A DNA stretch of 64,000 nucleotides from Bacteroidia bacterium (GTDB lineage: Bacteria > Bacteroidota > Bacteroidia > M30B66), in NCBI GenBank assembly GCA_018401705.1, contig JAGYKL010000001.1:212473-276472 (forward strand), given 5' to 3'. A program made the position numbers and the translations under genes. Under the pieces are notes generated by a model, which saw only the letters and a list, made by a program, of their open reading frames with translations, was not told the DNA's origin and searched no databases. Below are positions 1-64,000 of the stretch, in pieces (positions within the stretch are counted from its first letter, which is position 1; each line of letters begins with the position of its first letter).

Positions 1-1
1 C

Positions 2-1519
2 TGCTTTAATATTTCAGATGATATTGAACCCTGCAACACTTGCGAAAGTTGCCAAAGTTTCAATCAAAATGCATCCTTTAACATTCATGAGTTAGATGCT
101 GCATCAAACAATGGTGTTGATGAAATCCGCTCATTAATTGATCAAGTTAGATTCGCTCCTCAAGTCGGGAAATACTCAATTTATATTATTGATGAGGTTC
201 ACATGCTTAGCTCTAATGCATTTAATGCATTTCTAAAGACATTAGAAGAACCTCCCGCTCATGCAATTTTCATTTTAGCAACTACCGAAAGACATAAAAT
301 CTTACCAACTATTTTATCTCGTTGTCAGGTATTTTCTTTTAATAGAATTAGCATTGATGATATCGCTAAACACCTTCAATGGGTGGCAGTTCAAGAGAAA
401 ATTACAGCCGAGCCGGAAGGATTGCATGTAATTGCTCAAAAAGCAGATGGAGGACTTAGAGATGCTCTCTCTATGTTCGATCAGATTATTAGTTTCTCTG
501 GAGATTCAAATCTCACATATCAGAAAGCAATTGAGAATTTAAATGTGCTTGATTATGAGGTTTATTTTAGATTGGTTGATAATCTTTGGACTGGAAATTA
601 TTCTGAAGCGCTAATAGAATATGATCACGTTTTAGGGAATGGATTTGATGGGGGAAATTTTCTTTCCGGACTAGCTGAACACTTTAGAAATTTATTGATT
701 TGTCAAGATGCCATTACGCTGCCGTTACTTGAAACGAGTGATGGGGTTAAAAGTCATTACCAAACACAATCGAATAGTTGTAAACCAATTCAAATAATAA
801 AGTGTCTTGATTTAGTCACAACTACTGAAGAAAAAATTAAGTCGAGCAGAAATCAAAGGCTTGTAATTGAACTACTGCTTTTGAAATTAAGCCAAATCAA
901 TGTTGTAGTTCTGGAAAAAAAAAGTCTTGAACTTACGATACAAAAAATAGCTGAAACAGCTCCACAAAAAAAGGAAAGTACAACTATCCACCAGGTTTCG
1001 AAGCCTCAAATAACCATGAATTTGAGGGGAATCTCAGGTCTTAAAACTGTGTCAATCAAAGATTCCAGTAAGGCTTTGCCCTCAGAACCTGTATCCATTG
1101 TTCATGAGCAAGCTGATTCTACTGCTTATGCTAAAGTTGAAGATTTACCAGAAGAACATTTTGAAGAGGAAGATTTATTTAAAATTTGGCAGCAATACAG
1201 CGACAAGCTTAAAAACGAAAAAAAAATGGCTATGTCAGCTAACCTCACTCTTTCAAAGCCTAAACTTTTAAATGGAAATGAAATTCACTTTCAAGTTCAA
1301 AATGAAAGTCAGCTAAAAGAACTAGAATCCGAAAAAGCTGAATTGATGGGTTTTATAAGAAAGAAACTCAGAAACTTCAGTGTAAAACTAATCCTTGAAA
1401 AATCTGAAGCTCCTATACAAACTCGACCATATACAGTTGACGAAAAACTTAAAGCAATGGAGGCCCATAACCCTTTCATTACAAAATTAAAGGAGAATTT
1501 AGGCTTGCTTCCGGAATGA
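2..1519 (+). CDS. dnaX: DNA polymerase III gamma/tau subunit, 5' end cut by window edge
   Basis: This is the clamp-loader ATPase that loads the sliding clamp for DNA replication. The reading frame is open from base 2, so the start and Walker A lie outside the window. The fragment begins in the zinc module, with cysteines at fragment residues 1, 11, 14 and 17 (the last three as CNTCESC). Walker B follows as IIDEVHMLS, and the ILSRC arginine-finger motif lies about 40 residues further on. Then come the helical collar region and a low-complexity linker. The C-terminal ~150 residues are acidic/lysine-rich and tau-like, as usual in Bacteroidota. It ends convergently with the cytochrome gene 27 bases downstream. 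The identity is very safe. Confidence 0.97.
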   Translation, partial: CFNISDDIEPCNTCESCQSFNQNASFNIHELDAASNNGVDEIRSLIDQVRFAPQVGKYSIYIIDEVHMLSSNAFNAFLKTLEEPPAHAIFILATTERHKILPTILSRCQVFSFNRISIDDIAKHLQWVAVQEKITAEPEGLHVIAQKADGGLRDALSMFDQIISFSGDSNLTYQKAIENLNVLDYEVYFRLVDNLWTGNYSEALIEYDHVLGNGFDGGNFLSGLAEHFRNLLICQDAITLPLLETSDGVKSHYQTQSNSCKPIQIIKCLDLVTTTEEKIKSSRNQRLVIELLLLKLSQINVVVLEKKSLELTIQKIAETAPQKKESTTIHQVSKPQITMNLRGISGLKTVSIKDSSKALPSEPVSIVHEQADSTAYAKVEDLPEEHFEEEDLFKIWQQYSDKLKNEKKMAMSANLTLSKPKLLNGNEIHFQVQNESQLKELESEKAELMGFIRKKLRNFSVKLILEKSEAPIQTRPYTVDEKLKAMEAHNPFITKLKENLGLLPE

Positions 1520-1545
1520 TTGTTAATCAGAAATAAAAAATACCC

Positions 1546-1956
1546 TTATTCGGGAAGTTTTAATTTCCTTAGCATACTAATTGGTCCTGGACAATAAGTT
1601 TCATGACATCGAATGCATGACTGTACCAGCAAATTATACTGAGGAAGCAATTCTGCATTAATCTCAATCGCTTTCATTCTAGAAACCTGAACAAGGAAAG
1701 CATTTGCAAATTCCTCAAAATGTTCGCCTTTCTTGGAGTCTGCGCTTGGCATTGCCGTTTTAATAGATGCATAATCTTTACCCCACTTTTTAAGTGGTTT
1801 TGAAGACGCTACCAAAGGCTTCATCTTCTTCATATCATCTGCCATTACACGCATTAGCTTGCTAAGTTCACTTTCAGAAGCTTGATGAGAAGATGAACTC
1901 AAGATGATGGTAATTAATACCACACTGAATACCAAGCTGACACTTTTCCTCAGCAT
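1546..1956 (-). CDS. Small secreted c-type cytochrome, cytochrome c'/c-556-like
   Basis: 136 residues with a hydrophobic export signal (about 1-26). A single heme-binding CIRCH motif sits near the C terminus at residues 114-118. The body is predicted helical (many K, M, E, L and few G/P). One heme site at the end of a helical bundle is the plan of the cytochrome c'/c-556 family, and the length fits. A second Cys (ETYC) follows the heme motif. It would be periplasmic. It lies 8 bases after the DUF4920 gene and is the last gene of a minus-strand run. The electron partner is unknown; the family call is by layout, not by close similarity. Confidence 0.75.
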   Translation of the reverse strand: MLRKSVSLVFSVVLITIILSSSSHQASESELSKLMRVMADDMKKMKPLVASSKPLKKWGKDYASIKTAMPSADSKKGEHFEEFANAFLVQVSRMKAIEINAELLPQYNLLVQSCIRCHETYCPGPISMLRKLKLPE

Positions 1957-1964
1957 TACAGCTA

Positions 1965-2420
1965 CTACTTAGAGGCGTAAATAATAACTCCACTTGCTTC
2001 AAAAGACAAGCGGGTTTCTGGCTGAGTAATTTTGTCTATTTCTTCCTGAGATTTTCCAGCATCTTCAGCATAATGACGAAGCATTTCTACCGAAACGACT
2101 TCTCTATATGCGATTCCTTCAATCACCCCTTTACTTCCATCACAATCTTTTGGAACAAAGAATCCATAGTCTTTAAACCTAACCATCATGTCTTTTCCTT
2201 CTCCCAAGTCAACATTCATCCAACAACCCTTCTTCTTGCAAGCTTCGTTAATAGTAACATTCAATTTGACATTAAGACTGTCTTTGCCTTCAATTTGATT
2301 AAGAAATTCAGCTGTAGATACAGCTCCTTTTGCTTTTATCTTATCTCCAAAAGTTTGTGCCTTTTGAGCTGAGAGAGTGATTGTGAAAAGGAGCAATAAC
2401 GAAGTGATTAGAGTTTTCAT
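1965..2420 (-). CDS. DUF4920 domain secreted protein
   Basis: 151 residues. A signal peptide ends near the SAQ at residues 17-19. The domain carries the family's hallmark ACKKKGCWM (Cys61, Cys66) and a third cysteine in PKDCDG (Cys93). The fold family is small, periplasmic and typical of Bacteroidota; its biochemical function is not established. The conserved Cys pattern suggests metal or thiol chemistry, which is inference. It sits between the MnmD-like gene (upstream in transcription) and the c-type cytochrome, with which it is probably cotranscribed. Confidence 0.85.
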   Translation of the reverse strand: MKTLITSLLLLFTITLSAQKAQTFGDKIKAKGAVSTAEFLNQIEGKDSLNVKLNVTINEACKKKGCWMNVDLGEGKDMMVRFKDYGFFVPKDCDGSKGVIEGIAYREVVSVEMLRHYAEDAGKSQEEIDKITQPETRLSFEASGVIIYASK

Positions 2421-2449
2421 AGTTTGATTTTGGACTACAATATTACGAA

Positions 2450-3118
2450 TTATAGCGTTAATTTTCTTCCCATTAACATTTCCCTTTTTCCAGGAGGTCC
2501 TTCTAACCTATGCATATGCATGTTAAAAGACTCGAGCATCCTTCTAACTTTTCCTTTTGCACAATAACTAACCCAGATGCCGTTAGGTTTCAATGCATCT
2601 ACTGATTTCTTAAGAGCTTCTTTCTCCCACAATTCAGGCTGCACTTCAGGCCCAAATGCATCATAATAAACGAGGTCAAAATCGTTATTTAGATTAAAAT
2701 CCTGAATGCCTATGCCTTCCTTCCTCAAAACAAAATTATCTGAAATATGAATATCAGCATTCCAAACAGCTCGATGCAATTCAAGAAATAATTTTGAGTT
2801 CTCCTTTGAAAATTGCTTAGCAAATTTGTCAATTATCATTTGATCTAATGGAAAAGGATCTATGGTATTGTAGTAAACCAATTTAGGCGAAGCCTGTTTT
2901 GCATTGAACAGGAGAGAAAGCAGAGCATTAAGTCCAGTTCCAAAACCTACTTCAAGAATGCCAATTTGGGAACTATTTAAGACACATTTAGCTAGGCCAT
3001 TTTGAATAAAGACATGACTACTTTCCTGAATAGCACCATGTTTTGAATGATAAGTTTCATCCAATAAACTATCAAATAAAGACAAGCTGCCGTCGGCAGT
3101 TTTGATAATTTCAATCAA
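2450..3118 (-). CDS. mnmD: tRNA U34 mnm5s2U-type methyltransferase, MnmD-like
   Basis: 222-residue SAM-dependent methyltransferase. The SAM-binding loop EVGFGTGLNALL is at residues 56-67 and the family motif YYDAFGPEVQPELW near 150-165. These match the methyltransferase half of MnmC, which in Bacteroidota occurs as the stand-alone MnmD and methylates the wobble-uridine side chain in tRNA. The C-terminal FAD oxidase half of MnmC is absent, as expected for MnmD. Its start is only 2 bases from the stop of the OmpA-family gene, so the two are probably cotranscribed. Confidence in the family is high; the exact substrate is inferred. Confidence 0.88.
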   Translation of the reverse strand: MIEIIKTADGSLSLFDSLLDETYHSKHGAIQESSHVFIQNGLAKCVLNSSQIGILEVGFGTGLNALLSLLFNAKQASPKLVYYNTIDPFPLDQMIIDKFAKQFSKENSKLFLELHRAVWNADIHISDNFVLRKEGIGIQDFNLNNDFDLVYYDAFGPEVQPELWEKEALKKSVDALKPNGIWVSYCAKGKVRRMLESFNMHMHRLEGPPGKREMLMGRKLTL

Positions 3119-3120
3119 AA

Positions 3121-5169
3121 TTATTTAGACAAAATCTTAAACTCAGTCCTTCTATTGAGTTGTCTCCCCTGATCAGAATCATTTGGAGCTATTGGTTGAG
3201 TAAAACCATAGCCTTTGTACTCAAGTCTATCTTTCTTGATTCCTTTTTTATCAACCAAATAATTTACAACTGAAAGAGCTCTATTGGCTGAAAGCTTCTC
3301 ATTGTATGCAGCAGAACCTACGTTATCTGTATGACTCGAAATCTCAATTCTCATTTTCGGGTTTACCTCTAACAGTTTTGTTAATCTTTCTATTTCAGCA
3401 ATCGACTGGGGTCTTAAGGTTGATTTATCAAAGTCATAGAAAATATTCTTAAGTACTATTTTCTTACCAACTTCAAGCCTACTGAGTTCAATGTCCTTCT
3501 CAATTTCCTGATATGCTTTTGATTTGGGTAAGTCGACATTCTCTGAATAGAATAAGAACCCTTCCATAGTCACTGCAATACCATAATTCTTACCTGATGG
3601 TAACGCTACCAGATATTTACCTGTTGCAGAGTTAGATTGAAAAGTGGAAACAATTTCATTCTTTTCGTTATCGGTAATTACAATTACTGCATTTAAAGGC
3701 TCTTTTGTTGAAGCGTCGGTTACAACACCTTTAAGGATGGTTACGTTGGAAGCGAATTTCCTGTCCATTTTAGGTTCAATGACCGCTTCTCTTTCTGTGA
3801 TGTTGCTAGAAAGGAGGTATTGGTCTTCTGTGTTCATAACAGTCTCCTTCTCAGGACCTAAAAGAGTAATCAAATAGATATCTGTTTCCCCGATAGCATC
3901 CATTCTTGCTGAAGAATAATATCCGTGTTTACCCGATGCAGATACTACAAAGAATGCATCTTTATCAGCTGAATTTATTGGATACCCAATATTTTCTGGT
4001 TCTGACCATTTTCCATCTTCGAGAACGCTAGTGAAAATATCGTAACTTCCCATGGTTCTGTGTCCTTTAGAACTGAAGTACATGGTCTTACCATCGGGAT
4101 GAAGATAAACACCTTCTTCATCATAAATTGTGTTAATAGTTGGTCCTAGATTTTCTGCTTTTCCCCATTTTCCATCCTCGCCCAAGCGAGTAACGTAAAT
4201 ATCAAAACCTCCATAATTATCTTCAGGCTTATTACTTACAAAGTAAATTGACTTTTCATCATAAGAAAAACAAGCATGAATTTCAGAATACCTTGTATTT
4301 ATTGCATTACCGCCTGCACTTTCTGGTTTAGACCACTCCTCTCCTTTTAGGGTAGATAGAAGAATATCTCCTTCATTATCATCTGTATAGATAAATAGCT
4401 TTTGTCCATCTGCTGATAGGGCGATTGTTGCATCATGCAGTTTGGTATTAACAGGATTTGGGAGATTAACGGGAGGAGTCCAAGCGTTATTTTGTTTAGT
4501 TGTTGAAAGGATATCTTCGAAATACATCCCATCATCGGCAATACTTTGTCCAGTGGTATTAGGCCTTCTTGAGGTGAAAAGCATTACAGACTCATCCGCT
4601 GTGATAACAGCCGCATATTCTCTGTAACGAGAATTCACAACTGGACCAAGATTTTCGATTAGCACCCTCACAGGATTTGCAACTAAATACTTCCCTTCAT
4701 TGCATTCGGTGATACGCTTATCCGGATCTAATCCTTGCTTTTTTTCAGGTACAGCTTTATACAGGTTGTAGTATTCTATGGCATTATCAAATTCATGATT
4801 CAAGTGAAAAGCCTCTCCAAGGTAAAATGTAATTTCATTATCAACTGAAGGATTAATTGAGTAAGCCTTTTGTAGATAGGCCAAGGCTTTGTACTTATTG
4901 GGAGAGTTCAAATAAGAATGACCCAATCTGAAGTTCAACAGAGCATTATTGGGATTAAAAGCATTAGCTTTTAAATAATAGTCCACCGCGAGGTACTTCA
5001 AATAATCTGCAGCTAGATAATAAGAATCACCCGTTTCGAGGTTTCGAATAGCTTGTTTAAGTTCTGATTTCGCATTTGGGAAATTCGCTTTTGTAAACTC
5101 AACATTCTGTTGGGAGAACACTGCCATTGGCAGGCCAAAAAGAAGAATAAAAGTGCGTAAGGTTTTCAT
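3121..5169 (-). CDS. PorE-like OmpA family protein with TPR, PD40 propeller and CRD domains
   Basis: 682 residues from the ATG at 5169. An ATG 18 bases upstream overlaps the preceding gene, but only the later start gives a normal signal peptide. Order of parts: signal peptide, TPR helices (about 40-145), PD40/WD40-like blades with repeated lFTSRR, iyFvSnKp and myFSSkG strands (about 180-440), a carboxypeptidase-regulatory-like beta domain (about 480-560), and an OmpA peptidoglycan-binding domain (about 575-682) with the SHTDNVG motif and an N-x-x-LS-x-x-RA helix. This TPR-WD40-CRD-OmpA order is that of PorE, the T9SS subunit that anchors to peptidoglycan; paralogues with the same layout exist, so PorE itself is unproven. 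It lies 8 bases after the TPR gene. Confidence 0.85.
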   Translation of the reverse strand: MKTLRTFILLFGLPMAVFSQQNVEFTKANFPNAKSELKQAIRNLETGDSYYLAADYLKYLAVDYYLKANAFNPNNALLNFRLGHSYLNSPNKYKALAYLQKAYSINPSVDNEITFYLGEAFHLNHEFDNAIEYYNLYKAVPEKKQGLDPDKRITECNEGKYLVANPVRVLIENLGPVVNSRYREYAAVITADESVMLFTSRRPNTTGQSIADDGMYFEDILSTTKQNNAWTPPVNLPNPVNTKLHDATIALSADGQKLFIYTDDNEGDILLSTLKGEEWSKPESAGGNAINTRYSEIHACFSYDEKSIYFVSNKPEDNYGGFDIYVTRLGEDGKWGKAENLGPTINTIYDEEGVYLHPDGKTMYFSSKGHRTMGSYDIFTSVLEDGKWSEPENIGYPINSADKDAFFVVSASGKHGYYSSARMDAIGETDIYLITLLGPEKETVMNTEDQYLLSSNITEREAVIEPKMDRKFASNVTILKGVVTDASTKEPLNAVIVITDNEKNEIVSTFQSNSATGKYLVALPSGKNYGIAVTMEGFLFYSENVDLPKSKAYQEIEKDIELSRLEVGKKIVLKNIFYDFDKSTLRPQSIAEIERLTKLLEVNPKMRIEISSHTDNVGSAAYNEKLSANRALSVVNYLVDKKGIKKDRLEYKGYGFTQPIAPNDSDQGRQLNRRTEFKILSK

Positions 5170-5177
5170 TGGAATAT

Positions 5178-6194
5178 CTAGTTGCATTCAGCGTCAACAA
5201 ATTGGTTAGCGAAGGAAACACCCAAACTGGTAGCACTCTTCCAGTCATTGCATGCTCCTGTTAGATCACTCAAATTCTCTTTAGCAATGCCTCTGTTCAT
5301 AAAAGCATATCCATACGATGAATCTAATTTTATTGCTTGATCGAAATCAGCTATTGCACCTGCATAATCTTTTTGTTTGTTTTTTAAACAACCACGATTG
5401 TTATATGCATATGGATCTTTAGAATTATTTTGAATAGCCTTATTGAAATCATTCATTGATCCTTCAAAATCTTCCAGTTCATACTTCAACCTTCCCCTTT
5501 TAACATATGATGAACTTTCGCTCGGATCAGCTTGAACTGCATAATTGAATTCAATTAGTGCAGCTTGTAAGTCACCTTTCTGACGTAAAACTGACCCTAA
5601 ATTATTATATGCAATTACCATTTTCGGGCGAAGGCGTGTAGCTTCTCTGTAATCGAGTATAGCGCCATCATAATCTTCTAGTTGTCGTTTTGCTCCTGCT
5701 CTATCATGATAGGCTTCGGCAAAATCTGATTTAGCTTTGATTGCCAGGCTGAATTGCTCAACAGCCTCCTGATACTTCCCAAGCTCATAACAAATTCCTC
5801 CAGCAAAATATCTGGCATCTGCATCCTGGCTATTCTTATTGGCAGATTGTTTGAAATCTTCAAGAGCGCCCTCTTTGTCATTATTTAAATAACGAGCTTG
5901 AGCCCTGCTAAACAATGCACGATCGATGATTGAATCTAATTGAATATTCTTAGTAAAATCAGCAATTGCTCCATTATAATCTTTCAAATCTGTTTTACAA
6001 ACTGCTCTATTAAACCAAGCTTTTGAAAATAAAGGATCAGCGAGAATAGCTTTATCGAAACTTTGTAATGCGGCTTCTAAATTACGCTCGTTGTATAATG
6101 TGATTCCTTGATTGTATGCTTCAACCGCATCTTCATTCTGTGCAAAGGCATGCATAGAAGTTATCAAGGTTACGATCAATAAAAATTTCTTCAT
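5178..6194 (-). CDS. Secreted tetratricopeptide repeat protein
   Basis: 338 residues. A signal peptide ends at FAQ (about residue 19). Roughly nine TPR units follow, with the recurring pattern A-x-x-x-R-G/A...L-x-D-x-x-G-A-I-x-D-F-x-x-A-I. The repeats run nearly to the end, where the usual Cys-containing tail LTGACNDWKSA occurs, as in many Bacteroidota TPR proteins. TPR stacks bind protein partners in the periplasm. It directly precedes the PorE-like gene (8-base gap), so a role in the same envelope complex is plausible but unproven. A possible -7 box (TATATTCG on the minus strand, 6219-6226) lies 24 bases upstream of the ATG. Confidence 0.88.
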   Translation of the reverse strand: MKKFLLIVTLITSMHAFAQNEDAVEAYNQGITLYNERNLEAALQSFDKAILADPLFSKAWFNRAVCKTDLKDYNGAIADFTKNIQLDSIIDRALFSRAQARYLNNDKEGALEDFKQSANKNSQDADARYFAGGICYELGKYQEAVEQFSLAIKAKSDFAEAYHDRAGAKRQLEDYDGAILDYREATRLRPKMVIAYNNLGSVLRQKGDLQAALIEFNYAVQADPSESSSYVKRGRLKYELEDFEGSMNDFNKAIQNNSKDPYAYNNRGCLKNKQKDYAGAIADFDQAIKLDSSYGYAFMNRGIAKENLSDLTGACNDWKSATSLGVSFANQFVDAECN

Positions 6195-6265
6195 AAATAT
6201 CCTTACCTGTTTTCGCTTCGAATATAGGAGATTTGATTTGTAAGAACTAAGAACCTGACTTCTTT

Positions 6266-6916
6266 TTAATGCTTTAGAAGATTATGATTGATAATTGGCT
6301 CAAAATAAGTGGTGTCCTGAAATGTGCTTAAGTCAATTATACCTGAAAAATTCGTATTATCCAGTGTTTTAAAAATATTACGCCCAAGAACTTGATTAAA
6401 ACAATGTTGAAACAACTCAGTGCAATAGAACTTAGTAGTATCACTTTTGTCGAATTCATGATCAAAAGGCACGTGCAGGGCAGTGTAATATTTAATTCGA
6501 TTTATTAATTGCTGAATTGTGTCTTGACTTGATTTAAATCGAACAACCATAACTGAATTAGGAACACTTTCATTTAGAAACCTTTGTAGCGATTGAGTTT
6601 GAGCTCCATCAATTTCTGAAACAGAACTTGACAATGAGTGAGCTACTTGATACTTTCCAGAATCAGCAATAATCATTGCGCAATGAGAAACCGGAAATTT
6701 TGATTTCTGAACTTTAATAATTCCATCTGAGAACATCCCATAACCTCTTCGCAAAATAAAGTCGCCTGAATGAAGAAGCCCTTTCTCTTGCTTGCTCATG
6801 GGATAAAATACCTGTTTAGTATTTTCAGAATCCCAAAGAACTTTGTAAGTAACAAAGCTCAGAGCTACGAGAAAAAGGGCTACTATAGAATAAACTATCT
6901 TACGGATTGTTCGCAT
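6266..6916 (-). CDS. YiiX/YebB-like permuted papain-fold cysteine hydrolase
   Basis: 216 residues. An N-terminal hydrophobic segment (about 7-28) anchors or exports it. The domain begins with LHSGDFILRRG, followed by the His motif SHCAMII (His78). Near the end is the Cys motif FYCTELFQHCF (Cys165). The His-before-Cys order is that of the permuted NlpC/P60 (LRAT/YiiX-like) group, which acts on amide or lipid-ester bonds in the envelope. The substrate is unknown. It stands alone between the TPR gene and the DUF4878 lipoprotein, on the same strand. Confidence 0.8.
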   Translation of the reverse strand: MRTIRKIVYSIVALFLVALSFVTYKVLWDSENTKQVFYPMSKQEKGLLHSGDFILRRGYGMFSDGIIKVQKSKFPVSHCAMIIADSGKYQVAHSLSSSVSEIDGAQTQSLQRFLNESVPNSVMVVRFKSSQDTIQQLINRIKYYTALHVPFDHEFDKSDTTKFYCTELFQHCFNQVLGRNIFKTLDNTNFSGIIDLSTFQDTTYFEPIINHNLLKH

Positions 6917-6936
6917 GGAGAATCCGAAAGATGATA

Positions 6937-7473
6937 TTATTTAGCTGATTCTTCAACTTTGTCGGCAGCTTCTTCTAATTTCTGAGCGCCTTCTTCCATC
7001 ATTTCAGCTCCTTCTTGAATAATTTCGCCAACACCTTCAGCAGCATTTTCCATCATTTCTCCACCTTCCATCATCTCTCCGCCTTCCATCATTCCTTCTG
7101 GAGTTTCCTTTGGCTGGTGAACTAACCACTTATCACCTTGCTTCTTAAGCTTCAAAGTTTCTTCCTTTTCTTCTGCTTTGTATGTACAAACAGCTGCTGT
7201 ATCACCTTCAACTGTGCAATTTAAGTCAGAATATGTGGCTTTTTCAGCTGACTCTTCGCCTTCCTTTTCACCGCCCATAGCTGATAATTGCTTCATAAAA
7301 TCAAGCATTCCTTTAGAATCTTCAGTAGCAAATTCCTTTGCCTTCTCAAAATCCTTAGCCATTAATGCATCTAAATAACCTTTAGCAGCTCCTTCAGGAC
7401 CTGCACCGCCTGAACAGGCAACAACAAAAACTGCGATCATAGAGAAGGCAGTCACTTTCAAAATGTTTTTCAT
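6937..7473 (-). CDS. DUF4878 lipoprotein with Met/Glu-rich tail
   Basis: 178 residues with a lipobox ending VVAC at Cys20. A DUF4878-like (NTF2-like) domain covers about 25-118, recognisable from AAKGYLDALMAKDFEKAKEFA. The last 55 residues are a low-complexity tail rich in Met, Glu, Gly and Ala, with repeats of EGGEMM and later amphipathic EEGAQKLEEAADKVEE. That tail is not part of the usual domain and looks like an extended or coiled segment. It is likely an outer-membrane lipoprotein of unknown function. A promoter with -33 and -7 elements lies just upstream (7495-7525). Confidence 0.83.
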   Translation of the reverse strand: MKNILKVTAFSMIAVFVVACSGGAGPEGAAKGYLDALMAKDFEKAKEFATEDSKGMLDFMKQLSAMGGEKEGEESAEKATYSDLNCTVEGDTAAVCTYKAEEKEETLKLKKQGDKWLVHQPKETPEGMMEGGEMMEGGEMMENAAEGVGEIIQEGAEMMEEGAQKLEEAADKVEESAK

Positions 7474-7494
7474 GGGATTGGTTTAAATTTACTG

Positions 7495-7525
7495 CAAATG
7501 TGCCCGTTATTTTTGGATTTCACAA
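7495..7525 (-). promoter_or_regulatory. Bacteroidota promoter for the DUF4878 lipoprotein gene
   Basis: Read on the minus strand, TTG (7523-7525), a 20-base spacer and CACATTTG (7495-7502). The -7 box matches TAnnTTTG at all but the first base. The ATG at 7473 is 21 bases downstream. Confidence 0.5.
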
Positions 7526-7599
7526 GCTAAATTTAACATAATTTAACACATTGATTTTATCCTCACAATTGGCTGTAGCAGTGAAACCTTTGTCTAAAA

Positions 7600-7998
7600 T
7601 TAATTATTGTATTGCTTTTCCAAGCCGCTTAGTAACATATTGAAGAAATTGCCTAAGGGCTTTTCAATCATCATACTCATAAACGCATTGACTTTTCCAT
7701 CAAAAACTAATCTTACTTTAGATGTATCATTTTCAGACTCAATTTGAGCGGTTAGGCTAAATGGAAAAGGCTTAGCTGAAGAAGAACCCATTTTTACAAT
7801 AGAACTAGGCGTTTTTTCAACTATGCTCAAAGTCATATCAGCCATGCCTTTGATAGTAAATGAACAATCATCTTGAGAAGATTTCCAGTTAATTACTTGC
7901 TCTGGCATGAGTTTCTCTAGATTATTCAAGTCAGACAGAAATGTATAAACATCTTCCTGCGAAGCAGAAATAGATTTCCAAGGTGTTTCGAGATTCAT
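7600..7998 (-). CDS. SRPBCC (START-like) fold small protein
   Basis: 132 residues without a signal peptide. It has the polyketide cyclase/START-like pattern: an N-terminal strand, a short helix with VYTFLSDLNNLEKLMPE, a run of antiparallel strands, and a long C-terminal helix ending in FNMLLSGLEKQYN. The fold forms a hydrophobic ligand pocket; the ligand is unknown. It starts 6 bases after pyrE ends and is surely cotranscribed with it, an arrangement known in other Flavobacteriia. About 125 bases without a gene follow, holding the next promoter. Confidence 0.78.
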   Translation of the reverse strand: MNLETPWKSISASQEDVYTFLSDLNNLEKLMPEQVINWKSSQDDCSFTIKGMADMTLSIVEKTPSSIVKMGSSSAKPFPFSLTAQIESENDTSKVRLVFDGKVNAFMSMMIEKPLGNFFNMLLSGLEKQYNN

Positions 7999-8004
7999 AT
8001 TAAT

Positions 8005-8661
8005 TCAAGCAATTTTTAAAGCTGCGCCCCAACTTTCAGGGTGACTACGCCAAGATCTTAATGGCTCGACTTCTTCAGCTGAAATATATTCATTTTTCAA
8101 AGCCTGATCTAATAAAGAGTCATAATCACTTAGGCTATAGAAGGGACATTTCTCTTCTTTGAAATTGTTAATTGCGAGGTCAAAACCATAGTCGAAAATG
8201 GAAACGAGACCTTTTACAATGCATCCGCTTTCGCGTAAAGATTTAACTGCCTTAAGGCTGCTTTGGCCAGTTGAAATCAAATCTTCAACAACCACAACCG
8301 TCTGCCCTGCTTCGATTTTACCTTCAATAAGGTTTTCCATTCCGTGACCTTTAGCCGAAGAACGAATGTATACGAATGGCAAGCCTAATTCTTGAGCAAC
8401 CAAAGCTCCATGCGCGATACCACCAGTTGCAACACCTGCAATTACATCAGGCAACTCAAAGTTCTCGTTTATCGCTTTTGTAAGCTGTTGACGGATAAAC
8501 GTTCTAACTTTGGGGTAAGAAAGTGTTAATCTATTATCACAGTAAATAGGAGATTTCCATCCAGATGCCCAAATAAAAGGCTTGGTTGGCTGAAGCTTAA
8601 TAGCTTTAATTTGCAGTAAGAACTCTGCCAACTGTGAGGCAGTATCAGAATTGTAAAGCAT
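8005..8661 (-). CDS. pyrE: Orotate phosphoribosyltransferase
   Basis: 218 residues. It converts orotate and PRPP to OMP in pyrimidine synthesis, in the cytosol. The N-terminal FIWASGWKSPIYCDNR is a strong family signature, and the PRPP-binding loop VVVVEDLISTGQSS lies near residues 121-134. Length and start match the family, so the ATG at 8661 is well supported. That ATG overlaps the start codon of the divergent Nudix gene by two bases (shared CATG). A -7 box (TATTTTTG) ends four bases upstream, suggesting a leaderless transcript. Confidence 0.97.
   Translation of the reverse strand: MLYNSDTASQLAEFLLQIKAIKLQPTKPFIWASGWKSPIYCDNRLTLSYPKVRTFIRQQLTKAINENFELPDVIAGVATGGIAHGALVAQELGLPFVYIRSSAKGHGMENLIEGKIEAGQTVVVVEDLISTGQSSLKAVKSLRESGCIVKGLVSIFDYGFDLAINNFKEEKCPFYSLSDYDSLLDQALKNEYISAEEVEPLRSWRSHPESWGAALKIA
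8606..8613 (+). promoter_or_regulatory. Possible promoter of the Nudix gene, inside pyrE
   Basis: TTAATTTG (7 of 8 to TAnnTTTG) with TTG at 8586-8588, 17 bases away. It would give a 40-50 base leader for the Nudix gene. The signal is weak because the region codes for pyrE. Confidence 0.3.
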
Positions 8662-9298
8662 GCCACAAAAATACGCCCTTTACTTTAATCGTAAAGCCAT
8701 ACTTTTCAACAATCTGCAAGGCATTCAGCCACAAGCAAATATACTTCATCAGCTTGAGGGAAGTACCGAGAACACTTTAGTTGAAGCCATTCAGACTCTA
8801 AAAGCCAGCGAAGACGAAGGCTTCAGGATATTTTTGCCTGATTTAAGCCTTGACGAAGGAATCAAATTGTTGAAAAATAATTTCAAATTTCTAATAGCCG
8901 CAGGCGGTGTTGTGCTATCACCAACAAAGGAAATACTTGCTATTTATCGTCTTGGATGTTGGGATTTGCCTAAAGGGAAAGTTGAGCCAGAAGAAAACAT
9001 TGAAGATGCTGCTGAGCGCGAAATTATTGAAGAAACTGGAATCTCATCAATAAACAATAGAGCCTTTCTCACGAAAACATACCATAGCTACGAACTTAAA
9101 GGCAAAACCATCATCAAAGAAACTTGGTGGTTCAGCTTTAACAGCGATGATTCTTCGAAACTCATCCCTCAAACGGAGGAAGACATTACTGAAGCAAAAT
9201 GGATTTCATTAAAAGAGATAGAAATCATATTGAATAACACTTATCCTTCAATCGAAGATGTTATTCATGAATACCTTCAAAAGATTACTATCTCCTAA
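8660..9298 (+). CDS. Nudix hydrolase with N-terminal extension
   Basis: 212 residues. The Nudix box G-x5-E-x7-REIIEETGI is complete at residues 106-128, so the Mg2+-binding pyrophosphohydrolase core is intact. About 75 residues precede the domain, beginning YALYFNRKAILF, and this extension is shared by Bacteroidota relatives, which supports the start at 8660. The substrate (nucleoside diphosphate linked to X) cannot be told from sequence. It is divergent from pyrE with overlapping start codons. At its 3' end it overlaps the convergent thioredoxin-fold gene by 11 bases. Confidence 0.9.
   Translation: MPQKYALYFNRKAILFNNLQGIQPQANILHQLEGSTENTLVEAIQTLKASEDEGFRIFLPDLSLDEGIKLLKNNFKFLIAAGGVVLSPTKEILAIYRLGCWDLPKGKVEPEENIEDAAEREIIEETGISSINNRAFLTKTYHSYELKGKTIIKETWWFSFNSDDSSKLIPQTEEDITEAKWISLKEIEIILNNTYPSIEDVIHEYLQKITIS
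8666..8673 (-). promoter_or_regulatory. -7 box of pyrE, four bases before the ATG
   Basis: TATTTTTG on the minus strand is a full TAnnTTTG match, followed by TGGC and the pyrE ATG. No good TTG lies at the usual -33 spacing; CTTTACG is the nearest. If used, transcription would begin at or next to the start codon. The box lies inside the Nudix coding region. Confidence 0.45.
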
Positions 9299-10643
9299 TC
9301 AAGCCCAAAAAGGAATTCTCAACTCCTGTTTCAGGGCCTTCGGCCGGGAAACTGTAGGTATTAAAAAACCTGTCAATCAAAGCAAAGCCTGCCTGATCAG
9401 AATCTGGAAATAGATTCCGCAGTTCTTCTGCTGAAAATTCAGCATTAAGAAATTGAAGTCCGCTGTAAGCCTTATCATTAAGCAGTTGATCATCTTCCTT
9501 CATCTCTGGAATAAAAACTACAAAGTGTATCTCCTTGCCATATTTTGATTGTAAAGCAGAAAGTTCTTTTAATACAAGTATTGAATTCACTTCACGATCA
9601 GGCAAATAAGTTAAATATATTGGCTTTTCACTCAGCTCCTTGAAGCTTATCTCTTGCACTTGATCCTTATACCTGTAAACTTTAAAATCAGGAAATGGAT
9701 TACCCTTTATTCTTGGCCCCCATTTATCTAGAATGGCCTTTAATTCTGAGGCGAAGAGAGAATCATTAGCATGAACCTTCAATCCACCATTTAGCAAATT
9801 AAAAAGCTGCTTCAACTGAAAATCCTTGGTATTTGAAAGGTCATATAAGTTTTTTAAAACAACCCACTTAACTAAGGCAGTATCATTGATTGAAGTATCT
9901 TGCATAAACATAGCTTCAACGCTCTGCCATTGCTCACTTTCAATTGACTTTCTCAAATTTTTCCCGCTTAGGTCGTTAAGTCTTTTCAATACATCCCCTT
10001 CGAAGAAGGAATTAAATGAAAATATCCATGCAGGGTGCATGGGATGAGTTCTTCTTCCCTTAAAATAAACACTTCTTAGTGAATTTAAAGCCTGGGGATG
10101 AATCATTAAGTCTAAATCAGCTGCTGCATACCATTGATAGATGGAGAGATAATGATTAGGCTTTGAAGAAGCAAGTTCCTTAAGTGAATCTATTTTTGAT
10201 AGACTAAACTGATATGCTGAGGCTGAATTTCTAGCATAAGCAAGCTTGAGCAACCATTGATTAACTTCAATATTTAATGAATCTATCTGCTTATTCAATT
10301 CTGAACTCTTTTCAAAATCAAAACTTTTATATTCTCTGTTCCAGAACAACTTCATGCTATCTCCAGGCTGAAGAATTACATCTTTGAAAGCATCTCCGTA
10401 GGATAATTGAAGAACTTCAAACTTATCGACATCTTTTCTAAGGCTTATTTCTCCGTTCTTGTCTGCCGTTCTATAAACTGGAGAATCTGATCGCATAATT
10501 GCGCCTCTTGGATAAGCACAACGAATATTAATGCCTTTTAAGCCCAAAACATCAATTGTTACATTAGCATTTTGAGCAGATAATTCCACTGCAGAAAAAA
10601 GTAAAATAAATGCTAAAGTCTTACTTATCGAATTTAATGACAT
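9288..10643 (-). CDS. Secreted protein with a thioredoxin-like C-terminal domain lacking CxxC
   Basis: About 451 residues from the ATG at 10643, which is followed by a normal signal peptide ending LSAQ. It overlaps coaD by 23 bases. The first ~330 residues are a helical, DUF4369/TlpA-associated type region with an N-terminal beta domain. The last ~110 residues have thioredoxin-fold strands (PIYLTYLPDRE, IHFVVFIPEM, AGFALIDRFF), but the redox CxxC position is replaced by LPDRE. It is thus probably a degenerate, non-redox TlpA relative in the periplasm. The function is unknown; the fold is my inference. Confidence 0.62.
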   Translation of the reverse strand: MSLNSISKTLAFILLFSAVELSAQNANVTIDVLGLKGINIRCAYPRGAIMRSDSPVYRTADKNGEISLRKDVDKFEVLQLSYGDAFKDVILQPGDSMKLFWNREYKSFDFEKSSELNKQIDSLNIEVNQWLLKLAYARNSASAYQFSLSKIDSLKELASSKPNHYLSIYQWYAAADLDLMIHPQALNSLRSVYFKGRRTHPMHPAWIFSFNSFFEGDVLKRLNDLSGKNLRKSIESEQWQSVEAMFMQDTSINDTALVKWVVLKNLYDLSNTKDFQLKQLFNLLNGGLKVHANDSLFASELKAILDKWGPRIKGNPFPDFKVYRYKDQVQEISFKELSEKPIYLTYLPDREVNSILVLKELSALQSKYGKEIHFVVFIPEMKEDDQLLNDKAYSGLQFLNAEFSAEELRNLFPDSDQAGFALIDRFFNTYSFPAEGPETGVENSFLGLIRR

Positions 10644-11085
10644 CGGGAACAAATTGGCTAGCGTTGCCACCATTTCTGATAATATCACGAATAATTGTGG
10701 AACTTATTGCAGAATGCTCGGGCAAAGCCAATATAAAAACAGTTTCAACGCTTGGCAAAAGCGCCTTATTAACTTGACCAATTCCTCGCTCAAAGCCGAA
10801 ATCAGCTGATGTTCGTAAGCCTCTCAAGATAAATCTTGCCTTTACTTCCTTGCAATAATCAACAGTTAGTCCACTATAACTTGAAACACTTACCTTATCG
10901 GTATCTGCGAAAACTTCTTTAATCCAAGAAACACGCTGCTGTAATGAAAAAAGGTTTGCTTTTGTCGAGTTTTGTCCAACGGCAACAATAACATGATCAA
11001 ATAAGCTTAGTGACCTTCTAACAATGCTTTCATGACCAATTGTAAATGGGTCAAATGAACCGGGAAACAAAGCTATTCTTGACAT
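10621..11085 (-). CDS. coaD: Phosphopantetheine adenylyltransferase
   Basis: 154 residues, the normal length. It makes dephospho-CoA from ATP and 4'-phosphopantetheine. The nucleotidyltransferase signature FPGSFDPFTIGH (T-x-G-H at 15-18) and the C-terminal SSTIIRDII are both present. It starts 3 bases after rsmD ends and runs into the next gene, so it belongs to the DUF3822-rsmD-coaD operon, an order seen repeatedly in Bacteroidota. Confidence 0.97.
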   Translation of the reverse strand: MSRIALFPGSFDPFTIGHESIVRRSLSLFDHVIVAVGQNSTKANLFSLQQRVSWIKEVFADTDKVSVSSYSGLTVDYCKEVKARFILRGLRTSADFGFERGIGQVNKALLPSVETVFILALPEHSAISSTIIRDIIRNGGNASQFVPDVIKFDK

Positions 11086-11088
11086 AAA

Positions 11089-11631
11089 TTAATGGTTTGA
11101 AATTGAAAAATACGAAAAATGCACCTTGCCATACTTTCTCATTTCATAAAAGCCAGGAATGGTTGATGCATCATAACTAGCCGAATGTTCTAGAATAAAC
11201 CAGCCGTCTTCGTTTAATAATTTCCTTTCGAGCACGAGTTCAACAAGTTCATCATATTTATCAAAATCATATGGAGGATCAGCAAAGATTATATCAAAAC
11301 TGCTATGTATAGCTTTTAAAGCTGAAAGCGTCTCCATTTGCATCACTTCAGAACCTTCGGCTTGTAAAAGCTTAAAAGTTTTATCGATAAACCTCACACA
11401 TGCAGCATTTTGATCAACGGCAATCACAGATAGGGCTCCACGGGAAATGAATTCATAACTCATATTTCCTGTTCCTGAGAATAAATCTAGAACATTGATG
11501 CCTTCAAGGTCTATTCTAAACTGCAGCCAGTTAAATAAGCTTTCTTTTGCTCTGTCGGTAGTAGGTCTAACAGGCAGGTTAGAAGGAGCTATAATTTGTT
11601 TGCCTCGCCATTTGCCACTAATAATTCGCAT
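11089..11631 (-). CDS. rsmD: 16S rRNA (guanine966-N2)-methyltransferase
   Basis: 180 residues from the ATG at 11631. This start is chosen because MRIISGKWRGK is the family's usual N terminus; a longer frame would run into the upstream gene. The SAM-binding motif is VLDLFSGTGNMSYEF and the catalytic motif ADPPYDF is present. RPTTDRAKESLFNWL is diagnostic of RsmD. It overlaps the 3' end of the DUF3822 gene by 14 bases and precedes coaD by 3, indicating translational coupling in one operon. Confidence 0.95.
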   Translation of the reverse strand: MRIISGKWRGKQIIAPSNLPVRPTTDRAKESLFNWLQFRIDLEGINVLDLFSGTGNMSYEFISRGALSVIAVDQNAACVRFIDKTFKLLQAEGSEVMQMETLSALKAIHSSFDIIFADPPYDFDKYDELVELVLERKLLNEDGWFILEHSASYDASTIPGFYEMRKYGKVHFSYFSISNH

Positions 11632-12487
11632 CGTAAGGGTGTAATAAATTAAATAAAGCATGTTCCTGCAAATTTGGAGAATCTGTTTCTCCATCGGGAA
11701 TGCTTGAATTTCCAGGTCTATCAAGAAAATGAATATTTCTTATATACCTGTAGCACAAATGATATATCGCAGAGCCTTCTTCAATCTCACCAATTAGATA
11801 AAGTGGAACCATTTCTCTATTTAATGACAATTGCTCATAAACCAGCGTAACAAAGTATAAGAAATCCTCAGGACTTTGAAAGAAATAGGAATTGAAAAGC
11901 AGAGCTTTGCCTTCTTTAATTGCTAGTAAATCAACCTGAAAACCATGTACATGAGCATATAATATGGTTTCCTGTTTATTATTTCGCAGTAGCATACTTG
12001 CCAAAACTCCGGCAAAATGTCGAACAGTATATTCTTCAAATTGGTTTTCAACAACATTCTTCCAACTTTGTGGCCACGAATAAGCTATTTTCAATTCGCC
12101 TCCTGCAATTAAATCAAGACCAAGCGGATCTGTGCTATTTACTTCAATACCTAAATTAAGAACATCACGCAAATGATTTTCATCAAATAAGTCGCTGGGA
12201 ACCATCGTCCAAGTTGGAGTTATTGGAATAATTTCAACCCGTTTGAAAGGCAAACGGGTGAGAGAATGAGTTTGAAGAATTCGAGCCATTGCCTCAAAAG
12301 GCTTGACTTTGTTATAGGAATTGGCAACCGGATATTTCTCAATTAGCAAGAACTGATCGGCCAGGTAATTGTAAACAGCGAGAATCAGTTCTTCTGATGA
12401 CAATTGAATCCTTAACTCGCAATTGCGTGTTTTATCTGCAGTAAAAGCAGAATCTACGTATTTGATAAAAGGTAAAGGGTGTGCCAT
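11618..12487 (-). CDS. DUF3822 family protein
   Basis: 289 residues from the ATG at 12487. A TTG at 12547 would add 20 residues but falls on the -33 element, so I prefer the ATG. This is a Bacteroidota-specific family found next to rsmD and coaD. It is a soluble protein with two halves of alternating strands and helices, which has been likened to an actin-type ATPase fold, but no catalytic motif is obvious. The function is unknown. It is first gene of the rsmD-coaD operon and has its own promoter interlocked with the divergent helicase promoter. Confidence 0.85.
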   Translation of the reverse strand: MAHPLPFIKYVDSAFTADKTRNCELRIQLSSEELILAVYNYLADQFLLIEKYPVANSYNKVKPFEAMARILQTHSLTRLPFKRVEIIPITPTWTMVPSDLFDENHLRDVLNLGIEVNSTDPLGLDLIAGGELKIAYSWPQSWKNVVENQFEEYTVRHFAGVLASMLLRNNKQETILYAHVHGFQVDLLAIKEGKALLFNSYFFQSPEDFLYFVTLVYEQLSLNREMVPLYLIGEIEEGSAIYHLCYRYIRNIHFLDRPGNSSIPDGETDSPNLQEHALFNLLHPYDANY

Positions 12488-12515
12488 TGCCAACTGAATG
12501 CTCTGTCTATCTTTG
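12487..12515 (+). promoter_or_regulatory. Helicase promoter
   Basis: TTG (12487-12489), an 18-base spacer, then TATCTTTG (12508-12515), a full match to TTG-N-TAnnTTTG. The TTG start codon of the helicase is 25 bases downstream. The -33 TTG shares a base with the DUF3822 ATG. Confidence 0.6.
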
Positions 12516-12517
12516 GG

Positions 12518-12547
12518 CAAGTTTAGCCTAAAACCTCGGATTGACAA
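12518..12547 (-). promoter_or_regulatory. DUF3822-rsmD-coaD operon promoter
   Basis: On the minus strand: TTG (12545-12547), a 19-base spacer, TAAACTTG (12518-12525; one mismatch to TAnnTTTG). It leads to the ATG at 12487. It lies two bases from the -7 box of the opposite promoter. Confidence 0.5.
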
Positions 12548-13947
12548 AGTCAGAATTTATCGGATTGCTGGAAAAAAATTTAGGGTTCCCTCCTACCGAG
12601 GGTCAACTTAGGCTATTTCATGCACTTACCTATCATTTGTCGAAGCCTGATTTCGAGAGTGTTTTTGTAATTCGAGGCTATGCCGGAACGGGAAAAACCA
12701 GTATAGTTCGCTCATTGGTTCGAACTTTACCAAAAACAAGCCTTAGAACAGTCTTATTAGCTCCAACAGGAAGAGCAGCCAAGGTTTTATCTGCTTACGC
12801 AGGGAAGCAGGCTTTTACCATTCACAAGAAAATTTACTTTGCACAAAACAGCGATTCCGGGATGCATTTCGCAATGCAGCAGAATAAGCATCGAAGCACT
12901 GTATTTATTGTTGATGAGGCTTCGATGATTGGAGCTGAGAACTACGACAATGAAAGTAACCTTTTAGGGGATTTAATTCAGTATGTCAGAAATGGTGTTG
13001 ATTGCAGACTCGTATTAATTGGTGATGGAGCTCAGCTACCTCCGGTAGGATGTGAGGAAAGTCCTGCTTTGGACCCTGAATTTTTGAAAAATAATTATTA
13101 CCTAAAGGTTGATGAGACCAGATTAACGGAAGTTATGCGTCAACGCCTAGAAAGCGGGATTCTTTTCAATGCTACAAACATTAGAGATCAGATCGATCAT
13201 GCAACAGATATTTTCCCTCGCTTGAGCGAGGAAGGATTTAGTGATGTCAAAAGAATTTCGGGACTTGAGCTCGAAGATGAATTAAACAATGCATATGATA
13301 AATTTGGCAATGACGAAGTATTAGTAATTACTCGTTCAAATAAAAGTGCCAACTTATATAACAAGCAAATTAGAGCAAGAATTAAATGGCAGGAAAATAA
13401 CATTAGCAGTGGCGACCATATTATGGTTGTGAAGAACAATTATTTCTGGTTACCAGAAAAAAGCGGTCCCGGTTTTATTGCTAATGGCGACATTCTCGAA
13501 ATCCAACGTTTAGGTAAACTATACGAACGAGGAGAATTCCTTTTTGCTGATGCTGAAGTAAGAATGATTGATTATCCTGATGAGCCGGAGATTGAGGTGC
13601 GTTTAATGTTAAATGCTCTGGATATTGAACAAGCAAGCATGCCTTTTTCTAAGCAAAAAGAACTAAGACTAATTATTGAAGAAGATTACTCTCACATAAA
13701 ATCTAAGAGAGAAAGGATTTCTCAAATGAGAAAGGATCCTTTTATGAATGCATTACAAATAAAATTCGCTTACTCAGTTACTTGTCATAAAGCTCAAGGC
13801 GGTCAGTGGAAGTGCATTTTTATTGACCAAGGTTACTTAACGGCAGAAACCCTAGACCGGAATTATCTAAGATGGCTTTACACTGCAGTTACCAGAGCAA
13901 CAGACTTAGTTTATTTTGTGAATTTCAATTCTAGGTTTTTTGAATAA
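12541..13947 (+). CDS. RecD-like ATP-dependent DNA helicase / AAA ATPase, TTG start
   Basis: 468 residues. Superfamily 1 helicase with Walker A GYAGTGKTS (residues 46-54), Walker B FIVDEASM (122-129), LIGDGAQLPP (motif III), and the C-terminal UvrD-like motif SVTCHKAQGGQW followed by YTAVTRA. This is the short RecD2/Dda-like form common in Bacteroidota, not a RecBCD subunit. The start is TTG: an in-frame stop lies four codons upstream and no ATG gives the N-terminal helix. The likely role is DNA repair or recombination in the cytosol. It is divergent from DUF3822. Confidence 0.9.
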   Translation: MTKSEFIGLLEKNLGFPPTEGQLRLFHALTYHLSKPDFESVFVIRGYAGTGKTSIVRSLVRTLPKTSLRTVLLAPTGRAAKVLSAYAGKQAFTIHKKIYFAQNSDSGMHFAMQQNKHRSTVFIVDEASMIGAENYDNESNLLGDLIQYVRNGVDCRLVLIGDGAQLPPVGCEESPALDPEFLKNNYYLKVDETRLTEVMRQRLESGILFNATNIRDQIDHATDIFPRLSEEGFSDVKRISGLELEDELNNAYDKFGNDEVLVITRSNKSANLYNKQIRARIKWQENNISSGDHIMVVKNNYFWLPEKSGPGFIANGDILEIQRLGKLYERGEFLFADAEVRMIDYPDEPEIEVRLMLNALDIEQASMPFSKQKELRLIIEEDYSHIKSKRERISQMRKDPFMNALQIKFAYSVTCHKAQGGQWKCIFIDQGYLTAETLDRNYLRWLYTAVTRATDLVYFVNFNSRFFE

Positions 13948-13958
13948 TTAAGTCTTGA

Positions 13959-14615
13959 ATGAAATATTCAATGATTAAAGCAATCTGTGCATTTGGCCTT
14001 TTAATTATTTCAATGCTTTTTGCTTGTCAAAAAGTGAATTTGCCAATTATTGTATCTCATTATGAATCATTTCAATTAGGAGACGGATCAATAATTAAAC
14101 ATGCTTATCCTCAATGCACTGGTATATTTGACACCGCTTTCCAAACAAAGCTGAATTTGGTTTTGTACAGGATTGCCGATATTCAATGTTTAATTTCGAA
14201 TAACAGGCCTTCATCTAATAGAGTACAAGAAAATAATGCCATCATTTATTCGGGCTATAGAACAACCATTAAAAATGACTCTCTACTTGGGTTTGAATTT
14301 TATAAAAATTTCGAAAAGGGCGATTCATTAATATTTAAGGAGTATAGAGCAATCTTAGTTAACTATAGAAATAGCATTTTCTATGGAGAGCCCGTTGAAA
14401 TAAATACTTCATTAAAAAGAAGTGAGATTCTTTCCTACATTCAAAATGCCGATACCAATAAAAGCAAGTTCTTTTATAATGAATTTTCTTACGACGATTC
14501 AAAAAACACTGTTCTAACTTGGACAATTACTAGTGATTCACTTTTAGTTTATCCGGGCGGCGAAGGAGAAGCATTTGGATATTTCAGAGTATCTATTCCA
14601 TTTAATTTCGATTGA
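13959..14615 (+). CDS. Predicted lipoprotein, weakly DUF3298/RsiV-like
   Basis: 218 residues with a lipobox ending LFAC at Cys23. The middle is strand-rich. The C-terminal LLVYPGGEGEAFGYFRVSIPF resembles the last strands of DUF3298/RsiV-type domains, in which a surface lipoprotein or anti-sigma ectodomain ends with a similar G-x-F/Y pattern; this is a weak resemblance by eye. It starts 11 bases after the helicase and may be cotranscribed. Function unknown. Confidence 0.6.
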   Translation: MKYSMIKAICAFGLLIISMLFACQKVNLPIIVSHYESFQLGDGSIIKHAYPQCTGIFDTAFQTKLNLVLYRIADIQCLISNNRPSSNRVQENNAIIYSGYRTTIKNDSLLGFEFYKNFEKGDSLIFKEYRAILVNYRNSIFYGEPVEINTSLKRSEILSYIQNADTNKSKFFYNEFSYDDSKNTVLTWTITSDSLLVYPGGEGEAFGYFRVSIPFNFD

Positions 14616-14707
14616 AACAAGAAATAGTTAACTGAAAACCAGATAAATAACAATCACATTGTTAACAACATCGAGTTTAGTGCGATAAGCGAGCAATCTC
14701 TTTAAGA

Positions 14708-14715
14708 TACATTTG
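14708..14715 (+). promoter_or_regulatory. -7 box for the 457-residue T9SS protein gene
   Basis: TACATTTG fully matches TAnnTTTG and ends 12 bases before the ATG at 14728, giving a very short leader. No TTG at ideal spacing was found. Confidence 0.4.
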
Positions 14716-14727
14716 TAAATAAAACCT

Positions 14728-16101
14728 ATGAAAAAACTGCTACTTTATTTGTTGCCTTTTCTAACAACAACTGCTTTTTGTCAGTTTCAAGATTTTGAAA
14801 ACTGGACTACCTACAATGTGCCTGTTCTAGATGGTTATCAGGTGAGTAATAATGAGGTAATTGCTTTGGGTTTTCAAAATACTTTCAGATCGGATGATGC
14901 CCAAGATGGCGATTTTTCTATTCGAATGGAAACTATTGCAGTTACTGAGACTGATACTGCATTTGGTTTTTTTCTTTCAGGTAACCCTGATGACGGCACT
15001 GCCGGACAAGCAATTATGCTGAGTGATGTGGATAGTATAATTGGATACTACAAGTGCAACATAATGCCAAATGATTCTTGCACCTTGCTTTGTCAAATAA
15101 CCGAATCAGGAAACCTCTCCGGAGGTGGAGTATTTTATTTTACTCAGTCACAAGCAAATTGGACTCGTTTTGCATTTGCTTTGAATGCTGCAAGTTGTGA
15201 CTCTATGACTTTTGCAATGGCAACCGGAGACCCAATTAATGATTTCAATGGAATACCAGGAACCTGGTTGATGGCTGATAATATTATATTAAAAGCCGCT
15301 AATGGCAGTACCGCTGAGATTGTAAATCATAGCTTTGAAGAATGGACTGATATTACATGGGAAGACCCTGAAAACTGGACTACTTCGAATTTATTTGCTG
15401 TTAATGGTGCTGATTTCCCAGCTCTTAGAACAACAGATTCGTATTCAGGCCAATATGCACTAGAGCTCACTACAGTTGTAAGTGATTTTGGAGACACATT
15501 GCCAGGCATTGCTTCAAATGGAGTATTTACAGATGATGGAATTGCAGGCGGAGAAGCAATATCAATGAATCCTGCAGCTATAGAATTATATTATAAATAT
15601 GACCCGACTAATCCTGAAGATTTTGCGTTTGGAAACTTCGTTTTTAAAGGGAATGGTGAGTTTATTGCCGAATACCCAATTCCATTTTCGCAAAGCGATG
15701 AATACCAGTTATGGACTAGTCCTGTGACAGCTCAAGGTGCTGATTCTGTTCTAATCACTTTCTTTTCAGGAGATGCTCTCGATAGTAAATTAACAGTTGA
15801 TGCAATTAACTTTCTTTTCACTGTGGGAGAAAATGATTTAATTAAAATCAGCAAAGTTGTAAGTTACCCGAACCCTGCGAGCGACTATTTTAACGTGAGA
15901 TACTCTATTAAAGAAGCTGCCCAGGTCGAAATATTGTTGCTTGATATTAATGGTAAAACCATAGAAAGGAAGAGCCTAGGAAAACTTGTAGCAAACGAAT
16001 ATAATGATGTGTTTAACACAAGTCATTTAGCGTCTGGCAACTATTTCCTTGAATTTATTATGGATGGTGAAAAAATTACTCATAAAGTCATGATAAACTA
16101 A
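14728..16101 (+). CDS. T9SS type A cargo protein with two FEDW-type jelly-roll domains
   Basis: 457 residues. The signal peptide ends at FCQ (about 19). Two related beta domains follow (about 20-190 and 200-368), each opening with F-E-D/E-W and an NWTT motif and ending in a short loop before a V/L-x-AD/DAIN strand; they resemble carbohydrate-binding-type jelly rolls. The C-terminal ~80 residues are a type A sorting domain: VSYPNPASDYFNV, an LLDINGK turn and a final HKVMIN. It is exported through the T9SS and probably surface attached. The ligand is unknown. A clear terminator follows. Confidence 0.85.
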   Translation: MKKLLLYLLPFLTTTAFCQFQDFENWTTYNVPVLDGYQVSNNEVIALGFQNTFRSDDAQDGDFSIRMETIAVTETDTAFGFFLSGNPDDGTAGQAIMLSDVDSIIGYYKCNIMPNDSCTLLCQITESGNLSGGGVFYFTQSQANWTRFAFALNAASCDSMTFAMATGDPINDFNGIPGTWLMADNIILKAANGSTAEIVNHSFEEWTDITWEDPENWTTSNLFAVNGADFPALRTTDSYSGQYALELTTVVSDFGDTLPGIASNGVFTDDGIAGGEAISMNPAAIELYYKYDPTNPEDFAFGNFVFKGNGEFIAEYPIPFSQSDEYQLWTSPVTAQGADSVLITFFSGDALDSKLTVDAINFLFTVGENDLIKISKVVSYPNPASDYFNVRYSIKEAAQVEILLLDINGKTIERKSLGKLVANEYNDVFNTSHLASGNYFLEFIMDGEKITHKVMIN

Positions 16102-16152
16102 GCTTGTAAACAAGCCTATAACTGAGGTTTGTGAAATTATTTTTTTCAAGAG

Positions 16153-16186
16153 AAAGCCTGATAATCAATTCATTATCAGGCTTTTT
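16153..16186 (+). terminator. Rho-independent terminator
   Basis: Perfect stem AAGCCTGATAAT / ATTATCAGGCTT with a six-base loop, followed by a T run. It ends the 457-residue T9SS gene. Confidence 0.88.
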
Positions 16187-16257
16187 GCTTATATATTAAA
16201 TTTCCCCATACAATCTGCTGCTTCTCAAGTATATTTAGCCTATTATAATATAAAGAA

Positions 16258-17821
16258 ATGCATTTAAAATCTTATAAGTTATTGCTGGCAATATTTTGCT
16301 CTTTCTATTTAAACACCGGAGCTCAGAATGTGATGATTTCTAATCAGAATAATCCTTGCGAGCCATCAATAATGTTTGATCCTAAGAATCCCAATATTAT
16401 GGTAGCTGGCTCAATACTTAATAATGTGCATAAAAGTGTTGATGGTGGACTTACTTGGTCTTCCTCCATTCTATCTTCAAGCTTTGGTGTATGGGGAGAT
16501 CCTGTAATTGACGTTGATACAAGTGGCAATTTTTACTACTTCCACCTTTCAAATCCTTCTGCAGGAAATTGGATTGACAGAATTGTTTGTCAAAAGTCAG
16601 TAAATAACGGAACCACCTGAATAATGGTGTTGGCATTGGCTTGGTGGTTCCTAAAGAGCAAGACAAACAATGGAGCATATAGTAAAATAGAGAAAACAAT
16701 CACATATTCCTAACTTGGACTCAATTCGATGAGTATGGAAGTGCTGACCCTGCCGATAGCAGCATCATTAGATTTTCTAAATCAACAGATGGTGGAGAAT
16801 CTTGGTCTGAACCTATCAGAATAAGTGCAAAAGCAGGAGATTGCATCGACGAAGATAATACTGTTGAAGGCGCTGTTCCTGCTATTGGACCAAATGGAGA
16901 AATCTACGTGGCTTGGGCTGGTCCCGATGGAATTGTATTTAATAAATCCACTGACGAAGGAGAAACATGGCTGCAAGAAGAAATCCCTGTGAACCCCATG
17001 CCCACAGGTTGGGATTACGAAATACCCGGAATTCAAAGAGCAAACGGCTTACCTATAACTAAATGTGATTTAAGCGGAGGTTCCCACAATGGGACAATTT
17101 ATATTAACTGGTCTGATCAAAGAAATGGCTCTGATGACACAGATGTTTGGCTGGCAAAATCAATTGATGGAGGAGAAACCTGGTCGGAAGCTTTAAGAGT
17201 AAATGATGATACTGCAGGAAGGCATCAATTTTTCACTTGGATGGATGTTGATCAAGTAACAGGTAATCTATATTTCATTTTTTACGATCGAAGAAACTAT
17301 ACTGACAATAGAACTGATGTATATATGTTTCATTTGCTGATGGCGGGAATAGCTTCATTAATCGTTTAATCAGTGAAACACCGTTTATTCCAAATTCGTG
17401 TTTTTCTTTGGAGACTATACCCATATTGTGGCTCACAACAATCTGGTTAGACCAATTTGGACTAGACTAAACTCAGGCCAACTAAGTATTTGGACAGATG
17501 TGAGTCCAATTGATGAAATTATAACAGGCCAAAATGAAGTTTCTAAACTAGAAAGCAGCAGCTTTTTCCAGTATCCTAACCCTGCAAAGGAAGTTAGCTA
17601 TGTTTCTTTTAAATTGAGAGGCAAATCAACAGTTAGTCTTGAATTAACTGACATGAATGGAATATCTGTAATTAAGCTCAAGGACAAAGAAGCCTTGGAT
17701 TATGGCAAATACATTGTTCCAATTGATTTGGAAGAGTTGAACTTAAAAACGGTGGGGAACGTGTTCGTATCTTGACAATAAACAATCAGTTAAAACCTTA
17801 CGAACAGTTATTGTAAATTAA
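16258..17821 (+). pseudogene. BNR/sialidase-like T9SS protein, broken by several frameshifts
   Basis: The first frame (16258-16620) gives a signal peptide and a propeller start with SVDGGLTW. A missing base near 16618 moves the product to another frame. There it continues through Asp boxes STDGGESWSEP and SIDGGETWSEA, after two in-frame stops at 16680-16685. Further losses of a base near 17329, 17396, 17772 and 17797 are needed to join the last part: FFGDYTHIVAHNN, then a type A T9SS sorting domain (FQYPNPAKEV... ending TVIVN). With those repairs it is a ~510-residue Asp-box six-bladed propeller protein exported by T9SS. The residues between breaks are well preserved. It is either a recent pseudogene or a sequencing problem. 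Confidence 0.8.
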
Positions 17822-17845
17822 ACTCAAAAGTAATTACTAATTGTC

Positions 17846-19067
17846 ATGGATTTTTTCACTTACTATCAATATTAATAGTCCTTTCAGCGGGTTTTGCTTA
17901 TATAAACTTCCAGGGTTTTAAGGTCAATGCCATTGGATTGATGTCAAATGTTGATTTTTCATTCTGATTTTGCTAATTGAGCTGTAAACCCAGCTGCCAT
18001 AAATTGGGTTGAAGTGTTTGACCAACATTAACTGTGAGTCTGTTTGAAGGGATGTTGAGCTTTATGCTTTTTGCAGGTGCAATTCATATAAAGTATTCAG
18101 ATTTAAAATCTGAAACGATTGAGATTTTTCTGTTTTCAACATTGAGTGTAGTACTGTAGTACTTTATTGTTGGCTACAGCAGCCTTTATTTATTAAACGC
18201 ATTTGGAATAAGTGTTCAGTTAGTTGAGGCATTACTTTTGGTGCCTTAATATCACCAACTGACCCAATAGCAGTTCTAAGTATTCTTAAACTACCGGGGT
18301 TTCTAAACTTCATAGAAACAAAAATAGCAGGAGAGAATCACTTTTTAATGATGTATGTAGCTGTAGTAGTGTTTATTACCATCTACCAGCTTGCCCAACC
18401 AGGTGCTGAATTCGATTTAAAAACTGTTGCAGTTTTATTTGGAAAAGAAGCTTTAGGAGGCATAGTACTGGGAGCTTTGTTTGGCTATATTAGTTACAAA
18501 ATGATCTCTAGTATTGATAATTATCAAGTTGAAGTATTAATTACACTTGCAGTTGTGATGGGTGGATATACTTTGGCTCATTTTATTCATGTTTCAGGCC
18601 CGCTTGCTATGGTTGTTGCTGGCTTAATTACCGGAAATAGCAGTAAAAGTTTGGGCATGTCTGATATTACCTCTGAATACATAGATAAATTTTGGGAATT
18701 GATTGATGAAATTCTTAATGCTATTTTATTCGTTTTAATAGGTTTAGAATTACTCATCATTGAAGTAAGCAAACCCATTTTTATTGTTTCATTAATTTTA
18801 ATTGCAACAACTTTAATCACACGCTATTTCTCAGTGTGGGTGCCTTCGATTTTTATTCGATTAAAGGAAAAAATAACCAGAAGAACTTTAGTTATTCTTA
18901 CTTGGGGAGGTTTAAGAGGAGGTATTTCAATAGCGTTAGCACTCTCAATATCATCCGATTTAAATAAAGAGCTATGGGTCACAATAACCTATTTTATTGT
19001 ATGCTTCTCTATTTTAGTTCAGGGAATGACTATTGGCAAACTCGCTTCTTCAAGTAACAAAGAATAA
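17846..19067 (+). pseudogene. CPA1 family Na+/H+ antiporter with degraded first third
   Basis: From 18348 onwards an uninterrupted membrane protein of 239 residues is seen (transmembrane helices, then LVILTWGGLRGGISIALALS, a CPA1 signature). Upstream, the missing N-terminal part is recognisable in pieces of different frames: SILIVLSAGFAYINF, VNPAAINWVEVF, LFEGMLSFMLFAGAIH, and GALISPTDPIAVLSILKLPG. At least five frame changes (near 17861, 17955, 17983, 18030, 18238) and a TAG at 18157 separate them. The frame is open again from about 18239. The ion-binding E-S-L-F-N-D-G segment is replaced by ENHFLMMY through small compensating insertions near 18333-18352. As written it should not be functional. 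Confidence 0.8.
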
Positions 19068-19078
19068 ACTGAAGCGGC

Positions 19079-20167
19079 TTAAGGACTTACAAGATTTATA
19101 CTCACCATACTATAAAAAGTATTTGCGAGAGTGTTCTCCATAAAATAAGGTTGATCGCCGAAAAATCCACGGAAGAAATCCTTGTTATCAGGTAATTCAT
19201 CTATGTTGAAGGTGTAATTATATCTGAATCCTGCTTGCACACTTATCCAAACAAATCCGCTTAAAGAGCGCTCATAAGCTAACCTGAATCTCAATTCGGA
19301 TCTTCTTAATTCTAAATTCGTTGCGCCTTGATTTCTTGAATCAATTCTGTAAGTCTGCCCTTCAAGCTCATAACCAACAAGTAATAAACTCCTTGAGTTA
19401 AACGACCGTCTTAGTTGCGCTCTGGCTGGCAAAAGCATTTCTGCTCCCCATTTGCTATTTGCAGAAGTCCAATTCAACAAGAAAACTGGAATGTAATTTA
19501 AATCCCCCGCACGATAGGTTCGGGATAGACCCCAACCCCACATTTTTCTATCACTCACTTTTTTACCCCATATTGCAGCAACTGACAATCTTGTGTTTGC
19601 TAAATTGGGCAATGCATTCCAACCGTAATCGCCATTATTATCGCCGGAGGCCTGAAAAAGCAAATAATTCTGTTCGTTTAGCGGTTTAAATATTGTAGTG
19701 CCCAAACCCGCAGTTCTCAATCCATATCTAAGGAAACTCCGCCGGAATAAATTGGTTCCATTTGTAATATCTTCTGGCACTGTTGTAGAATAAAGTTGTT
19801 CAGCATAGTTTGCGTTAAGCTGAATTATAATGCTATTTCTCGACAATACTGGAATATTTCCCTGAAGTCGCAATCCGTGAGAAAAGTCAATATCCGAAAA
19901 TTCATCATTAAAGCTTGAATTATTGACTGAGGTTCGGAGTTCTGCAGGACCAACAAAATCATATCCTACCGAAATTAGCTTTTGGGGACTCAAACCCAAG
20001 ACTTTAGATGTACAAAAGCGCTTTGTTCCTTCTGCTACAAAATCCAGGTTGTCGTACATACTGTAATCTTCCTCATCTTCAACTGTAGTTGAGTCTTGAG
20101 GCTGAGCAACGCAAATTGGAGCAATTAAAATCAGAAGCCCAATTAAAATCTTGAATCCTTTATCCAT
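19079..20167 (-). CDS. DUF6268-type outer-membrane beta-barrel protein
   Basis: 362 residues from the ATG at 20167, which gives a signal peptide ending CVAQ. A longer frame overlaps the DUF2147 gene. The body alternates aromatic/hydrophobic and polar residues in ~10-residue strands with glycine/asparagine turns, typical of an outer-membrane barrel. The GTTIFKPLN and LLFQASGDNNGDYGWNA regions recall DUF6268 proteins. The last residues do not end in the classical aromatic, so the C terminus is atypical. Substrate unknown. It starts 10 bases after the DUF2147 gene and is probably cotranscribed. Confidence 0.7.
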   Translation of the reverse strand: MDKGFKILIGLLILIAPICVAQPQDSTTVEDEEDYSMYDNLDFVAEGTKRFCTSKVLGLSPQKLISVGYDFVGPAELRTSVNNSSFNDEFSDIDFSHGLRLQGNIPVLSRNSIIIQLNANYAEQLYSTTVPEDITNGTNLFRRSFLRYGLRTAGLGTTIFKPLNEQNYLLFQASGDNNGDYGWNALPNLANTRLSVAAIWGKKVSDRKMWGWGLSRTYRAGDLNYIPVFLLNWTSANSKWGAEMLLPARAQLRRSFNSRSLLLVGYELEGQTYRIDSRNQGATNLELRRSELRFRLAYERSLSGFVWISVQAGFRYNYTFNIDELPDNKDFFRGFFGDQPYFMENTLANTFYSMVSINLVSP

Positions 20168-20177
20168 AAGCCTAAAA

Positions 20178-20639
20178 CTATTTCTTCTTAGGCATTTGCA
20201 AACGCTTCCAAACATCAGTTCTGCCAAACGCAGAAATACCAATGTAACCTCTTATATCAAGAGTATTCTCATCAGTCATTTTGATGGTGCAATCGTAAGC
20301 ACTTCCATTTTCCGGGTCATAGATGGTTCCTTCATGCCATTCATCATCACCTTTATAGGTGAAGTCTTTCAGCAAACGATATCCTCTCAAAGGAGCGTTC
20401 TGAAGGGCCGGATCGGGGTTGTTCTTATCTACTTTAGGCTTGCCTGTTTCAGGATCTTCAGGCTCCTTGAGCCAAACGATTTTACCAAAATACTTAGACC
20501 CGATTTTCTCGATTTTAACTCTTGCTTTGCCATTGCTTGGCTCCCAAACGCCTAAAAGGCGGTCACCAGCATCTTGAGAAAAAACTTGAAATGAAATAGC
20601 AAATGTTAGCACAAATGCTGCTAGAAATGATTTGAACAT
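20178..20639 (-). CDS. DUF2147 family secreted protein
   Basis: 153 residues with a signal peptide ending VFSQ (about 22). The family signature is clear: LLGVWEPSNGKARVKIEK, then KIVWLKEPEDPETGKP, LLKDFTYKG, GTIYDPENGSAYDC and DIRGYIGISAFGRTDVWKR. DUF2147 proteins are small periplasmic or surface beta proteins of unknown function. The gene lies 18 bases after the lipoprotein gene and 10 bases before the barrel gene, so a three-gene unit is likely. Confidence 0.92.
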   Translation of the reverse strand: MFKSFLAAFVLTFAISFQVFSQDAGDRLLGVWEPSNGKARVKIEKIGSKYFGKIVWLKEPEDPETGKPKVDKNNPDPALQNAPLRGYRLLKDFTYKGDDEWHEGTIYDPENGSAYDCTIKMTDENTLDIRGYIGISAFGRTDVWKRLQMPKKK

Positions 20640-20657
20640 AAATATCCCTTTTAGAAA

Positions 20658-21155
20658 TTATTCTGAAACTTTTAAATTAAACACTAAGTCAACTGCAAAG
20701 TTGAAATTGTCATAATTCTCTTCTTTGACATTGCCATCAATTAATATAATGAACTCATCTAATTTGAAGAACTCAGACAAATCGGCTTCACTTGAAGTTT
20801 TCAACTCCAAGCTCGATTTCCCGGCAGGGACAGGATTTAATTGAGCAGCCTCTGTCATAGCCGCATCATCAGCAGTTAACTGGAATTTGAAATCGCTGAA
20901 ATTGTCGAAATTCAAAGAATCAGGCAAGCGAAGAACTATTTTAGAAAGAGTTGCACCTTTTATTTTTGCTGCAGATGAACCAATTTGAGATAAGTCCACT
21001 TTATGATTAATGCTTGCTGAATTTGGCCCTTCAAAAAGCGGCCCCTCCATACTTAACTGCAGGTTATTGACTTCATAAACTTTATCAACTCCGCCACCAC
21101 AAGATGCAAATGTTAACGTTACTGAAAGCAAAAGAAGTACTCTTAAATATTTCAT
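20658..21155 (-). CDS. Predicted lipoprotein of unknown function
   Basis: 165 residues from the ATG at 21155. This start gives a lipobox (FASC, Cys19); a longer frame would begin in the promoter. The mature part is a single beta-rich domain with repeated serine/aspartate-containing strands (ATLSKIVLRLPDSL, FILIDGNVKEENYDNF). I do not recognise a family. The position of NYDNFNFAVDLVFNL at the end suggests an immunoglobulin-like fold, which is a guess. It is first gene of the unit with DUF2147 and the barrel protein, driven by the promoter at 21170-21199. Confidence 0.7.
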   Translation of the reverse strand: MKYLRVLLLLSVTLTFASCGGGVDKVYEVNNLQLSMEGPLFEGPNSASINHKVDLSQIGSSAAKIKGATLSKIVLRLPDSLNFDNFSDFKFQLTADDAAMTEAAQLNPVPAGKSSLELKTSSEADLSEFFKLDEFIILIDGNVKEENYDNFNFAVDLVFNLKVSE

Positions 21156-21169
21156 ATTCTCGTTTTGAA

Positions 21170-21199
21170 CAAATATAAACGAGCAATCAATATGTGCAA
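21170..21199 (-). promoter_or_regulatory. Promoter of the lipoprotein-DUF2147-barrel unit
   Basis: Minus strand: TTG (21197-21199), a 19-base spacer, TATATTTG (21170-21177), both elements perfect. The ATG is 14 bases downstream. Confidence 0.62.
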
Positions 21200-21377
21200 A
21201 TTTGAAAGTGAAATTATCTAGCAATTGTTAAAATGGCAGAAACCAAATTTGAATCAAAAACAAATAGAATAATTAATCTCAGAACTTGCATACAACGCCT
21301 GACAGGATATAGATTCAACAATCGCCCTGTCTTGAATTAACAAAAATCAAATGACACTTTAAATACTTTCTTTAGTA

Positions 21378-21410
21378 TTGGGAAGTTTAAGGTAACAAAG
21401 AATAGTTTTG
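21378..21410 (+). promoter_or_regulatory. Porin promoter, distal
   Basis: TTG (21378-21380), a 22-base spacer, TAGTTTTG (21403-21410), a full match. It would give a leader of about 70 bases to the porin ATG at 21489. Confidence 0.5.
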
Positions 21411-21476
21411 AAAGATAATAGACTAACGCCTGTTTTTTTTATGATTTATTTAAGATGATAAGCTCCAACAAAATCA

Positions 21477-21484
21477 TATTTTTG
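21477..21484 (+). promoter_or_regulatory. -7 box four bases before the porin ATG
   Basis: TATTTTTG, then CCGC, then ATG. The spacing is the same as at pyrE (TATTTTTG, TGGC, ATG). A leaderless start is possible, although no TTG lies at the -33 spacing here. Confidence 0.4.
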
Positions 21485-21488
21485 CCGC

Positions 21489-23417
21489 ATGGGTAGGCTA
21501 ATTGGCATTATACTCTTTGTGATATTACCATTCATCGGCCAGGCTCAATTTGGTACTCCAAACAATACCGCCAATCAGTCTGGCTTTGATTCTACTGGAG
21601 TTGGACGAGATTCTTCAAGAGTTCAGTTTGCAGGATTCTCACTTAGCGAATCAGGAGAGCTTTCCTTGAAAAGAGTTTCATTTTCATTAGACAGATTCCA
21701 ATTCTATCTTCCAGTTTACGATACTCAATTAATCAATTCCAGCCTAGGAAACAATGGAACTGCGGTGCAGAATTTCGTTTTTAACCCTGTCTTCAACAGG
21801 GGATTCGACCAGGGTTTTTATTCTTATTCAAATTACCTTTTACCAATAAAACAGACTGAATTCTTTGACGCACAATCGCCATATACAGAAGCATTTTACG
21901 TTCAAGGTTCAAAAGAAGAAGCTTTCTTCCACTTAAGACACACTCAAAATGTTGGAAGAAAACTAAATTGGGGCCTTGAGTACAAAAGAATTAACTCACT
22001 TGGATATTACCCTCAGCAAACTGCTCAACACTCTGCACTTAGATTTCATGCTTGGTTAAGACCAGGCAAAGAAAGGTATCAAGCCCTTTTTGCGCTTGGA
22101 TATCACAAAGGCAGTTCATTAGAAAATGGCGGAATCACGCCGACAGGCGATTCACTTTATATTGATGGAGCAGAGACTAACAGACAACTTTATCCTGTTT
22201 GGCTTTCTGGTGCTAGAAATGACCTCTTCAATAATGGTTTAATGCTTCGTCATTTTTATGATATCATCCCTGCGAAGCAGGATAGTAACAGTAAAATTCT
22301 TCCCGGCAGGATTCTAAGAATTCAACTTACGCATACCTACGAATTTGCAAAAAACTCATACATTGAAAATAATGCCCCAGCAAATTATTACCCACAAATT
22401 TTCGACTCGCTTAGGACAAACACTAATTACACTTCCAGAACTCTAGAGAATGAAATTGCCATTCTTGCCTTAAGAGCTAAGAAAGACAGCACTCTTACGA
22501 GTGGATGGGAAGCCAAGGGATTTTTAAGGTCTCAAAATGTTGATTTTAGTAATAACTTAAATATCGTTACGCCAAATAACTTTGGCTTAAAGACAACAAA
22601 TTTAAGTGCAGGTGGTTTTGCCCGAATTAACTTCAAGCAATGGCTCGTGCTGGCAATTAATGCAGAAGCCTTTTTTGCAGGTTTCAACTCTGGAGATATT
22701 TTCCTAAAAGCTCAGCTAAGCAGCAAGCCAATAAAAAATCTAACGCTAAGGACCGGAATTGAGAGCTTTTCTCAGGAAGCAGATTACAGAATGCAATTCT
22801 TTGTGAGCAACTATAATTCTTGGTCTGCAAAACAACCAAAACTGAATATGCTTAAGCTGTTTGCTAATTTAGACTTAGAAAAACAGCGGCTCAATTTAGA
22901 AGTAGCCAACCAATTGCTTGGCAACTACCTATATATGAATGATAATCAAACTCCTGAATTATCAACCTCAGCTTTGAATGTTTTGAGTGCTTCCATAACT
23001 CATAAGTTTCGCTATAAGAAATGGGGTATTCAAAGTAAAATTTTGCTTCAGCAAGTTAGCAATACAACAATCATAAGATTACCAGTTCTTCAATTTCAGG
23101 AAAGCTTTTTCAGAGAAGGGCTCTTATCAGGCACTACTCCCTGGAGAATTGGCATTGATGTTATTGGAAGTACTTCATTTAGAGCGAATAGCTATTCTCC
23201 TTACGGCACTTTTTTCTATTTACAGAATACAAAATCAAACCAAGGATTGCTTCAGGCAAATGCCTACATAAGTGCTAAGATAAAAAGAGCTCGGGTATTC
23301 GTAATGCTTGAGCATGCCAACGCGAATCTGGGTGGATTAAGAGCCGATATTATTCCTTTTTACCCTCTTCCCGACCGCCTGCTGAAAATTGGCTTAAGCT
23401 GGGTTTTCTTTGATTAG
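21489..23417 (+). CDS. Putative porin (Porin_10-like) outer-membrane barrel
   Basis: 642 residues. The signal peptide ends QAQ (about 19). Then comes a short linker rich in D, S and N and a long barrel of alternating strands: QGSKEEAFFHLRHTQNVG, NWGLEYKRINSLGYYPQQ, RFHAWLRPGKERYQALF. The order LKQTEFFDAQSPYTE and the roughly 640-residue length match the Bacteroidota putative porin family. The last residues, LLKIGLSWVFFD, fit a closing strand. It is expected in the outer membrane; the transported solute is unknown. The SdiA-regulated-like gene follows with a 1-base gap after the stop. Confidence 0.85.
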   Translation: MGRLIGIILFVILPFIGQAQFGTPNNTANQSGFDSTGVGRDSSRVQFAGFSLSESGELSLKRVSFSLDRFQFYLPVYDTQLINSSLGNNGTAVQNFVFNPVFNRGFDQGFYSYSNYLLPIKQTEFFDAQSPYTEAFYVQGSKEEAFFHLRHTQNVGRKLNWGLEYKRINSLGYYPQQTAQHSALRFHAWLRPGKERYQALFALGYHKGSSLENGGITPTGDSLYIDGAETNRQLYPVWLSGARNDLFNNGLMLRHFYDIIPAKQDSNSKILPGRILRIQLTHTYEFAKNSYIENNAPANYYPQIFDSLRTNTNYTSRTLENEIAILALRAKKDSTLTSGWEAKGFLRSQNVDFSNNLNIVTPNNFGLKTTNLSAGGFARINFKQWLVLAINAEAFFAGFNSGDIFLKAQLSSKPIKNLTLRTGIESFSQEADYRMQFFVSNYNSWSAKQPKLNMLKLFANLDLEKQRLNLEVANQLLGNYLYMNDNQTPELSTSALNVLSASITHKFRYKKWGIQSKILLQQVSNTTIIRLPVLQFQESFFREGLLSGTTPWRIGIDVIGSTSFRANSYSPYGTFFYLQNTKSNQGLLQANAYISAKIKRARVFVMLEHANANLGGLRADIIPFYPLPDRLLKIGLSWVFFD

Positions 23418-23418
23418 C

Positions 23419-24156
23419 ATGATTCAATCATCATTTAATATACTGCTCACTTTGAGCCTGACATGCTTTATGTTTTTAAGCAATATTATGCATGCTCAAA
23501 AAAGAATAAATTATGACAAATACTTCAAATTAAAAATCCCTGAACCTTCTGACATTTGCCTTCACAAATCAGGGAACTCGGTTTTTATTGTGAGTGACAG
23601 GGGCCGGATTTATGAAACTGATTTTGAAGGAAAGATTCTTAGAGCATCTGAACAAAAGCCTTATGATTTTGAGGGTATCACTTTTACTGGAGGTAACGAA
23701 CTGTTTGTTGTAGACGAAGAAAAGAACATCATCTGCATGTACAATGTAGCGGCACTTAAAATCAATGATATTTTTAGAACAGAGATAAAAACATCGCCTA
23801 AAAGCGGCATTGAGGCTATTTGCGAAATACAGGACGGCAAAATCCTAGCAATAACAGAGAAAGACCCTGTTGAGATGTTTGTTTACACTTATGATTTCGA
23901 CCTTCTTGAAAGAAAAAAACCAAAGGTACCAAAGGACATTTCAGCAGCTTGCTTTTACAAACAAAGACTTTGGCTTTTAAGTGATGAAGATTCGGCTGTT
24001 TATCTAATGAAAGATGACTTTATCACAATTGAAAAAACTTGGAAAATTCCATTTAGCGGAGCCGAAGGAATCGCATTTACCAAAGATGGAGTTCTAATGG
24101 TAGTGAGCGACAAAACCGAAACACTTTATCTTTTTTCTGCGAATAATTTCAATTGA
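23419..24156 (+). CDS. SdiA-regulated-like secreted beta-propeller protein
   Basis: 245 residues from the ATG at 23419, one base after the porin stop; a TTG nine bases earlier would overlap the porin. A signal peptide ends near MHAQ (about 28). The propeller follows with repeated blades: KLKIPEPSDICLHKSGNSVFIVSD, FEGITFTGGNELFVVDEE, GIEAICEIQDGKILAITEK, AEGIAFTKDGVLMVVSDK. This is the SdiA-regulated (YjiK-like) family, periplasmic propellers of uncertain role, sometimes calcium-binding or esterase-like. The name only reflects an E. coli observation. It is probably cotranscribed with the porin. Confidence 0.85.
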   Translation: MIQSSFNILLTLSLTCFMFLSNIMHAQKRINYDKYFKLKIPEPSDICLHKSGNSVFIVSDRGRIYETDFEGKILRASEQKPYDFEGITFTGGNELFVVDEEKNIICMYNVAALKINDIFRTEIKTSPKSGIEAICEIQDGKILAITEKDPVEMFVYTYDFDLLERKKPKVPKDISAACFYKQRLWLLSDEDSAVYLMKDDFITIEKTWKIPFSGAEGIAFTKDGVLMVVSDKTETLYLFSANNFN

Positions 24157-24479
24157 AATTGATGCCCTTTATGAATTGAATCCAAAATGTCAATCTGATT
24201 TTCGTAAAGTTATGAGTAAAAAAGAACACCTGTTTAGTTCAATGGCTCAAGCAAATACAACGCTCTTTTAAATTAGTTGACTAAAAGTGCTACTCTATGC
24301 ATATTTGTTAGGTGGGTGCTAATTTAAAAAAGTTGGATTTTTTTAAAAGGTTTTTTCAATTACCGAAGTAAAAAATCAAAAGCTAATTTAATGACAAAGC
24401 ATTGAGCAAGAATATCTGTCTTGGTATGCAGTTCTTTTAAGCCTTAATTCTAAAGAAGCATTAAGTTAACTTAGTATTT
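24157..24479 (+). other. Intergenic leader before the giant repeat protein
   Basis: 323 AT-rich bases with no gene recognised. It contains one good promoter candidate (24277-24307) and several T- and A-tracts. No strong hairpin terminator after the SdiA-regulated-like gene was found. Confidence 0.55.
24277..24307 (+). promoter_or_regulatory. Promoter of the 2380-residue protein gene
   Basis: TTG (24277-24279), a 20-base spacer, CATATTTG (24300-24307; seven of eight to TAnnTTTG). The ATG at 24480 would have a leader of about 165 bases. Confidence 0.42.
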
Positions 24480-27400
24480 ATGAAAATGCTAAGGTTAATT
24501 GTCTCTTTATTAATTTTATTAAATCAATCTCTTACCGCAGAGATTATCATTCAAGAGACTTTTAATTCTAATGCTGGTTTACCCTTAGGTTGGTCCAGTC
24601 CAATTGTTCAAGGAGCAAATGCTTGGACTATTGCCACAAGCCCTGCCTTTTCAAGTCCATCGAGTAATAGATATGCGGTTTTCAACGATTTTAATCTCGG
24701 AGCAGGAGTTACACCAAATCAGACATCTTTACAAACACCTGCATTTGATTGTAGTGGACACACATCCGTTTTCTTGAGTTTTTATCATTACTGGTACGCA
24801 GTGGAGTTCACTCATGGTTACGTTGAGATTTCTAATGATGGCGGAATTAGTTGGGCAATTTTGATGGATAATGAATTGGCAACAATAGGATCTTTAGCTG
24901 CTCCAGCTCAAGAAATTATAGATATTACTCCTTATGCAGCTAATCAAAGCTCTGTTAGAGTTAGGTTCAGATACACTGACGGAGGAGTAACAGGAAGATA
25001 CTGGTACCTTGATGATATTTCAGTTTACAGCAGTCCTGATGTTAGTGTTTCTGAACTGATTGCGCCTGCATATTTAGGCTGCGCCTCACCTTCATATAGC
25101 TCTTCTGAATCTATTACTGTTCAGATTTCAAATCGTTCCCTTATTCCTATAACTAACATTCCAGTGACGTGCATTGTGAGCGGAGCTACCTCACAAACTA
25201 TCACTGCAACATACACCGGAACACCTATTTCAGGATTGGGAACAGTTAATTTCACGCTACCCAGCACTGTGAATATGAGTGCACAAGGTGTTTACCACTT
25301 TCAAATATTTTCGAGTCTTGGTGGAGACGCATACATATATAACGATACACTTTTAACAGGTAGGCGGCAACGCGTGCAATCCTATCCGTACATTGAGAAT
25401 TTCAACTCTAGCCAAGGCGGCTGGCAAGGTTCGCAGCTTATAAACGGACGAGAATTTGTGTATGGAGAACTTCCTTATTTAAATGGTGCTGAAGGAAATG
25501 GGAATAGCTGGTATATCAACACAATTAGCAGTAGCATAAGCACTGAAATTTATCTTGAAAGTCCGGTTTTCGATTTTAGTAACGTCACTAACCCAAGACT
25601 ATCATTTGATATTAAATACCGCTTACATTCTTCAAATTATGTTAGAATACAATATTCAATCAATGGCGGAACAAATTGGATAACATTAGGAACTGCCACA
25701 GACCCAAACTGGTATTCTTATTCAACACAATGGGGCAATAATCTCGCAGCTCCTGTTGACACCTGGACTAACGTAACGAAAAGACTTTGTGATTTATCTG
25801 GTGAGCCTTGTGTTAAGTTTAGAATCCAAGCCAGGCCTTATTATTCATCACCAACGTATGTTGGATACCATCATTTTTCAATAGACAATTTTTTTGTTGG
25901 CGATGACCAACCTGATGATATAGATGTAAGGCAATTCCTTTTACCATCAAATGCAAGTTGCAGTGGACTTTTGTCTGCTTCTCCCGTTAGAATAGTTGTT
26001 GGAAATAACACCTGCCGTCCTATTTATAACATCCCCGTTGCCCTTCAACTTGATGGTGGAGCTGTTATAAATGAAGTTATTCCCGGACCAATAAACCGAT
26101 TTTCTGCAGCTATATATAATTTCTCAGCAACTTTAAATTTAAGTGCTCCCGGAAATCATCTTATTAGCGCTACCGTTTCACTTCCAACCGACTCTTTTCC
26201 AAGCAACAATACTCATCAAATTTCAATTGATGGATCTTCAATTTCCAGCTTTCCATATTTAGCCGATTTCAATAGTGGAAATCAAGGTTGGACAGTAAAA
26301 TCTTCAAGTGCAACAGATGGCACGAGATACTTTGTACATGGCGATTTACCTTATTTAAATGGTGCAGAAGGATATGGCAACAGTTTTTATGTTGAAACTG
26401 TCTCCTCGAATAACAGCACCGAAATTTATGTGGAAAGCCCTGTATTTGATTTAAGTTCTGTGGTTAACCCTCAACTTGTAATGGAAATCAAGTATCAGTT
26501 GCATTCTTCAAATTATAGCAGAGTGCAATACAGCCTAAACGGAGGAAGTACTTGGTCAACTTTAGGCACTAGCACAGATCCAAATTGGTATAATTACTCA
26601 TCGCAATGGGGTAATAATTTAAGTACGCCTGTTGACAGCTGGGATATGGTGCAGCGCAGTCTTTGCTTGCTCTCAGGTCAACCTTGCGTTAAGTTTAGAG
26701 TTATGGCAAGACCATATTACTCTTATCCAACCTATAATGCTTATGAGTATTTTGCCTTTGACAATTTCAGAATCGTAGATGGTGTTGATGTTGGTGCTTA
26801 CGACTTCGTATCCCCTGTAGACCAGGGATGTTTATTTAGCGCAAATCAACCAGTTACTGTTAGAATTTTCAATAGCAGTTGTGGTCCAATGACCAATATT
26901 CCAATAAAATGCGATATCTCAGGTCCATTAAACACTTCACTCACAGGCACAGTACCCGGCCCAATTGCCGTAAACACCTATTACAGCTACACTTTCCCAA
27001 GCACTGTAAACTTAACCGATACTGGAACCTATAATGTGAAGGTTTATACTGAATTACCTTTTGATGCGAATCCTGCTAATGACACTGTTTCTACAACTCT
27101 TTACGTAGAACAAATCACAATTAGCAACTTTCCGTATTTGCAGGATTTTGATAGTGGAACTGAGTATTGGATTGCATCGGGAGCGGCACCTCCAAACAAC
27201 AACGGCAGGAACTTCCTACTTGGGAATCTACCCTATCTGAATGGCCCACAAGGCAATGGAGATAGCTGGTATGTAAATACAAGCACCTCAAGTCAAAGTA
27301 CCGAAATCTGGGTAGAGAGTCCTGTGTTTGACTTTAGCCAACTCACTAACCCTCGAATTGCATTTGATATTAAATATCGTTTGCATTCTTCCGACTACGT

Positions 27401-30400
27401 TAGGATTCAATACTCAATTAATGGCGGAGCTAATTGGCTCACATTAGGAGCTTCAGGTGAGCCCGATTGGTATAACTATTCAACTCAATGGGGAAATAAC
27501 CTAGCCGCTCCTGTAGATTCCTGGACAACTGTTACAAGAAGGCTATGCGATTTGTCTGGTGAACCTTGTGTGAAGTTCAGAATTTTGGCAAGACCTTATT
27601 ATTCTTCCCCAACCTATATTGGTTATGAATATTTCTCATTCGACAATTTCTTCATTGGCGATGGTCAGCCTGATGATATTGATGTAAGGCAATATCTGCT
27701 TCCGGCCTCACCAAATTGCAGTGGGCTTTCGGCAACATCACCTGTGAGGGTAATTGTGGCAAACAATACTTGTAGACCATTAACGAACATTCCTATCACC
27801 TTACAGCTTGATGCCGGCCCAGTTATTAATGAAGTTGTGCCGGGCCCCGTGAATAGATTTTCGGCAATTATATACACATTTACTGCAACTGTAAATTTAA
27901 GTGCCCCCGGTTTACATACCCTTGTTACTGAAGTAAGTATACCAACAGATTCATTTCCGGCTAATAACTCAAAGACCTTGGTAATTGATGGAGCTCCGAT
28001 AAATACCTTCCCTTATTTGGTTGATTTTGACTCCGGCAACCAAGGCTGGTCGCCGGGATCATCAAGCTCAACAGATGGAACCCGATATTTCGTCAATGAC
28101 ACTTTACCATATCTGGATGGTGCTGAAGGGCATGGCAAAAGCTGGTATGTTGAAGCTCTTTCATCAAACAACAGCACTGAAATCTGGGTTGAAAGTCCAG
28201 TCTTTGACTTTACGGGAGTTGTGAATCCTCAGTTGGTGATGGAAATCAAATACCAATTACATTCATCAAATTATGTAAGGGTTCAATATTCTACAAATGG
28301 AGGAACTTCCTGGATTACCCTTGGTACATCAACTGACCCTGATTGGTATAATTACAGTTCTCAATGGGGAAACAATCTTAGCACGCCAGTGGATGAATGG
28401 CAACTTAGAATCAGAAACTTGTGCTTCCTTGCAGGAAACCCATGTGTTAAATTCAGAGTTCTTGCGCGGCCTTATTACTCCTACCCTAACTACCTAGCTT
28501 ATGAATACTTCGGCTTTGATAATTTTGGAATTGTAGATGGCGGTGATGTTGGTGTTTCTTTGTATTTATCGCCTGTTGATCAGGGTTGTTTATTTACCAG
28601 TAATCATCAGGTTAGTGTTAGAGTTTTCAATAATGCCTGCGGTCCGATGACAAATGTGCCGATTCAATGCGATATTACTGGAGCTAACAATGCTACACTA
28701 ACAGGCGTAGTTCCAGGTCCGATTCCTGTTTCAGGATTTGTTGTTTACACTTTCCCTGCTGTTGTAAACCTAACTGCTTTAGGTCATTATGACATATCAA
28801 CATTCACTACACTGCCTTTCGACCCAAGCCCTAGTAACGATACCTTAACTACATCATTAGATGTTGATCAAATTACAATTAACAGTTTTCCTTATGCCGA
28901 AAACTTTAATTCAGGAACGGGTTATTGGATAGCCTCAGGTCAAGCTCCGCCGTTGAACAACGGCAGAAACTTTATTCTTGGAACTCCTCCCTATTTAAAT
29001 GGCTCTGGCTCTAACGGGGATGCATGGTATATCGAAACTACTACGTCAAATGTTAGCACTGAAATCTGGGTTGAAAGTCCCGTTTTTGACTTTTCTACAC
29101 TTGTTTCACCACAAATTAGTGTTGACCTGAAATATCAACTTCATTCATCTAATTACACGCGTGTTCAATATTCGATTAATGGAGGAACATCTTGGGTTAA
29201 TTTAGGCTCTTCGGCTGAACCAAACTGGACCAATTATTCTTCACAATGGGGAAATAACCTAAGCACTCCTGTTGACCAATGGACATCTTACCAGCACCAT
29301 GCTTGTATGCTGGCAGGTTTGCCTTGTGTTAAATTTAGAATCCTAGCAAGACCTTACTATTCAACACCTACCTACGCTAATTATGCAAACTTTGCTTTTG
29401 ATAATTTCACGATTAGCGAAGGCAACGACATTAAAATGGTGAGTTATATTTCTCCGTTCGACGGAGGATGTTTATTTACAACAAACCATCCTGTTACTGT
29501 TAGACTTTACAATTCCGGTTGCGGATCAGCCTCCAATATTCCTGTTATTGCTGATATTTCAGGAACACTCAATACTACATTAACAGGAGTAGTTCCAGGC
29601 CCATTAGCAAACAATGCTTTTGTTAATTATACATTCCCAACTACTGTTGATTTAACCCCAATCGGGCCTTACGATTTTACCACTCGTTCTAATTTAGGCG
29701 GCGATCTTTTTGCAATTAACGACACGATTAAAACTTCCATTGATGTAGATCAAATTACAATTTCATCTTTTCCATATGTTGAAGATTTTGAAAGTGGCAG
29801 TAACTTTTGGATTGCTACAGGTCAAGCTCCGCCGTTGAACAACGGCAGGAATTTCGTGCTAGGACAAGTTCCTTATCTCAATGGTTCTGAAGGCTATGGA
29901 GATGTGTGGTATATTGAAACAACTTCTTCCAGTTCAAGCACCGAAATCTATCTTGAAAGTCCGGTATTTGACTTAAGTGCGGTTACTAACCCCAAATTAA
30001 GTCTTGATGTAAAATATCAACTTCATAGTTCAAATTATGCTCGGGTTCAGTATAGTATAAACGGAGGGAACACATGGCTTACCTTAGGAAGTTCAACTGA
30101 TCCAAATTGGTATAATTATTCATCTCAGTGGGGAAATAATCTTGGAGCTCCTGTTGATTCATGGCAAAGAATGAGCATAGGTTTATGCGGATTGATAGGT
30201 CAATCATGTGTTAAATTCAGAGTGCTTGCTAGGCCATATTATTCAACACCAACTTATTCTGGATATGAATATTTTGCCTTCGACAATTTCATGTTAACCG
30301 ATACTCCGGTTGATGCAAAATGCGATTTTGTTTCTGGCTGCTATGGAAGCGAATATTCTCTTGAATTAGATGTTTTCAATGAATTATTGGCTTGTGCTGC

Positions 30401-31622
30401 AGCTCCTGTTATTCAAGATTTACAAGTCCATTACATAGTCAATGGAGGTTCTGTAGTTACTATTCCATTCTCTGGCTTAAATATTAGTCAAGGCAATTCT
30501 CAAAGATTGAGTATTCCCAATGTAAATATTCCCGACAATCTGTCGGATGTAGAAGTTTGGGTTACCTTACCTAACTCAGAAGTAGACCAGGAATTCAGAA
30601 ACGACTCTATCAAAGGAAATCCTGCAATTTGGCCAAACTGCAACGACCATTGCAGCAATGCAACTACAATATATTCTGGAATAACTGAGCTTACCCAAAC
30701 AAGCTTTGCCACTTCAGATGCCGCCGACGACCCTCCTTTTGGAAGTTGTCAGCCAATTACGATCGAAAATACCGTTTGGTATAAGTTCGACACCAATGTT
30801 AATGGCGATAGTGTTACAATTAGAATAGACAATCAGATTTGCAGCCCGTCGCAAACCGGAGTTCAGATTTCATTGCTGAAAGCAACTGTTGCCTGTGACC
30901 CATCAACCTACAGTGAAGTATTCTGCTCGGCTAATAATGATACAACAGCCTTTGAATACGGACCAGAACCTTTAGACGCAGCAAGCACCTATTACTTGGC
31001 TGTTGACGGCTTCGCCGGAGGCTTTTGCGATTTCAGATTATCCCTGTTCGGAGCTGAAATTGACCCATTACCAGTTGAGTTAATTTCCTTTGAGGCAATA
31101 TGCCTCGAAGATAAAAACAAAGTCGAGCTAACCTGGGCGACGCTTTCAGAAACGAACAATCATCATTTTACCTTAGAGAAATCTTTTGACGCAGCTAAAT
31201 TTTCGCCTGTAGCAGTGGTGCTAGGTTCTGGTAATAGCAACAAACTTAACGAATACGAGCACATTACAGATACCGATGCCGGCAGAACAGTATATTTCAG
31301 GCTCAAACAAACCGATTTCAATGGGCATGTTGAGTATTCGCAAATAATTGCGAGCAACTGCGGTTCTGATTTTGACGTACTGATGTATCCCAATCCGGCT
31401 ATTTCATTCATAAACCTTGAACTTAAAGGCGATCGAAACGAAGAAGTATCCATTCAAATTACCGATTCAAGAGGAAGAACACTTCTTACAAAAACTGCAA
31501 CTATTGAAAATAAAGAGTTAAAAACATTTATTGATGTTGAGGCTCTTAGCAATGGAGTTTACCCTGTAATTATTCACAAAGGCAGCACAATTATTACGAA
31601 ACGACTGATTATCAATAGATAA
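24480..31622 (+). CDS. Giant T9SS surface protein with six jelly-roll/Ig-like tandem units
   Basis: 2380 residues. Signal peptide (about 1-20), then a MAM/choice-of-anchor type jelly-roll (about 22-185) starting ETFNSNAGLPLGW and holding GRYWYLDDISVYS, then a CARDB-like Ig domain. Six ~292-residue units follow (about 300-1940). Each is a jelly-roll marked by PYLNG-EG-G, TEI-(Y/W)-ESPVFD and QWGNNL--PVD--W, followed by a CARDB-like domain. After them come another Ig-like domain, a PPC-like domain (about 2055-2195, CNDHCSNATTIYSG), the PLPVELISFEA linker domain and a type A sorting domain (LMYPNPAISFINL ... IITKRLIINR). Cysteine pairs recur in each unit. It is likely a long cell-surface or released adhesin-like protein; the ligand is unknown. 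Confidence 0.88.
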   Translation: MKMLRLIVSLLILLNQSLTAEIIIQETFNSNAGLPLGWSSPIVQGANAWTIATSPAFSSPSSNRYAVFNDFNLGAGVTPNQTSLQTPAFDCSGHTSVFLSFYHYWYAVEFTHGYVEISNDGGISWAILMDNELATIGSLAAPAQEIIDITPYAANQSSVRVRFRYTDGGVTGRYWYLDDISVYSSPDVSVSELIAPAYLGCASPSYSSSESITVQISNRSLIPITNIPVTCIVSGATSQTITATYTGTPISGLGTVNFTLPSTVNMSAQGVYHFQIFSSLGGDAYIYNDTLLTGRRQRVQSYPYIENFNSSQGGWQGSQLINGREFVYGELPYLNGAEGNGNSWYINTISSSISTEIYLESPVFDFSNVTNPRLSFDIKYRLHSSNYVRIQYSINGGTNWITLGTATDPNWYSYSTQWGNNLAAPVDTWTNVTKRLCDLSGEPCVKFRIQARPYYSSPTYVGYHHFSIDNFFVGDDQPDDIDVRQFLLPSNASCSGLLSASPVRIVVGNNTCRPIYNIPVALQLDGGAVINEVIPGPINRFSAAIYNFSATLNLSAPGNHLISATVSLPTDSFPSNNTHQISIDGSSISSFPYLADFNSGNQGWTVKSSSATDGTRYFVHGDLPYLNGAEGYGNSFYVETVSSNNSTEIYVESPVFDLSSVVNPQLVMEIKYQLHSSNYSRVQYSLNGGSTWSTLGTSTDPNWYNYSSQWGNNLSTPVDSWDMVQRSLCLLSGQPCVKFRVMARPYYSYPTYNAYEYFAFDNFRIVDGVDVGAYDFVSPVDQGCLFSANQPVTVRIFNSSCGPMTNIPIKCDISGPLNTSLTGTVPGPIAVNTYYSYTFPSTVNLTDTGTYNVKVYTELPFDANPANDTVSTTLYVEQITISNFPYLQDFDSGTEYWIASGAAPPNNNGRNFLLGNLPYLNGPQGNGDSWYVNTSTSSQSTEIWVESPVFDFSQLTNPRIAFDIKYRLHSSDYVRIQYSINGGANWLTLGASGEPDWYNYSTQWGNNLAAPVDSWTTVTRRLCDLSGEPCVKFRILARPYYSSPTYIGYEYFSFDNFFIGDGQPDDIDVRQYLLPASPNCSGLSATSPVRVIVANNTCRPLTNIPITLQLDAGPVINEVVPGPVNRFSAIIYTFTATVNLSAPGLHTLVTEVSIPTDSFPANNSKTLVIDGAPINTFPYLVDFDSGNQGWSPGSSSSTDGTRYFVNDTLPYLDGAEGHGKSWYVEALSSNNSTEIWVESPVFDFTGVVNPQLVMEIKYQLHSSNYVRVQYSTNGGTSWITLGTSTDPDWYNYSSQWGNNLSTPVDEWQLRIRNLCFLAGNPCVKFRVLARPYYSYPNYLAYEYFGFDNFGIVDGGDVGVSLYLSPVDQGCLFTSNHQVSVRVFNNACGPMTNVPIQCDITGANNATLTGVVPGPIPVSGFVVYTFPAVVNLTALGHYDISTFTTLPFDPSPSNDTLTTSLDVDQITINSFPYAENFNSGTGYWIASGQAPPLNNGRNFILGTPPYLNGSGSNGDAWYIETTTSNVSTEIWVESPVFDFSTLVSPQISVDLKYQLHSSNYTRVQYSINGGTSWVNLGSSAEPNWTNYSSQWGNNLSTPVDQWTSYQHHACMLAGLPCVKFRILARPYYSTPTYANYANFAFDNFTISEGNDIKMVSYISPFDGGCLFTTNHPVTVRLYNSGCGSASNIPVIADISGTLNTTLTGVVPGPLANNAFVNYTFPTTVDLTPIGPYDFTTRSNLGGDLFAINDTIKTSIDVDQITISSFPYVEDFESGSNFWIATGQAPPLNNGRNFVLGQVPYLNGSEGYGDVWYIETTSSSSSTEIYLESPVFDLSAVTNPKLSLDVKYQLHSSNYARVQYSINGGNTWLTLGSSTDPNWYNYSSQWGNNLGAPVDSWQRMSIGLCGLIGQSCVKFRVLARPYYSTPTYSGYEYFAFDNFMLTDTPVDAKCDFVSGCYGSEYSLELDVFNELLACAAAPVIQDLQVHYIVNGGSVVTIPFSGLNISQGNSQRLSIPNVNIPDNLSDVEVWVTLPNSEVDQEFRNDSIKGNPAIWPNCNDHCSNATTIYSGITELTQTSFATSDAADDPPFGSCQPITIENTVWYKFDTNVNGDSVTIRIDNQICSPSQTGVQISLLKATVACDPSTYSEVFCSANNDTTAFEYGPEPLDAASTYYLAVDGFAGGFCDFRLSLFGAEIDPLPVELISFEAICLEDKNKVELTWATLSETNNHHFTLEKSFDAAKFSPVAVVLGSGNSNKLNEYEHITDTDAGRTVYFRLKQTDFNGHVEYSQIIASNCGSDFDVLMYPNPAISFINLELKGDRNEEVSIQITDSRGRTLLTKTATIENKELKTFIDVEALSNGVYPVIIHKGSTIITKRLIINR
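25381..30305 (+). repeat. Six tandem ~876-bp coding units in the giant T9SS protein
   Basis: Units begin at about 25381, 26247, 27125, 28005, 28882 and 29765. Unit boundaries are the (S/Y)-x-F/Y-P-Y-x-x-x-F motif. Units 1 and 3 share the VRQ(F/Y)LLP linker; units 2 and 4 share SSS-TDGTRYFV and DQGCLF; units 3, 5 and 6 share YWIA-G-APP-NNGRNF. The pattern is an A-B dimer that was duplicated and extended. Confidence 0.85.
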
Positions 31623-31683
31623 AGTCAATTACAAGAAGAAATTCAAGGGCTTCAATTTGGCATTCTTTGCACAATAGATTAAT

Positions 31684-31691
31684 TATCTTTG
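31684..31691 (+). promoter_or_regulatory. -7 box of the 705-residue LTD protein gene
   Basis: TATCTTTG, a full match, 23 bases before the ATG at 31715. TTG triplets upstream lie at spacings of 14 and 24 bases, so the -33 element is imperfect. Confidence 0.45.
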
Positions 31692-31714
31692 CGCAAGACT
31701 AGAATTGCTATACT

Positions 31715-33832
31715 ATGAAAAACCTAAGCCTAATTATTTGTTCCTTATTCATAAGTGCTTTAGCTTCTGCGCAATTAGCGCCGGGAGACATTGCATTTTT
31801 AGGCATGCAAACCGACAATCCAGATGCTTTTGCTTTTGTCACGTTAACAGATGTTCCTGGTAATACCGCTGTTAGTTTCACGGATAATGGTTGGAGCGGT
31901 ACAGCTCTTTTCACGAATGAAAACACAGTAACTTGGACAGCTCCTGCAGGAGGTGTTGCTTTAGGCACTGTTATCATAATACGCGATGATTCTTCAGGAA
32001 TAACCAATGGAATTTTAGAAGGCCCTGGAACAATTACTGGTGCGCTTTCTCAACTTTCTGTATCAGGCGATCAGATTTTAGCTTATGTTGGTGATGCATC
32101 ATCGCCATCATTTATTGCAGCATTGAGTAATAATTTATTTCTAGAGACATGCAATACAACAGGCACAGGAAACACCAATAATACATGCTTACCTTCACCT
32201 TTGGTGGAAGGAATTAATGCTATTTCAGTTCCTGGTGATGCCACCGAAGCTGATAATATCTTTGTTGACTTTAATAACTTTAGTGGAAGCATCGATGATA
32301 TCAGAGCTATCATCATGGATCCTGAAAACTGGACATATGACGATGAACCTGAAAATGCAGGATACGTAATTTGGCCTGATTGGCAATTCAACTTTGTTCT
32401 GCCAAATGCCTCTGAGATAAGTTTCCAGGACGGTTTCTTAAGCCTCACCGAAGGCTCCTCAGCATCTACAATAAACTTTAATATCAGCCCAGCGAGTTTT
32501 GGCTCACAAACCTTTACAGTTTCTCTAAGTGGTGCTGCAAGCACTGAAGATTTAAGTTCAATTCCAGCATTTGAAGGCACAGATATCGCTGTAAATGTTC
32601 CTACAGGTTCTAGTGTAGCATCAATAAGCCTAAGTGCAATCGCAGATGCACTTCCAGAAGGTGTTGAAACAGGTACTTTAACTATTACAGCAACAAGCTC
32701 AGGCTTAGTTGCCGGAGCAGGAAACACGCTGAACTTTGAAATCAACGAAGCTGAAGGCGTTTCTTTTGTAAGCTTCTCTCAGGCTGCATATAATGCTAAT
32801 GAAGGTGATGGTACTGTTGCCGTAACTATAAATGTAAGTCCAGCCCCAGAGCAAACTGAAAACTTCATCATTTTAATTTCGGAAAATGGCCTATCAAGTG
32901 CAGATTATACAATAACTCCACCAGCAAGCTCTGGCATTATAAACGCCTCAATCTCTGCTGGTGAAAATAGCTTTACGTTTATCGTGAATCTTATTGACGA
33001 TACCGAAGAAGAAGGTGTAGAATCTTTGCTTTTTACTATAGATGAGTTAAGTCCTGGTTTAGGAATCGGAATTAATTCTTCTGCATCACTTAACATTAGC
33101 GATAATGATGGAGTTGCTGTAACCTCTGGCTTATTTATCAATGAAGTAATGGCCTCAAACACAAACACTATTCAAGATGAAAATGGTGAATTTGACGACT
33201 GGATTGAAATCTACAATGGCTTGTTTGTAGCTCAAGATTTAGCTGGCTTATACATTACCGACGAAGAAGCCAATACCACCAAATATTTATTCCCTTCGGG
33301 TGAATCAGCTACTGTTGTTCCATCGGGAGGTTTTGTTCTTGTTTGGGCAGATAACACTCCGGCACAAGGTGCGATGCATACAAACTTCACACTTTCAGCT
33401 TCTGGTGAATACGTTGGACTATATGCATCAAATGGAGATCTAATTCACTCCGTTACTTTCACCGCCTTAGGTCCTAATGAAAGCTACGGTCGAGAAAACG
33501 AGTCGTCTGACAACTTCATCACTTTTAACTCAGGATTCACTACACCAAATGCATCTAATGCAACTTCTTCTATTGAAGAAACTGTTGATTTAATTGGCAA
33601 TGTTTATCCAGTTCCTGCAGATAATCAAACTACGATTATGCTATCTTCTGGCAAGCAAAATAAAACTTTGCATTTGTTTGATATAAATGGGAAGTTAGTT
33701 GCAAATGAAGTTATTCCTGCTGGTTTAACTACACACATTTTGAATACCAAGATTTTACCTGAAGGAATTTACTTATTAAGAATTGGCGAAGGCCGTGAAA
33801 AAAGCTACAGAAAAATTTCGGTAGCTCATTAA
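31715..33832 (+). CDS. T9SS protein with Calx-beta repeats and lamin tail domain
   Basis: 705 residues. Signal peptide ends SAQ (about 19). An N-terminal beta domain (about 20-225) starts LAPGDIAFLGMQTDNPDAF and contains SFTDNGWSG. Two Calx-beta-like regions follow (about 235-345 and 350-465; FIVNLIDDTEEEGVESLLFTI, then LNISDNDG). A lamin tail domain (about 468-600) has LFINEVMASN and DDWIEIYNG. A type A sorting domain ends it (VYPVPADNQ ... YRKISVAH). Lamin tail domains in Bacteroidota often sit on secreted nucleases or surface proteins, but no catalytic domain is visible here. It is a paralogue of the next gene, with which it shares the N-terminal domain and LTD. Confidence 0.87.
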   Translation: MKNLSLIICSLFISALASAQLAPGDIAFLGMQTDNPDAFAFVTLTDVPGNTAVSFTDNGWSGTALFTNENTVTWTAPAGGVALGTVIIIRDDSSGITNGILEGPGTITGALSQLSVSGDQILAYVGDASSPSFIAALSNNLFLETCNTTGTGNTNNTCLPSPLVEGINAISVPGDATEADNIFVDFNNFSGSIDDIRAIIMDPENWTYDDEPENAGYVIWPDWQFNFVLPNASEISFQDGFLSLTEGSSASTINFNISPASFGSQTFTVSLSGAASTEDLSSIPAFEGTDIAVNVPTGSSVASISLSAIADALPEGVETGTLTITATSSGLVAGAGNTLNFEINEAEGVSFVSFSQAAYNANEGDGTVAVTINVSPAPEQTENFIILISENGLSSADYTITPPASSGIINASISAGENSFTFIVNLIDDTEEEGVESLLFTIDELSPGLGIGINSSASLNISDNDGVAVTSGLFINEVMASNTNTIQDENGEFDDWIEIYNGLFVAQDLAGLYITDEEANTTKYLFPSGESATVVPSGGFVLVWADNTPAQGAMHTNFTLSASGEYVGLYASNGDLIHSVTFTALGPNESYGRENESSDNFITFNSGFTTPNASNATSSIEETVDLIGNVYPVPADNQTTIMLSSGKQNKTLHLFDINGKLVANEVIPAGLTTHILNTKILPEGIYLLRIGEGREKSYRKISVAH

Positions 33833-33839
33833 GCATTTA

Positions 33840-33864
33840 AAGACCTTCTTCGGAAGGTCTTTTT
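33840..33864 (+). terminator. Rho-independent terminator with UUCG tetraloop
   Basis: Stem AAGACCTTC / GAAGGTCTT around a TTCG loop, followed by a T run. C(UUCG)G is an extra-stable loop. Confidence 0.9.
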
Positions 33865-33901
33865 AATTTAGAAACAAAACACCATCAAAACCGTATCTGA
33901 T

Positions 33902-36076
33902 ATGACAAACAAATTCTGCATGCGGAGACTTCAACCTATTTTCATTGTCCTTTTTTCGCTTTTTACATCTACTTCACTGATGTCGCAAAGCCTACCAGCA
34001 GGAGCTATTGGATTTATCGGCTTTCAAAGTGATGTGTCAATGGCCATTGCATTCGTAAATACAGTTGAAATTGAGCCAAATACTATTATAAGTTTCACCG
34101 ACAATAAATGGACAGGCTCTGCTCTTTTGCAAAATGAGCAAACTGTAATTTGGACTAGTCCAGACAGCATTTTACCTCCAGGTAATATTGTTATTCTTCA
34201 AGACAATGGAAGTTCAATGAATATCATTGGTCCGGGATCATCAACCGGAAGGCTGTATTATTCATTAGGACAAGGAGAACAAATTCTAGCATACACCGGC
34301 ACAGCGGAGGATCCATCATTTATAGCTGGAATTAGCAGCGGAACATGGCGCCCTCAATGCGATAATATACCTTATCTTGAATTTGCTACCTGTTTGCCTC
34401 CACCATTGGTAAATGGTGAAACCGCTTTTGCATTTGTTAATACTACTACAATCAATATTGATAATGGATTTTTGAACATCTCTCCACTGCAGGTTTTTGG
34501 CCCTGAAGCACTTAGTATAATTTATAACATTAATTACTGGACATTAGATAATGGCCAGTTTGCTGGAACATCAAACTGGCCTGATTGGGATGGTGGCAGC
34601 ACTCAACCCTTTGCCTCAGAAATTAACTTCGAAGTGAGTGGTTCTCAAATAATTGAAGGTGGATCATTGGCAACTATTGTTTTGAATATTGCTCAAGCTC
34701 AACCAACCCCGCAAACTGTTGAAATTGAAGTGTTAGAATTCCCTGGAATTACACCTCAAGATTATTCAACCAATCCAGCTGCTCAGAATAATGTTATTCA
34801 GTTAACTGTTCCGGCAAATGCTACAACTGTGTCTTTTACAGCTCAGGCACTTGCAGATGGTTTATCTGAATTAAATGAAAATGTAACATTCTTAATTGGC
34901 AACCTTTCAGGTGGATTAACACCTGGCAGTGACGATTCTTATAGCTTAACTATTCTAAGTAATGAACAAGAATTTCCGGAAGTTAATTTCACAAGCGATA
35001 CACTTTATGTAACTGAGGGAATGGCAGGAACTCAAATTGATATTGAGATAGATCCAACAAGTCAAACCGTATATAATATTGTCGTTAATGCAATTAGCGG
35101 TGCGGGCGTAATGAACGACTTCTTCACTAATCCAAGTCAGTTTTCAGGACAATTGCTACTTCAAACAACTCCAGGAAGTTCGCTGATTAGTTTCACGGTT
35201 ACAGCTTTTGATGATGTAGTAATCGAAGCTGATGAATATTTGAATTTCACCATTGTTCAGGTAAGTAATGGAATTCAAATAGGGTCAATGAGTAATATTG
35301 TTGTGGTTTTAAAAGACAACGATAACACACCGGTTTTTACTCCTCCGGCATTGTATATCAATGAAATAAATGCATTTAACTTGGATTTTCCAGATGCAAA
35401 CGGGCAATTAGACGATTGGATAGAATTGTACAATGCTTCAGATGAAGATGTAGACATCTCTAACTATTCAATAACCAATAACATTCAGGATCCTTTGAGA
35501 TTCGTTTTTCCTTCAGTTTCGTCGCAGATGACTATTCCTGCCGGAGGATACAAACTCATTTGGGCCGACCAAAATACGGTGCAGGGTCCATTGCATATTA
35601 ACTTCACTTTAAATGCTGGTGGAGGCTTTTTAGGTCTTTTTGGCTCGGATGGAGAAACCTTTGTTGACGGACTAGAATATCCTGCGCTTGATTCATTAAC
35701 CAATTACGGTCGCTTTCCTGACGGAGAAAACTGGCAAAATATTTACTTCCCAACACCAGAAGCTACAAATTCTGACAGCATTCCTGAAGATGAAACTGGT
35801 TTTCTTGATAGTTCAGATTTGCTGAGTGAATTCTCTGTTTATCCTAATCCCTCAAGTTCTTCAGTTTCTATAGTTAGAATTGGAAACTTGATTACTTCAA
35901 AAGTGAGCTTCGAATTTTATGATGTAACAGGCAGAAGAATTCCTGTTGCTTCAATGGAAATGGAAGCGGGTAAATTCTGGAGATTTGATATTCAGCAAAT
36001 TCCTCAAGGGCTCTATTTCATTAAGATTTCTGCTAAAAACGAATCTGGATTTATCAAATTACTGAAACTTGATTAG
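33902..36076 (+). CDS. T9SS protein with Calx-beta-like repeats and lamin tail domain, paralogue of the preceding gene
   Basis: 724 residues; an ATG 18 bases later is an equally good start. Signal peptide ends LMSQ. The N-terminal domain (LPAGAIGFIGFQSD, then SFTDNKWTG) matches that of the preceding protein. Two Calx-beta-like regions follow (about 240-350 and 360-480), then a lamin tail domain (about 481-610; LYINEINAFN, DDWIELYNAS) and a type A sorting domain (VYPNPSSSSVSIV ... FIKLLKLD). The same domain order in neighbouring genes indicates tandem gene duplication followed by divergence. Ligand unknown. Confidence 0.87.
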   Translation: MTNKFCMRRLQPIFIVLFSLFTSTSLMSQSLPAGAIGFIGFQSDVSMAIAFVNTVEIEPNTIISFTDNKWTGSALLQNEQTVIWTSPDSILPPGNIVILQDNGSSMNIIGPGSSTGRLYYSLGQGEQILAYTGTAEDPSFIAGISSGTWRPQCDNIPYLEFATCLPPPLVNGETAFAFVNTTTINIDNGFLNISPLQVFGPEALSIIYNINYWTLDNGQFAGTSNWPDWDGGSTQPFASEINFEVSGSQIIEGGSLATIVLNIAQAQPTPQTVEIEVLEFPGITPQDYSTNPAAQNNVIQLTVPANATTVSFTAQALADGLSELNENVTFLIGNLSGGLTPGSDDSYSLTILSNEQEFPEVNFTSDTLYVTEGMAGTQIDIEIDPTSQTVYNIVVNAISGAGVMNDFFTNPSQFSGQLLLQTTPGSSLISFTVTAFDDVVIEADEYLNFTIVQVSNGIQIGSMSNIVVVLKDNDNTPVFTPPALYINEINAFNLDFPDANGQLDDWIELYNASDEDVDISNYSITNNIQDPLRFVFPSVSSQMTIPAGGYKLIWADQNTVQGPLHINFTLNAGGGFLGLFGSDGETFVDGLEYPALDSLTNYGRFPDGENWQNIYFPTPEATNSDSIPEDETGFLDSSDLLSEFSVYPNPSSSSVSIVRIGNLITSKVSFEFYDVTGRRIPVASMEMEAGKFWRFDIQQIPQGLYFIKISAKNESGFIKLLKLD

Positions 36077-36135
36077 TAGCTTTCATTAACATTCTACGCT
36101 GCAAATATTAACATTCAGTTTAGATGTTTTAACGG

Positions 36136-36143
36136 TATCTTTG
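36136..36143 (+). promoter_or_regulatory. -7 box of the type B T9SS protein gene
   Basis: TATCTTTG, 24 bases before the ATG at 36168. No TTG at the right spacing was found. Confidence 0.42.
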
Positions 36144-36167
36144 TGCTGTTCCGTATTTCCGTTAGTT

Positions 36168-39100
36168 ATGTCAAAACTGCTTTGCAGTTTTTATTTATTT
36201 TTTGCTGTTTCATTCTCCCATTTAGGGCTGAATGCGCAAAACTGTTTTCAAATTGAAAGCATTCTTGTAGATGCGTGTGGTACTCCGGAAGGTGAGAATG
36301 AAATGGTTCGTTTCAAAGTCGGAAATTCACCGCTTCAAACAAATGCCCTTACCGTTGCTTGGCCAAATGCTAGTAATTCTTGGTTGGGTGTTTGCCAAAC
36401 AGCTGGCACAGCCTCTCTTGTTAGCCAAATTAATTCAACAATTGTCAACTGTGGATACATGCTCGAACCTCAAGCAAATGTGCTACCTGCTAATTCAACA
36501 GTTATCCTTGTTTCGTCTGTTAATTTTAATCCTGCAAATAATTCATTTGCAAATTTGAGTGACACTCTTTATGTCATCTTTCATTGTGGCACAAATCCTA
36601 CAGGTAATTTCGCTAATTCGGGATCAGGAATAAGAACCTTAACAATGAATTTCGCCGGTGCCGGCGGATGTTCACAATCGGTGTCTTATGACAGGTCTTT
36701 ATTAGTTGGAGGAGATGGAGCACTGGCGAATTTTGATGCAGCTGGAAATGACACCTACTCTAATCAAGGATGCAGTGCACCTATTATAATTCCTGATCCA
36801 TCGTGGACAGCACCTGCTTCTATTTGCAATTCAAATGGCATAATTGACCTGAATGCATTAATCACCGGAAGTACTGGCGGCACCTGGGATGGTCCAGGTG
36901 TTACAGGCAATAGCTTTGATCCCGCCGGACTGTCTGGCGATATTGATGTTACTTACATTGCAGGTATCGAAGGTTGTGCAGGAGGTTCAGCTTCTCAAAC
37001 GAACACTATTCAGGTAATAGCAGGAGGCTCAGCTTCATGGACTAGCCCCGGAACAATTTGCAATACCGAAGCTCCTATTAATCTGGATGGCTTAATTACC
37101 GGAGCTTCAGGAGGCACCTGGAGCGGAACCGGTGTTATTGGAAACATATTTGACCCGACCGGCTTGAACGAGAATGTGCCTATAACCTATTCAGTGGGCT
37201 CGGGAAACTGTCTTAGTTCAAATGTTGAGTTCATTAATGTTTTGCCGGGCGGCGACCCAAGTTGGACAGCAACTACGGTTTGCGAGTCGGATAATCCAAT
37301 TGATTTAAGCACACTTGTAACAGGCGATCCTGGCGGTACATGGACAGGCCAGGGCGTTACGGGTGGCAACTTCAACCCGCAGGGTTTGAGTGGCAACATA
37401 AATATAACTTACACAGTTAGCACAGGAACTTGCCTTGAAACCAACACGCAAATAATTTCTATAAATCAAGGCGGTGATCCCGCCTGGAGCTCAACTTCTT
37501 TATGCGAATCCGATGCAATTCTTGATTTAAATACTCTTATCACAGGCTCTAGCGGAGGCACCTGGTCTGGTAATGGTGTTACAGGCAATAACTTCGACCC
37601 AAGTGGACTTTCCGGCTTAGTAAGTATTACCTATGATGTAGGAACCGGCTCTTGTTCAAGTACCTCAACACAAAACATAACGATAAACACAGCTGGAAAT
37701 CCAAATTGGATTCCAATGGCAATGTGCGAAAGTGAACCACCGGTAAATCTTGATGCACTTGTTATCGGCGATCAAGGAGGCACCTGGACAGGAAACGGCA
37801 TTGTAGGAAGTATATTCAACCCCACAGGTCAAGTAGGAATTAATTCAATAACTTATACCTTAAGCTCAAATGGTTGCATTGCTTCCCAAACCATGGAATT
37901 TGCTGTTGTTGAAGCCGGTGATGCTTCATGGAACACTACCTCTATTTGCGAAAATGAGACCTCTGTTGAACTTAATAACCTTATAACAGGAGATGTTGGA
38001 GGAGTGTGGTCAGGACAAGGAGTCACAGGTAGTACTTTTAATACCACAGGCTTAAATGGGGCTATATCCGTAACCTATTCGGTTGGAAGTGGCTCTTGCA
38101 GCGATCAGTTAAGTCAAGATATAACTGTTATTGAGGCACCTCCTGCTCCGGTGGTTTCGGCCGACACATCATATTGCGAAGGACAAACACCACCCATATT
38201 AACTGTAAGTGCACTTCCGGGAGCTGATGTTTCTTGGTTTAGTATTAGCAATCCCGAAGCCATTCTGGGAAATGCTTTGTTTTTTACGCCTCCGGCGGAT
38301 GTTTCTGGCATTTTTGCAGCAAGACAAACTATTGGGGCTTGCGAAAGCAATTATGATGAAGTTGAAGTAACTGTTAATCCTTCACCTGTTTTGCCAACCC
38401 TATTAAATGAGGTAGAAATTTGCAATGACATTTTAATCAATGCAATCAATTTAAATGCTAGTCAAAATACATTTTGGTATAGTGATGCAGCTCAAACTAA
38501 TCTAATTTTTGAAGGAACAAGCTATCCTGCGGGAGCAGTCGATACTGGTATTTTAAGCTTTTTTGTATCATCTCTAGAAAATGGTTGTGCTTCTGCCTTG
38601 CTGGAAATTCCTTTATTGAGAAAAGATTCAATTACTGCAAATATTTTAGGAAACTCACTCTTAAATGTTTGCTTCCCCGATATCATTGAACTTTCATCTC
38701 AAGACCTTGATTTGAACATTTGGTCAACAGGAGATAACTCTCAGTCAATATCTATAGATGCTCCGGGAGTTTATTATTTGAGTCGAAGCAATTTATGCAA
38801 TTCGTATACCGACAGTGTGCTTGTAGTTGACGTTGGAGTTGATGCATCATTCAATCTTTTTGTTCCTGAAAATACATTTTTACCTATGCAAGTTCAGGTG
38901 AGTAATTTTGAGAATGATTGTAACTGGCTTCTTCAAGGCGAGGAATTTGAGCTTGATGCAAACTCCGGGTTTACACTTACTGAAGAGGTAGATTATATTG
39001 TTCAACATATTTGCGAGAACAATTTTGGTTGCATTGACACCGCTTCGCGGTTGATTAAGGTAAAACTTCCATCAGAACTTTATATTCCAAATGCATTTAC

Positions 39101-39347
39101 CCCAAATGGAGATGGCGATAATGACATCTTTATTGCCAAAGGCTTTAAAATAGAAAGTCTAAATATGCTCATATATAATAGATGGGGAGAGTTGGTTTTC
39201 GAATCAAAAGACCCACTTTTGGGTTGGGACGGAAAATTCTCAAATGATATTGAAGCCGTTGAAGGCATTTACACCTATCTGATTAATGCAATTGATTTCT
39301 ATCAGAAACCATATAAGTTCTATGGCTCGGTATTGCTTTTTAGGTAG
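36168..39347 (+). CDS. T9SS type B (gliding-motility-associated C-terminal) repeat protein
   Basis: 1059 residues from the ATG at 36168; a TTG 27 bases earlier lies on the -7 box and is rejected. Signal peptide ends NAQ. An N-terminal LTD-like region (CFQIESILVDACGTPEGENE, about 25-200) is followed by six ~75-residue units (about 205-655). Each has the form W...(I/V/L)C...LITG--GGTW-G-GV-G--F-P-GL...I-YTV--G-C. Ig-like PKD-type domains (about 660-900) follow. The end is the CHU_C type B sorting domain: ELYIPNAFTPNGDGDNDIF, IYNRWGELVFES and WDGKF-. Type B cargo is often large adhesin-like protein needing a specific PorP-type partner; none is seen in this window. Confidence 0.9.
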   Translation: MSKLLCSFYLFFAVSFSHLGLNAQNCFQIESILVDACGTPEGENEMVRFKVGNSPLQTNALTVAWPNASNSWLGVCQTAGTASLVSQINSTIVNCGYMLEPQANVLPANSTVILVSSVNFNPANNSFANLSDTLYVIFHCGTNPTGNFANSGSGIRTLTMNFAGAGGCSQSVSYDRSLLVGGDGALANFDAAGNDTYSNQGCSAPIIIPDPSWTAPASICNSNGIIDLNALITGSTGGTWDGPGVTGNSFDPAGLSGDIDVTYIAGIEGCAGGSASQTNTIQVIAGGSASWTSPGTICNTEAPINLDGLITGASGGTWSGTGVIGNIFDPTGLNENVPITYSVGSGNCLSSNVEFINVLPGGDPSWTATTVCESDNPIDLSTLVTGDPGGTWTGQGVTGGNFNPQGLSGNINITYTVSTGTCLETNTQIISINQGGDPAWSSTSLCESDAILDLNTLITGSSGGTWSGNGVTGNNFDPSGLSGLVSITYDVGTGSCSSTSTQNITINTAGNPNWIPMAMCESEPPVNLDALVIGDQGGTWTGNGIVGSIFNPTGQVGINSITYTLSSNGCIASQTMEFAVVEAGDASWNTTSICENETSVELNNLITGDVGGVWSGQGVTGSTFNTTGLNGAISVTYSVGSGSCSDQLSQDITVIEAPPAPVVSADTSYCEGQTPPILTVSALPGADVSWFSISNPEAILGNALFFTPPADVSGIFAARQTIGACESNYDEVEVTVNPSPVLPTLLNEVEICNDILINAINLNASQNTFWYSDAAQTNLIFEGTSYPAGAVDTGILSFFVSSLENGCASALLEIPLLRKDSITANILGNSLLNVCFPDIIELSSQDLDLNIWSTGDNSQSISIDAPGVYYLSRSNLCNSYTDSVLVVDVGVDASFNLFVPENTFLPMQVQVSNFENDCNWLLQGEEFELDANSGFTLTEEVDYIVQHICENNFGCIDTASRLIKVKLPSELYIPNAFTPNGDGDNDIFIAKGFKIESLNMLIYNRWGELVFESKDPLLGWDGKFSNDIEAVEGIYTYLINAIDFYQKPYKFYGSVLLFR
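36796..38130 (+). repeat. Six tandem ~222-bp coding repeats in the type B protein
   Basis: Each unit encodes a ~75-residue block with one Cys after the Trp and usually one near the end, and the core GGTW-G-GV-G. Units start near SWTAPASIC, SWTSPGTIC, SWTATTVC, AWSSTSLC, NWIPMAMC and SWNTTSIC. Confidence 0.85.
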
Positions 39348-39676
39348 GCCACCCTATCCACAATTAACACTAAGTTAACTTTCAGGTAACATGCAGAGCT
39401 CGATATATTATTGACCACTGTAGATACTTTGAGGGCGTTTGAAAACTTAATATTGTTCAAAAGCCCTAAAATACTTACATAGGAAAGCTTAACATACAAA
39501 ATTGAAACCTTATTAAAGCCGCAGCGTTGTGAGTTTTTGAACAAACAAGTGTTCAAAACGCTTTAACACAAGTTTAATAAAGCAAATACCAAGGCTTTAA
39601 GCTGATAAACGAAATTTGCAACGTCAATTAAAACCGCGATAAGATTTTCACAGAGAAACTTAACCTTTAAACAAAA
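39348..39676 (+). other. Long leader region with inverted repeats before the 2273-residue protein gene
   Basis: 329 bases with no gene. Two imperfect inverted repeats are present. One is GGGCGTTTGAA (39433-39443) with TTCAAAAGCCC (39456-39466); the other is TTTTTGAAC (39534-39542) with GTTCAAAA (39551-39558). The motif TGTTCAAAA occurs in both. Neither is followed by a T run. A weak -7 candidate, GAAATTTG, is at 39611-39618. The ATG is preceded by an A-rich stretch. Confidence 0.5.
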
Positions 39677-42600
39677 ATGAAAAACAGATTACAAAATTCA
39701 AAAAACATCTTACAGCTATGGGCAATAGCTTTTGTGATGTTTATTGTCGCATCAACAGCAGTAAATGCGCAGATTCTTACTTTCGAGTTTTCGGGAGTTG
39801 CTGGAAGTCCGCAACCAGCCAGTGTAGTTTCCAACCTAAGTAACCCCGGTTTGACTCAATCAGCCATTACCCGAGGTGCAGGCTTAAGTCTTACTGGCAA
39901 TAATGGTAGATTTAATGCAACCAGCTGGGCTGTTACAAACATTGCAAATGCTGTTTCTGGCAATGATTACATGGAATTTACCATTACTCCACAGGCGAAT
40001 TTCGAGTTTACTGTAAGTTCTATTTATATTCAAATCCAGCGTTCTGCAACAGGACCCAGAGAATTTGTATTGAGAAGTTCTGTAGATGGTTACACAAGTA
40101 ATCTGGATGGGTCATTTATCATAACTGATAATACATCAACACAAAACAGAACATTTACATTTGCTCAAGCAGCATCTTCAAGTCCTGTAACTTATAGGAT
40201 TTATGGCTGGGCTGAGTCAGCCGCTGGCTCTGGAGGTATAGGTGATGGTGCCGGTGATGACATTAGAGTAAATGGAACTGTTAATCCTACAGGCCCGAGT
40301 ACGACGGCTCCTGTAGTTAGCACAAGTGCTCCTGCTACTTCAATAACTACAACCCAGGCAAGTGCCGGTGGAGATGTTACTGATGACGGTGGAGATCCTG
40401 TTACATCTCGCGGTGTAGTTTGGGGAGCAACTGCAAATCCTACTGTTCCTTCTGCAAACTCTACAAGCAATGGCACAGGCACAGGAGCGTTTGTTTCTAC
40501 TATTACTCCTTTAATTGCAAATACAACATATAACTATAGAGCATATGCAATAAATGGTGTTGGAACTTCTTACGGCAACAATTCAAGCTTTACAACTTTG
40601 CCATTACCTCCAACAGCCGGGGCTGCTAATACAATTACCTCCAGCTCATTTAATGCTACCTGGAGTGCCCCATCTATGGGAGCTGCTGCTTACACTTACA
40701 CAATTGAAGTTTCTGAAACTAATACTTTTGCAATAACATATTCTACTCAATCGGGCATTTCTTCAGCTTCAACATCTATAGCTGTAAACTCATTGAATTC
40801 GTCAACTGATTATTACTATCGTGTTAGAACTGTAAACTCACAGGGAGTTAGTGCTTGGTCTAATATTATTGGTCCGGTTACAACACCTGCACCTGTAGGA
40901 CCTGTTGTTGTGACTGCAGCTGTTTCAGGGGTTACTTCAAATGCAAGTACACTTAATGGAACCATAGATGCAAATGGAACAACTGCAAATGCATTCTTCG
41001 ATTACGGTTTAACAGTAGCCTACGGTACTTCTGTAGCTGCAAGCCCCTCTTCAGTAACAGGATTTGGCAATACCAACATCAGTTTTAATGCTGCTGGATT
41101 AACTCCAAACACTCTTTATAACTATAGAGCTAGAGCAAATGCAGGTGTATTTGGTGCTAACCAAACATTTGTTACCCTTGCAGCAATACCTGGAGCAATA
41201 GCATTTGGAACTCCTACTTCAACTACTGTAACCATCAATTCTATAGCTCCAAATGGCAACCCTGCTTCTACAGAGTTTGCAGTAGAATCTACAACTATCC
41301 CTGGTCAATACGTTCAATTTAATGGAACTTTAGGAGCAATTCCTTTTTTCCAAACAGCTGCTAGCTGGATTGGAACAATTGTAACGGGACTCTCTTCTGC
41401 AACAACTTATTCATTTCAAGCAATTGCGCAAAATTCAGAAAGTGCTGCAACTGCAGGAGGACCAATTGGTTCATCTACGACATCTGCTTGCGCTGCACCT
41501 ATAGTTGTACTAAGTAACATTTCAAATAATGGTGTAACTATAACGCTTTCCAATCCAACAGGTGATTTTGAATATGTAGTTAATACTTCAGCGGCTGCAC
41601 CAGGTTCAGGAACTGCCGCTACAGGTAATTCAGTAAATGAAAGTGGTTTAACTGCCTCAACTGCTTATTTTGCACATGTTCGTTCAGTATGTGGAAGCAA
41701 TTTCTCTTCATGGACTACAACTTCATTTTCAACTCTTGCTAATCCGGTTGGTCTGGTAACATATCTATTTGATGGATGTACTTCTTGCCCTTCTTCTGCT
41801 GCAACAACTTCTGATGCAGGAGTAGCTACAACTGATTTTATTCGTGGCCCGGGTATAGCTGCTGGAGCAGGTTCAAATTACTATAACAACAATGGGTTCA
41901 ACACTGCTTCACCTAACTTTACTTCTGCAAATTCGCAAGGAGATTACGTTTCATTTACGGTTACTGCAAATCCTGGATTTCAGGTAACTTACTCTTCATT
42001 AGACTTTACACATCGTAAAAGTGGCACAGGACCGGGAAATACTCGTGTTGGCTACTCCACAGATGGAGGATCTAGCTGGACTTATATGACACCAGATCCA
42101 TTATTTCTTTCAGGAACTGGAGATGTAAATGTAAGTTGGACATTCCCGGCAGCATTTAGCACTTCTAATACTGTTACATTTAGAATTTGGGCTTGGGGAG
42201 CTACCAATGCTGGAGGCACTTACCGTAACGACAATGTTGTTCTAAGTGGTTATGTTAGCACTCTTTGTAACAACCCTGTTACTCAATCTACTGATGTTAT
42301 TTTCAGTAATGAAACAAATACAAGCACAGATATTTCTTGGACAACATCCGGCACTTCTGATTTGCGTAAAGTATTTATTTCAAACACGTCAGTTGGTTCA
42401 CCTACATTGGCAAATGGAATAGATTATGTTGCTAACAGTAACTTCGGTTCAGGAGATAACATAGGTTCTTGGTTTTGCATCTACAGCGGAATTGGAAACA
42501 CAGTATCTGTAAGCAATTTATTACCAGGCCAAACTTATCGTGTGTTTGTTGCTAACGCTAATTGCTCTGGTATAGATATACATTACTTAAATTCAACTGC

Positions 42601-45600
42601 AGTTGGTAACCCTGCGAATGTTGTTACAACAAATATTCCTACTCCGGTTTTATCTTCTGGTCCTCTAAGCAGTTTTGGATCATCTTGTGTTAATTTTGAT
42701 ATTGAATCTCAAGTCAACATTTCTGGGTCGGTGTTGGATGGATCTCCTGTTACCGTTACTGCTCCTGCAGGGTTCGCGCTAACATTAGAATCCGGCGAGA
42801 ACTACACTCCTAGTGTAGTTATCCCATATACTGGTGGAGCATTTACTACTCCAGTATATGTGCGTTTTCTTCCAACTTCTGCTATCGCTTATTCAACCAA
42901 CTTAACTGTTACAGGCGGTGGAGCTACTTCTATTACAATTCCGGTTTCAGGAACTGGGGTTACAATTCCTCCAACCGTTTCTACTGGTTCAGCATCATTT
43001 ATTGGAACAACAGGTGCAACACTTGCTGGAAGCTTAACTCTTGGTTGTGCTAGTGTCTTTACAGAATACGGAATAGAGTATTCTGTAAGTCCAGCCTTTA
43101 CACCGGGTAACGGTGCTATTGTTCAATCAGCTTTTACAGGAAACAATTTCTCTGTTCCTGTAACAAACCTAGGTATCAATACAGTTTATTACTACAGAGC
43201 TTATGGTATTAATAATGCTGTAACCTATTATGGCGTGGTTGGTAGTTTCTCAACTTTAAGCGGTGCTGTCGAAACGATCTACAATTATGGTGATAATACA
43301 TTTGGTACACCTTTCTATGTGCATCCAACAGTGCTTGGAAGCAATGTTGCTAAATCAGCAACAGGCTGGACAAACACGACACCTTGCGGAAGTGGATTCT
43401 CAGGATTTGGAATTACATCGGCAAATCCAACATTTAACACATCAACAAATCCTTATGTTGAAGCTATAATTACTCCTAACGTAGTTGGTAATCAAGTTGA
43501 AATTGAGCGAATTTCAGTTCAATTGCGTAGTTCAAACACAGGCGCTAATCAAGTGATGTTGGCTTATTCGATTGATGAAGGAGCAACTTGGGTAGATCGA
43601 GGCGCGGCAGAAACTCCGTCAATAGGGACTTCTTGCGGGGTTACTACTTCAAACACATGGTTATTACCTGCTCCTGTTACTGTTGGATCTCCATTAGCTG
43701 CTAATTCATTCAGAATTCGCTTATATTACTATAATACAGCCAATCAAACAGGAGGAAACAATCAAATTCTTAACTTAGTAGTTCTTGGTCGTATTCTTCA
43801 ATCTCCAAACACTTACTATTCTGTTTCAGGTGGTAATTTCACTGATGCAATTTGGTCGCCGTCATCTTCTGGTACTGTAGGTGCTCAAGTTGACTTCACG
43901 CCTGAAATCAATGTTGTTATTCAATCGGGTGACAACGTAATTCTTAATGCATCTGATGTATTAGTTAAGAATTTAACAATTCAGCCTTCTGCAAATTTAA
44001 AAGCAGCTTCAAGTGATTTCGCAAACATGAGAAATGTAAGCATTTATGGAAACTTGAATGTTGGTGGTTCAATCGGTAACGGTACTGCGTTTGATGCCAT
44101 TGGTTTAAATATTGAAGGACCGAGCACAACTATCTCTGGAGCTGGAATAATCAACGTTGGTCGTATTAGAAAACAATCAAATTTCAACTTAACGTCAAAC
44201 TTGACGATTCTGTCGAATATGTACGTGCGTTTCCCTGGTGCTGCTCTTTATAACAATGCTTCTAATAGTTTCTTCAATGTTACTCTTGCAGCAAATAAAT
44301 CATTATATGTTACAGGTTCAGGTGGAACAGACGGAATTGTAACTATCGATGGAACTACAGATAATGACATTGACCAAAAAGCTGGTTCGTTAACTATCAA
44401 TGGTAATTTGAACATTACTGGAAGCTTATCAGTATCATCTTCAAATAACATCAATCCATACTTGAGTAGCTTAACAATTGGTTCTACTGGTTTGGTAACT
44501 GTGAAAAACATCGATATTAAAAATAACGCGGTAAACTCAACAACTATCGCTCCTGGTGGTCGACTTAATGTTTCAGGAATCATGAGACAACGTCAAGGAA
44601 ACTTCGTTACAAATGGAGGTATTTCTCTAGGTGTTGGAGCAATTCTTTTACATGGTGCAGGCACTCCGGGATTATCTCCTGATCCAGGTGGATCAATTAC
44701 TGGAAACATTCGTGTGCGTGTTCAAGGAACTACATTGGCTGGTGTATATAACTATTGGTCAAGTCCGGTGCTGAATAATTCTATGGCCGCTATCATGCAA
44801 AATGGTATCCCTACAGGAAGTACATTTAATACCTATAAATATGATGCTACAGGAGCAAGCAGCAATACAGTTGAAGGTCTTAGAGAAGGTTGGCTTCCTC
44901 AATCGCAAGGAGATTTAATGCTTCCAGGGGTTGGTTACATTACTACAAGTGCAGGTTCATTCCAGTTTACTGGAAATCCTAACAACGGAGTAATTCAGGT
45001 ACCTGCTATTCATGGAGCATTTACTGACTTTAACTTAGTTGGCAATCCTTACCCAGGACCAATTGATGCAACAGCTTTCTTAACAGCTAACCAGGCAAGT
45101 AACATTATACCTGCAGTTTATTTCTGGGATGATGATGCAACACTTGGTATAGATTACACTTCTAACGACTACATCGTTACAAATGCAGTCGGAACTGTTG
45201 GAACTGGCGGTAACGGTGGAGCTGCCTCTTACACTGGGCGTATCGCAACCGGTCAGTCTTTCTTCGTAGAAACTCGCGTTGCTGCTGCAACTGTTAACTT
45301 TGATAACAGTATGCGTACAACAGGTAATGCTACTTTCTTTGAAACTCCATCAACATTTGAAAAACTTTGGTTACGTGTTAACGGAGATAATAACTTAAGC
45401 AATGAAGCACTTATAGCTTTCGGAGATCAAGCAACTGATGGATATGATGACTTATTTGATGCAAAGAAAATTGCAGCAAACACTGACATATCTCTTTATA
45501 CTACAGCTGGAGAAATGAATTTCTCAATCCAAGCGATGAGCGCCTTAACAGATAGTAAAATTGTTCCTGTTGGATTTGATGCTACTCAGTCTGGAATTTA

Positions 45601-46498
45601 CACATTCTCTATTGCTAACATTGAAGGTATTAATCCAACAGTGCTTATCTATTTAGAAGATCGTGAACTTGGTACATTCCATAATCTTCGCGCAGGAAAT
45701 TACAATGCTGATATTACTGGAGCTATTTCAGGAGAGGGTCGTTTCTTCCTTCACTTTAGCAAGCCGGTGCAGGTTTCAGCTGCTGCTGAGTCGTGCTCTT
45801 CAAATGACGGAAGTATCACTTTCGAAAATGCAAACAATTGGAATTATTCAGTTGTAAATAGCGCAAATCAGGTAGTTGCTCAAGGAGCTGGTTCAGTTGA
45901 ATCTTCAATTGATAATCTGGTAGCTGACTCATATGTAATTACATTAAGCACAAACGATGGTTACAACACAATCATCACAACTCTTGTTGAAGCTTCTTCA
46001 CCTGTATCACTTAGTATTCAAGGAGATGAAAACACGTCAGTTAATATGGAAGCTACTTTTGCAGCTGTTCAAACTGGTGCAACTTCAATTACTTGGGATT
46101 TTGGTGATGGAAGTGCTGCTGCCGCAGGAAGTGTTGTTAATCACGTGTTTATGACGCCAGGTATCTACACTGTAACTGCCTTTGCTTCAAACGAATCTTG
46201 CTCTAGTCAATCTAGCTTTGAAGTTCGCGTTGAGGCAGATGTTACTGGAATTAATCATATCGGAAACAGTAATTTCAAGTTATTCCCTAACCCAGCAAAC
46301 AACTCCGTTACTGTTGTTAGTTCAGGTAATGCTGATATACAAATCTCTGATATCACTGGTAAAACTCTAAGAACAATTGCTGCTTCAAATTCTGTAATTG
46401 CAAACATTGAAACTGCTGATTTATCTAATGGTATTTACTTAGTAACAATTACTGAGAACGGACTTCGCTCTACTCAGAGATTAGTTATTTCGCACTAA
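39677..46498 (+). CDS. Giant T9SS protein with FnIII-like, jelly-roll, filament-like and PKD domains
   Basis: 2273 residues. Signal peptide ends at VNAQ (about 32). An N-terminal beta domain (about 33-205; ILTFEFSGVAGSPQP) recurs in diverged form about 690-865 (VTYLFDGCTSC) and again about 1195-1375 (IYNYGDNTFGTPF). FnIII-like and Ig-like domains lie between (about 210-690, 870-1190) with S-T-YYYRVRTVNSQG strands. Residues about 1375-1600 hold short LNVGG/LTING strands like a beta-helix; the following region to about 2020 includes the SFNTYKYDATG block. A PKD domain (about 2110-2190; ITWDFGDGS) and a type A sorting domain (KLFPNPANNSVTV ... STQRLVISH) end it. It is probably a major exported surface or matrix protein. 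Confidence 0.87.
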   Translation: MKNRLQNSKNILQLWAIAFVMFIVASTAVNAQILTFEFSGVAGSPQPASVVSNLSNPGLTQSAITRGAGLSLTGNNGRFNATSWAVTNIANAVSGNDYMEFTITPQANFEFTVSSIYIQIQRSATGPREFVLRSSVDGYTSNLDGSFIITDNTSTQNRTFTFAQAASSSPVTYRIYGWAESAAGSGGIGDGAGDDIRVNGTVNPTGPSTTAPVVSTSAPATSITTTQASAGGDVTDDGGDPVTSRGVVWGATANPTVPSANSTSNGTGTGAFVSTITPLIANTTYNYRAYAINGVGTSYGNNSSFTTLPLPPTAGAANTITSSSFNATWSAPSMGAAAYTYTIEVSETNTFAITYSTQSGISSASTSIAVNSLNSSTDYYYRVRTVNSQGVSAWSNIIGPVTTPAPVGPVVVTAAVSGVTSNASTLNGTIDANGTTANAFFDYGLTVAYGTSVAASPSSVTGFGNTNISFNAAGLTPNTLYNYRARANAGVFGANQTFVTLAAIPGAIAFGTPTSTTVTINSIAPNGNPASTEFAVESTTIPGQYVQFNGTLGAIPFFQTAASWIGTIVTGLSSATTYSFQAIAQNSESAATAGGPIGSSTTSACAAPIVVLSNISNNGVTITLSNPTGDFEYVVNTSAAAPGSGTAATGNSVNESGLTASTAYFAHVRSVCGSNFSSWTTTSFSTLANPVGLVTYLFDGCTSCPSSAATTSDAGVATTDFIRGPGIAAGAGSNYYNNNGFNTASPNFTSANSQGDYVSFTVTANPGFQVTYSSLDFTHRKSGTGPGNTRVGYSTDGGSSWTYMTPDPLFLSGTGDVNVSWTFPAAFSTSNTVTFRIWAWGATNAGGTYRNDNVVLSGYVSTLCNNPVTQSTDVIFSNETNTSTDISWTTSGTSDLRKVFISNTSVGSPTLANGIDYVANSNFGSGDNIGSWFCIYSGIGNTVSVSNLLPGQTYRVFVANANCSGIDIHYLNSTAVGNPANVVTTNIPTPVLSSGPLSSFGSSCVNFDIESQVNISGSVLDGSPVTVTAPAGFALTLESGENYTPSVVIPYTGGAFTTPVYVRFLPTSAIAYSTNLTVTGGGATSITIPVSGTGVTIPPTVSTGSASFIGTTGATLAGSLTLGCASVFTEYGIEYSVSPAFTPGNGAIVQSAFTGNNFSVPVTNLGINTVYYYRAYGINNAVTYYGVVGSFSTLSGAVETIYNYGDNTFGTPFYVHPTVLGSNVAKSATGWTNTTPCGSGFSGFGITSANPTFNTSTNPYVEAIITPNVVGNQVEIERISVQLRSSNTGANQVMLAYSIDEGATWVDRGAAETPSIGTSCGVTTSNTWLLPAPVTVGSPLAANSFRIRLYYYNTANQTGGNNQILNLVVLGRILQSPNTYYSVSGGNFTDAIWSPSSSGTVGAQVDFTPEINVVIQSGDNVILNASDVLVKNLTIQPSANLKAASSDFANMRNVSIYGNLNVGGSIGNGTAFDAIGLNIEGPSTTISGAGIINVGRIRKQSNFNLTSNLTILSNMYVRFPGAALYNNASNSFFNVTLAANKSLYVTGSGGTDGIVTIDGTTDNDIDQKAGSLTINGNLNITGSLSVSSSNNINPYLSSLTIGSTGLVTVKNIDIKNNAVNSTTIAPGGRLNVSGIMRQRQGNFVTNGGISLGVGAILLHGAGTPGLSPDPGGSITGNIRVRVQGTTLAGVYNYWSSPVLNNSMAAIMQNGIPTGSTFNTYKYDATGASSNTVEGLREGWLPQSQGDLMLPGVGYITTSAGSFQFTGNPNNGVIQVPAIHGAFTDFNLVGNPYPGPIDATAFLTANQASNIIPAVYFWDDDATLGIDYTSNDYIVTNAVGTVGTGGNGGAASYTGRIATGQSFFVETRVAAATVNFDNSMRTTGNATFFETPSTFEKLWLRVNGDNNLSNEALIAFGDQATDGYDDLFDAKKIAANTDISLYTTAGEMNFSIQAMSALTDSKIVPVGFDATQSGIYTFSIANIEGINPTVLIYLEDRELGTFHNLRAGNYNADITGAISGEGRFFLHFSKPVQVSAAAESCSSNDGSITFENANNWNYSVVNSANQVVAQGAGSVESSIDNLVADSYVITLSTNDGYNTIITTLVEASSPVSLSIQGDENTSVNMEATFAAVQTGATSITWDFGDGSAAAAGSVVNHVFMTPGIYTVTAFASNESCSSQSSFEVRVEADVTGINHIGNSNFKLFPNPANNSVTVVSSGNADIQISDITGKTLRTIAASNSVIANIETADLSNGIYLVTITENGLRSTQRLVISH

Positions 46499-46520
46499 GA
46501 GTTTCATTATAGTCTTTTCG

Positions 46521-46548
46521 AAAGGGCTGCCATTTGGCAGCCCTTTTT
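46521..46548 (+). terminator. Rho-independent terminator
   Basis: Stem AAAGGGCTGCC / GGCAGCCCTTT around an ATTT loop, then a T run. It ends the 22-kb block of T9SS genes. Confidence 0.9.
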
Positions 46549-46570
46549 CGTTTAATAAAATTCAAAATAC

Positions 46571-46601
46571 TTGTTTTTCAATTTATATGTTTGTACATTT
46601 G
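46571..46601 (+). promoter_or_regulatory. Promoter of the pirin-YceI operon
   Basis: TTG (46571-46573), a 20-base spacer, TACATTTG (46594-46601), both full matches. A second -7-like TATGTTTG (46586-46593) abuts it. The pirin ATG is 20 bases downstream. Confidence 0.62.
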
Positions 46602-46621
46602 CTGTACATACATACAATATC

Positions 46622-47488
46622 ATGAAACGTAAAGATTTTCTTAAAAAGGGCCTTGGAACAATCGCAGCGGCAGCTGTTGTTAAAGGACTTCAGGCTGAGT
46701 CTATAACACATGATGTGATGAATGAACAAGCAGGATTTAATCATTTACCTCCAATAAAACCAGAAAACATGGGAAACTCAATAATTCACAGAGCTCAAAC
46801 TCGTGGGCATGCAAACCATGGTTGGCTCGATTCACACCATACATTCAGCTTCTCTCAATATTATAATCCAGAGCGTATGTCTTTTGGAGTCTTAAGAGTG
46901 CTAAACGATGACACTATCGATGGGGGCACCGGCTTCGGAACTCATCCTCATAATAACATGGAAATTATTTCCATCCCGCTTAGCGGAGACCTTGAACACA
47001 AAGATTCAATGGGTACCATTCAAGTGATTAAACAAAACGACATTCAAGTTATGAGTGCTGGAAGCGGAATCACACACTCAGAATACAATCATAACAAAGA
47101 CAAGAAAACCAACTTCCTACAAATTTGGGTAATCCCCAATAAAAACAATGTTAAGCCTCGTTATGATCAACTTTCATTTGAACCAAAAGACAGAAAGAAC
47201 AAGCTGGTACAAATTTTATCGCCTTCGGCGGATGATGAAGGTGTTTGGATACATCAAAACGCTTGGTTTCACAGAGGTTCATTAGAATCAGGATTCAAAA
47301 CCAAATACTCATTAAAAGATAAAAATAACGGCGTTTATGTCTTTGTCATCGAAGGAGAAGTAAACGTAAATGGAGAAAGCCTTTCCAGGCGCGATGGAAT
47401 GGGACTTTGGGATACTTCTCAGATCGAACTTATTGCTAAAGAAAATGCAGATGTACTTCTTCTTGAAGTACCAATGAATAATCAATAA
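46622..47488 (+). CDS. Pirin family cupin with possible export signal
   Basis: 288 residues from the ATG at 46622, placed after the promoter. The N-terminal cupin half has the pirin signature: ANHGWLDSHHTFSFSQYYNPER, then FGTHPHNNMEIISIPLSG and GSGITHSEYN, which carry the His/Glu metal ligands. The C-terminal half is the weaker second cupin. The first ~22 residues (KRKDFLKKGLGTIAAAAVV) resemble a Tat-type leader with KR in place of RR. Some pirins degrade quercetin-like flavonoids; others bind iron and act as regulators. It precedes YceI by 23 bases. Confidence 0.9.
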   Translation: MKRKDFLKKGLGTIAAAAVVKGLQAESITHDVMNEQAGFNHLPPIKPENMGNSIIHRAQTRGHANHGWLDSHHTFSFSQYYNPERMSFGVLRVLNDDTIDGGTGFGTHPHNNMEIISIPLSGDLEHKDSMGTIQVIKQNDIQVMSAGSGITHSEYNHNKDKKTNFLQIWVIPNKNNVKPRYDQLSFEPKDRKNKLVQILSPSADDEGVWIHQNAWFHRGSLESGFKTKYSLKDKNNGVYVFVIEGEVNVNGESLSRRDGMGLWDTSQIELIAKENADVLLLEVPMNNQ

Positions 47489-47511
47489 CCCTTAAATAAA
47501 CACTTTAAAAT

Positions 47512-48060
47512 ATGAGCACAACAGCAGAAACAACTACAAAATGGGCAATTGACCCAGCACATTCAGAAATTCAATTCAAGGTGAAGCACCTTATGATTAC
47601 AACCGTAACAGGAACCTTCACTGACATTAACGCAAACGTTGAAACTGAAGGAAGTGACTTTAGTAAAGCCAATGTTTCATTTGAAGCTAAAGCAGACTCA
47701 ATTACAACAAATAATGAGCAAAGAGATGCTCATCTTAAGTCTGATGACTTTTTTAGCGTAGAAAAATATCCTTACATAAGCTTTAAAGATGGTAAATTAA
47801 TTCCTGGAAAAGCTGAAAATGAGTTTATTCTTAAAGGGAATCTTACTATTAAAGATGTAAGCAAAGAGGTTGAACTTTCTGCAGAATTAGGAGGGATTCA
47901 AAAAGACCCTTGGGGAAATGAGAAAGCAGGATTTTCACTAAACGGCAAAATAAACCGAAAAGATTTTGGATTAACCTGGAACACAATTACCGAAAGTGGA
48001 GGAATGCTTGTTAGCGAGGAAATTCGCGTACTGGCAGAAATACAATTGACTAGAGTTTAA
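47512..48060 (+). CDS. YceI family lipocalin-like protein
   Basis: 182 residues without a signal peptide. The YceI barrel signature is present: WAIDPAHSEIQFKVKHLMITTVTGTF at the start, then RDAHLKSDDFFSVEKYPYISF, and GFSLNGKINRKDFGLTWN near the end. This fold binds polyisoprenoid-type lipids. Cytosolic forms such as this are common in Flavobacteriia. It is 23 bases after the pirin gene and ends at a strong terminator, so the two form one operon. A link to quinone or oxidative metabolism is suggested by the pairing but is inference. Confidence 0.93.
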   Translation: MSTTAETTTKWAIDPAHSEIQFKVKHLMITTVTGTFTDINANVETEGSDFSKANVSFEAKADSITTNNEQRDAHLKSDDFFSVEKYPYISFKDGKLIPGKAENEFILKGNLTIKDVSKEVELSAELGGIQKDPWGNEKAGFSLNGKINRKDFGLTWNTITESGGMLVSEEIRVLAEIQLTRV

Positions 48061-48077
48061 TTTGTTTTTTGTTTGAT

Positions 48078-48114
48078 AAGGGCCGGTTTTCAAAGAAAAT
48101 CGGCCCTTTTTTTT
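48078..48114 (+). terminator. Rho-independent terminator of the pirin-YceI operon
   Basis: A 14-bp stem (AAGGGCCGGTTTTC / GAAAATCGGCCCTT, one G-T pair) around AAA, followed by a run of T bases. Confidence 0.9.
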
Positions 48115-48141
48115 ATTCGGATTTACATTTTATTTTGCCGT

Positions 48142-48837
48142 ATGATTAATACCATTGCCATCAACGATTGGCTAATTCATGCGAAATTAGTGTTTAAAGA
48201 TTCGGGCTTGCAGGCTGATGCAGTTGCCATGTCGGCATACATGAAAAACAAATTTGCATTTTATGGCCTCAAAAAGCCCTTGCGGGCGGAATTGACCAAG
48301 CAAATTTTTGTTAAAAAAGGCATTCCCGGAAAAGATGTTTTTAGAGAAATTGTCGAAACGCTATGGGATGAACCATATAGAGAATTGCATTACCTGGCAT
48401 TGGAAATACTATTTCGCAATAAAAAACACTTCCTCCCCGATGATGTATACCTTTTTGAAGAAATGATGAGAAGCAATTCTTGGTGGGATTCAATAGATTA
48501 TATAAGTCCTACATTAACATTTCATCTCTTCAAAGCTTATCCTGAACTTAAAGTACCTTCTCTTTTAAAATGGAATGATGACAGCAATTTTTGGTTGCGA
48601 CGCGCTAGCATTATTGCACAATTGAAAGAGAAAAAGGAAACAGATACTAGCTTACAGTTCAAACTCATCGATAATCTAGTCAATGAAAAAGAATTTTTCA
48701 TTAGAAAAGCCATAGGATGGAGCTTACGAGAATTAGCTAAAAGCTATCCTGAAGAAGTGCTAAACTACGTCAACACTAACGAATTAAGCACTTTAAGCAA
48801 AAAAGAAGCCCTCAAACATTTCCAAGATGTTAAGTAA
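48142..48837 (+). CDS. DNA alkylation repair protein, AlkD-like HEAT-repeat
   Basis: 231 residues from the ATG at 48142; a longer frame would begin inside the terminator. It is all helical. HEAT-like features match the AlkD family: AMSAYMKNKFAFYGLKKPLR, then ELHYLALEILFR, SNSWWDSIDYISP (WWD signature), LRRASIIAQL and IRKAIGWSLRELAK. AlkD-like glycosylases remove bulky or charged alkylated bases without base flipping. Length and motifs are typical. The sequence TTATTTTG lies 4 bases before the ATG, echoing the porin and pyrE. Confidence 0.9.
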   Translation: MINTIAINDWLIHAKLVFKDSGLQADAVAMSAYMKNKFAFYGLKKPLRAELTKQIFVKKGIPGKDVFREIVETLWDEPYRELHYLALEILFRNKKHFLPDDVYLFEEMMRSNSWWDSIDYISPTLTFHLFKAYPELKVPSLLKWNDDSNFWLRRASIIAQLKEKKETDTSLQFKLIDNLVNEKEFFIRKAIGWSLRELAKSYPEEVLNYVNTNELSTLSKKEALKHFQDVK

Positions 48838-48874
48838 AAAATATCTATTGGTGAATTCTATTCAATTAGGTAGT

Positions 48875-48903
48875 TTGATTTTAAGTTAGTTTGGATAGTT
48901 TTG
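48875..48903 (+). promoter_or_regulatory. Promoter of the 511-residue envelope protein gene
   Basis: TTG (48875-48877), an 18-base spacer, TAGTTTTG (48896-48903), both full matches. The ATG at 48922 is 18 bases downstream. Confidence 0.62.
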
Positions 48904-48921
48904 TATCCGCTCTAAGTATTC

Positions 48922-50457
48922 ATGAGAAGACTATTACTTGCATTAATTTTGTTTTTGCCAATGTGGGCCGCAGCTCAGGTTGTTGCTCCACGCGACACTA
49001 TAAAACCCAGAAGGGACAGCATACGTGTAGACACCACCGAATATTGGAATGACTCCCTCTTTAATCTACCAAGACAAAAAGTATTACGAGACGGTGCTGT
49101 AATAAAGCCACCAAAAAAAGCAAAACCAATACGAAGATTCAGAGTTAGATACAGCGATAGAATTCAATATTCGGTTTTATTTGACTGGCCTTTAACCACA
49201 CAAGCCGGAGTTCCAACAACACTAGCACTTCAAAAACAACTAACCATTTGGGAAGATTCACTGCTTCCGGTAAGGTGGCGCGGAGATACAACCAGAAGCG
49301 AAAGAACCTGGTCGGCAATTTATAGATTTGCTAAAATTTGGTTGCTGGATGCTCCTATAGAATCAGTCTTGATGGCGGCAGAACAGGATTTCTTCGGCTC
49401 AATGGCACGAACCAGGGAATTCGAGCTGAATGGGACATCTTATGCTTTTAAAGCGCCCTACCCAATCCCTTTTTGGAAACCCCAAGGAACAATAACTTTC
49501 AATAGGCCATTTGTAGAAACAGAAGCCTCAAGGCAAGAATTAGCACAAATATCAGGAGCTGTTCTAGATGCTGGCAATATCGCTTCAGAGCAATTATCGC
49601 TTCGATGGATGCAACGAAAATCATTATTCTATCGAGAAGCTCTTCACCTTCTGAGAATTCAAATGGCGGGTATTGCATGTGTTTTCTCAGCAACAAACAC
49701 TCCACAAGCTGGCACAACGGCTGTTGAAGACTGGCTATATTATACGAACAGACAATTTGGCCACATTAGTAATTATAAATACGATGCTACTAGATTGCGT
49801 CGTGATTATGCTCTTGCCACTTTTACTAACCCTAACCTCTACACTTCTCTTTACAGTGTTTTTTATTCTTACATGATTCAGGGTAAAGATTCAATGCCAA
49901 CACCAGCAATCAAGTTTGGATATGGCAACTATGTTCTGCCTTGGGTAAGATTTAGCTTTAGCCCCTTCGGTCCAGAATGGGTTCCTTCAATTACTGTTAC
50001 TCATCACAGACAAATGATTCAGTTATATGGCCGTATTGGAACAGACTACTTTTCAGAATCATATGGTGGAGGCCTTAGACTTTTCAATATCTACAGAAAT
50101 ACCAAAGTAAACTTGAATGCTCATGCAACTGTGTTTAAACAAAGGTACTTTTACAACGGTTGGGTTTCTCAAGAGATTAATCCCATTTCATGGGGAGGAG
50201 CTGCGGCTTTAAGCGGTAATATTAAACTCACCAAGTCTTGGGTTCATCCAATGTCGCTCGCTTTTGAGTTAGGCTACAAAACCAGAGGCTACATGGAAGG
50301 TGAGGTATGGGAAGCCAGTCCAATCATAAGAGCAGGATTAAGCTTCGCACTTGACAGGGACTACGAAGAAGATGACACTGTTCCATCTTATTTTGTTCCT
50401 GAAAAGAAAACGAAGAGTAAAAGCAAGAAAAAATCCAAAAAGAGAAGAAGAAGGTAA
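48922..50457 (+). CDS. Unknown envelope barrel-like protein with Lys/Arg tail
   Basis: 511 residues. A signal peptide ends AAAQ (about 19). A basic linker is followed by a helical middle region (about 130-290). The last ~200 residues form antiparallel aromatic strands (WVRFSFSPFGPEWVPSITVT, AFELGYKTRGYMEGEVW, IIRAGLSFALDRDY), which look like an outer-membrane barrel. The chain then ends in a long disordered tail rich in lysine, serine and arginine (KSKSKKKSKKRRRR). I do not recognise the family. Its stop overlaps the next gene's start by one base, so the two are translationally coupled. Confidence 0.7.
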   Translation: MRRLLLALILFLPMWAAAQVVAPRDTIKPRRDSIRVDTTEYWNDSLFNLPRQKVLRDGAVIKPPKKAKPIRRFRVRYSDRIQYSVLFDWPLTTQAGVPTTLALQKQLTIWEDSLLPVRWRGDTTRSERTWSAIYRFAKIWLLDAPIESVLMAAEQDFFGSMARTREFELNGTSYAFKAPYPIPFWKPQGTITFNRPFVETEASRQELAQISGAVLDAGNIASEQLSLRWMQRKSLFYREALHLLRIQMAGIACVFSATNTPQAGTTAVEDWLYYTNRQFGHISNYKYDATRLRRDYALATFTNPNLYTSLYSVFYSYMIQGKDSMPTPAIKFGYGNYVLPWVRFSFSPFGPEWVPSITVTHHRQMIQLYGRIGTDYFSESYGGGLRLFNIYRNTKVNLNAHATVFKQRYFYNGWVSQEINPISWGGAAALSGNIKLTKSWVHPMSLAFELGYKTRGYMEGEVWEASPIIRAGLSFALDRDYEEDDTVPSYFVPEKKTKSKSKKKSKKRRRR

Positions 50458-51311
50458 TGATCGTAACTATGAATCATATTAAACGTCATTTCTTAAATAA
50501 GTCAGGCAGATTAATTATCCTCCTGTTTTTGGGTATTTTCTTTTCTAATTGCAAAAAAGAGAATCTAGACTTATTAGAATACCCCTCTTATTCTTTTAAT
50601 ATTAAAGAGTTAGAGTTAAGGGTAGCAGATTTAAATGCAAATAGAGTCTTTTGGAACGAAACAATGGGCTTTCCATTAGTTGATCAAACGAGCGGTTCAT
50701 TTACAGTTCAAATTGGAGAATCGAGGTTGAAATTCATACCTAAAAACACCACGAATCCTCCCATTTATCATTTCTCAATAAGTATCCCTCAAAATCAGGT
50801 AGAAAACGCATTAGATTGGCTTAAGAATGATGGAAATAAATACCCTGATGGTCCAACTCAGCCAATTACCATTATTAAGGATGAATTAAGTGGAGCTGAA
50901 ATAATCAGTAAACCATTATATAACGCTAATTCAGTATTTTTTGCCGATGCCGCAGGCAATGTTATTGAACTTATTGCCAGAAATAATATTGACAATGCAG
51001 TTGAAGGAAACTTTTCAATGCAACAATTTCTAAAAATCTCTGAAGTTTCAGTTGTTACCAAGCAAGTGAGACAATGCGAAGAAATGTTAGATGAAGAGTT
51101 TGGAGCAAAGGCTTTTCCTAGAACAACATCAGGTTACAAGCCAGTTGGAGGAGCAGAAGGAGTGCTTTTACTAGTTATTCCTGGGAGACCTTGGATTCCT
51201 ACAGAGAGTAATCTTGCCACAGAATATGAAACAATTATTACTGTTCAAGATTCTGAAGAAAAAGAGTTCATGCTTCCAGGCTCCCTCGTAACTGTGAAAA
51301 CAGAACTCTGA
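50457..51311 (+). CDS. VOC-fold (glyoxalase-like) lipoprotein
   Basis: 284 residues; an ATG 12 bases later is an alternative start. The lipobox (FFSNC, followed by KKE) predicts a lipoprotein. Two VOC-type half-modules follow (about 45-175 and 190-284). The first shows ELRVADLNANRVFWNETMGF, PIYHFSISI and SVFFADAAGNVIELIARN; the second starts LKISEVSVVTKQVRQCEEM. The canonical first metal ligand His is absent from the first strand. VOC proteins are mostly cytosolic enzymes, so a surface lipoprotein form is unusual. It is coupled to the preceding barrel-like protein by a 1-base overlap. Confidence 0.78.
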   Translation: MIVTMNHIKRHFLNKSGRLIILLFLGIFFSNCKKENLDLLEYPSYSFNIKELELRVADLNANRVFWNETMGFPLVDQTSGSFTVQIGESRLKFIPKNTTNPPIYHFSISIPQNQVENALDWLKNDGNKYPDGPTQPITIIKDELSGAEIISKPLYNANSVFFADAAGNVIELIARNNIDNAVEGNFSMQQFLKISEVSVVTKQVRQCEEMLDEEFGAKAFPRTTSGYKPVGGAEGVLLLVIPGRPWIPTESNLATEYETIITVQDSEEKEFMLPGSLVTVKTEL

Positions 51312-51358
51312 TTTAGTCTCCTGTAATCCAATTTTACTAGAATTACAGAGCCCTTACA

Positions 51359-53149
51359 TTGCTAGGATATAAAGATTTGAGTTTAAAGAACCCACTTAGG
51401 TCGTTTATCAAATTGTTTAGAAAATTTCATGTTTTTCTAAGCACCATGGCTATCGTTGCCGTGCTCTACGACCTAGGATACCCACATGCTGATAATCAAG
51501 ATTTTTGGCTGAATATTATTTACGGTCTTACTCTTAGTGCTGCAATTTTATCGGCTTTGCTTAGGTACTCAAAACAAGCTGAAAGGCCTCCATTTAAAGC
51601 AATGCTGTTCGACCTCTTTAGCGTGGTTCTTTTCATTATTGTTTTGGGAGACTTCATTCATCTCTTCAAAATTCCCTTTGTAACAGATTTCTTTCAAGGC
51701 GAAGGTTGGCGGATTTTCGCCATGTTTCTCGTTTTTGTGAGGGAAGTAGCTGCTCAAAAGATAGATTTTAAAAGAACTGTTTTAAATCCTGCACAACTCT
51801 TTATTGTTAGTTTCATTACTATCATTCTACTCGGTGCCTTGGTTCTTTCTTTGCCAAAAGCAACCTATAACGGATTAAGCTTTGTGGATGCTCTTTTCAC
51901 TAGCACTAGTGCTGTATGTGTTACCGGTCTCATCGTTGTAGATACTGGCACTTATTTCACCCATTTTGGTCAACTTGCCTTGCTGGTATTAATTCAACTT
52001 GGAGGACTTGGTATCATGACTTTTGCCAGTTACTTCAGCTATTTTTTCCAAGGAGGAGCTTCTTATGAAAACCAGTTGGCTTTGAGCGATATGACCAACT
52101 CAGATAAGTTAGGAGAAGTTTTTCATACCTTAAAACGTATCTTATTCATAACCTTTATCATTGAGTCTTTAGGCGCTTTCGCAATTTATAATTCAATTAA
52201 TCCACTCACTATGGATTTGGTGGGCGACAGGATTTTCTTTTCCATCTTCCACTCTGTATCAGGGTTTTGCAATGCCGGATTCTCTACATTAGAAAACAGC
52301 ATGTACGAACCTGCATTTAGATTCAATTACCCCATGCATTTGATTCTGGCTGGCTTGTATATGATTGGCGGTCTCGGATTTCCTATTGTGTTTAATCTGT
52401 TTACTTACATTAAACACCTGTTATTCAAATGGTTTAACCGAATTTACACAGGCAGTAGAGGTTTTTCAAGAGCTTGGGTGATTAACCTCAACACCCGAAT
52501 AGTTATAATCACAACTTCTGTCTTAACGGTTGTTAGTACTGCATTGATGTACTTTCTCGAATACAATAACACATTAGCCGAACATAGTCAGGTAGGAAAA
52601 CTTATTGTTGCTTTTTTTAACGCCACAACAACCAGAACAGCGGGTTTTAATTCAATAGATATGTCTCAAATGCATTTGTCTACCATCATGATTTTTATTC
52701 TAATGATGTGGATAGGAGCATCTCCGGCATCCACCGGAGGTGGTATTAAAACAAGCACAATAGCAATCGCATCTTTGAATTTTATATCCCTTGCCAAAGG
52801 CAAGGATAGAATTGAAATTTACCGAAGAGAAATTGCCGATATTTCTGTGAGAAGGGCATTTGCAATTATTTCTCTATCTCTCATGATTATTGGAATTGCC
52901 ATCTGCATTCTGGTGAGCCTTGAACCCAACATGCAACTGAAGGAAGTAGCTTTTGAATGTTTCTCTGCTTACAGCACTGTTGGTTTAAGTCTGGGAATTA
53001 CTGCCAAATTTGGCACTTTGAGTAAATTGGTCTTAATCGTTGTTATGTTTATAGGAAGAGTTAGTATGCTTTCAATTCTAATTGCTGTAATGAAAAACGT
53101 GAGATATAAAAACTACCGCTACCCTACCGAAACAATTCTCATCAACTAA
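51359..53149 (+). CDS. TrkH/KtrB family potassium transporter
   Basis: 596 residues, beginning with TTG (an in-frame stop lies 7 codons upstream; an internal ATG at 51446 would be shorter). It has four M1-P-M2 repeats, each with a filter loop: TSAVCVTGLIVV, SGFCNAGFSTL, TTTRTAGFNSID and AYSTVGLSLG. An extra N-terminal ~150 residues holds four or five additional hydrophobic helices, as in other Bacteroidota TrkH proteins. It forms the membrane pore for K+ uptake. The regulator gene follows 8 bases on. Confidence 0.93.
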   Translation: MLGYKDLSLKNPLRSFIKLFRKFHVFLSTMAIVAVLYDLGYPHADNQDFWLNIIYGLTLSAAILSALLRYSKQAERPPFKAMLFDLFSVVLFIIVLGDFIHLFKIPFVTDFFQGEGWRIFAMFLVFVREVAAQKIDFKRTVLNPAQLFIVSFITIILLGALVLSLPKATYNGLSFVDALFTSTSAVCVTGLIVVDTGTYFTHFGQLALLVLIQLGGLGIMTFASYFSYFFQGGASYENQLALSDMTNSDKLGEVFHTLKRILFITFIIESLGAFAIYNSINPLTMDLVGDRIFFSIFHSVSGFCNAGFSTLENSMYEPAFRFNYPMHLILAGLYMIGGLGFPIVFNLFTYIKHLLFKWFNRIYTGSRGFSRAWVINLNTRIVIITTSVLTVVSTALMYFLEYNNTLAEHSQVGKLIVAFFNATTTRTAGFNSIDMSQMHLSTIMIFILMMWIGASPASTGGGIKTSTIAIASLNFISLAKGKDRIEIYRREIADISVRRAFAIISLSLMIIGIAICILVSLEPNMQLKEVAFECFSAYSTVGLSLGITAKFGTLSKLVLIVVMFIGRVSMLSILIAVMKNVRYKNYRYPTETILIN

Positions 53150-53157
53150 AATATGCT

Positions 53158-53841
53158 ATGAAATACATTATTGTTGGACTTGGAAATTTTGGAGCTTCAC
53201 TGGCTCAAAAGCTTACCGAACAAGGAAACGAAGTAATTGGTGTTGATAATAACATGGGTAAAGTTGATGCCTTTAAGTCTAAGATTTCACACACAATCTG
53301 TTTAGACTCGACCGATCAGCACACCGTTTCGGGACTTCCTTTGCAAGATACAGATATTGTAATTGTAGCAATTGGTGAGGATCAGGGTGCAAATATCATG
53401 ACCACTGCTGTTCTTAAGAATTTGAAAGCTAAAAGACTTATTAGCAGGGCAATAAATCCGCTTCACGAAACAATTTTGCAGGCAATGGGCGTTGATGAGA
53501 TTGTGCATCCCGAAGAAGAAACAGCCGAGCGTTGGGCTAAGAAGCTGTGTATGAAAGGAGTAGTTGATTCATTTGAGCTCAGTGATGAATTTAGCATCGT
53601 GGAAGTTGCTGTTCCACAGTCATTCATAGGCAAAACTATCGAAGAAGTTTCTATACGCCAACGATTTAACTTGCTAGTACTCACTACTATAGAAGTAAAA
53701 GAAGGCAAAAGCATTTTAGGCGTTAGAAGAAAGATTCAGAAAGTTCAAAAGGTTGCTACGCCAGATACAGTATTACTACAAGATCATTTGATGGTGGTTT
53801 ATGGCAGTAACCGCGACATTCGTAAACTTATTGATGCCTAG
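53158..53841 (+). CDS. TrkA/KtrA family K+ channel regulator (RCK)
   Basis: 227 residues. RCK-N Rossmann domain: YIIVGLGNFGASLA (residues 3-16) with Asp30 (GVDNN) at the end of strand 2, the nucleotide-binding site. The RCK-C domain begins near residue 140 (FSIVEVAVPQSFIGKTIEEV). A single N plus C module is the KtrA form rather than the doubled TrkA. It gates the TrkH-like pore encoded just before it in response to nucleotides. Its stop overlaps the convergent esterase stop by four bases. Confidence 0.94.
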   Translation: MKYIIVGLGNFGASLAQKLTEQGNEVIGVDNNMGKVDAFKSKISHTICLDSTDQHTVSGLPLQDTDIVIVAIGEDQGANIMTTAVLKNLKAKRLISRAINPLHETILQAMGVDEIVHPEEETAERWAKKLCMKGVVDSFELSDEFSIVEVAVPQSFIGKTIEEVSIRQRFNLLVLTTIEVKEGKSILGVRRKIQKVQKVATPDTVLLQDHLMVVYGSNRDIRKLIDA

Positions 53842-54720
53842 TTTGCCTGAAGAATATATTTAAAAACCTCTGGTAATCTAGCATTCCAGGAAGCTTCATT
53901 ATGGGCTGCGCCTTCAAATTTGAGAGTTGTCCACTTGTTTTCATCGAAGCCTGAAAGACGCATTATTTCATCAATCTTAAGCTGATAAGGCTCATAAAGT
54001 GAATCCAGTGTTTCGGTTCCATAATCGTAATAAATGCGGTTTCTGCCTTCGGCAGGAAGGTTTTTTCTGAGCCAGGAAGCAAAATTATCGAACATCTTTT
54101 TATCGTGAACTCTCGTTAAAATTGGCCAATGTATCGATACACAACCAGCCGATCCAAACACATCTGGATACTTGCAAATAGCATAAAGTGAGATTAATCC
54201 TCCCATGCTGGAACCCGCAATGGTAGTTGCATTTGCCGATGGGTTTGTCTTGTATTTCTTATCAATAAATGGCTTAAGTTCTTCAACTAAAAACGATAAA
54301 TACCTATCTGAAAAGGGAATTCCTCCGTATTCCTTCACAATGTTGGCGGCAGTTGAATCACTTAATGAAACAAAAGCAGGCATGGGAGCATACTCCTGAT
54401 ATCGTTTTGGTGTATTCCAAATCCCAACAAGTATTGTTGGTTCAACTTGTTGGAAGCCATTAACTGAGCTAAACCTTATCAGCTTGCCAAGCTATCCCGC
54501 CGTAGGCGAGAGATGTATCACTTAAATTCTGCCCATCGTGCATGTAAAGCACCTTGTAAGGCGCTTTTCCAGGGTAGCCTTCTGGCAAATAAACATCTAC
54601 CCTTCGGGATTGAATAAACTCAGAAGAAAAATCCTCAATTACCTCTAACTTCATCTTGAAATTTTGTGACCATCCTGCGAAAGCAGAAAACATAAGGACC
54701 AAAAACAGAATTCTCTTCAT
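53838..54720 (-). pseudogene. Esterase-like alpha/beta hydrolase (Fes/IroE type), one frameshift
   Basis: The N-terminal frame (54720 down to 54469) has a signal peptide ending WSQ, then VDVYLPEGYPGKAPYKVLYMHDGQNL. The C-terminal frame (from about 54465 to 53838) has VGIWNTPKRYQEYAP, the nucleophile motif GSSMGGL and the catalytic histidine region AAHNEASWNAR. A single one-base surplus near 54466 (GTTTAG, making a stop after ADKV) separates them. With it removed the protein is a complete ~290-residue secreted esterase of the D-ester/enterochelin type. It is convergent with the KtrA-like gene. It may be a genuine recent frameshift or an assembly error. Confidence 0.82.
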
Positions 54721-54738
54721 GGTAATATTCTGAATAGT

Positions 54739-54746
54739 CAAATTTA
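54739..54746 (-). promoter_or_regulatory. -7 box of the esterase-like gene
   Basis: TAAATTTG on the minus strand, full match, 18 bases before the ATG at 54720. No clear -33 element. It suggests transcription separate from the glucanase operon. Confidence 0.4.
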
Positions 54747-54798
54747 ATCAATCACAGAAAGCTTGCGTGTTAAGTCGGCAAAGATTCTAACATTCACA

Positions 54799-56688
54799 TT
54801 AAGCTTTGTTCCTGTAGTTTAAACCAAAACCAAAAGGAAATAAAGGCTTGTAGTGCTCATCGCCAATATGAAAGTTTTCATCCTGATGCTTCTGCCAAGT
54901 GAATGAAAGCTTTCCCTCGAAATCGTAATCACCGAATAATACGTCAGCCACACCTTGACCTTCAGAACCAGGCAACCACGCGGCTACAAAGGCTGAAGAA
55001 GCTTCAAGTTCCTTTTGAATAATCAAAGGTCTTCCGCTCAATAAAACCACAATTGCAGGAATTCCTTGGTCGGTAATATTCTTAATTGCCATTAAGTCTT
55101 CGGGGTGTAACTCATTCAAAACCAAAGACCTACCGTAAGGAGCGAGCACTTTCATGAGACCTTTAATCATAGAACCCATTTCAACGATGGTATTATCGTC
55201 TCTTCTAATATCGCCCATGCCTTCGGCATAAGGAGTTTCCCCAATTACAACTATACCAGCATCATAATTTCCGTTAGATGCTTTTGAGCCATCAAGACTA
55301 AGATCTGCCTCAGGGCAAACTTGCTTTATACCTTTCCAAATGGAAGTACCGCCAATAATCTTTCCCTTTTGTACACCTGCCTGACCTGATGCATAACCAT
55401 CAAGAATATGAACATTTGTTCTTTCTTCGGCACTATCAGAAACACCCTGCCAAGCAACAGTGAATCCACCACACTGGTGTCCACAATCATCGGCATTTTT
55501 GCCGGCTACAAGAATCTTAGCTGATTTTTTAAGCGGCAGAATTCCATCGTGATTCTTAAGTAAAACCAGCGACTGACGAACAGCTTCGCGAGCAACTTCT
55601 CTATTCTCTTTTGAACCAAAGCTTTTATTGTTCGACCATTTTCTTTCGGCCGGACGAGGCTTTTCAAAAATGCCATACTTCACTTTTACGTAAAGAATTC
55701 GTCTTACAGCATCGTCGATTCTCGACATTTCAACCCTACCTTCATTCACATGATCGCGAAGGTGATGAATGAACTCACGCCATTTCTCTGATACCATAAA
55801 CATGTCAATTCCGGCATTAACTCCTAAAGCAACGGTAGTTCTAAAGTCAGCATCGAGGTAATCGCAGCCATCCCAGTCAGAAATGATGAAACCCTTAAAA
55901 TTAAGCTCTTCCTTTAAAACATCATTTAGTAAATACCTGTGGCCATGACACTTATCGCCGTTCCAGCTATTAAATGAAGCCATAACTGTTAAAGCTCCGG
56001 CACGTAAAGCCGGCAAATATGGCGCAATATGAATTCTACGAAGCTCTTCTTCTGAAATACGAGTGTCGCCTTGGTCAATGCCGTAAGTGGTTCCTCCATC
56101 TCCTACCCAATGTTTTAGGCAAGCTATTACGCTATCGTCGCCAAAATCATGTTGTAAGCCTTCTACAAACTTATCGGCATAAGAAGCAACAAGAGCCGGC
56201 TCTTCAGAAAAACTCTCGTAGGTTCTACCCCACTGGTAATTTCTGGCAACAGCAAGCGTTGGCGCAAAAGTCCATTCAACGCCCGTAGCCAGAATTTCCT
56301 TGGCTGTAACAGCAGCTATTTGCTTGATTAAGTTTGGATTGCGCATACAACCTAAGCCAATGTTATGCGGAAAAATAGTAGCTCCCAGTACATTATTATG
56401 TCCGTGAATTGCGTCAACACCATAAATCAAGGGAATACCTGACTGAGATTCTACTGAAGCTTGCCAATAGGCATCGTTCATGCTCACCCAATCTGAAGGA
56501 AGATTTGTGCCCGGAACCGAGCCTCCACCGCTAAGAACTGAGCCAATATGATAATCCTTAACCTCCTGAGGATTGATTGCCATACGTTCAGTCTGAACCA
56601 TTTGACCAATCTTTTGATCAAGGTTGAGATTCTGCATGATTGCTTCAACCCGTTGATAAATTTCCTGTTCTGAAAGAGCCTGGGACAT
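54799..56688 (-). CDS. GH3 beta-glucosidase/exo-glucanase without signal peptide
   Basis: 629 residues, no export signal. Family 3 glycoside hydrolase similar to the ExoI/beta-glucan exohydrolase group: GVDAIHGHNNVLGATIFPHNIGLG, CLKHWVGDGGT, and IISDWDG with the nucleophile Asp271. The second domain has GKNADDCGHQCGGFTVAWQG and VVIGETPYAEGMGD. No C-terminal FnIII-like domain is present, matching this subgroup. It would release glucose from beta-1,3 or beta-1,3-1,4 oligosaccharides in the cytosol or be exported unconventionally. It lies 25 bases after the preceding GH3 gene and is the last gene of the operon. Confidence 0.92.
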   Translation of the reverse strand: MSQALSEQEIYQRVEAIMQNLNLDQKIGQMVQTERMAINPQEVKDYHIGSVLSGGGSVPGTNLPSDWVSMNDAYWQASVESQSGIPLIYGVDAIHGHNNVLGATIFPHNIGLGCMRNPNLIKQIAAVTAKEILATGVEWTFAPTLAVARNYQWGRTYESFSEEPALVASYADKFVEGLQHDFGDDSVIACLKHWVGDGGTTYGIDQGDTRISEEELRRIHIAPYLPALRAGALTVMASFNSWNGDKCHGHRYLLNDVLKEELNFKGFIISDWDGCDYLDADFRTTVALGVNAGIDMFMVSEKWREFIHHLRDHVNEGRVEMSRIDDAVRRILYVKVKYGIFEKPRPAERKWSNNKSFGSKENREVAREAVRQSLVLLKNHDGILPLKKSAKILVAGKNADDCGHQCGGFTVAWQGVSDSAEERTNVHILDGYASGQAGVQKGKIIGGTSIWKGIKQVCPEADLSLDGSKASNGNYDAGIVVIGETPYAEGMGDIRRDDNTIVEMGSMIKGLMKVLAPYGRSLVLNELHPEDLMAIKNITDQGIPAIVVLLSGRPLIIQKELEASSAFVAAWLPGSEGQGVADVLFGDYDFEGKLSFTWQKHQDENFHIGDEHYKPLFPFGFGLNYRNKA

Positions 56689-56713
56689 ATTTAGATACTG
56701 TATTTAAATGTTG

Positions 56714-58987
56714 TTATTTTTTGAAATAAATGGTTTTGGAGAGATTTCCAATCATGAATTTAAAATCTCCTTCTTCGGTAACCGACTGATTTTGTTGATT
56801 GACGAAAGACAAATCTGTATGGTTCAGTGTAAAATGAACTTTCCTTGATTCGCCGGGCTGTAGTTCGATTTTCTTAAATCTTCTAAGCTGCTTCACAGTT
56901 GGGACTAGGCTCGCAACTATATCGGCAGAGTAAAGTTGAACCACTTCCTTTCCGCTTCGGTCACCAATATTCTTAACGTCCACAGAAATGTGAATATCGT
57001 CATTAAAATTGATGGTGTCTTTTTCAAAAGTTAAGTTACTGTATTTGAAGGACGTATAACTCAATCCGAAACCAAATTCATATAAAGGATTAAAAGCATT
57101 GTAGCCAAAATTAACATCCCTTTCTTCGGCTTTAGTATGATCGTAAGTCCAAATTGAACCCGTGTACCTTGGGTAAGTTATTGGAAGTTTCCCTGAAGGA
57201 TTAACATCACCAAAAACAACGTTAGCAATAGCTCTACCTCCTTCGTTTCCGGGAAGATATGCCATTAAAACAGCTGAAGCCAAAGCTTCAATTTCTGTGA
57301 AAATTCGCGGACGAGCTTCGAGTAAAATGAGGATGATTGGCTTGCCACTTTTCGCAAGTGCTTTCACTAAATCTAGCTGAGCTTGCGGAAATGTAAGATC
57401 TTCAATATCACTTGGTTTCTCGGTAGCAGGAACTTCGCCAAGGCAAACAACAATATAATCGGCTTGTGATGCAGCTAAGGCAGTTTGTGCCGTGTTTACA
57501 TCTTCATTATAAGTAGTTCCATCGAAATAAGTTAGATTTTCCTTGCCAATTTTATCTGCGAATGCTTCATAAATAGTTTTCTTGCCGGTATCATTGAATG
57601 AAGTATCAACTCCACGCCAAGTCCTGGACCAACCGCCATTCAAGTAATTCAGGGAGTTTGCTGCAACACCGGTGATGAGCACTTTTTTATTTTTCCCTAG
57701 CGGGAGGATATTATTGTCATTCTTGAGCAAAGTCAGTGCTTCATGAGCAGTTTCAAGAGAAGCCTGAACGAATTCATCGGAACCGAACTTCGGGTATTTT
57801 GATGCATCAGTTTGCTGTTGCTCGAAAAGTCCTAGTTTGAACTTCACCTTTAGCACTCTGCGAACAGCATCATTTACCCTTTCTATCGAAACTTCATTTG
57901 ATTTGACTAAATCGATTAGATGAGTTGCAAAACTTGCGTCGTAAGGTTCCATGCACACATCTATTCCGGCATTTACAGCCAGTTTAACAGCTTCTCTTTC
58001 ATCTTTTGCAATCTGATGGTTAGAGATGAGATTGGTAACGTCTTCCCAATCGGAAATAACAAAACCTTCAAAGCCAAGTTCTCCTTTTAGTATATCTGTG
58101 ATAAGATATTTATCGGCATGACAAGGCATTCCGTTTACAGAGCCTGAGTTTATCATAACACTCGAAACTCCCAGCTCGATTGCTTTCCTGAAAGGTGGCA
58201 GACAAATTTGTCGAAGCAAATGCTCAGGCATATATACAGGAGTTCTATCCTTGCCGCTAGCTGGCAAGCCATAACCAATAAAATGCTTAAGGCAAACAGC
58301 CGAGCGATACTCGTTGGAGATATTTTCACCTTGCATTCCTTGAATCATGGCTGCGCCAAATTCGGATGTTAGATAAGTATCTTCACCAAAAGTCTCGAAA
58401 ATTCTACCCCATTGCGGTTGTTTGCAAACGTCTAAAACGGGTGAGAAATTCAAGGGAATGCCTGAAGCTCTAATTTCGTAGGAAGTTATTTCTCCGGCTT
58501 TATTCGCCAATGCAGGGTTCCAGGTTGCAGCCAGCGCTAATTGATGCGGCAAAAGCACAGAACCTTCGGTGTAGTTAGCACCGTGAACAGCGTCAATACC
58601 ATAAAGTACCGGAATTTTAAGTCTGGATTCTTGCATTACCAGATTCTGAATGGCATCGATGTTCTTGCGCCATTCCTGCCTTGAAAAAGGATAAGTGCCA
58701 AGATTCTGAACAGAGCCGACGTGATGAAGGAGCAAGAGATCACGCATTTTTACTGTGTCTAACTCAACGGTATCTCGTTTCATCCAGAAATCGCCTTTGG
58801 CTATTGCCATAAGACCAATATTGGTCATTTGTCCGGCTTTTTCTTCGAGGGTCATCTGAGAAAGCAGCTTCTCAACTCTTTCATCCAAGCTTGGGTTTGA
58901 TGCCAAAATCTGGGCAGAAACCAAATCAGAATTGATTATTGAAATGCAAAAGAAAAACAGTGAAAATAAGATATGTAAACGTTTCAA
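56714..58987 (-). CDS. Secreted GH3 beta-glucosidase, BglX-like
   Basis: 757 residues with a signal peptide ending near VSAQ (about 26). Three domains: the TIM barrel (about 30-370) with YGIDAVHGANY, CLKHFIGYG and VISDWEDV (nucleophile Asp313); the alpha/beta sandwich (about 400-610); and a C-terminal FnIII-like domain (about 660-757) with GKEVVQLYSAD and LQPGESRKVHFTL. This is the BglX domain set and size. It acts in the periplasm or at the cell surface on beta-gluco-oligosaccharides. It follows the GH16 gene by 4 bases and precedes the cytosolic-type GH3. Confidence 0.94.
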   Translation of the reverse strand: MKRLHILFSLFFFCISIINSDLVSAQILASNPSLDERVEKLLSQMTLEEKAGQMTNIGLMAIAKGDFWMKRDTVELDTVKMRDLLLLHHVGSVQNLGTYPFSRQEWRKNIDAIQNLVMQESRLKIPVLYGIDAVHGANYTEGSVLLPHQLALAATWNPALANKAGEITSYEIRASGIPLNFSPVLDVCKQPQWGRIFETFGEDTYLTSEFGAAMIQGMQGENISNEYRSAVCLKHFIGYGLPASGKDRTPVYMPEHLLRQICLPPFRKAIELGVSSVMINSGSVNGMPCHADKYLITDILKGELGFEGFVISDWEDVTNLISNHQIAKDEREAVKLAVNAGIDVCMEPYDASFATHLIDLVKSNEVSIERVNDAVRRVLKVKFKLGLFEQQQTDASKYPKFGSDEFVQASLETAHEALTLLKNDNNILPLGKNKKVLITGVAANSLNYLNGGWSRTWRGVDTSFNDTGKKTIYEAFADKIGKENLTYFDGTTYNEDVNTAQTALAASQADYIVVCLGEVPATEKPSDIEDLTFPQAQLDLVKALAKSGKPIILILLEARPRIFTEIEALASAVLMAYLPGNEGGRAIANVVFGDVNPSGKLPITYPRYTGSIWTYDHTKAEERDVNFGYNAFNPLYEFGFGLSYTSFKYSNLTFEKDTINFNDDIHISVDVKNIGDRSGKEVVQLYSADIVASLVPTVKQLRRFKKIELQPGESRKVHFTLNHTDLSFVNQQNQSVTEEGDFKFMIGNLSKTIYFKK

Positions 58988-58991
58988 AGCC

Positions 58992-60278
58992 TTAGTTTTT
59001 CTCGTAAACTCTCACATAATCAACAATATACTTTTGCGATGTAGCACTAGAATCTATGCCTCGTTGACCACCCCAGCCGCCTCCCATGGTGAGGTTTAAG
59101 ATAATATTCTGAGGTTTATTAAATGGCCAGGAAAGTTCGGTAGAAGTGTCATTGTATTCGAAATAGGTCTTGCCGTCGACACTGGCAGTCATTCCTTCGG
59201 GAGTCCAGTCGACAGCATAGGTATGAAACTCATTATTCATGTTTTCTACTTCAGTTATGCCAGTAGGCTGATTGCCTAGTTTAAAGTAGTAAGCACCGCA
59301 ATGTGCCGAAGCGTGGGCTCTTCCATTGCCAGTTGCATCATCCATTTCAAATCCAACACTTTCAAGAATATCAATCTCGCCGCAATAAGGCCAGGAAAGC
59401 TCGTCAACATAGTCATCACCGAGCATCCAGCCGGCTGCCCAGTTACCATCTGGTGCAGGAACTTTTGCTCTAAACTCAATCCTGCCATAAAGAAAGGATT
59501 GCTTTCCGCGCGTTGTTAAACGCGCTGATGTCCATGAATAACCCAAATCATTCATGCGAGCTTCAATGATTAGATTTCCGTTTTCTACACGGGCATTTTC
59601 CTTTCTACCTTCGGTATAATATTGAAGTTCAGAATTTCCCCAACCCCAGTTTCCTACATCATAAATCCACTTTGTTGAATCAGGAAGACCTTCATAATCA
59701 AACTCATCTGACCAAACAACCTTCCACTCTTGCCCATCAGTCTTTTGGGTAAATGTTTTTGGTGTAAGCTGATGCTTTTTGAACAGTGTGAAACTTATGT
59801 CTTTGATAGAAGCTTCGCCACCTTCAACATGAAGTTTAATTAAATGCTTGCCTTTGTTTAAAGGAGAGCCATCGCGTTTGTAGCTTGTAAAACCCTGACT
59901 TGCAACTGTTTCAATACCGGAAGTAATGTTATAGGTGCGATCGTCTTTATTACCGACATAATCTTCAATCCAAAGTTTCACACCTTTGGTGGATGTTTTT
60001 GCTTGAATCTCAGTGATATATCGCCCGGCTTCGGGCACTTCAATTTCGAAAGTAAGCCATGATTTTTCACCTTCCAGGCGAACGCTTGAAGAGTCATCAA
60101 CATCAAAACCAGCCAGCCCCTCGCTATTGATGAAGTCTTTAGCATGAATTAAAACACGAGTTTCATTAGCCTGAATTTCAGGCGATTCTGATTCTTTCTT
60201 AATTTCAGAACAAGATGCTAAAGCCAGGCAAGCGCCAAAAGAAATTGATTTTAACAGCAGATTGGAAATTAAATTCAT
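58992..60278 (-). CDS. GH16 endo-beta-glucanase (laminarinase-like) lipoprotein with CBM-like domain
   Basis: 428 residues. The lipobox ends LASC (Cys23), so it is lipid-anchored, probably at the cell surface. A CBM6-like beta domain follows (about 40-165; LTFEIEVPEAGRYITEIQA). The GH16 domain (about 180-428) starts WKVVWSDEFDYEG and carries the catalytic motif GEIDILES, with nucleophile Glu301, Asp303 and acid/base Glu306. WAAGWMLGDD and HTYAVDWTPEG also fit laminarinases. It should cut beta-1,3-glucan internally, feeding the GH3 enzymes around it. Substrate is inferred from family and context. Confidence 0.92.
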   Translation of the reverse strand: MNLISNLLLKSISFGACLALASCSEIKKESESPEIQANETRVLIHAKDFINSEGLAGFDVDDSSSVRLEGEKSWLTFEIEVPEAGRYITEIQAKTSTKGVKLWIEDYVGNKDDRTYNITSGIETVASQGFTSYKRDGSPLNKGKHLIKLHVEGGEASIKDISFTLFKKHQLTPKTFTQKTDGQEWKVVWSDEFDYEGLPDSTKWIYDVGNWGWGNSELQYYTEGRKENARVENGNLIIEARMNDLGYSWTSARLTTRGKQSFLYGRIEFRAKVPAPDGNWAAGWMLGDDYVDELSWPYCGEIDILESVGFEMDDATGNGRAHASAHCGAYYFKLGNQPTGITEVENMNNEFHTYAVDWTPEGMTASVDGKTYFEYNDTSTELSWPFNKPQNIILNLTMGGGWGGQRGIDSSATSQKYIVDYVRVYEKN

Positions 60279-60299
60279 GTCTTTGAGGCTTAAAAGGTA

Positions 60300-61862
60300 T
60301 TACTTCGATTTAACCAGAATTTTTTCTAATTCTTCCAGTGAGCGATTTTTTGTTTCAGGCAATTTCATAATGATGTAGATAAGTCCGGCGGCTGCAAAAA
60401 GTCCGTACAACATGAAAGTTAAGGTAGAGCCTAAATTTTCGAGTTCCCAAGGAAAAACCAATTGCACCAGGAAGCTCACACCTGAATTTACCAAACCAAC
60501 GAAAGAGATTGCCAATCCTCTGATATAATTCGGAAAAAGTTCAGAGAACAGCACCCACATAACTGGTCCGATTGAAACGGCAAAAGATGCAACAAAGCCC
60601 AAAATTCCGATAAGAATAAGCACAGCGTTCATAGTAACAGCTGAAGTTATAAGTTCCGATTCATATGTCTTGGCCATATCATCACCCAAAGTTTCTCTTA
60701 AAGCATGTTTAAAGCTCACGTCATCAGTATATGTTTTATCATACATGGCTGAAAGTTTCACCTCATCAACTTCTGCAGGAAGGTTCTTAACAGACTCATT
60801 GGTAAGCGTGTATGTTGCTGAGCTAAATCCGTAAGAAAGCAAAAGCATGCAAATAGCTATACCGCTAACTCCAATAACCAACAGTGGTTTACGTCCAAGT
60901 TTATCAATTAGAGAAATGGCAATAAGTGTAAAAACCAGGTTTATTAGTCCCACCCAAATAGCTTGAGAAAAGGCAGCATCGGTTCCAATACCTGACTGCT
61001 CAAAAATCATTGGAGCATAAAAGAACACTGAGTTAATACCGGTAATTTGTTGGAGAATCCCAATCACAAGCCCTAGCATTAATACTAATCTCAAGGCTGG
61101 TTTGAAGAGCTCTTTTAAAGGAAGCTTATCTTCTTTGCCGTCATTATTCATGCTAGATTTAACCGATTCAATAACTCGGCGAGCTTCCTCTTCACCTGCA
61201 GCTCTGGTCATAATTTTGAGGGCTTTGTCGTATTTACCTTTCATGGCTAACCAGCGCGGACTTTGAGGAACAATAAACAAGGCAAAGAAGTATAGAATCG
61301 CTGGAATAGCTTCTAAGCCAAGCATCCAACGCCAGTTGTATTCATTAAATTTGAGACTTTGTGCCCAAGGTGCATCAGATTGGGCCAATTGCAGAATCAT
61401 ATAGTTTGAGAAAAACGCTACCGAAATACCCAACACAATATTTAGTTGGTTAAACGAAACCATTCTTCCACGCATTTTAGGAGGCGAAATTTCTGCGATA
61501 TACATCGGAGCAATAATTAATGATGCACCAACACCAATTCCACCAAGCATTCTTGCCAAAATTAAAAACAAGAAGTTAGGTGCAATAGCCGAACCAATGG
61601 CTGAGATTGTATAAAGCAAGGCCGCTATACTCAATACCTTCTTTCTTCCAATGCGGTCGCTAAGTGGTCCTGAAACCATCATGGCAAGACTTGCAGTAAG
61701 GGTTAACGAGCTCACCGCCCAACCCAACTCGAGCTTGGATAATCCGAATTCAAGTTCAATGAATTTGTTAACTCCAGAAATAACGGAAGCATCAAAACCC
61801 ATTAAAAATCCTCCCAAAGCCACAATGAGAGCTATGAGTACCACAAAGTTGTTGTTTTTCAT
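60300..61862 (-). CDS. Sugar porter family MFS transporter
   Basis: 520 residues, twelve predicted membrane helices. Sugar-porter motifs are clear: GVNKFIELEFGL then SGPLSDRIGRKKVL (D-R-x-G-R-K/R), PQSPRWLAMKGK after helix 6, QQITGINSVFFYAP in helix 7, DKLGRKPLL and PETKNRSLEELE at the end. An extra ~65-residue hydrophilic insert lies between helices 9 and 10 (around residues 345-415; LPAEVDEVKLSAMYDK). It probably imports glucose by proton symport in the inner membrane. It sits between a GH3 gene and the GH16 gene in one operon (gaps 42 and 21 bases). Confidence 0.94.
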   Translation of the reverse strand: MKNNNFVVLIALIVALGGFLMGFDASVISGVNKFIELEFGLSKLELGWAVSSLTLTASLAMMVSGPLSDRIGRKKVLSIAALLYTISAIGSAIAPNFLFLILARMLGGIGVGASLIIAPMYIAEISPPKMRGRMVSFNQLNIVLGISVAFFSNYMILQLAQSDAPWAQSLKFNEYNWRWMLGLEAIPAILYFFALFIVPQSPRWLAMKGKYDKALKIMTRAAGEEEARRVIESVKSSMNNDGKEDKLPLKELFKPALRLVLMLGLVIGILQQITGINSVFFYAPMIFEQSGIGTDAAFSQAIWVGLINLVFTLIAISLIDKLGRKPLLVIGVSGIAICMLLLSYGFSSATYTLTNESVKNLPAEVDEVKLSAMYDKTYTDDVSFKHALRETLGDDMAKTYESELITSAVTMNAVLILIGILGFVASFAVSIGPVMWVLFSELFPNYIRGLAISFVGLVNSGVSFLVQLVFPWELENLGSTLTFMLYGLFAAAGLIYIIMKLPETKNRSLEELEKILVKSK

Positions 61863-61904
61863 GTTTATGCGTTTGATTTGAGAAATCGCTGTTTGAGTTT
61901 CAAA

Positions 61905-64000
61905 CTAGCGCACGGTAAAGTTTGTATGTAAGTCGCCATTAGAGCTACCTCCAACCCAAAGATCGAAGTGCCCTGGTTCTACAACATGCTGCATAGTTCG
62001 GTTGTAGAAAGCTAAATCACTGGCTTTTAGGTGAAAGACTATAGTTTTAGTTTCACCGGGCTGCAAATGCACTCGTTGAAACCCTTTTAATTCTTTGACT
62101 GGTCGGGTGATGCTGCCAACTTGATCGCGAATATAAAGCTGTGCTATTTCTACCGCTTCGCGGGATCCGGAATTAGTTAGTTCGGCAAAGACTTCAATTG
62201 AACCGTCTACAGGCATTTCATGTGAAGAAAGTCGCAGGTGATGGTAATGAAAATGCGTGTACGTTAATCCGAAGCCAAATGGATAAAGTGGTTCAAAACC
62301 AGCGTCTAGGTGAAAAGAAGTATTTCCGGTTGATGTTTGTCCCGCCCTGGTGGGGATGTGGTCTATATAGGTAAACGTTTCGTAGGTAGCCGGTTTTCCT
62401 GAGTTTCGATGGTTGTAATAGATTGGTATTTGACCTACCATTCTTGGAAAAGAAACCGGTAATTTACCTGAAGGCGCAACTTTACCGAAAAGGATATCAG
62501 AAATTGCCGGACCACCCATTGTTCCGGGATGCCAGGCAAAAATCATAGAATTTACGTAATGTTGAGTTTGCTCAAGCGTGAGGGGCCTCCCTGCTAAAAT
62601 AACAAGGATTGTTTGCTTTCCAAGCTTTGATATTTCTTCGAGCAATTCGTTTTGAACACCCGGCAAGTCAATATCAGCGCGGCAATGAGCTTCGCCGGAA
62701 AGAATAGATTCCTCGCCCATGAACATAATAATGGTTTCTGATTCTGCTGCAATGGCAAGGGCTTCGGCAAATCCATCTCTGTTTTTAGTACGGCTGGTTT
62801 CCAGGCCACGAGCATATCTTATATTTACGTCATCACCTAGTTCCTTACGAATTGCTTGCAAAGGAGTTTGACACCACTCAGCTTTCCCGTCGAAAACCCA
62901 AGTGCCCATTTGTTCATGTTTATCATCGGCCAGAGGCCCGATAACAGCAACATTCTTTAAATTTTCCTTCTTTAAGGGCAGAACCTGATGATCATTCTTT
63001 AGCAAAACACAACTTTGAATGGCAGCTTCCTTGGCAGCAGCCAAGTGATTATTATTTCCTTTTTCAGGGAAAGAGCTTGCATTTGTGTAGGGTTTTTCGA
63101 ACAGACCTAAGTCATATTTCACCGAAAGAATATGTTTAACTGAAGAGTTAATGTCTTCTTCATTCACTTTACCTTCTTCAATAAGTTCCTCAAGATGAGC
63201 TAAGTATGTATGACTTGCCATTTCCATATCCACCCCGGCGTTGGCTGCATGCATGGCGGCTTCGCGATCGTGTTCTGCAAAACCGTGAGTTATGAGTTGG
63301 ATAACAGAATCCCAATCGCTTACTACGAATCCTTTGTAATTCCATTCATCGCGCAAAACCTTGCGTAAGAGAAAATCATTGGCTGTTGAAGGCACACCAT
63401 TTATATCGCTAAATGCCGACATAAACGTTGCCACACCTGCATCTGCACAAGCCTTAAAGGGAGGAAATGCAACATTCCTAAGCTCTGATTCAGAGATATT
63501 TACATAAGCATAATCTCTTCCGGCTTCTGAATAACCATATCCGGCGAAGTGCTTTGCACAAGCTGCGATATGACCTTCTTTAGACAGATCATCGCCCTGA
63601 AAACCTTCAACCATAGCCACTCCAAGCTTGGAAGCTAAATACGGATCTTCGCCCAACGATTCGGCAATTCTTCCCCAGCGAGCATCGCGGGTAACATCAA
63701 TCATCGGAGCGAAAGTCCAGTTAACCCCATCAGAAGCTGCCTCAACAGCAGCCACTCTTGCACCTTCTCTAATTATGCTTGGGTTCCAGCTAGCTGCTTG
63801 TCCCAGCGGAATTGGAAATACCGTTTGATATCCATGAATCACATCACGACCTATAATTAGCGGAATGCCCAATCGGCTCTCTTCAACCGCAATACGCTGT
63901 ATTTCATTTAATAAATCTACACCTACTTCATTGAGAATTGAACCTACTTTGCCATGTCTGATATCATCAGCTAGGTCGTGTGGAATACCACCTCTACCGG
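61905..64000 (-). CDS. GH3 beta-glucosidase, N terminus beyond the window
   Basis: The frame is open to the right edge (698 codons seen). In-frame residues continue upstream of any start (GGIPHDLADDI, VEESRLGIPLIIGRDVIHGYQT), so the gene begins outside the window. It has the GH3 barrel with the nucleophile motif VVSDWDSV (Asp codon at 63315-63317), the alpha/beta sandwich, and a C-terminal FnIII-like domain (SREAVEIAQLYIRD, LQPGETKTIVFHL). BglX-like domain set. First visible gene of the glucanase operon; 42 bases before the MFS gene. Whether it has a signal peptide cannot be seen. Confidence 0.92.
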   Translation of the reverse strand, partial: GRGGIPHDLADDIRHGKVGSILNEVGVDLLNEIQRIAVEESRLGIPLIIGRDVIHGYQTVFPIPLGQAASWNPSIIREGARVAAVEAASDGVNWTFAPMIDVTRDARWGRIAESLGEDPYLASKLGVAMVEGFQGDDLSKEGHIAACAKHFAGYGYSEAGRDYAYVNISESELRNVAFPPFKACADAGVATFMSAFSDINGVPSTANDFLLRKVLRDEWNYKGFVVSDWDSVIQLITHGFAEHDREAAMHAANAGVDMEMASHTYLAHLEELIEEGKVNEEDINSSVKHILSVKYDLGLFEKPYTNASSFPEKGNNNHLAAAKEAAIQSCVLLKNDHQVLPLKKENLKNVAVIGPLADDKHEQMGTWVFDGKAEWCQTPLQAIRKELGDDVNIRYARGLETSRTKNRDGFAEALAIAAESETIIMFMGEESILSGEAHCRADIDLPGVQNELLEEISKLGKQTILVILAGRPLTLEQTQHYVNSMIFAWHPGTMGGPAISDILFGKVAPSGKLPVSFPRMVGQIPIYYNHRNSGKPATYETFTYIDHIPTRAGQTSTGNTSFHLDAGFEPLYPFGFGLTYTHFHYHHLRLSSHEMPVDGSIEVFAELTNSGSREAVEIAQLYIRDQVGSITRPVKELKGFQRVHLQPGETKTIVFHLKASDLAFYNRTMQHVVEPGHFDLWVGGSSNGDLHTNFTVR

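Follow-up and report, generated by a model that had tools for sequence, protein, structure and literature searches.

A conserved alternation of Ig-like linker types in a predicted type IX secretion cargo of a Bacteroidia bacterium

A 2380-aa open reading frame in the window (the whole 64,000-nucleotide stretch of DNA analysed here) carries an array of jelly-roll and Ig-like domains that alternates with a period of two units. We propose that this array forms a super-repeat of domains within a protein that a Bacteroidota bacterium secretes and attaches to its surface, with roles in multivalent binding and in geometry; to this statement as a whole we assign a probability of roughly 0.6. The architecture and the evolutionary pattern of the array, as described below, are considered quite likely.

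The protein is predicted to be a T9SS type A cargo. In profile searches its C-terminus matches the sorting domain PF18962 with 49.4 bits (cut-off 27) and NCBIfam TIGR04183 with 33.8 bits (cut-off 23). It consists of a divergent unit 0, five complete units of a MAM-like jelly-roll and an Ig/CARDB-like domain, and a sixth jelly-roll, after which comes an Ig-like domain of another kind. Unit borders in amino acids were set by an FPY anchor, which places the array at 25383-30308. The features are as follows.

24480..31622, + strand: CDS of 2380 aa, the array-carrying predicted T9SS cargo, with PF18962 and TIGR04183 at the C-terminus
24480..24539, + strand: probable signal peptide of about 20 aa, read from sequence
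24549..25382, + strand: unit 0, a divergent choice_anch_J jelly-roll (aa 24-182) and an Ig-like domain, Ig0
25383..26249, + strand: unit 1 (type A, aa 302-590), jelly-roll 25383-25913, Ig A 25914-26249
26250..27128, + strand: unit 2 (type B, aa 591-883), jelly-roll 26250-26783, Ig B 26784-27128
27129..28007, + strand: unit 3 (type A, aa 884-1176), jelly-roll 27129-27671, Ig A 27672-28007
28008..28886, + strand: unit 4 (type B, aa 1177-1469), jelly-roll 28008-28541, Ig B 28542-28886
28887..29768, + strand: unit 5 (B-like, B', aa 1470-1763), jelly-roll 28887-29423, Ig B' 29424-29768
29769..30308, + strand: unit 6, jelly-roll only (aa 1764-~1943)
31383..31613, + strand: T9SS type A C-terminal sorting domain, PF18962 (aa 2302-2378)

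An earlier note on this DNA had described six units of about 876 bp at 25381-30305, in the order A-B-A-B and then B-like, and this description is borne out. The direct repeats start at 25463, 26339, 27221, 28097, 28979 and 29861, with spacings of 876/882/876/882/882, and the limits given lie near those set by the FPY anchor. The repeat is far above chance: six units of about 290 aa with 48-70% identity. The count itself needs amendment, as unit 6 is a jelly-roll only and unit 0 (aa ~24-301), which lies upstream of unit 1 and has 20-25% identity to the remaining units, had been missed. In amino acid sequence, units 1 and 3 are 68.5% identical and units 2 and 4 are 70.0% identical, against 49-52% for A versus B units; unit 5 has 56-57% identity to the B units and 48-52% to the A units. 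It is the Ig half that drives the pairing (57-64% versus 28-36% across types). In unit trees, a check that the earlier note had named, units 1/3 and 2/4 are sisters for both the Ig and the jelly-roll parts.

Similarity searches with the window units gave six related arrays, so the set is not a random one; with the window, the alternation is seen in 7/7. Two of them (G359 and G032) have one A-B dimer and the five others have two, while G359 (1822 aa) and G746 (2379 aa), which belong to the same family, are exactly one dimer apart. In all seven arrays the Ig identity at lag 2 exceeds that at lag 1 (64 and 57 versus 28, 31 and 36 in the window), that is, domains at the same position are more alike than neighbours, as expected of a super-repeat. 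Together with the sister pairs and the one-dimer relatives, this supports the proposal, already made in the earlier note, that a two-unit block was duplicated. Distant MAM-Ig arrays do not alternate: a lag-2 Ig excess of more than 2 points occurs in 0/8 contiguous arrays. For this set 13 loci and L039 were scanned; L098, L099 and L039 were dropped for having fewer than three full units, and three of the 11 remaining loci (L088, L090 and L097) have non-adjacent full units, which leaves the 8 counted.

A unit of these arrays comprises three parts that evolve differently. The first is the Ig-like linker. Types A and B had been assigned by eye from sequence beforehand. A careful tree built from 31 Ig domains of the 7 arrays agrees with that assignment and splits the two types with a support of 100/99; Ig0 forms a class of its own, neither A nor B, in the Ig0 tree. 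Constraining the Igs of one array to group together is rejected, with p 1.6e-49 for G746 and p 9.8e-5 for L037; for the window the rejection is weak (p 0.031). The second part is the jelly-roll body, which behaves in the opposite way. Its nearest unit comes from the same array in 38/38 cases, the bodies are monophyletic in 7/7 arrays (in L037 with a clade support of only 69/85), and a single clade of A-type bodies is rejected (p 1.4e-10). The bodies of different arrays are only about 45% identical, yet the Ig classes are kept across them.

The third part is the N-terminal segment of the jelly-roll, about 35 residues long, which follows the Ig domain before it. The nearest unit shares the type of the preceding Ig in 30/31 cases, and in 29/31 if it is sought outside the unit's own array, against 18/31 (17/31 outside the array) for the unit's own Ig type; 0/5000 within-array shuffles reach the observed value. 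The seven u1 units are excluded from this test, since the Ig0 that precedes them is a class of its own. The alignments used, A3 and A4, each span two jelly-rolls. In the tree of the segment, which has few columns and weak forks, the exceptions are L037_u3 (it follows a B and groups with the after-A segments), L038_u6 and all of L081. In the window, the DGTRYF start is common to units 2 and 4, both after Ig A, and units 3, 5 and 6 share an APP-NNGRNF start, as had been noted before; units 3 and 5 follow Ig B, and unit 6 follows Ig B'. Since the segment goes with the preceding Ig, what units 3, 5 and 6 have in common at their start is a matter of register, and the earlier reader had cut the units out of register. 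The “mixed” unit 3 arises in one step if the ends of a tandem duplication lie within the jelly-roll. Therefore, the later recombination among units that had been invoked is not needed.

Could the alternation be a mere trace of repeated neutral duplications of the dimer, with linker classes and an order that have no function? The sister relationship of units 1/3 and 2/4 within each two-dimer array fits such a history, and it indicates that each lineage acquired, or homogenised, its second dimer independently, which is what unequal exchange would produce. However, under neutral turnover one would not expect the Ig classes and the coupling to the preceding Ig to stay so sharp, nor those classes to persist across arrays with bodies only about 45% identical while adjacent bodies of the same protein are alike. 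We consider purely neutral duplication unlikely. The same alternation in relatives whose other domains have diverged suggests that it may have a role in spacing or geometry.

The likeness of the bodies within a protein raises a separate question. It might reflect parallel selection for one lineage-specific ligand, without any transfer of DNA from unit to unit. Four-fold sites between units of the window are near chance (144/378 = 0.38 versus 0.34 expected), as are those of L037 and L038, and u1 bodies within one genus are at chance (15/51); thus the window can be explained without DNA similarity. On the other hand, the four-fold identity of A- versus B-type bodies is above chance in G746 (196/406 = 0.48 versus 0.36) and in G359 (109/205 = 0.53 versus 0.40), but not in their Ig halves (0.32 versus 0.35 and 0.38 versus 0.37, respectively), and units 1 and 3 of G032 share one identical tract of 495 nt that does not extend beyond the body and the first part of the Ig. 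Selection with no exchange at all is accordingly a real but lesser possibility. A synonymous trace of exchange between units was seen only in G746 and G359, and none in the window; there, the exchange is old or selection acted alone.

The earlier note had also warned that such arrays change in copy number and can collapse in assembly. Both points have substance among the relatives, in which the number of units differs and the contig ends inside the array in 4/4 fragmentary cases. For the window itself, a recent change in copy number is rejected because the four-fold sites are near chance; these sites, and exact matches between units that reach 31 nt at most, indicate an old array with little risk of collapse. 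Those broken contigs, and the many N within the near-identical tract of L080, might lead one to suspect that the higher-order pattern is itself a product of assembly. This is very improbable, as the window array reads as a single open frame of 2380 aa, no two of its units exceed 68% nucleotide identity, and the same order is present in six other assemblies. An assembly artefact in the window is thus rejected.

In the window's own order the array is matched in 1/10 genomes, and it is absent from the only other genome of the same genus and from 8 other family members (3 of these 9 are less than 85% complete). Vertical descent within the order is therefore rejected, in favour of patchy loss or transfer; the base composition does not point to a recent transfer (G+C 0.39-0.40, inside the window range of 0.36-0.42). 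Matches occur in 6/46 genomes of the order of G359 and 2/22 of the order of G284, with no new intact array, and in 1/395 genomes of a phylum sample, with no further intact array.

What are the modules? Structures were predicted for two two-jelly-roll models, one for each linker type; their pLDDT values are 88.6 and 88.3, and the pTM values of 0.64 and 0.71 leave the relative placement of the domains uncertain. The best Foldseek matches are reelin repeats. Taken whole, and subject to that uncertainty, the B-linker model fits reelin at 6.8 A over 307 residues and the A-linker model at 15.3-15.8 A over 295-304. Seven stretches of the window protein match Reelin_subrepeat-B PF21471 (88.4 bits, cut-off 27), and the InhA-like MAM family PF20773 also matches (62.9 bits, cut-off 26.9). 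CARDB PF07705 finds no match in the window protein by profile search, and in the relative P0003 it scores 24.9 (cut-off 22.7); the predicted fold of the Ig-like domain resembles CARDB 3idu (Z 11.7, 3.2 A over 107). No PDB sequence matched the unit profile at E <= 0.01. Among single domains, the best VIA matches are MAM (meprin, Z 15.7, 2.7 A over 152) and the Kgp adhesin domain 3m1h (Z 13.5, 2.7 A over 148). The VIA matches include carbohydrate-binding modules as well (8jiy, Z 13.6, 3.3 A over 166; 4xup), so the jelly-rolls might instead bind carbohydrate or act as structural spacers in a stalk or matrix protein. The best matches, to MAM and to the Kgp adhesin, speak against this, but likeness of fold does not establish function, and we give this alternative somewhat less than even odds. 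For a multivalent, adhesin-like role we see about an even chance.

Several known systems share parts of this design. In reelin (PF21471; 5b4x, 2e26), tandem jelly-rolls carry Asp-boxes (described in PMC2716378), and the window alignment reads as an Asp-box-like motif, S-x-N/D-G-G-x-x-W. The reelin order of subrepeat A, EGF and subrepeat B is not found, however: EGF is not among the 7 families matched at E <= 1 in the window protein, and the jelly-rolls alternate with Ig/CARDB-like domains. The receptor phosphatases mu and kappa (2c9a, 8a1f) have MAM followed by Ig, as in the window units, and 8a1f matches both models with Z 13.9; they form no repeat, and with whole-chain rmsd of 15.7-19.4 A the domains match but the arrangement does not. 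HagA and the gingipains of P. gingivalis are T9SS-associated surface proteins of the Bacteroidota whose repeated jelly-roll adhesin domains confound short-read assembly, as PMC5266723 reports, and the title of a reference cited there indicates that the HagA repeat number varies between strains. Kgp K1-K3 match the window model (Z 12.9-13.5, 2.7-3.1 A). This is a resemblance of fold only, the cleaved adhesin profile not being among the 7 families at E <= 1, and HagA units are described as long and near-identical (PMC5266723), whereas those of the window have diverged. Expansion by blocks of several domains is described for nebulin and other domain repeats (PMC1553488); block duplication is the feature shared with the window, but these repeats are mainly eukaryotic, and the abstract states no linker pattern that keeps its class. 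We found no paper that joins “type IX secretion” and “MAM domain”, and among the papers listed by our literature searches there was nothing on an alternating MAM-Ig array.

The closest parallel is the A-band of titin. Its super-repeats have two repeat levels, with domains and linkers conserved by super-repeat position; linker types are distributed periodically and influence domain rotation and spacing, and duplication occurred at the tandem level (all as given in PMC10665226). The two-level repeat and the linker classes conserved by position are shared with the window. Titin, however, is eukaryotic, with Ig/FnIII super-repeats of 7 and 11 domains, whereas the window protein is a predicted bacterial T9SS cargo with a two-unit super-repeat, in which jelly-roll bodies are alike within the protein while linkers keep their class.

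We therefore offer the following model. The module is a MAM/reelin-like jelly-roll with an Ig/CARDB-like linker. The linkers belong to old, distinct classes (Ig0, A and B/B') in a fixed alternating order, with the first ~35 residues of each jelly-roll going with the linker before, and the array changes in size by whole A-B dimers. The bodies have become alike within each protein, through exchange between units, selection or both, while the linkers keep their class. The jelly-rolls may thus act as like, multivalent binding modules along an adhesin-like rod. Each linker and the next N-terminal segment may form an interface that sets turn and spacing, such that the geometry repeats every second unit; we put this at somewhat below even odds. 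It is tempting, if still more tentative, to see here a bacterial counterpart of the titin super-repeat, in which a position code of linkers (0, A, B, B') is kept across deep Bacteroidia lineages and each linker interlocks with the initial strands of the jelly-roll that follows, with free exchange or co-selection of the bodies among positions.

Descriptions of large repeat proteins in the Bacteroidota usually present them as runs of like domains. In the present arrays the linker classes keep their order even though the binding-type domains are remodelled from one protein to the next. One gene family thus separates a part that is kept, the linker class and the next segment, from a part that changes, the jelly-roll body. 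If the model is right, the inherited block begins with a jelly-roll body, continues through its Ig and takes in the first ~35 residues of the jelly-roll that follows; arrays of this kind should be cut by that block rather than at the starts of domains. Repeat proteins may also show “mixed” units that reflect register and not recombination. Should the titin-like reading hold, the rod would preserve its two-unit geometry as its binding faces changed in concert within each lineage.

The array lies in the gene for a predicted T9SS cargo:

24480-31622, plus strand: array coding sequence, 2,380 aa

Repeats of 876/882 nt run throughout it. A cut anchored at FPY gives five complete units of 289–294 aa (u1 to u5), each a MAM-like jelly-roll with an Ig/CARDB-like linker, and a sixth jelly-roll (u6); a divergent unit, u0, precedes them. 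Pfam matched the protein to Reelin_subrepeat-B (88.4 bits, 7 stretches), an InhA-like MAM domain (62.9 bits), and a T9SS sorting domain (49.4 bits), and NCBIfam to choice_anch_J in u0 and a T9SS type A domain. Downstream are two adjacent T9SS cargo genes (31715-33832 and 33902-36076) that look like tandem paralogues; both encode a lamin-tail domain (LTD) as well as a T9SS sorting domain. Also nearby is another very large T9SS cargo (39677-46498; 2,273 aa), which has FnIII and PKD domains. A minus-strand ORF (6937-7473) contains short tandem repeats (18 and ~21 nt) at 6969-7093.

Protein identity in the window is 68.5% for u1-u3 and 70.0% for u2-u4, versus 49–52% for cross pairs. The Ig half shows the dimer pattern most strongly: units two apart (lag-2) share 64 and 57% and neighbouring units (lag-1) 28, 31, and 36%. 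DNA identity between units is at most 68%, and the longest exact match is 31 nt. At 4-fold degenerate sites, jelly-roll bodies agree at 0.36 (58/162) for the same type and 0.38 (144/378) for different types, with a codon-family chance of 0.34; the values for Ig halves are 0.41 (50/123) and 0.30 (31/105). Given the low DNA identity, the short exact matches, and 4-fold sites near chance, the array is old.

Two long relatives came from scanning a genome collection: L037 in a Chitinophagales MAG (2,387 aa; 43% over its best segment) and L038 in a Bacteroidales MAG (3,366 aa; 40%); the remaining three of five loci were weak. In whole-genome searches with a unit profile, matches were counted at E ≤ 1e-45, except in the window's order (E ≤ 1e-10) and the class sample (E ≤ 1e-20). 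The window's own genome was the sole match in its order (1/10) and in the phylum sample (1/395). Matches occurred in 6/46 genomes of the family of genome G359, 1/2 of the order of G032, and 2/22 of the order of G284. The class sample gave 47/395, with a best E ≤ 1e-45 in five genomes (G000, G359, G032, G284, and G154).

Seven arrays were complete enough for typing of their Ig linkers into classes A, B, and B′, first by eye and then confirmed by tree. The order is A-B-A-B-B′ in the window, L037, and L038, B-A-B-A-B′ in G746 (L078) and G284 (L081, whose unit 0 is truncated at the end of its contig), and B-A-B′ in G359 (L079) and G032 (L080); each array ends in a lone jelly-roll. By these orders, arrays differ by a whole dimer, even within one family (G746, 2,379 aa, versus G359, 1,822 aa). 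In four more genomes (G735, G741, G742, and G747), the contig ends inside the array. The C-termini of L080 and L081 resemble, by eye, a gliding/CHU_C-type T9SS signal, not the type A signal of the window, L037, and L038; the array seems to have been joined to different sorting signals.

Within one unit, descent follows three modes. A careful tree with 31 Ig domains places the A/B split on a branch with 100/99 support, and A (99/91) and B (98/93) persist when ten linkers of unit 0 (Ig0) are added, Ig0 falling between them. The nearest Ig from another array is of the same type in 31/31. Trees that force the Igs of one array together are rejected at p 1.6e-49 for G746, at p 9.8e-5 for L037, and, weakly, at p 0.031 for the window. 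For jelly-roll bodies, the nearest unit is from the same array in 38/38, and each array forms its own clade (7/7), with support of 98/97 for the window and only 69/85 for L037; uniting the A-type bodies in one clade is rejected (p 1.4e-10). The N-terminal segment, taken as the first ~35 jelly-roll residues with the seven u1 units excluded, has a nearest unit with the same preceding-Ig type in 30/31 (29/31 outside its own array), versus only 18/31 (17/31) for its own Ig type; 0/5,000 within-array shuffles reached the preceding-Ig agreement. Exceptions to this rule are L037_u3, L038_u6, and array L081; L081 does not share the motifs. Among fragments outside the test, two junctions (L082 and L086) agree with the rule by eye, having a PP...N.RNF start after a B-type Ig, and a third (L083) ends before the motif; the start motifs were not seen in the G154 fragments.

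The APP-NNGRNF start of u3, u5, and u6, which the earlier note ascribed to recombination among units after a two-unit duplication, is indeed shared, because each comes after a B-type Ig; likewise, u2 and u4 share DGTRYF because each comes after A. Informative sites in the window place u3 mostly with u5 to about column 92 and, from column 94, almost only with u1. Since a two-module duplication with ends inside the jelly-roll yields such a mixed u3 in one step, later recombination is not needed, though it may also have occurred.

At 4-fold sites, A- and B-type bodies are alike above chance in G746 (0.48 vs. 0.36) and G359 (0.53 vs. 0.40), the Ig halves of both being at chance; between the u1 bodies of G746 and G742, two species in one genus, 15/51 such sites match. 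In G032, one identical tract of 495 nt (N ignored) is common to u1 and u3 at alignment columns 41–256; its flanks are diverged, and its start coincides with the end of the N-terminal segment, a boundary already set before the tract was found. It looks like a conversion tract, but with many N inside, an assembly cause is possible. No trace of exchange between bodies is left in the window, L037, or L038. The likeness of bodies could reflect exchange confined to them, shared selection, or both. In L078, the u3 and u5 jelly-rolls have 92% protein identity and match at only 25/55 4-fold sites, which implies very strong protein conservation over saturated DNA.

In all 7/7 near arrays, Ig lag-2 identity is far above lag-1 (45–91% vs. 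21–38%, first four units); these were picked by similarity to the window, so the result covers one subfamily. Eleven distant arrays have at least three full units, adjacent in eight. Mean Ig lag-2 is below lag-1 in 7/8 of these and 2 points above in the other, L096. Alternation is, on this comparison, not general among MAM-Ig arrays. In the class sample, non-alternating MAM-Ig arrays with three to five units are common; 38 members of the family of G359, G203 and G114 among them, lack the alternating array and have many other candidates of MAM-like type.

AlphaFold models of u2-u3 (pLDDT 88.6, pTM 0.64) and u3-u4 (pLDDT 88.3, pTM 0.71) had reelin repeats as best Foldseek matches (5b4x, E 2e-14). 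VIA-align gave meprin MAM domains (Z 15.7, 2.7 Å over 152), reelin (Z 14.0, 6.8 Å over 307), Kgp adhesin domains (Z 12.9–13.5, 2.7–3.1 Å over 148–152), and, for the A-type linker model, also the CARDB domain 3idu (Z 11.7, 3.2 Å over 107). Two reelin repeats fit the whole B-linker model at 6.8 Å over 307 residues versus 15.3–15.8 Å over 295–304 for the A-linker model, a hint of different linker geometry, with domain placement uncertain in both models.

Expansion of several domains at once (PMC1553488) and T9SS proteins with variable adhesin-domain repeats (PMC5266723) are already known, and the subrepeat A Asp-box of reelin contacts the preceding repeat (PMC2716378). Literature searches, mostly narrow, found no report of an alternating array. 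The protein would form a T9SS-exported rod of like jelly-rolls, which may be adhesin-like, judging from the folds nearest to the models. The linkers would hold this rod together, their class being set by position. A parallel is the titin A-band, where linkers are placed periodically by position and affect domain rotation (PMC10665226).
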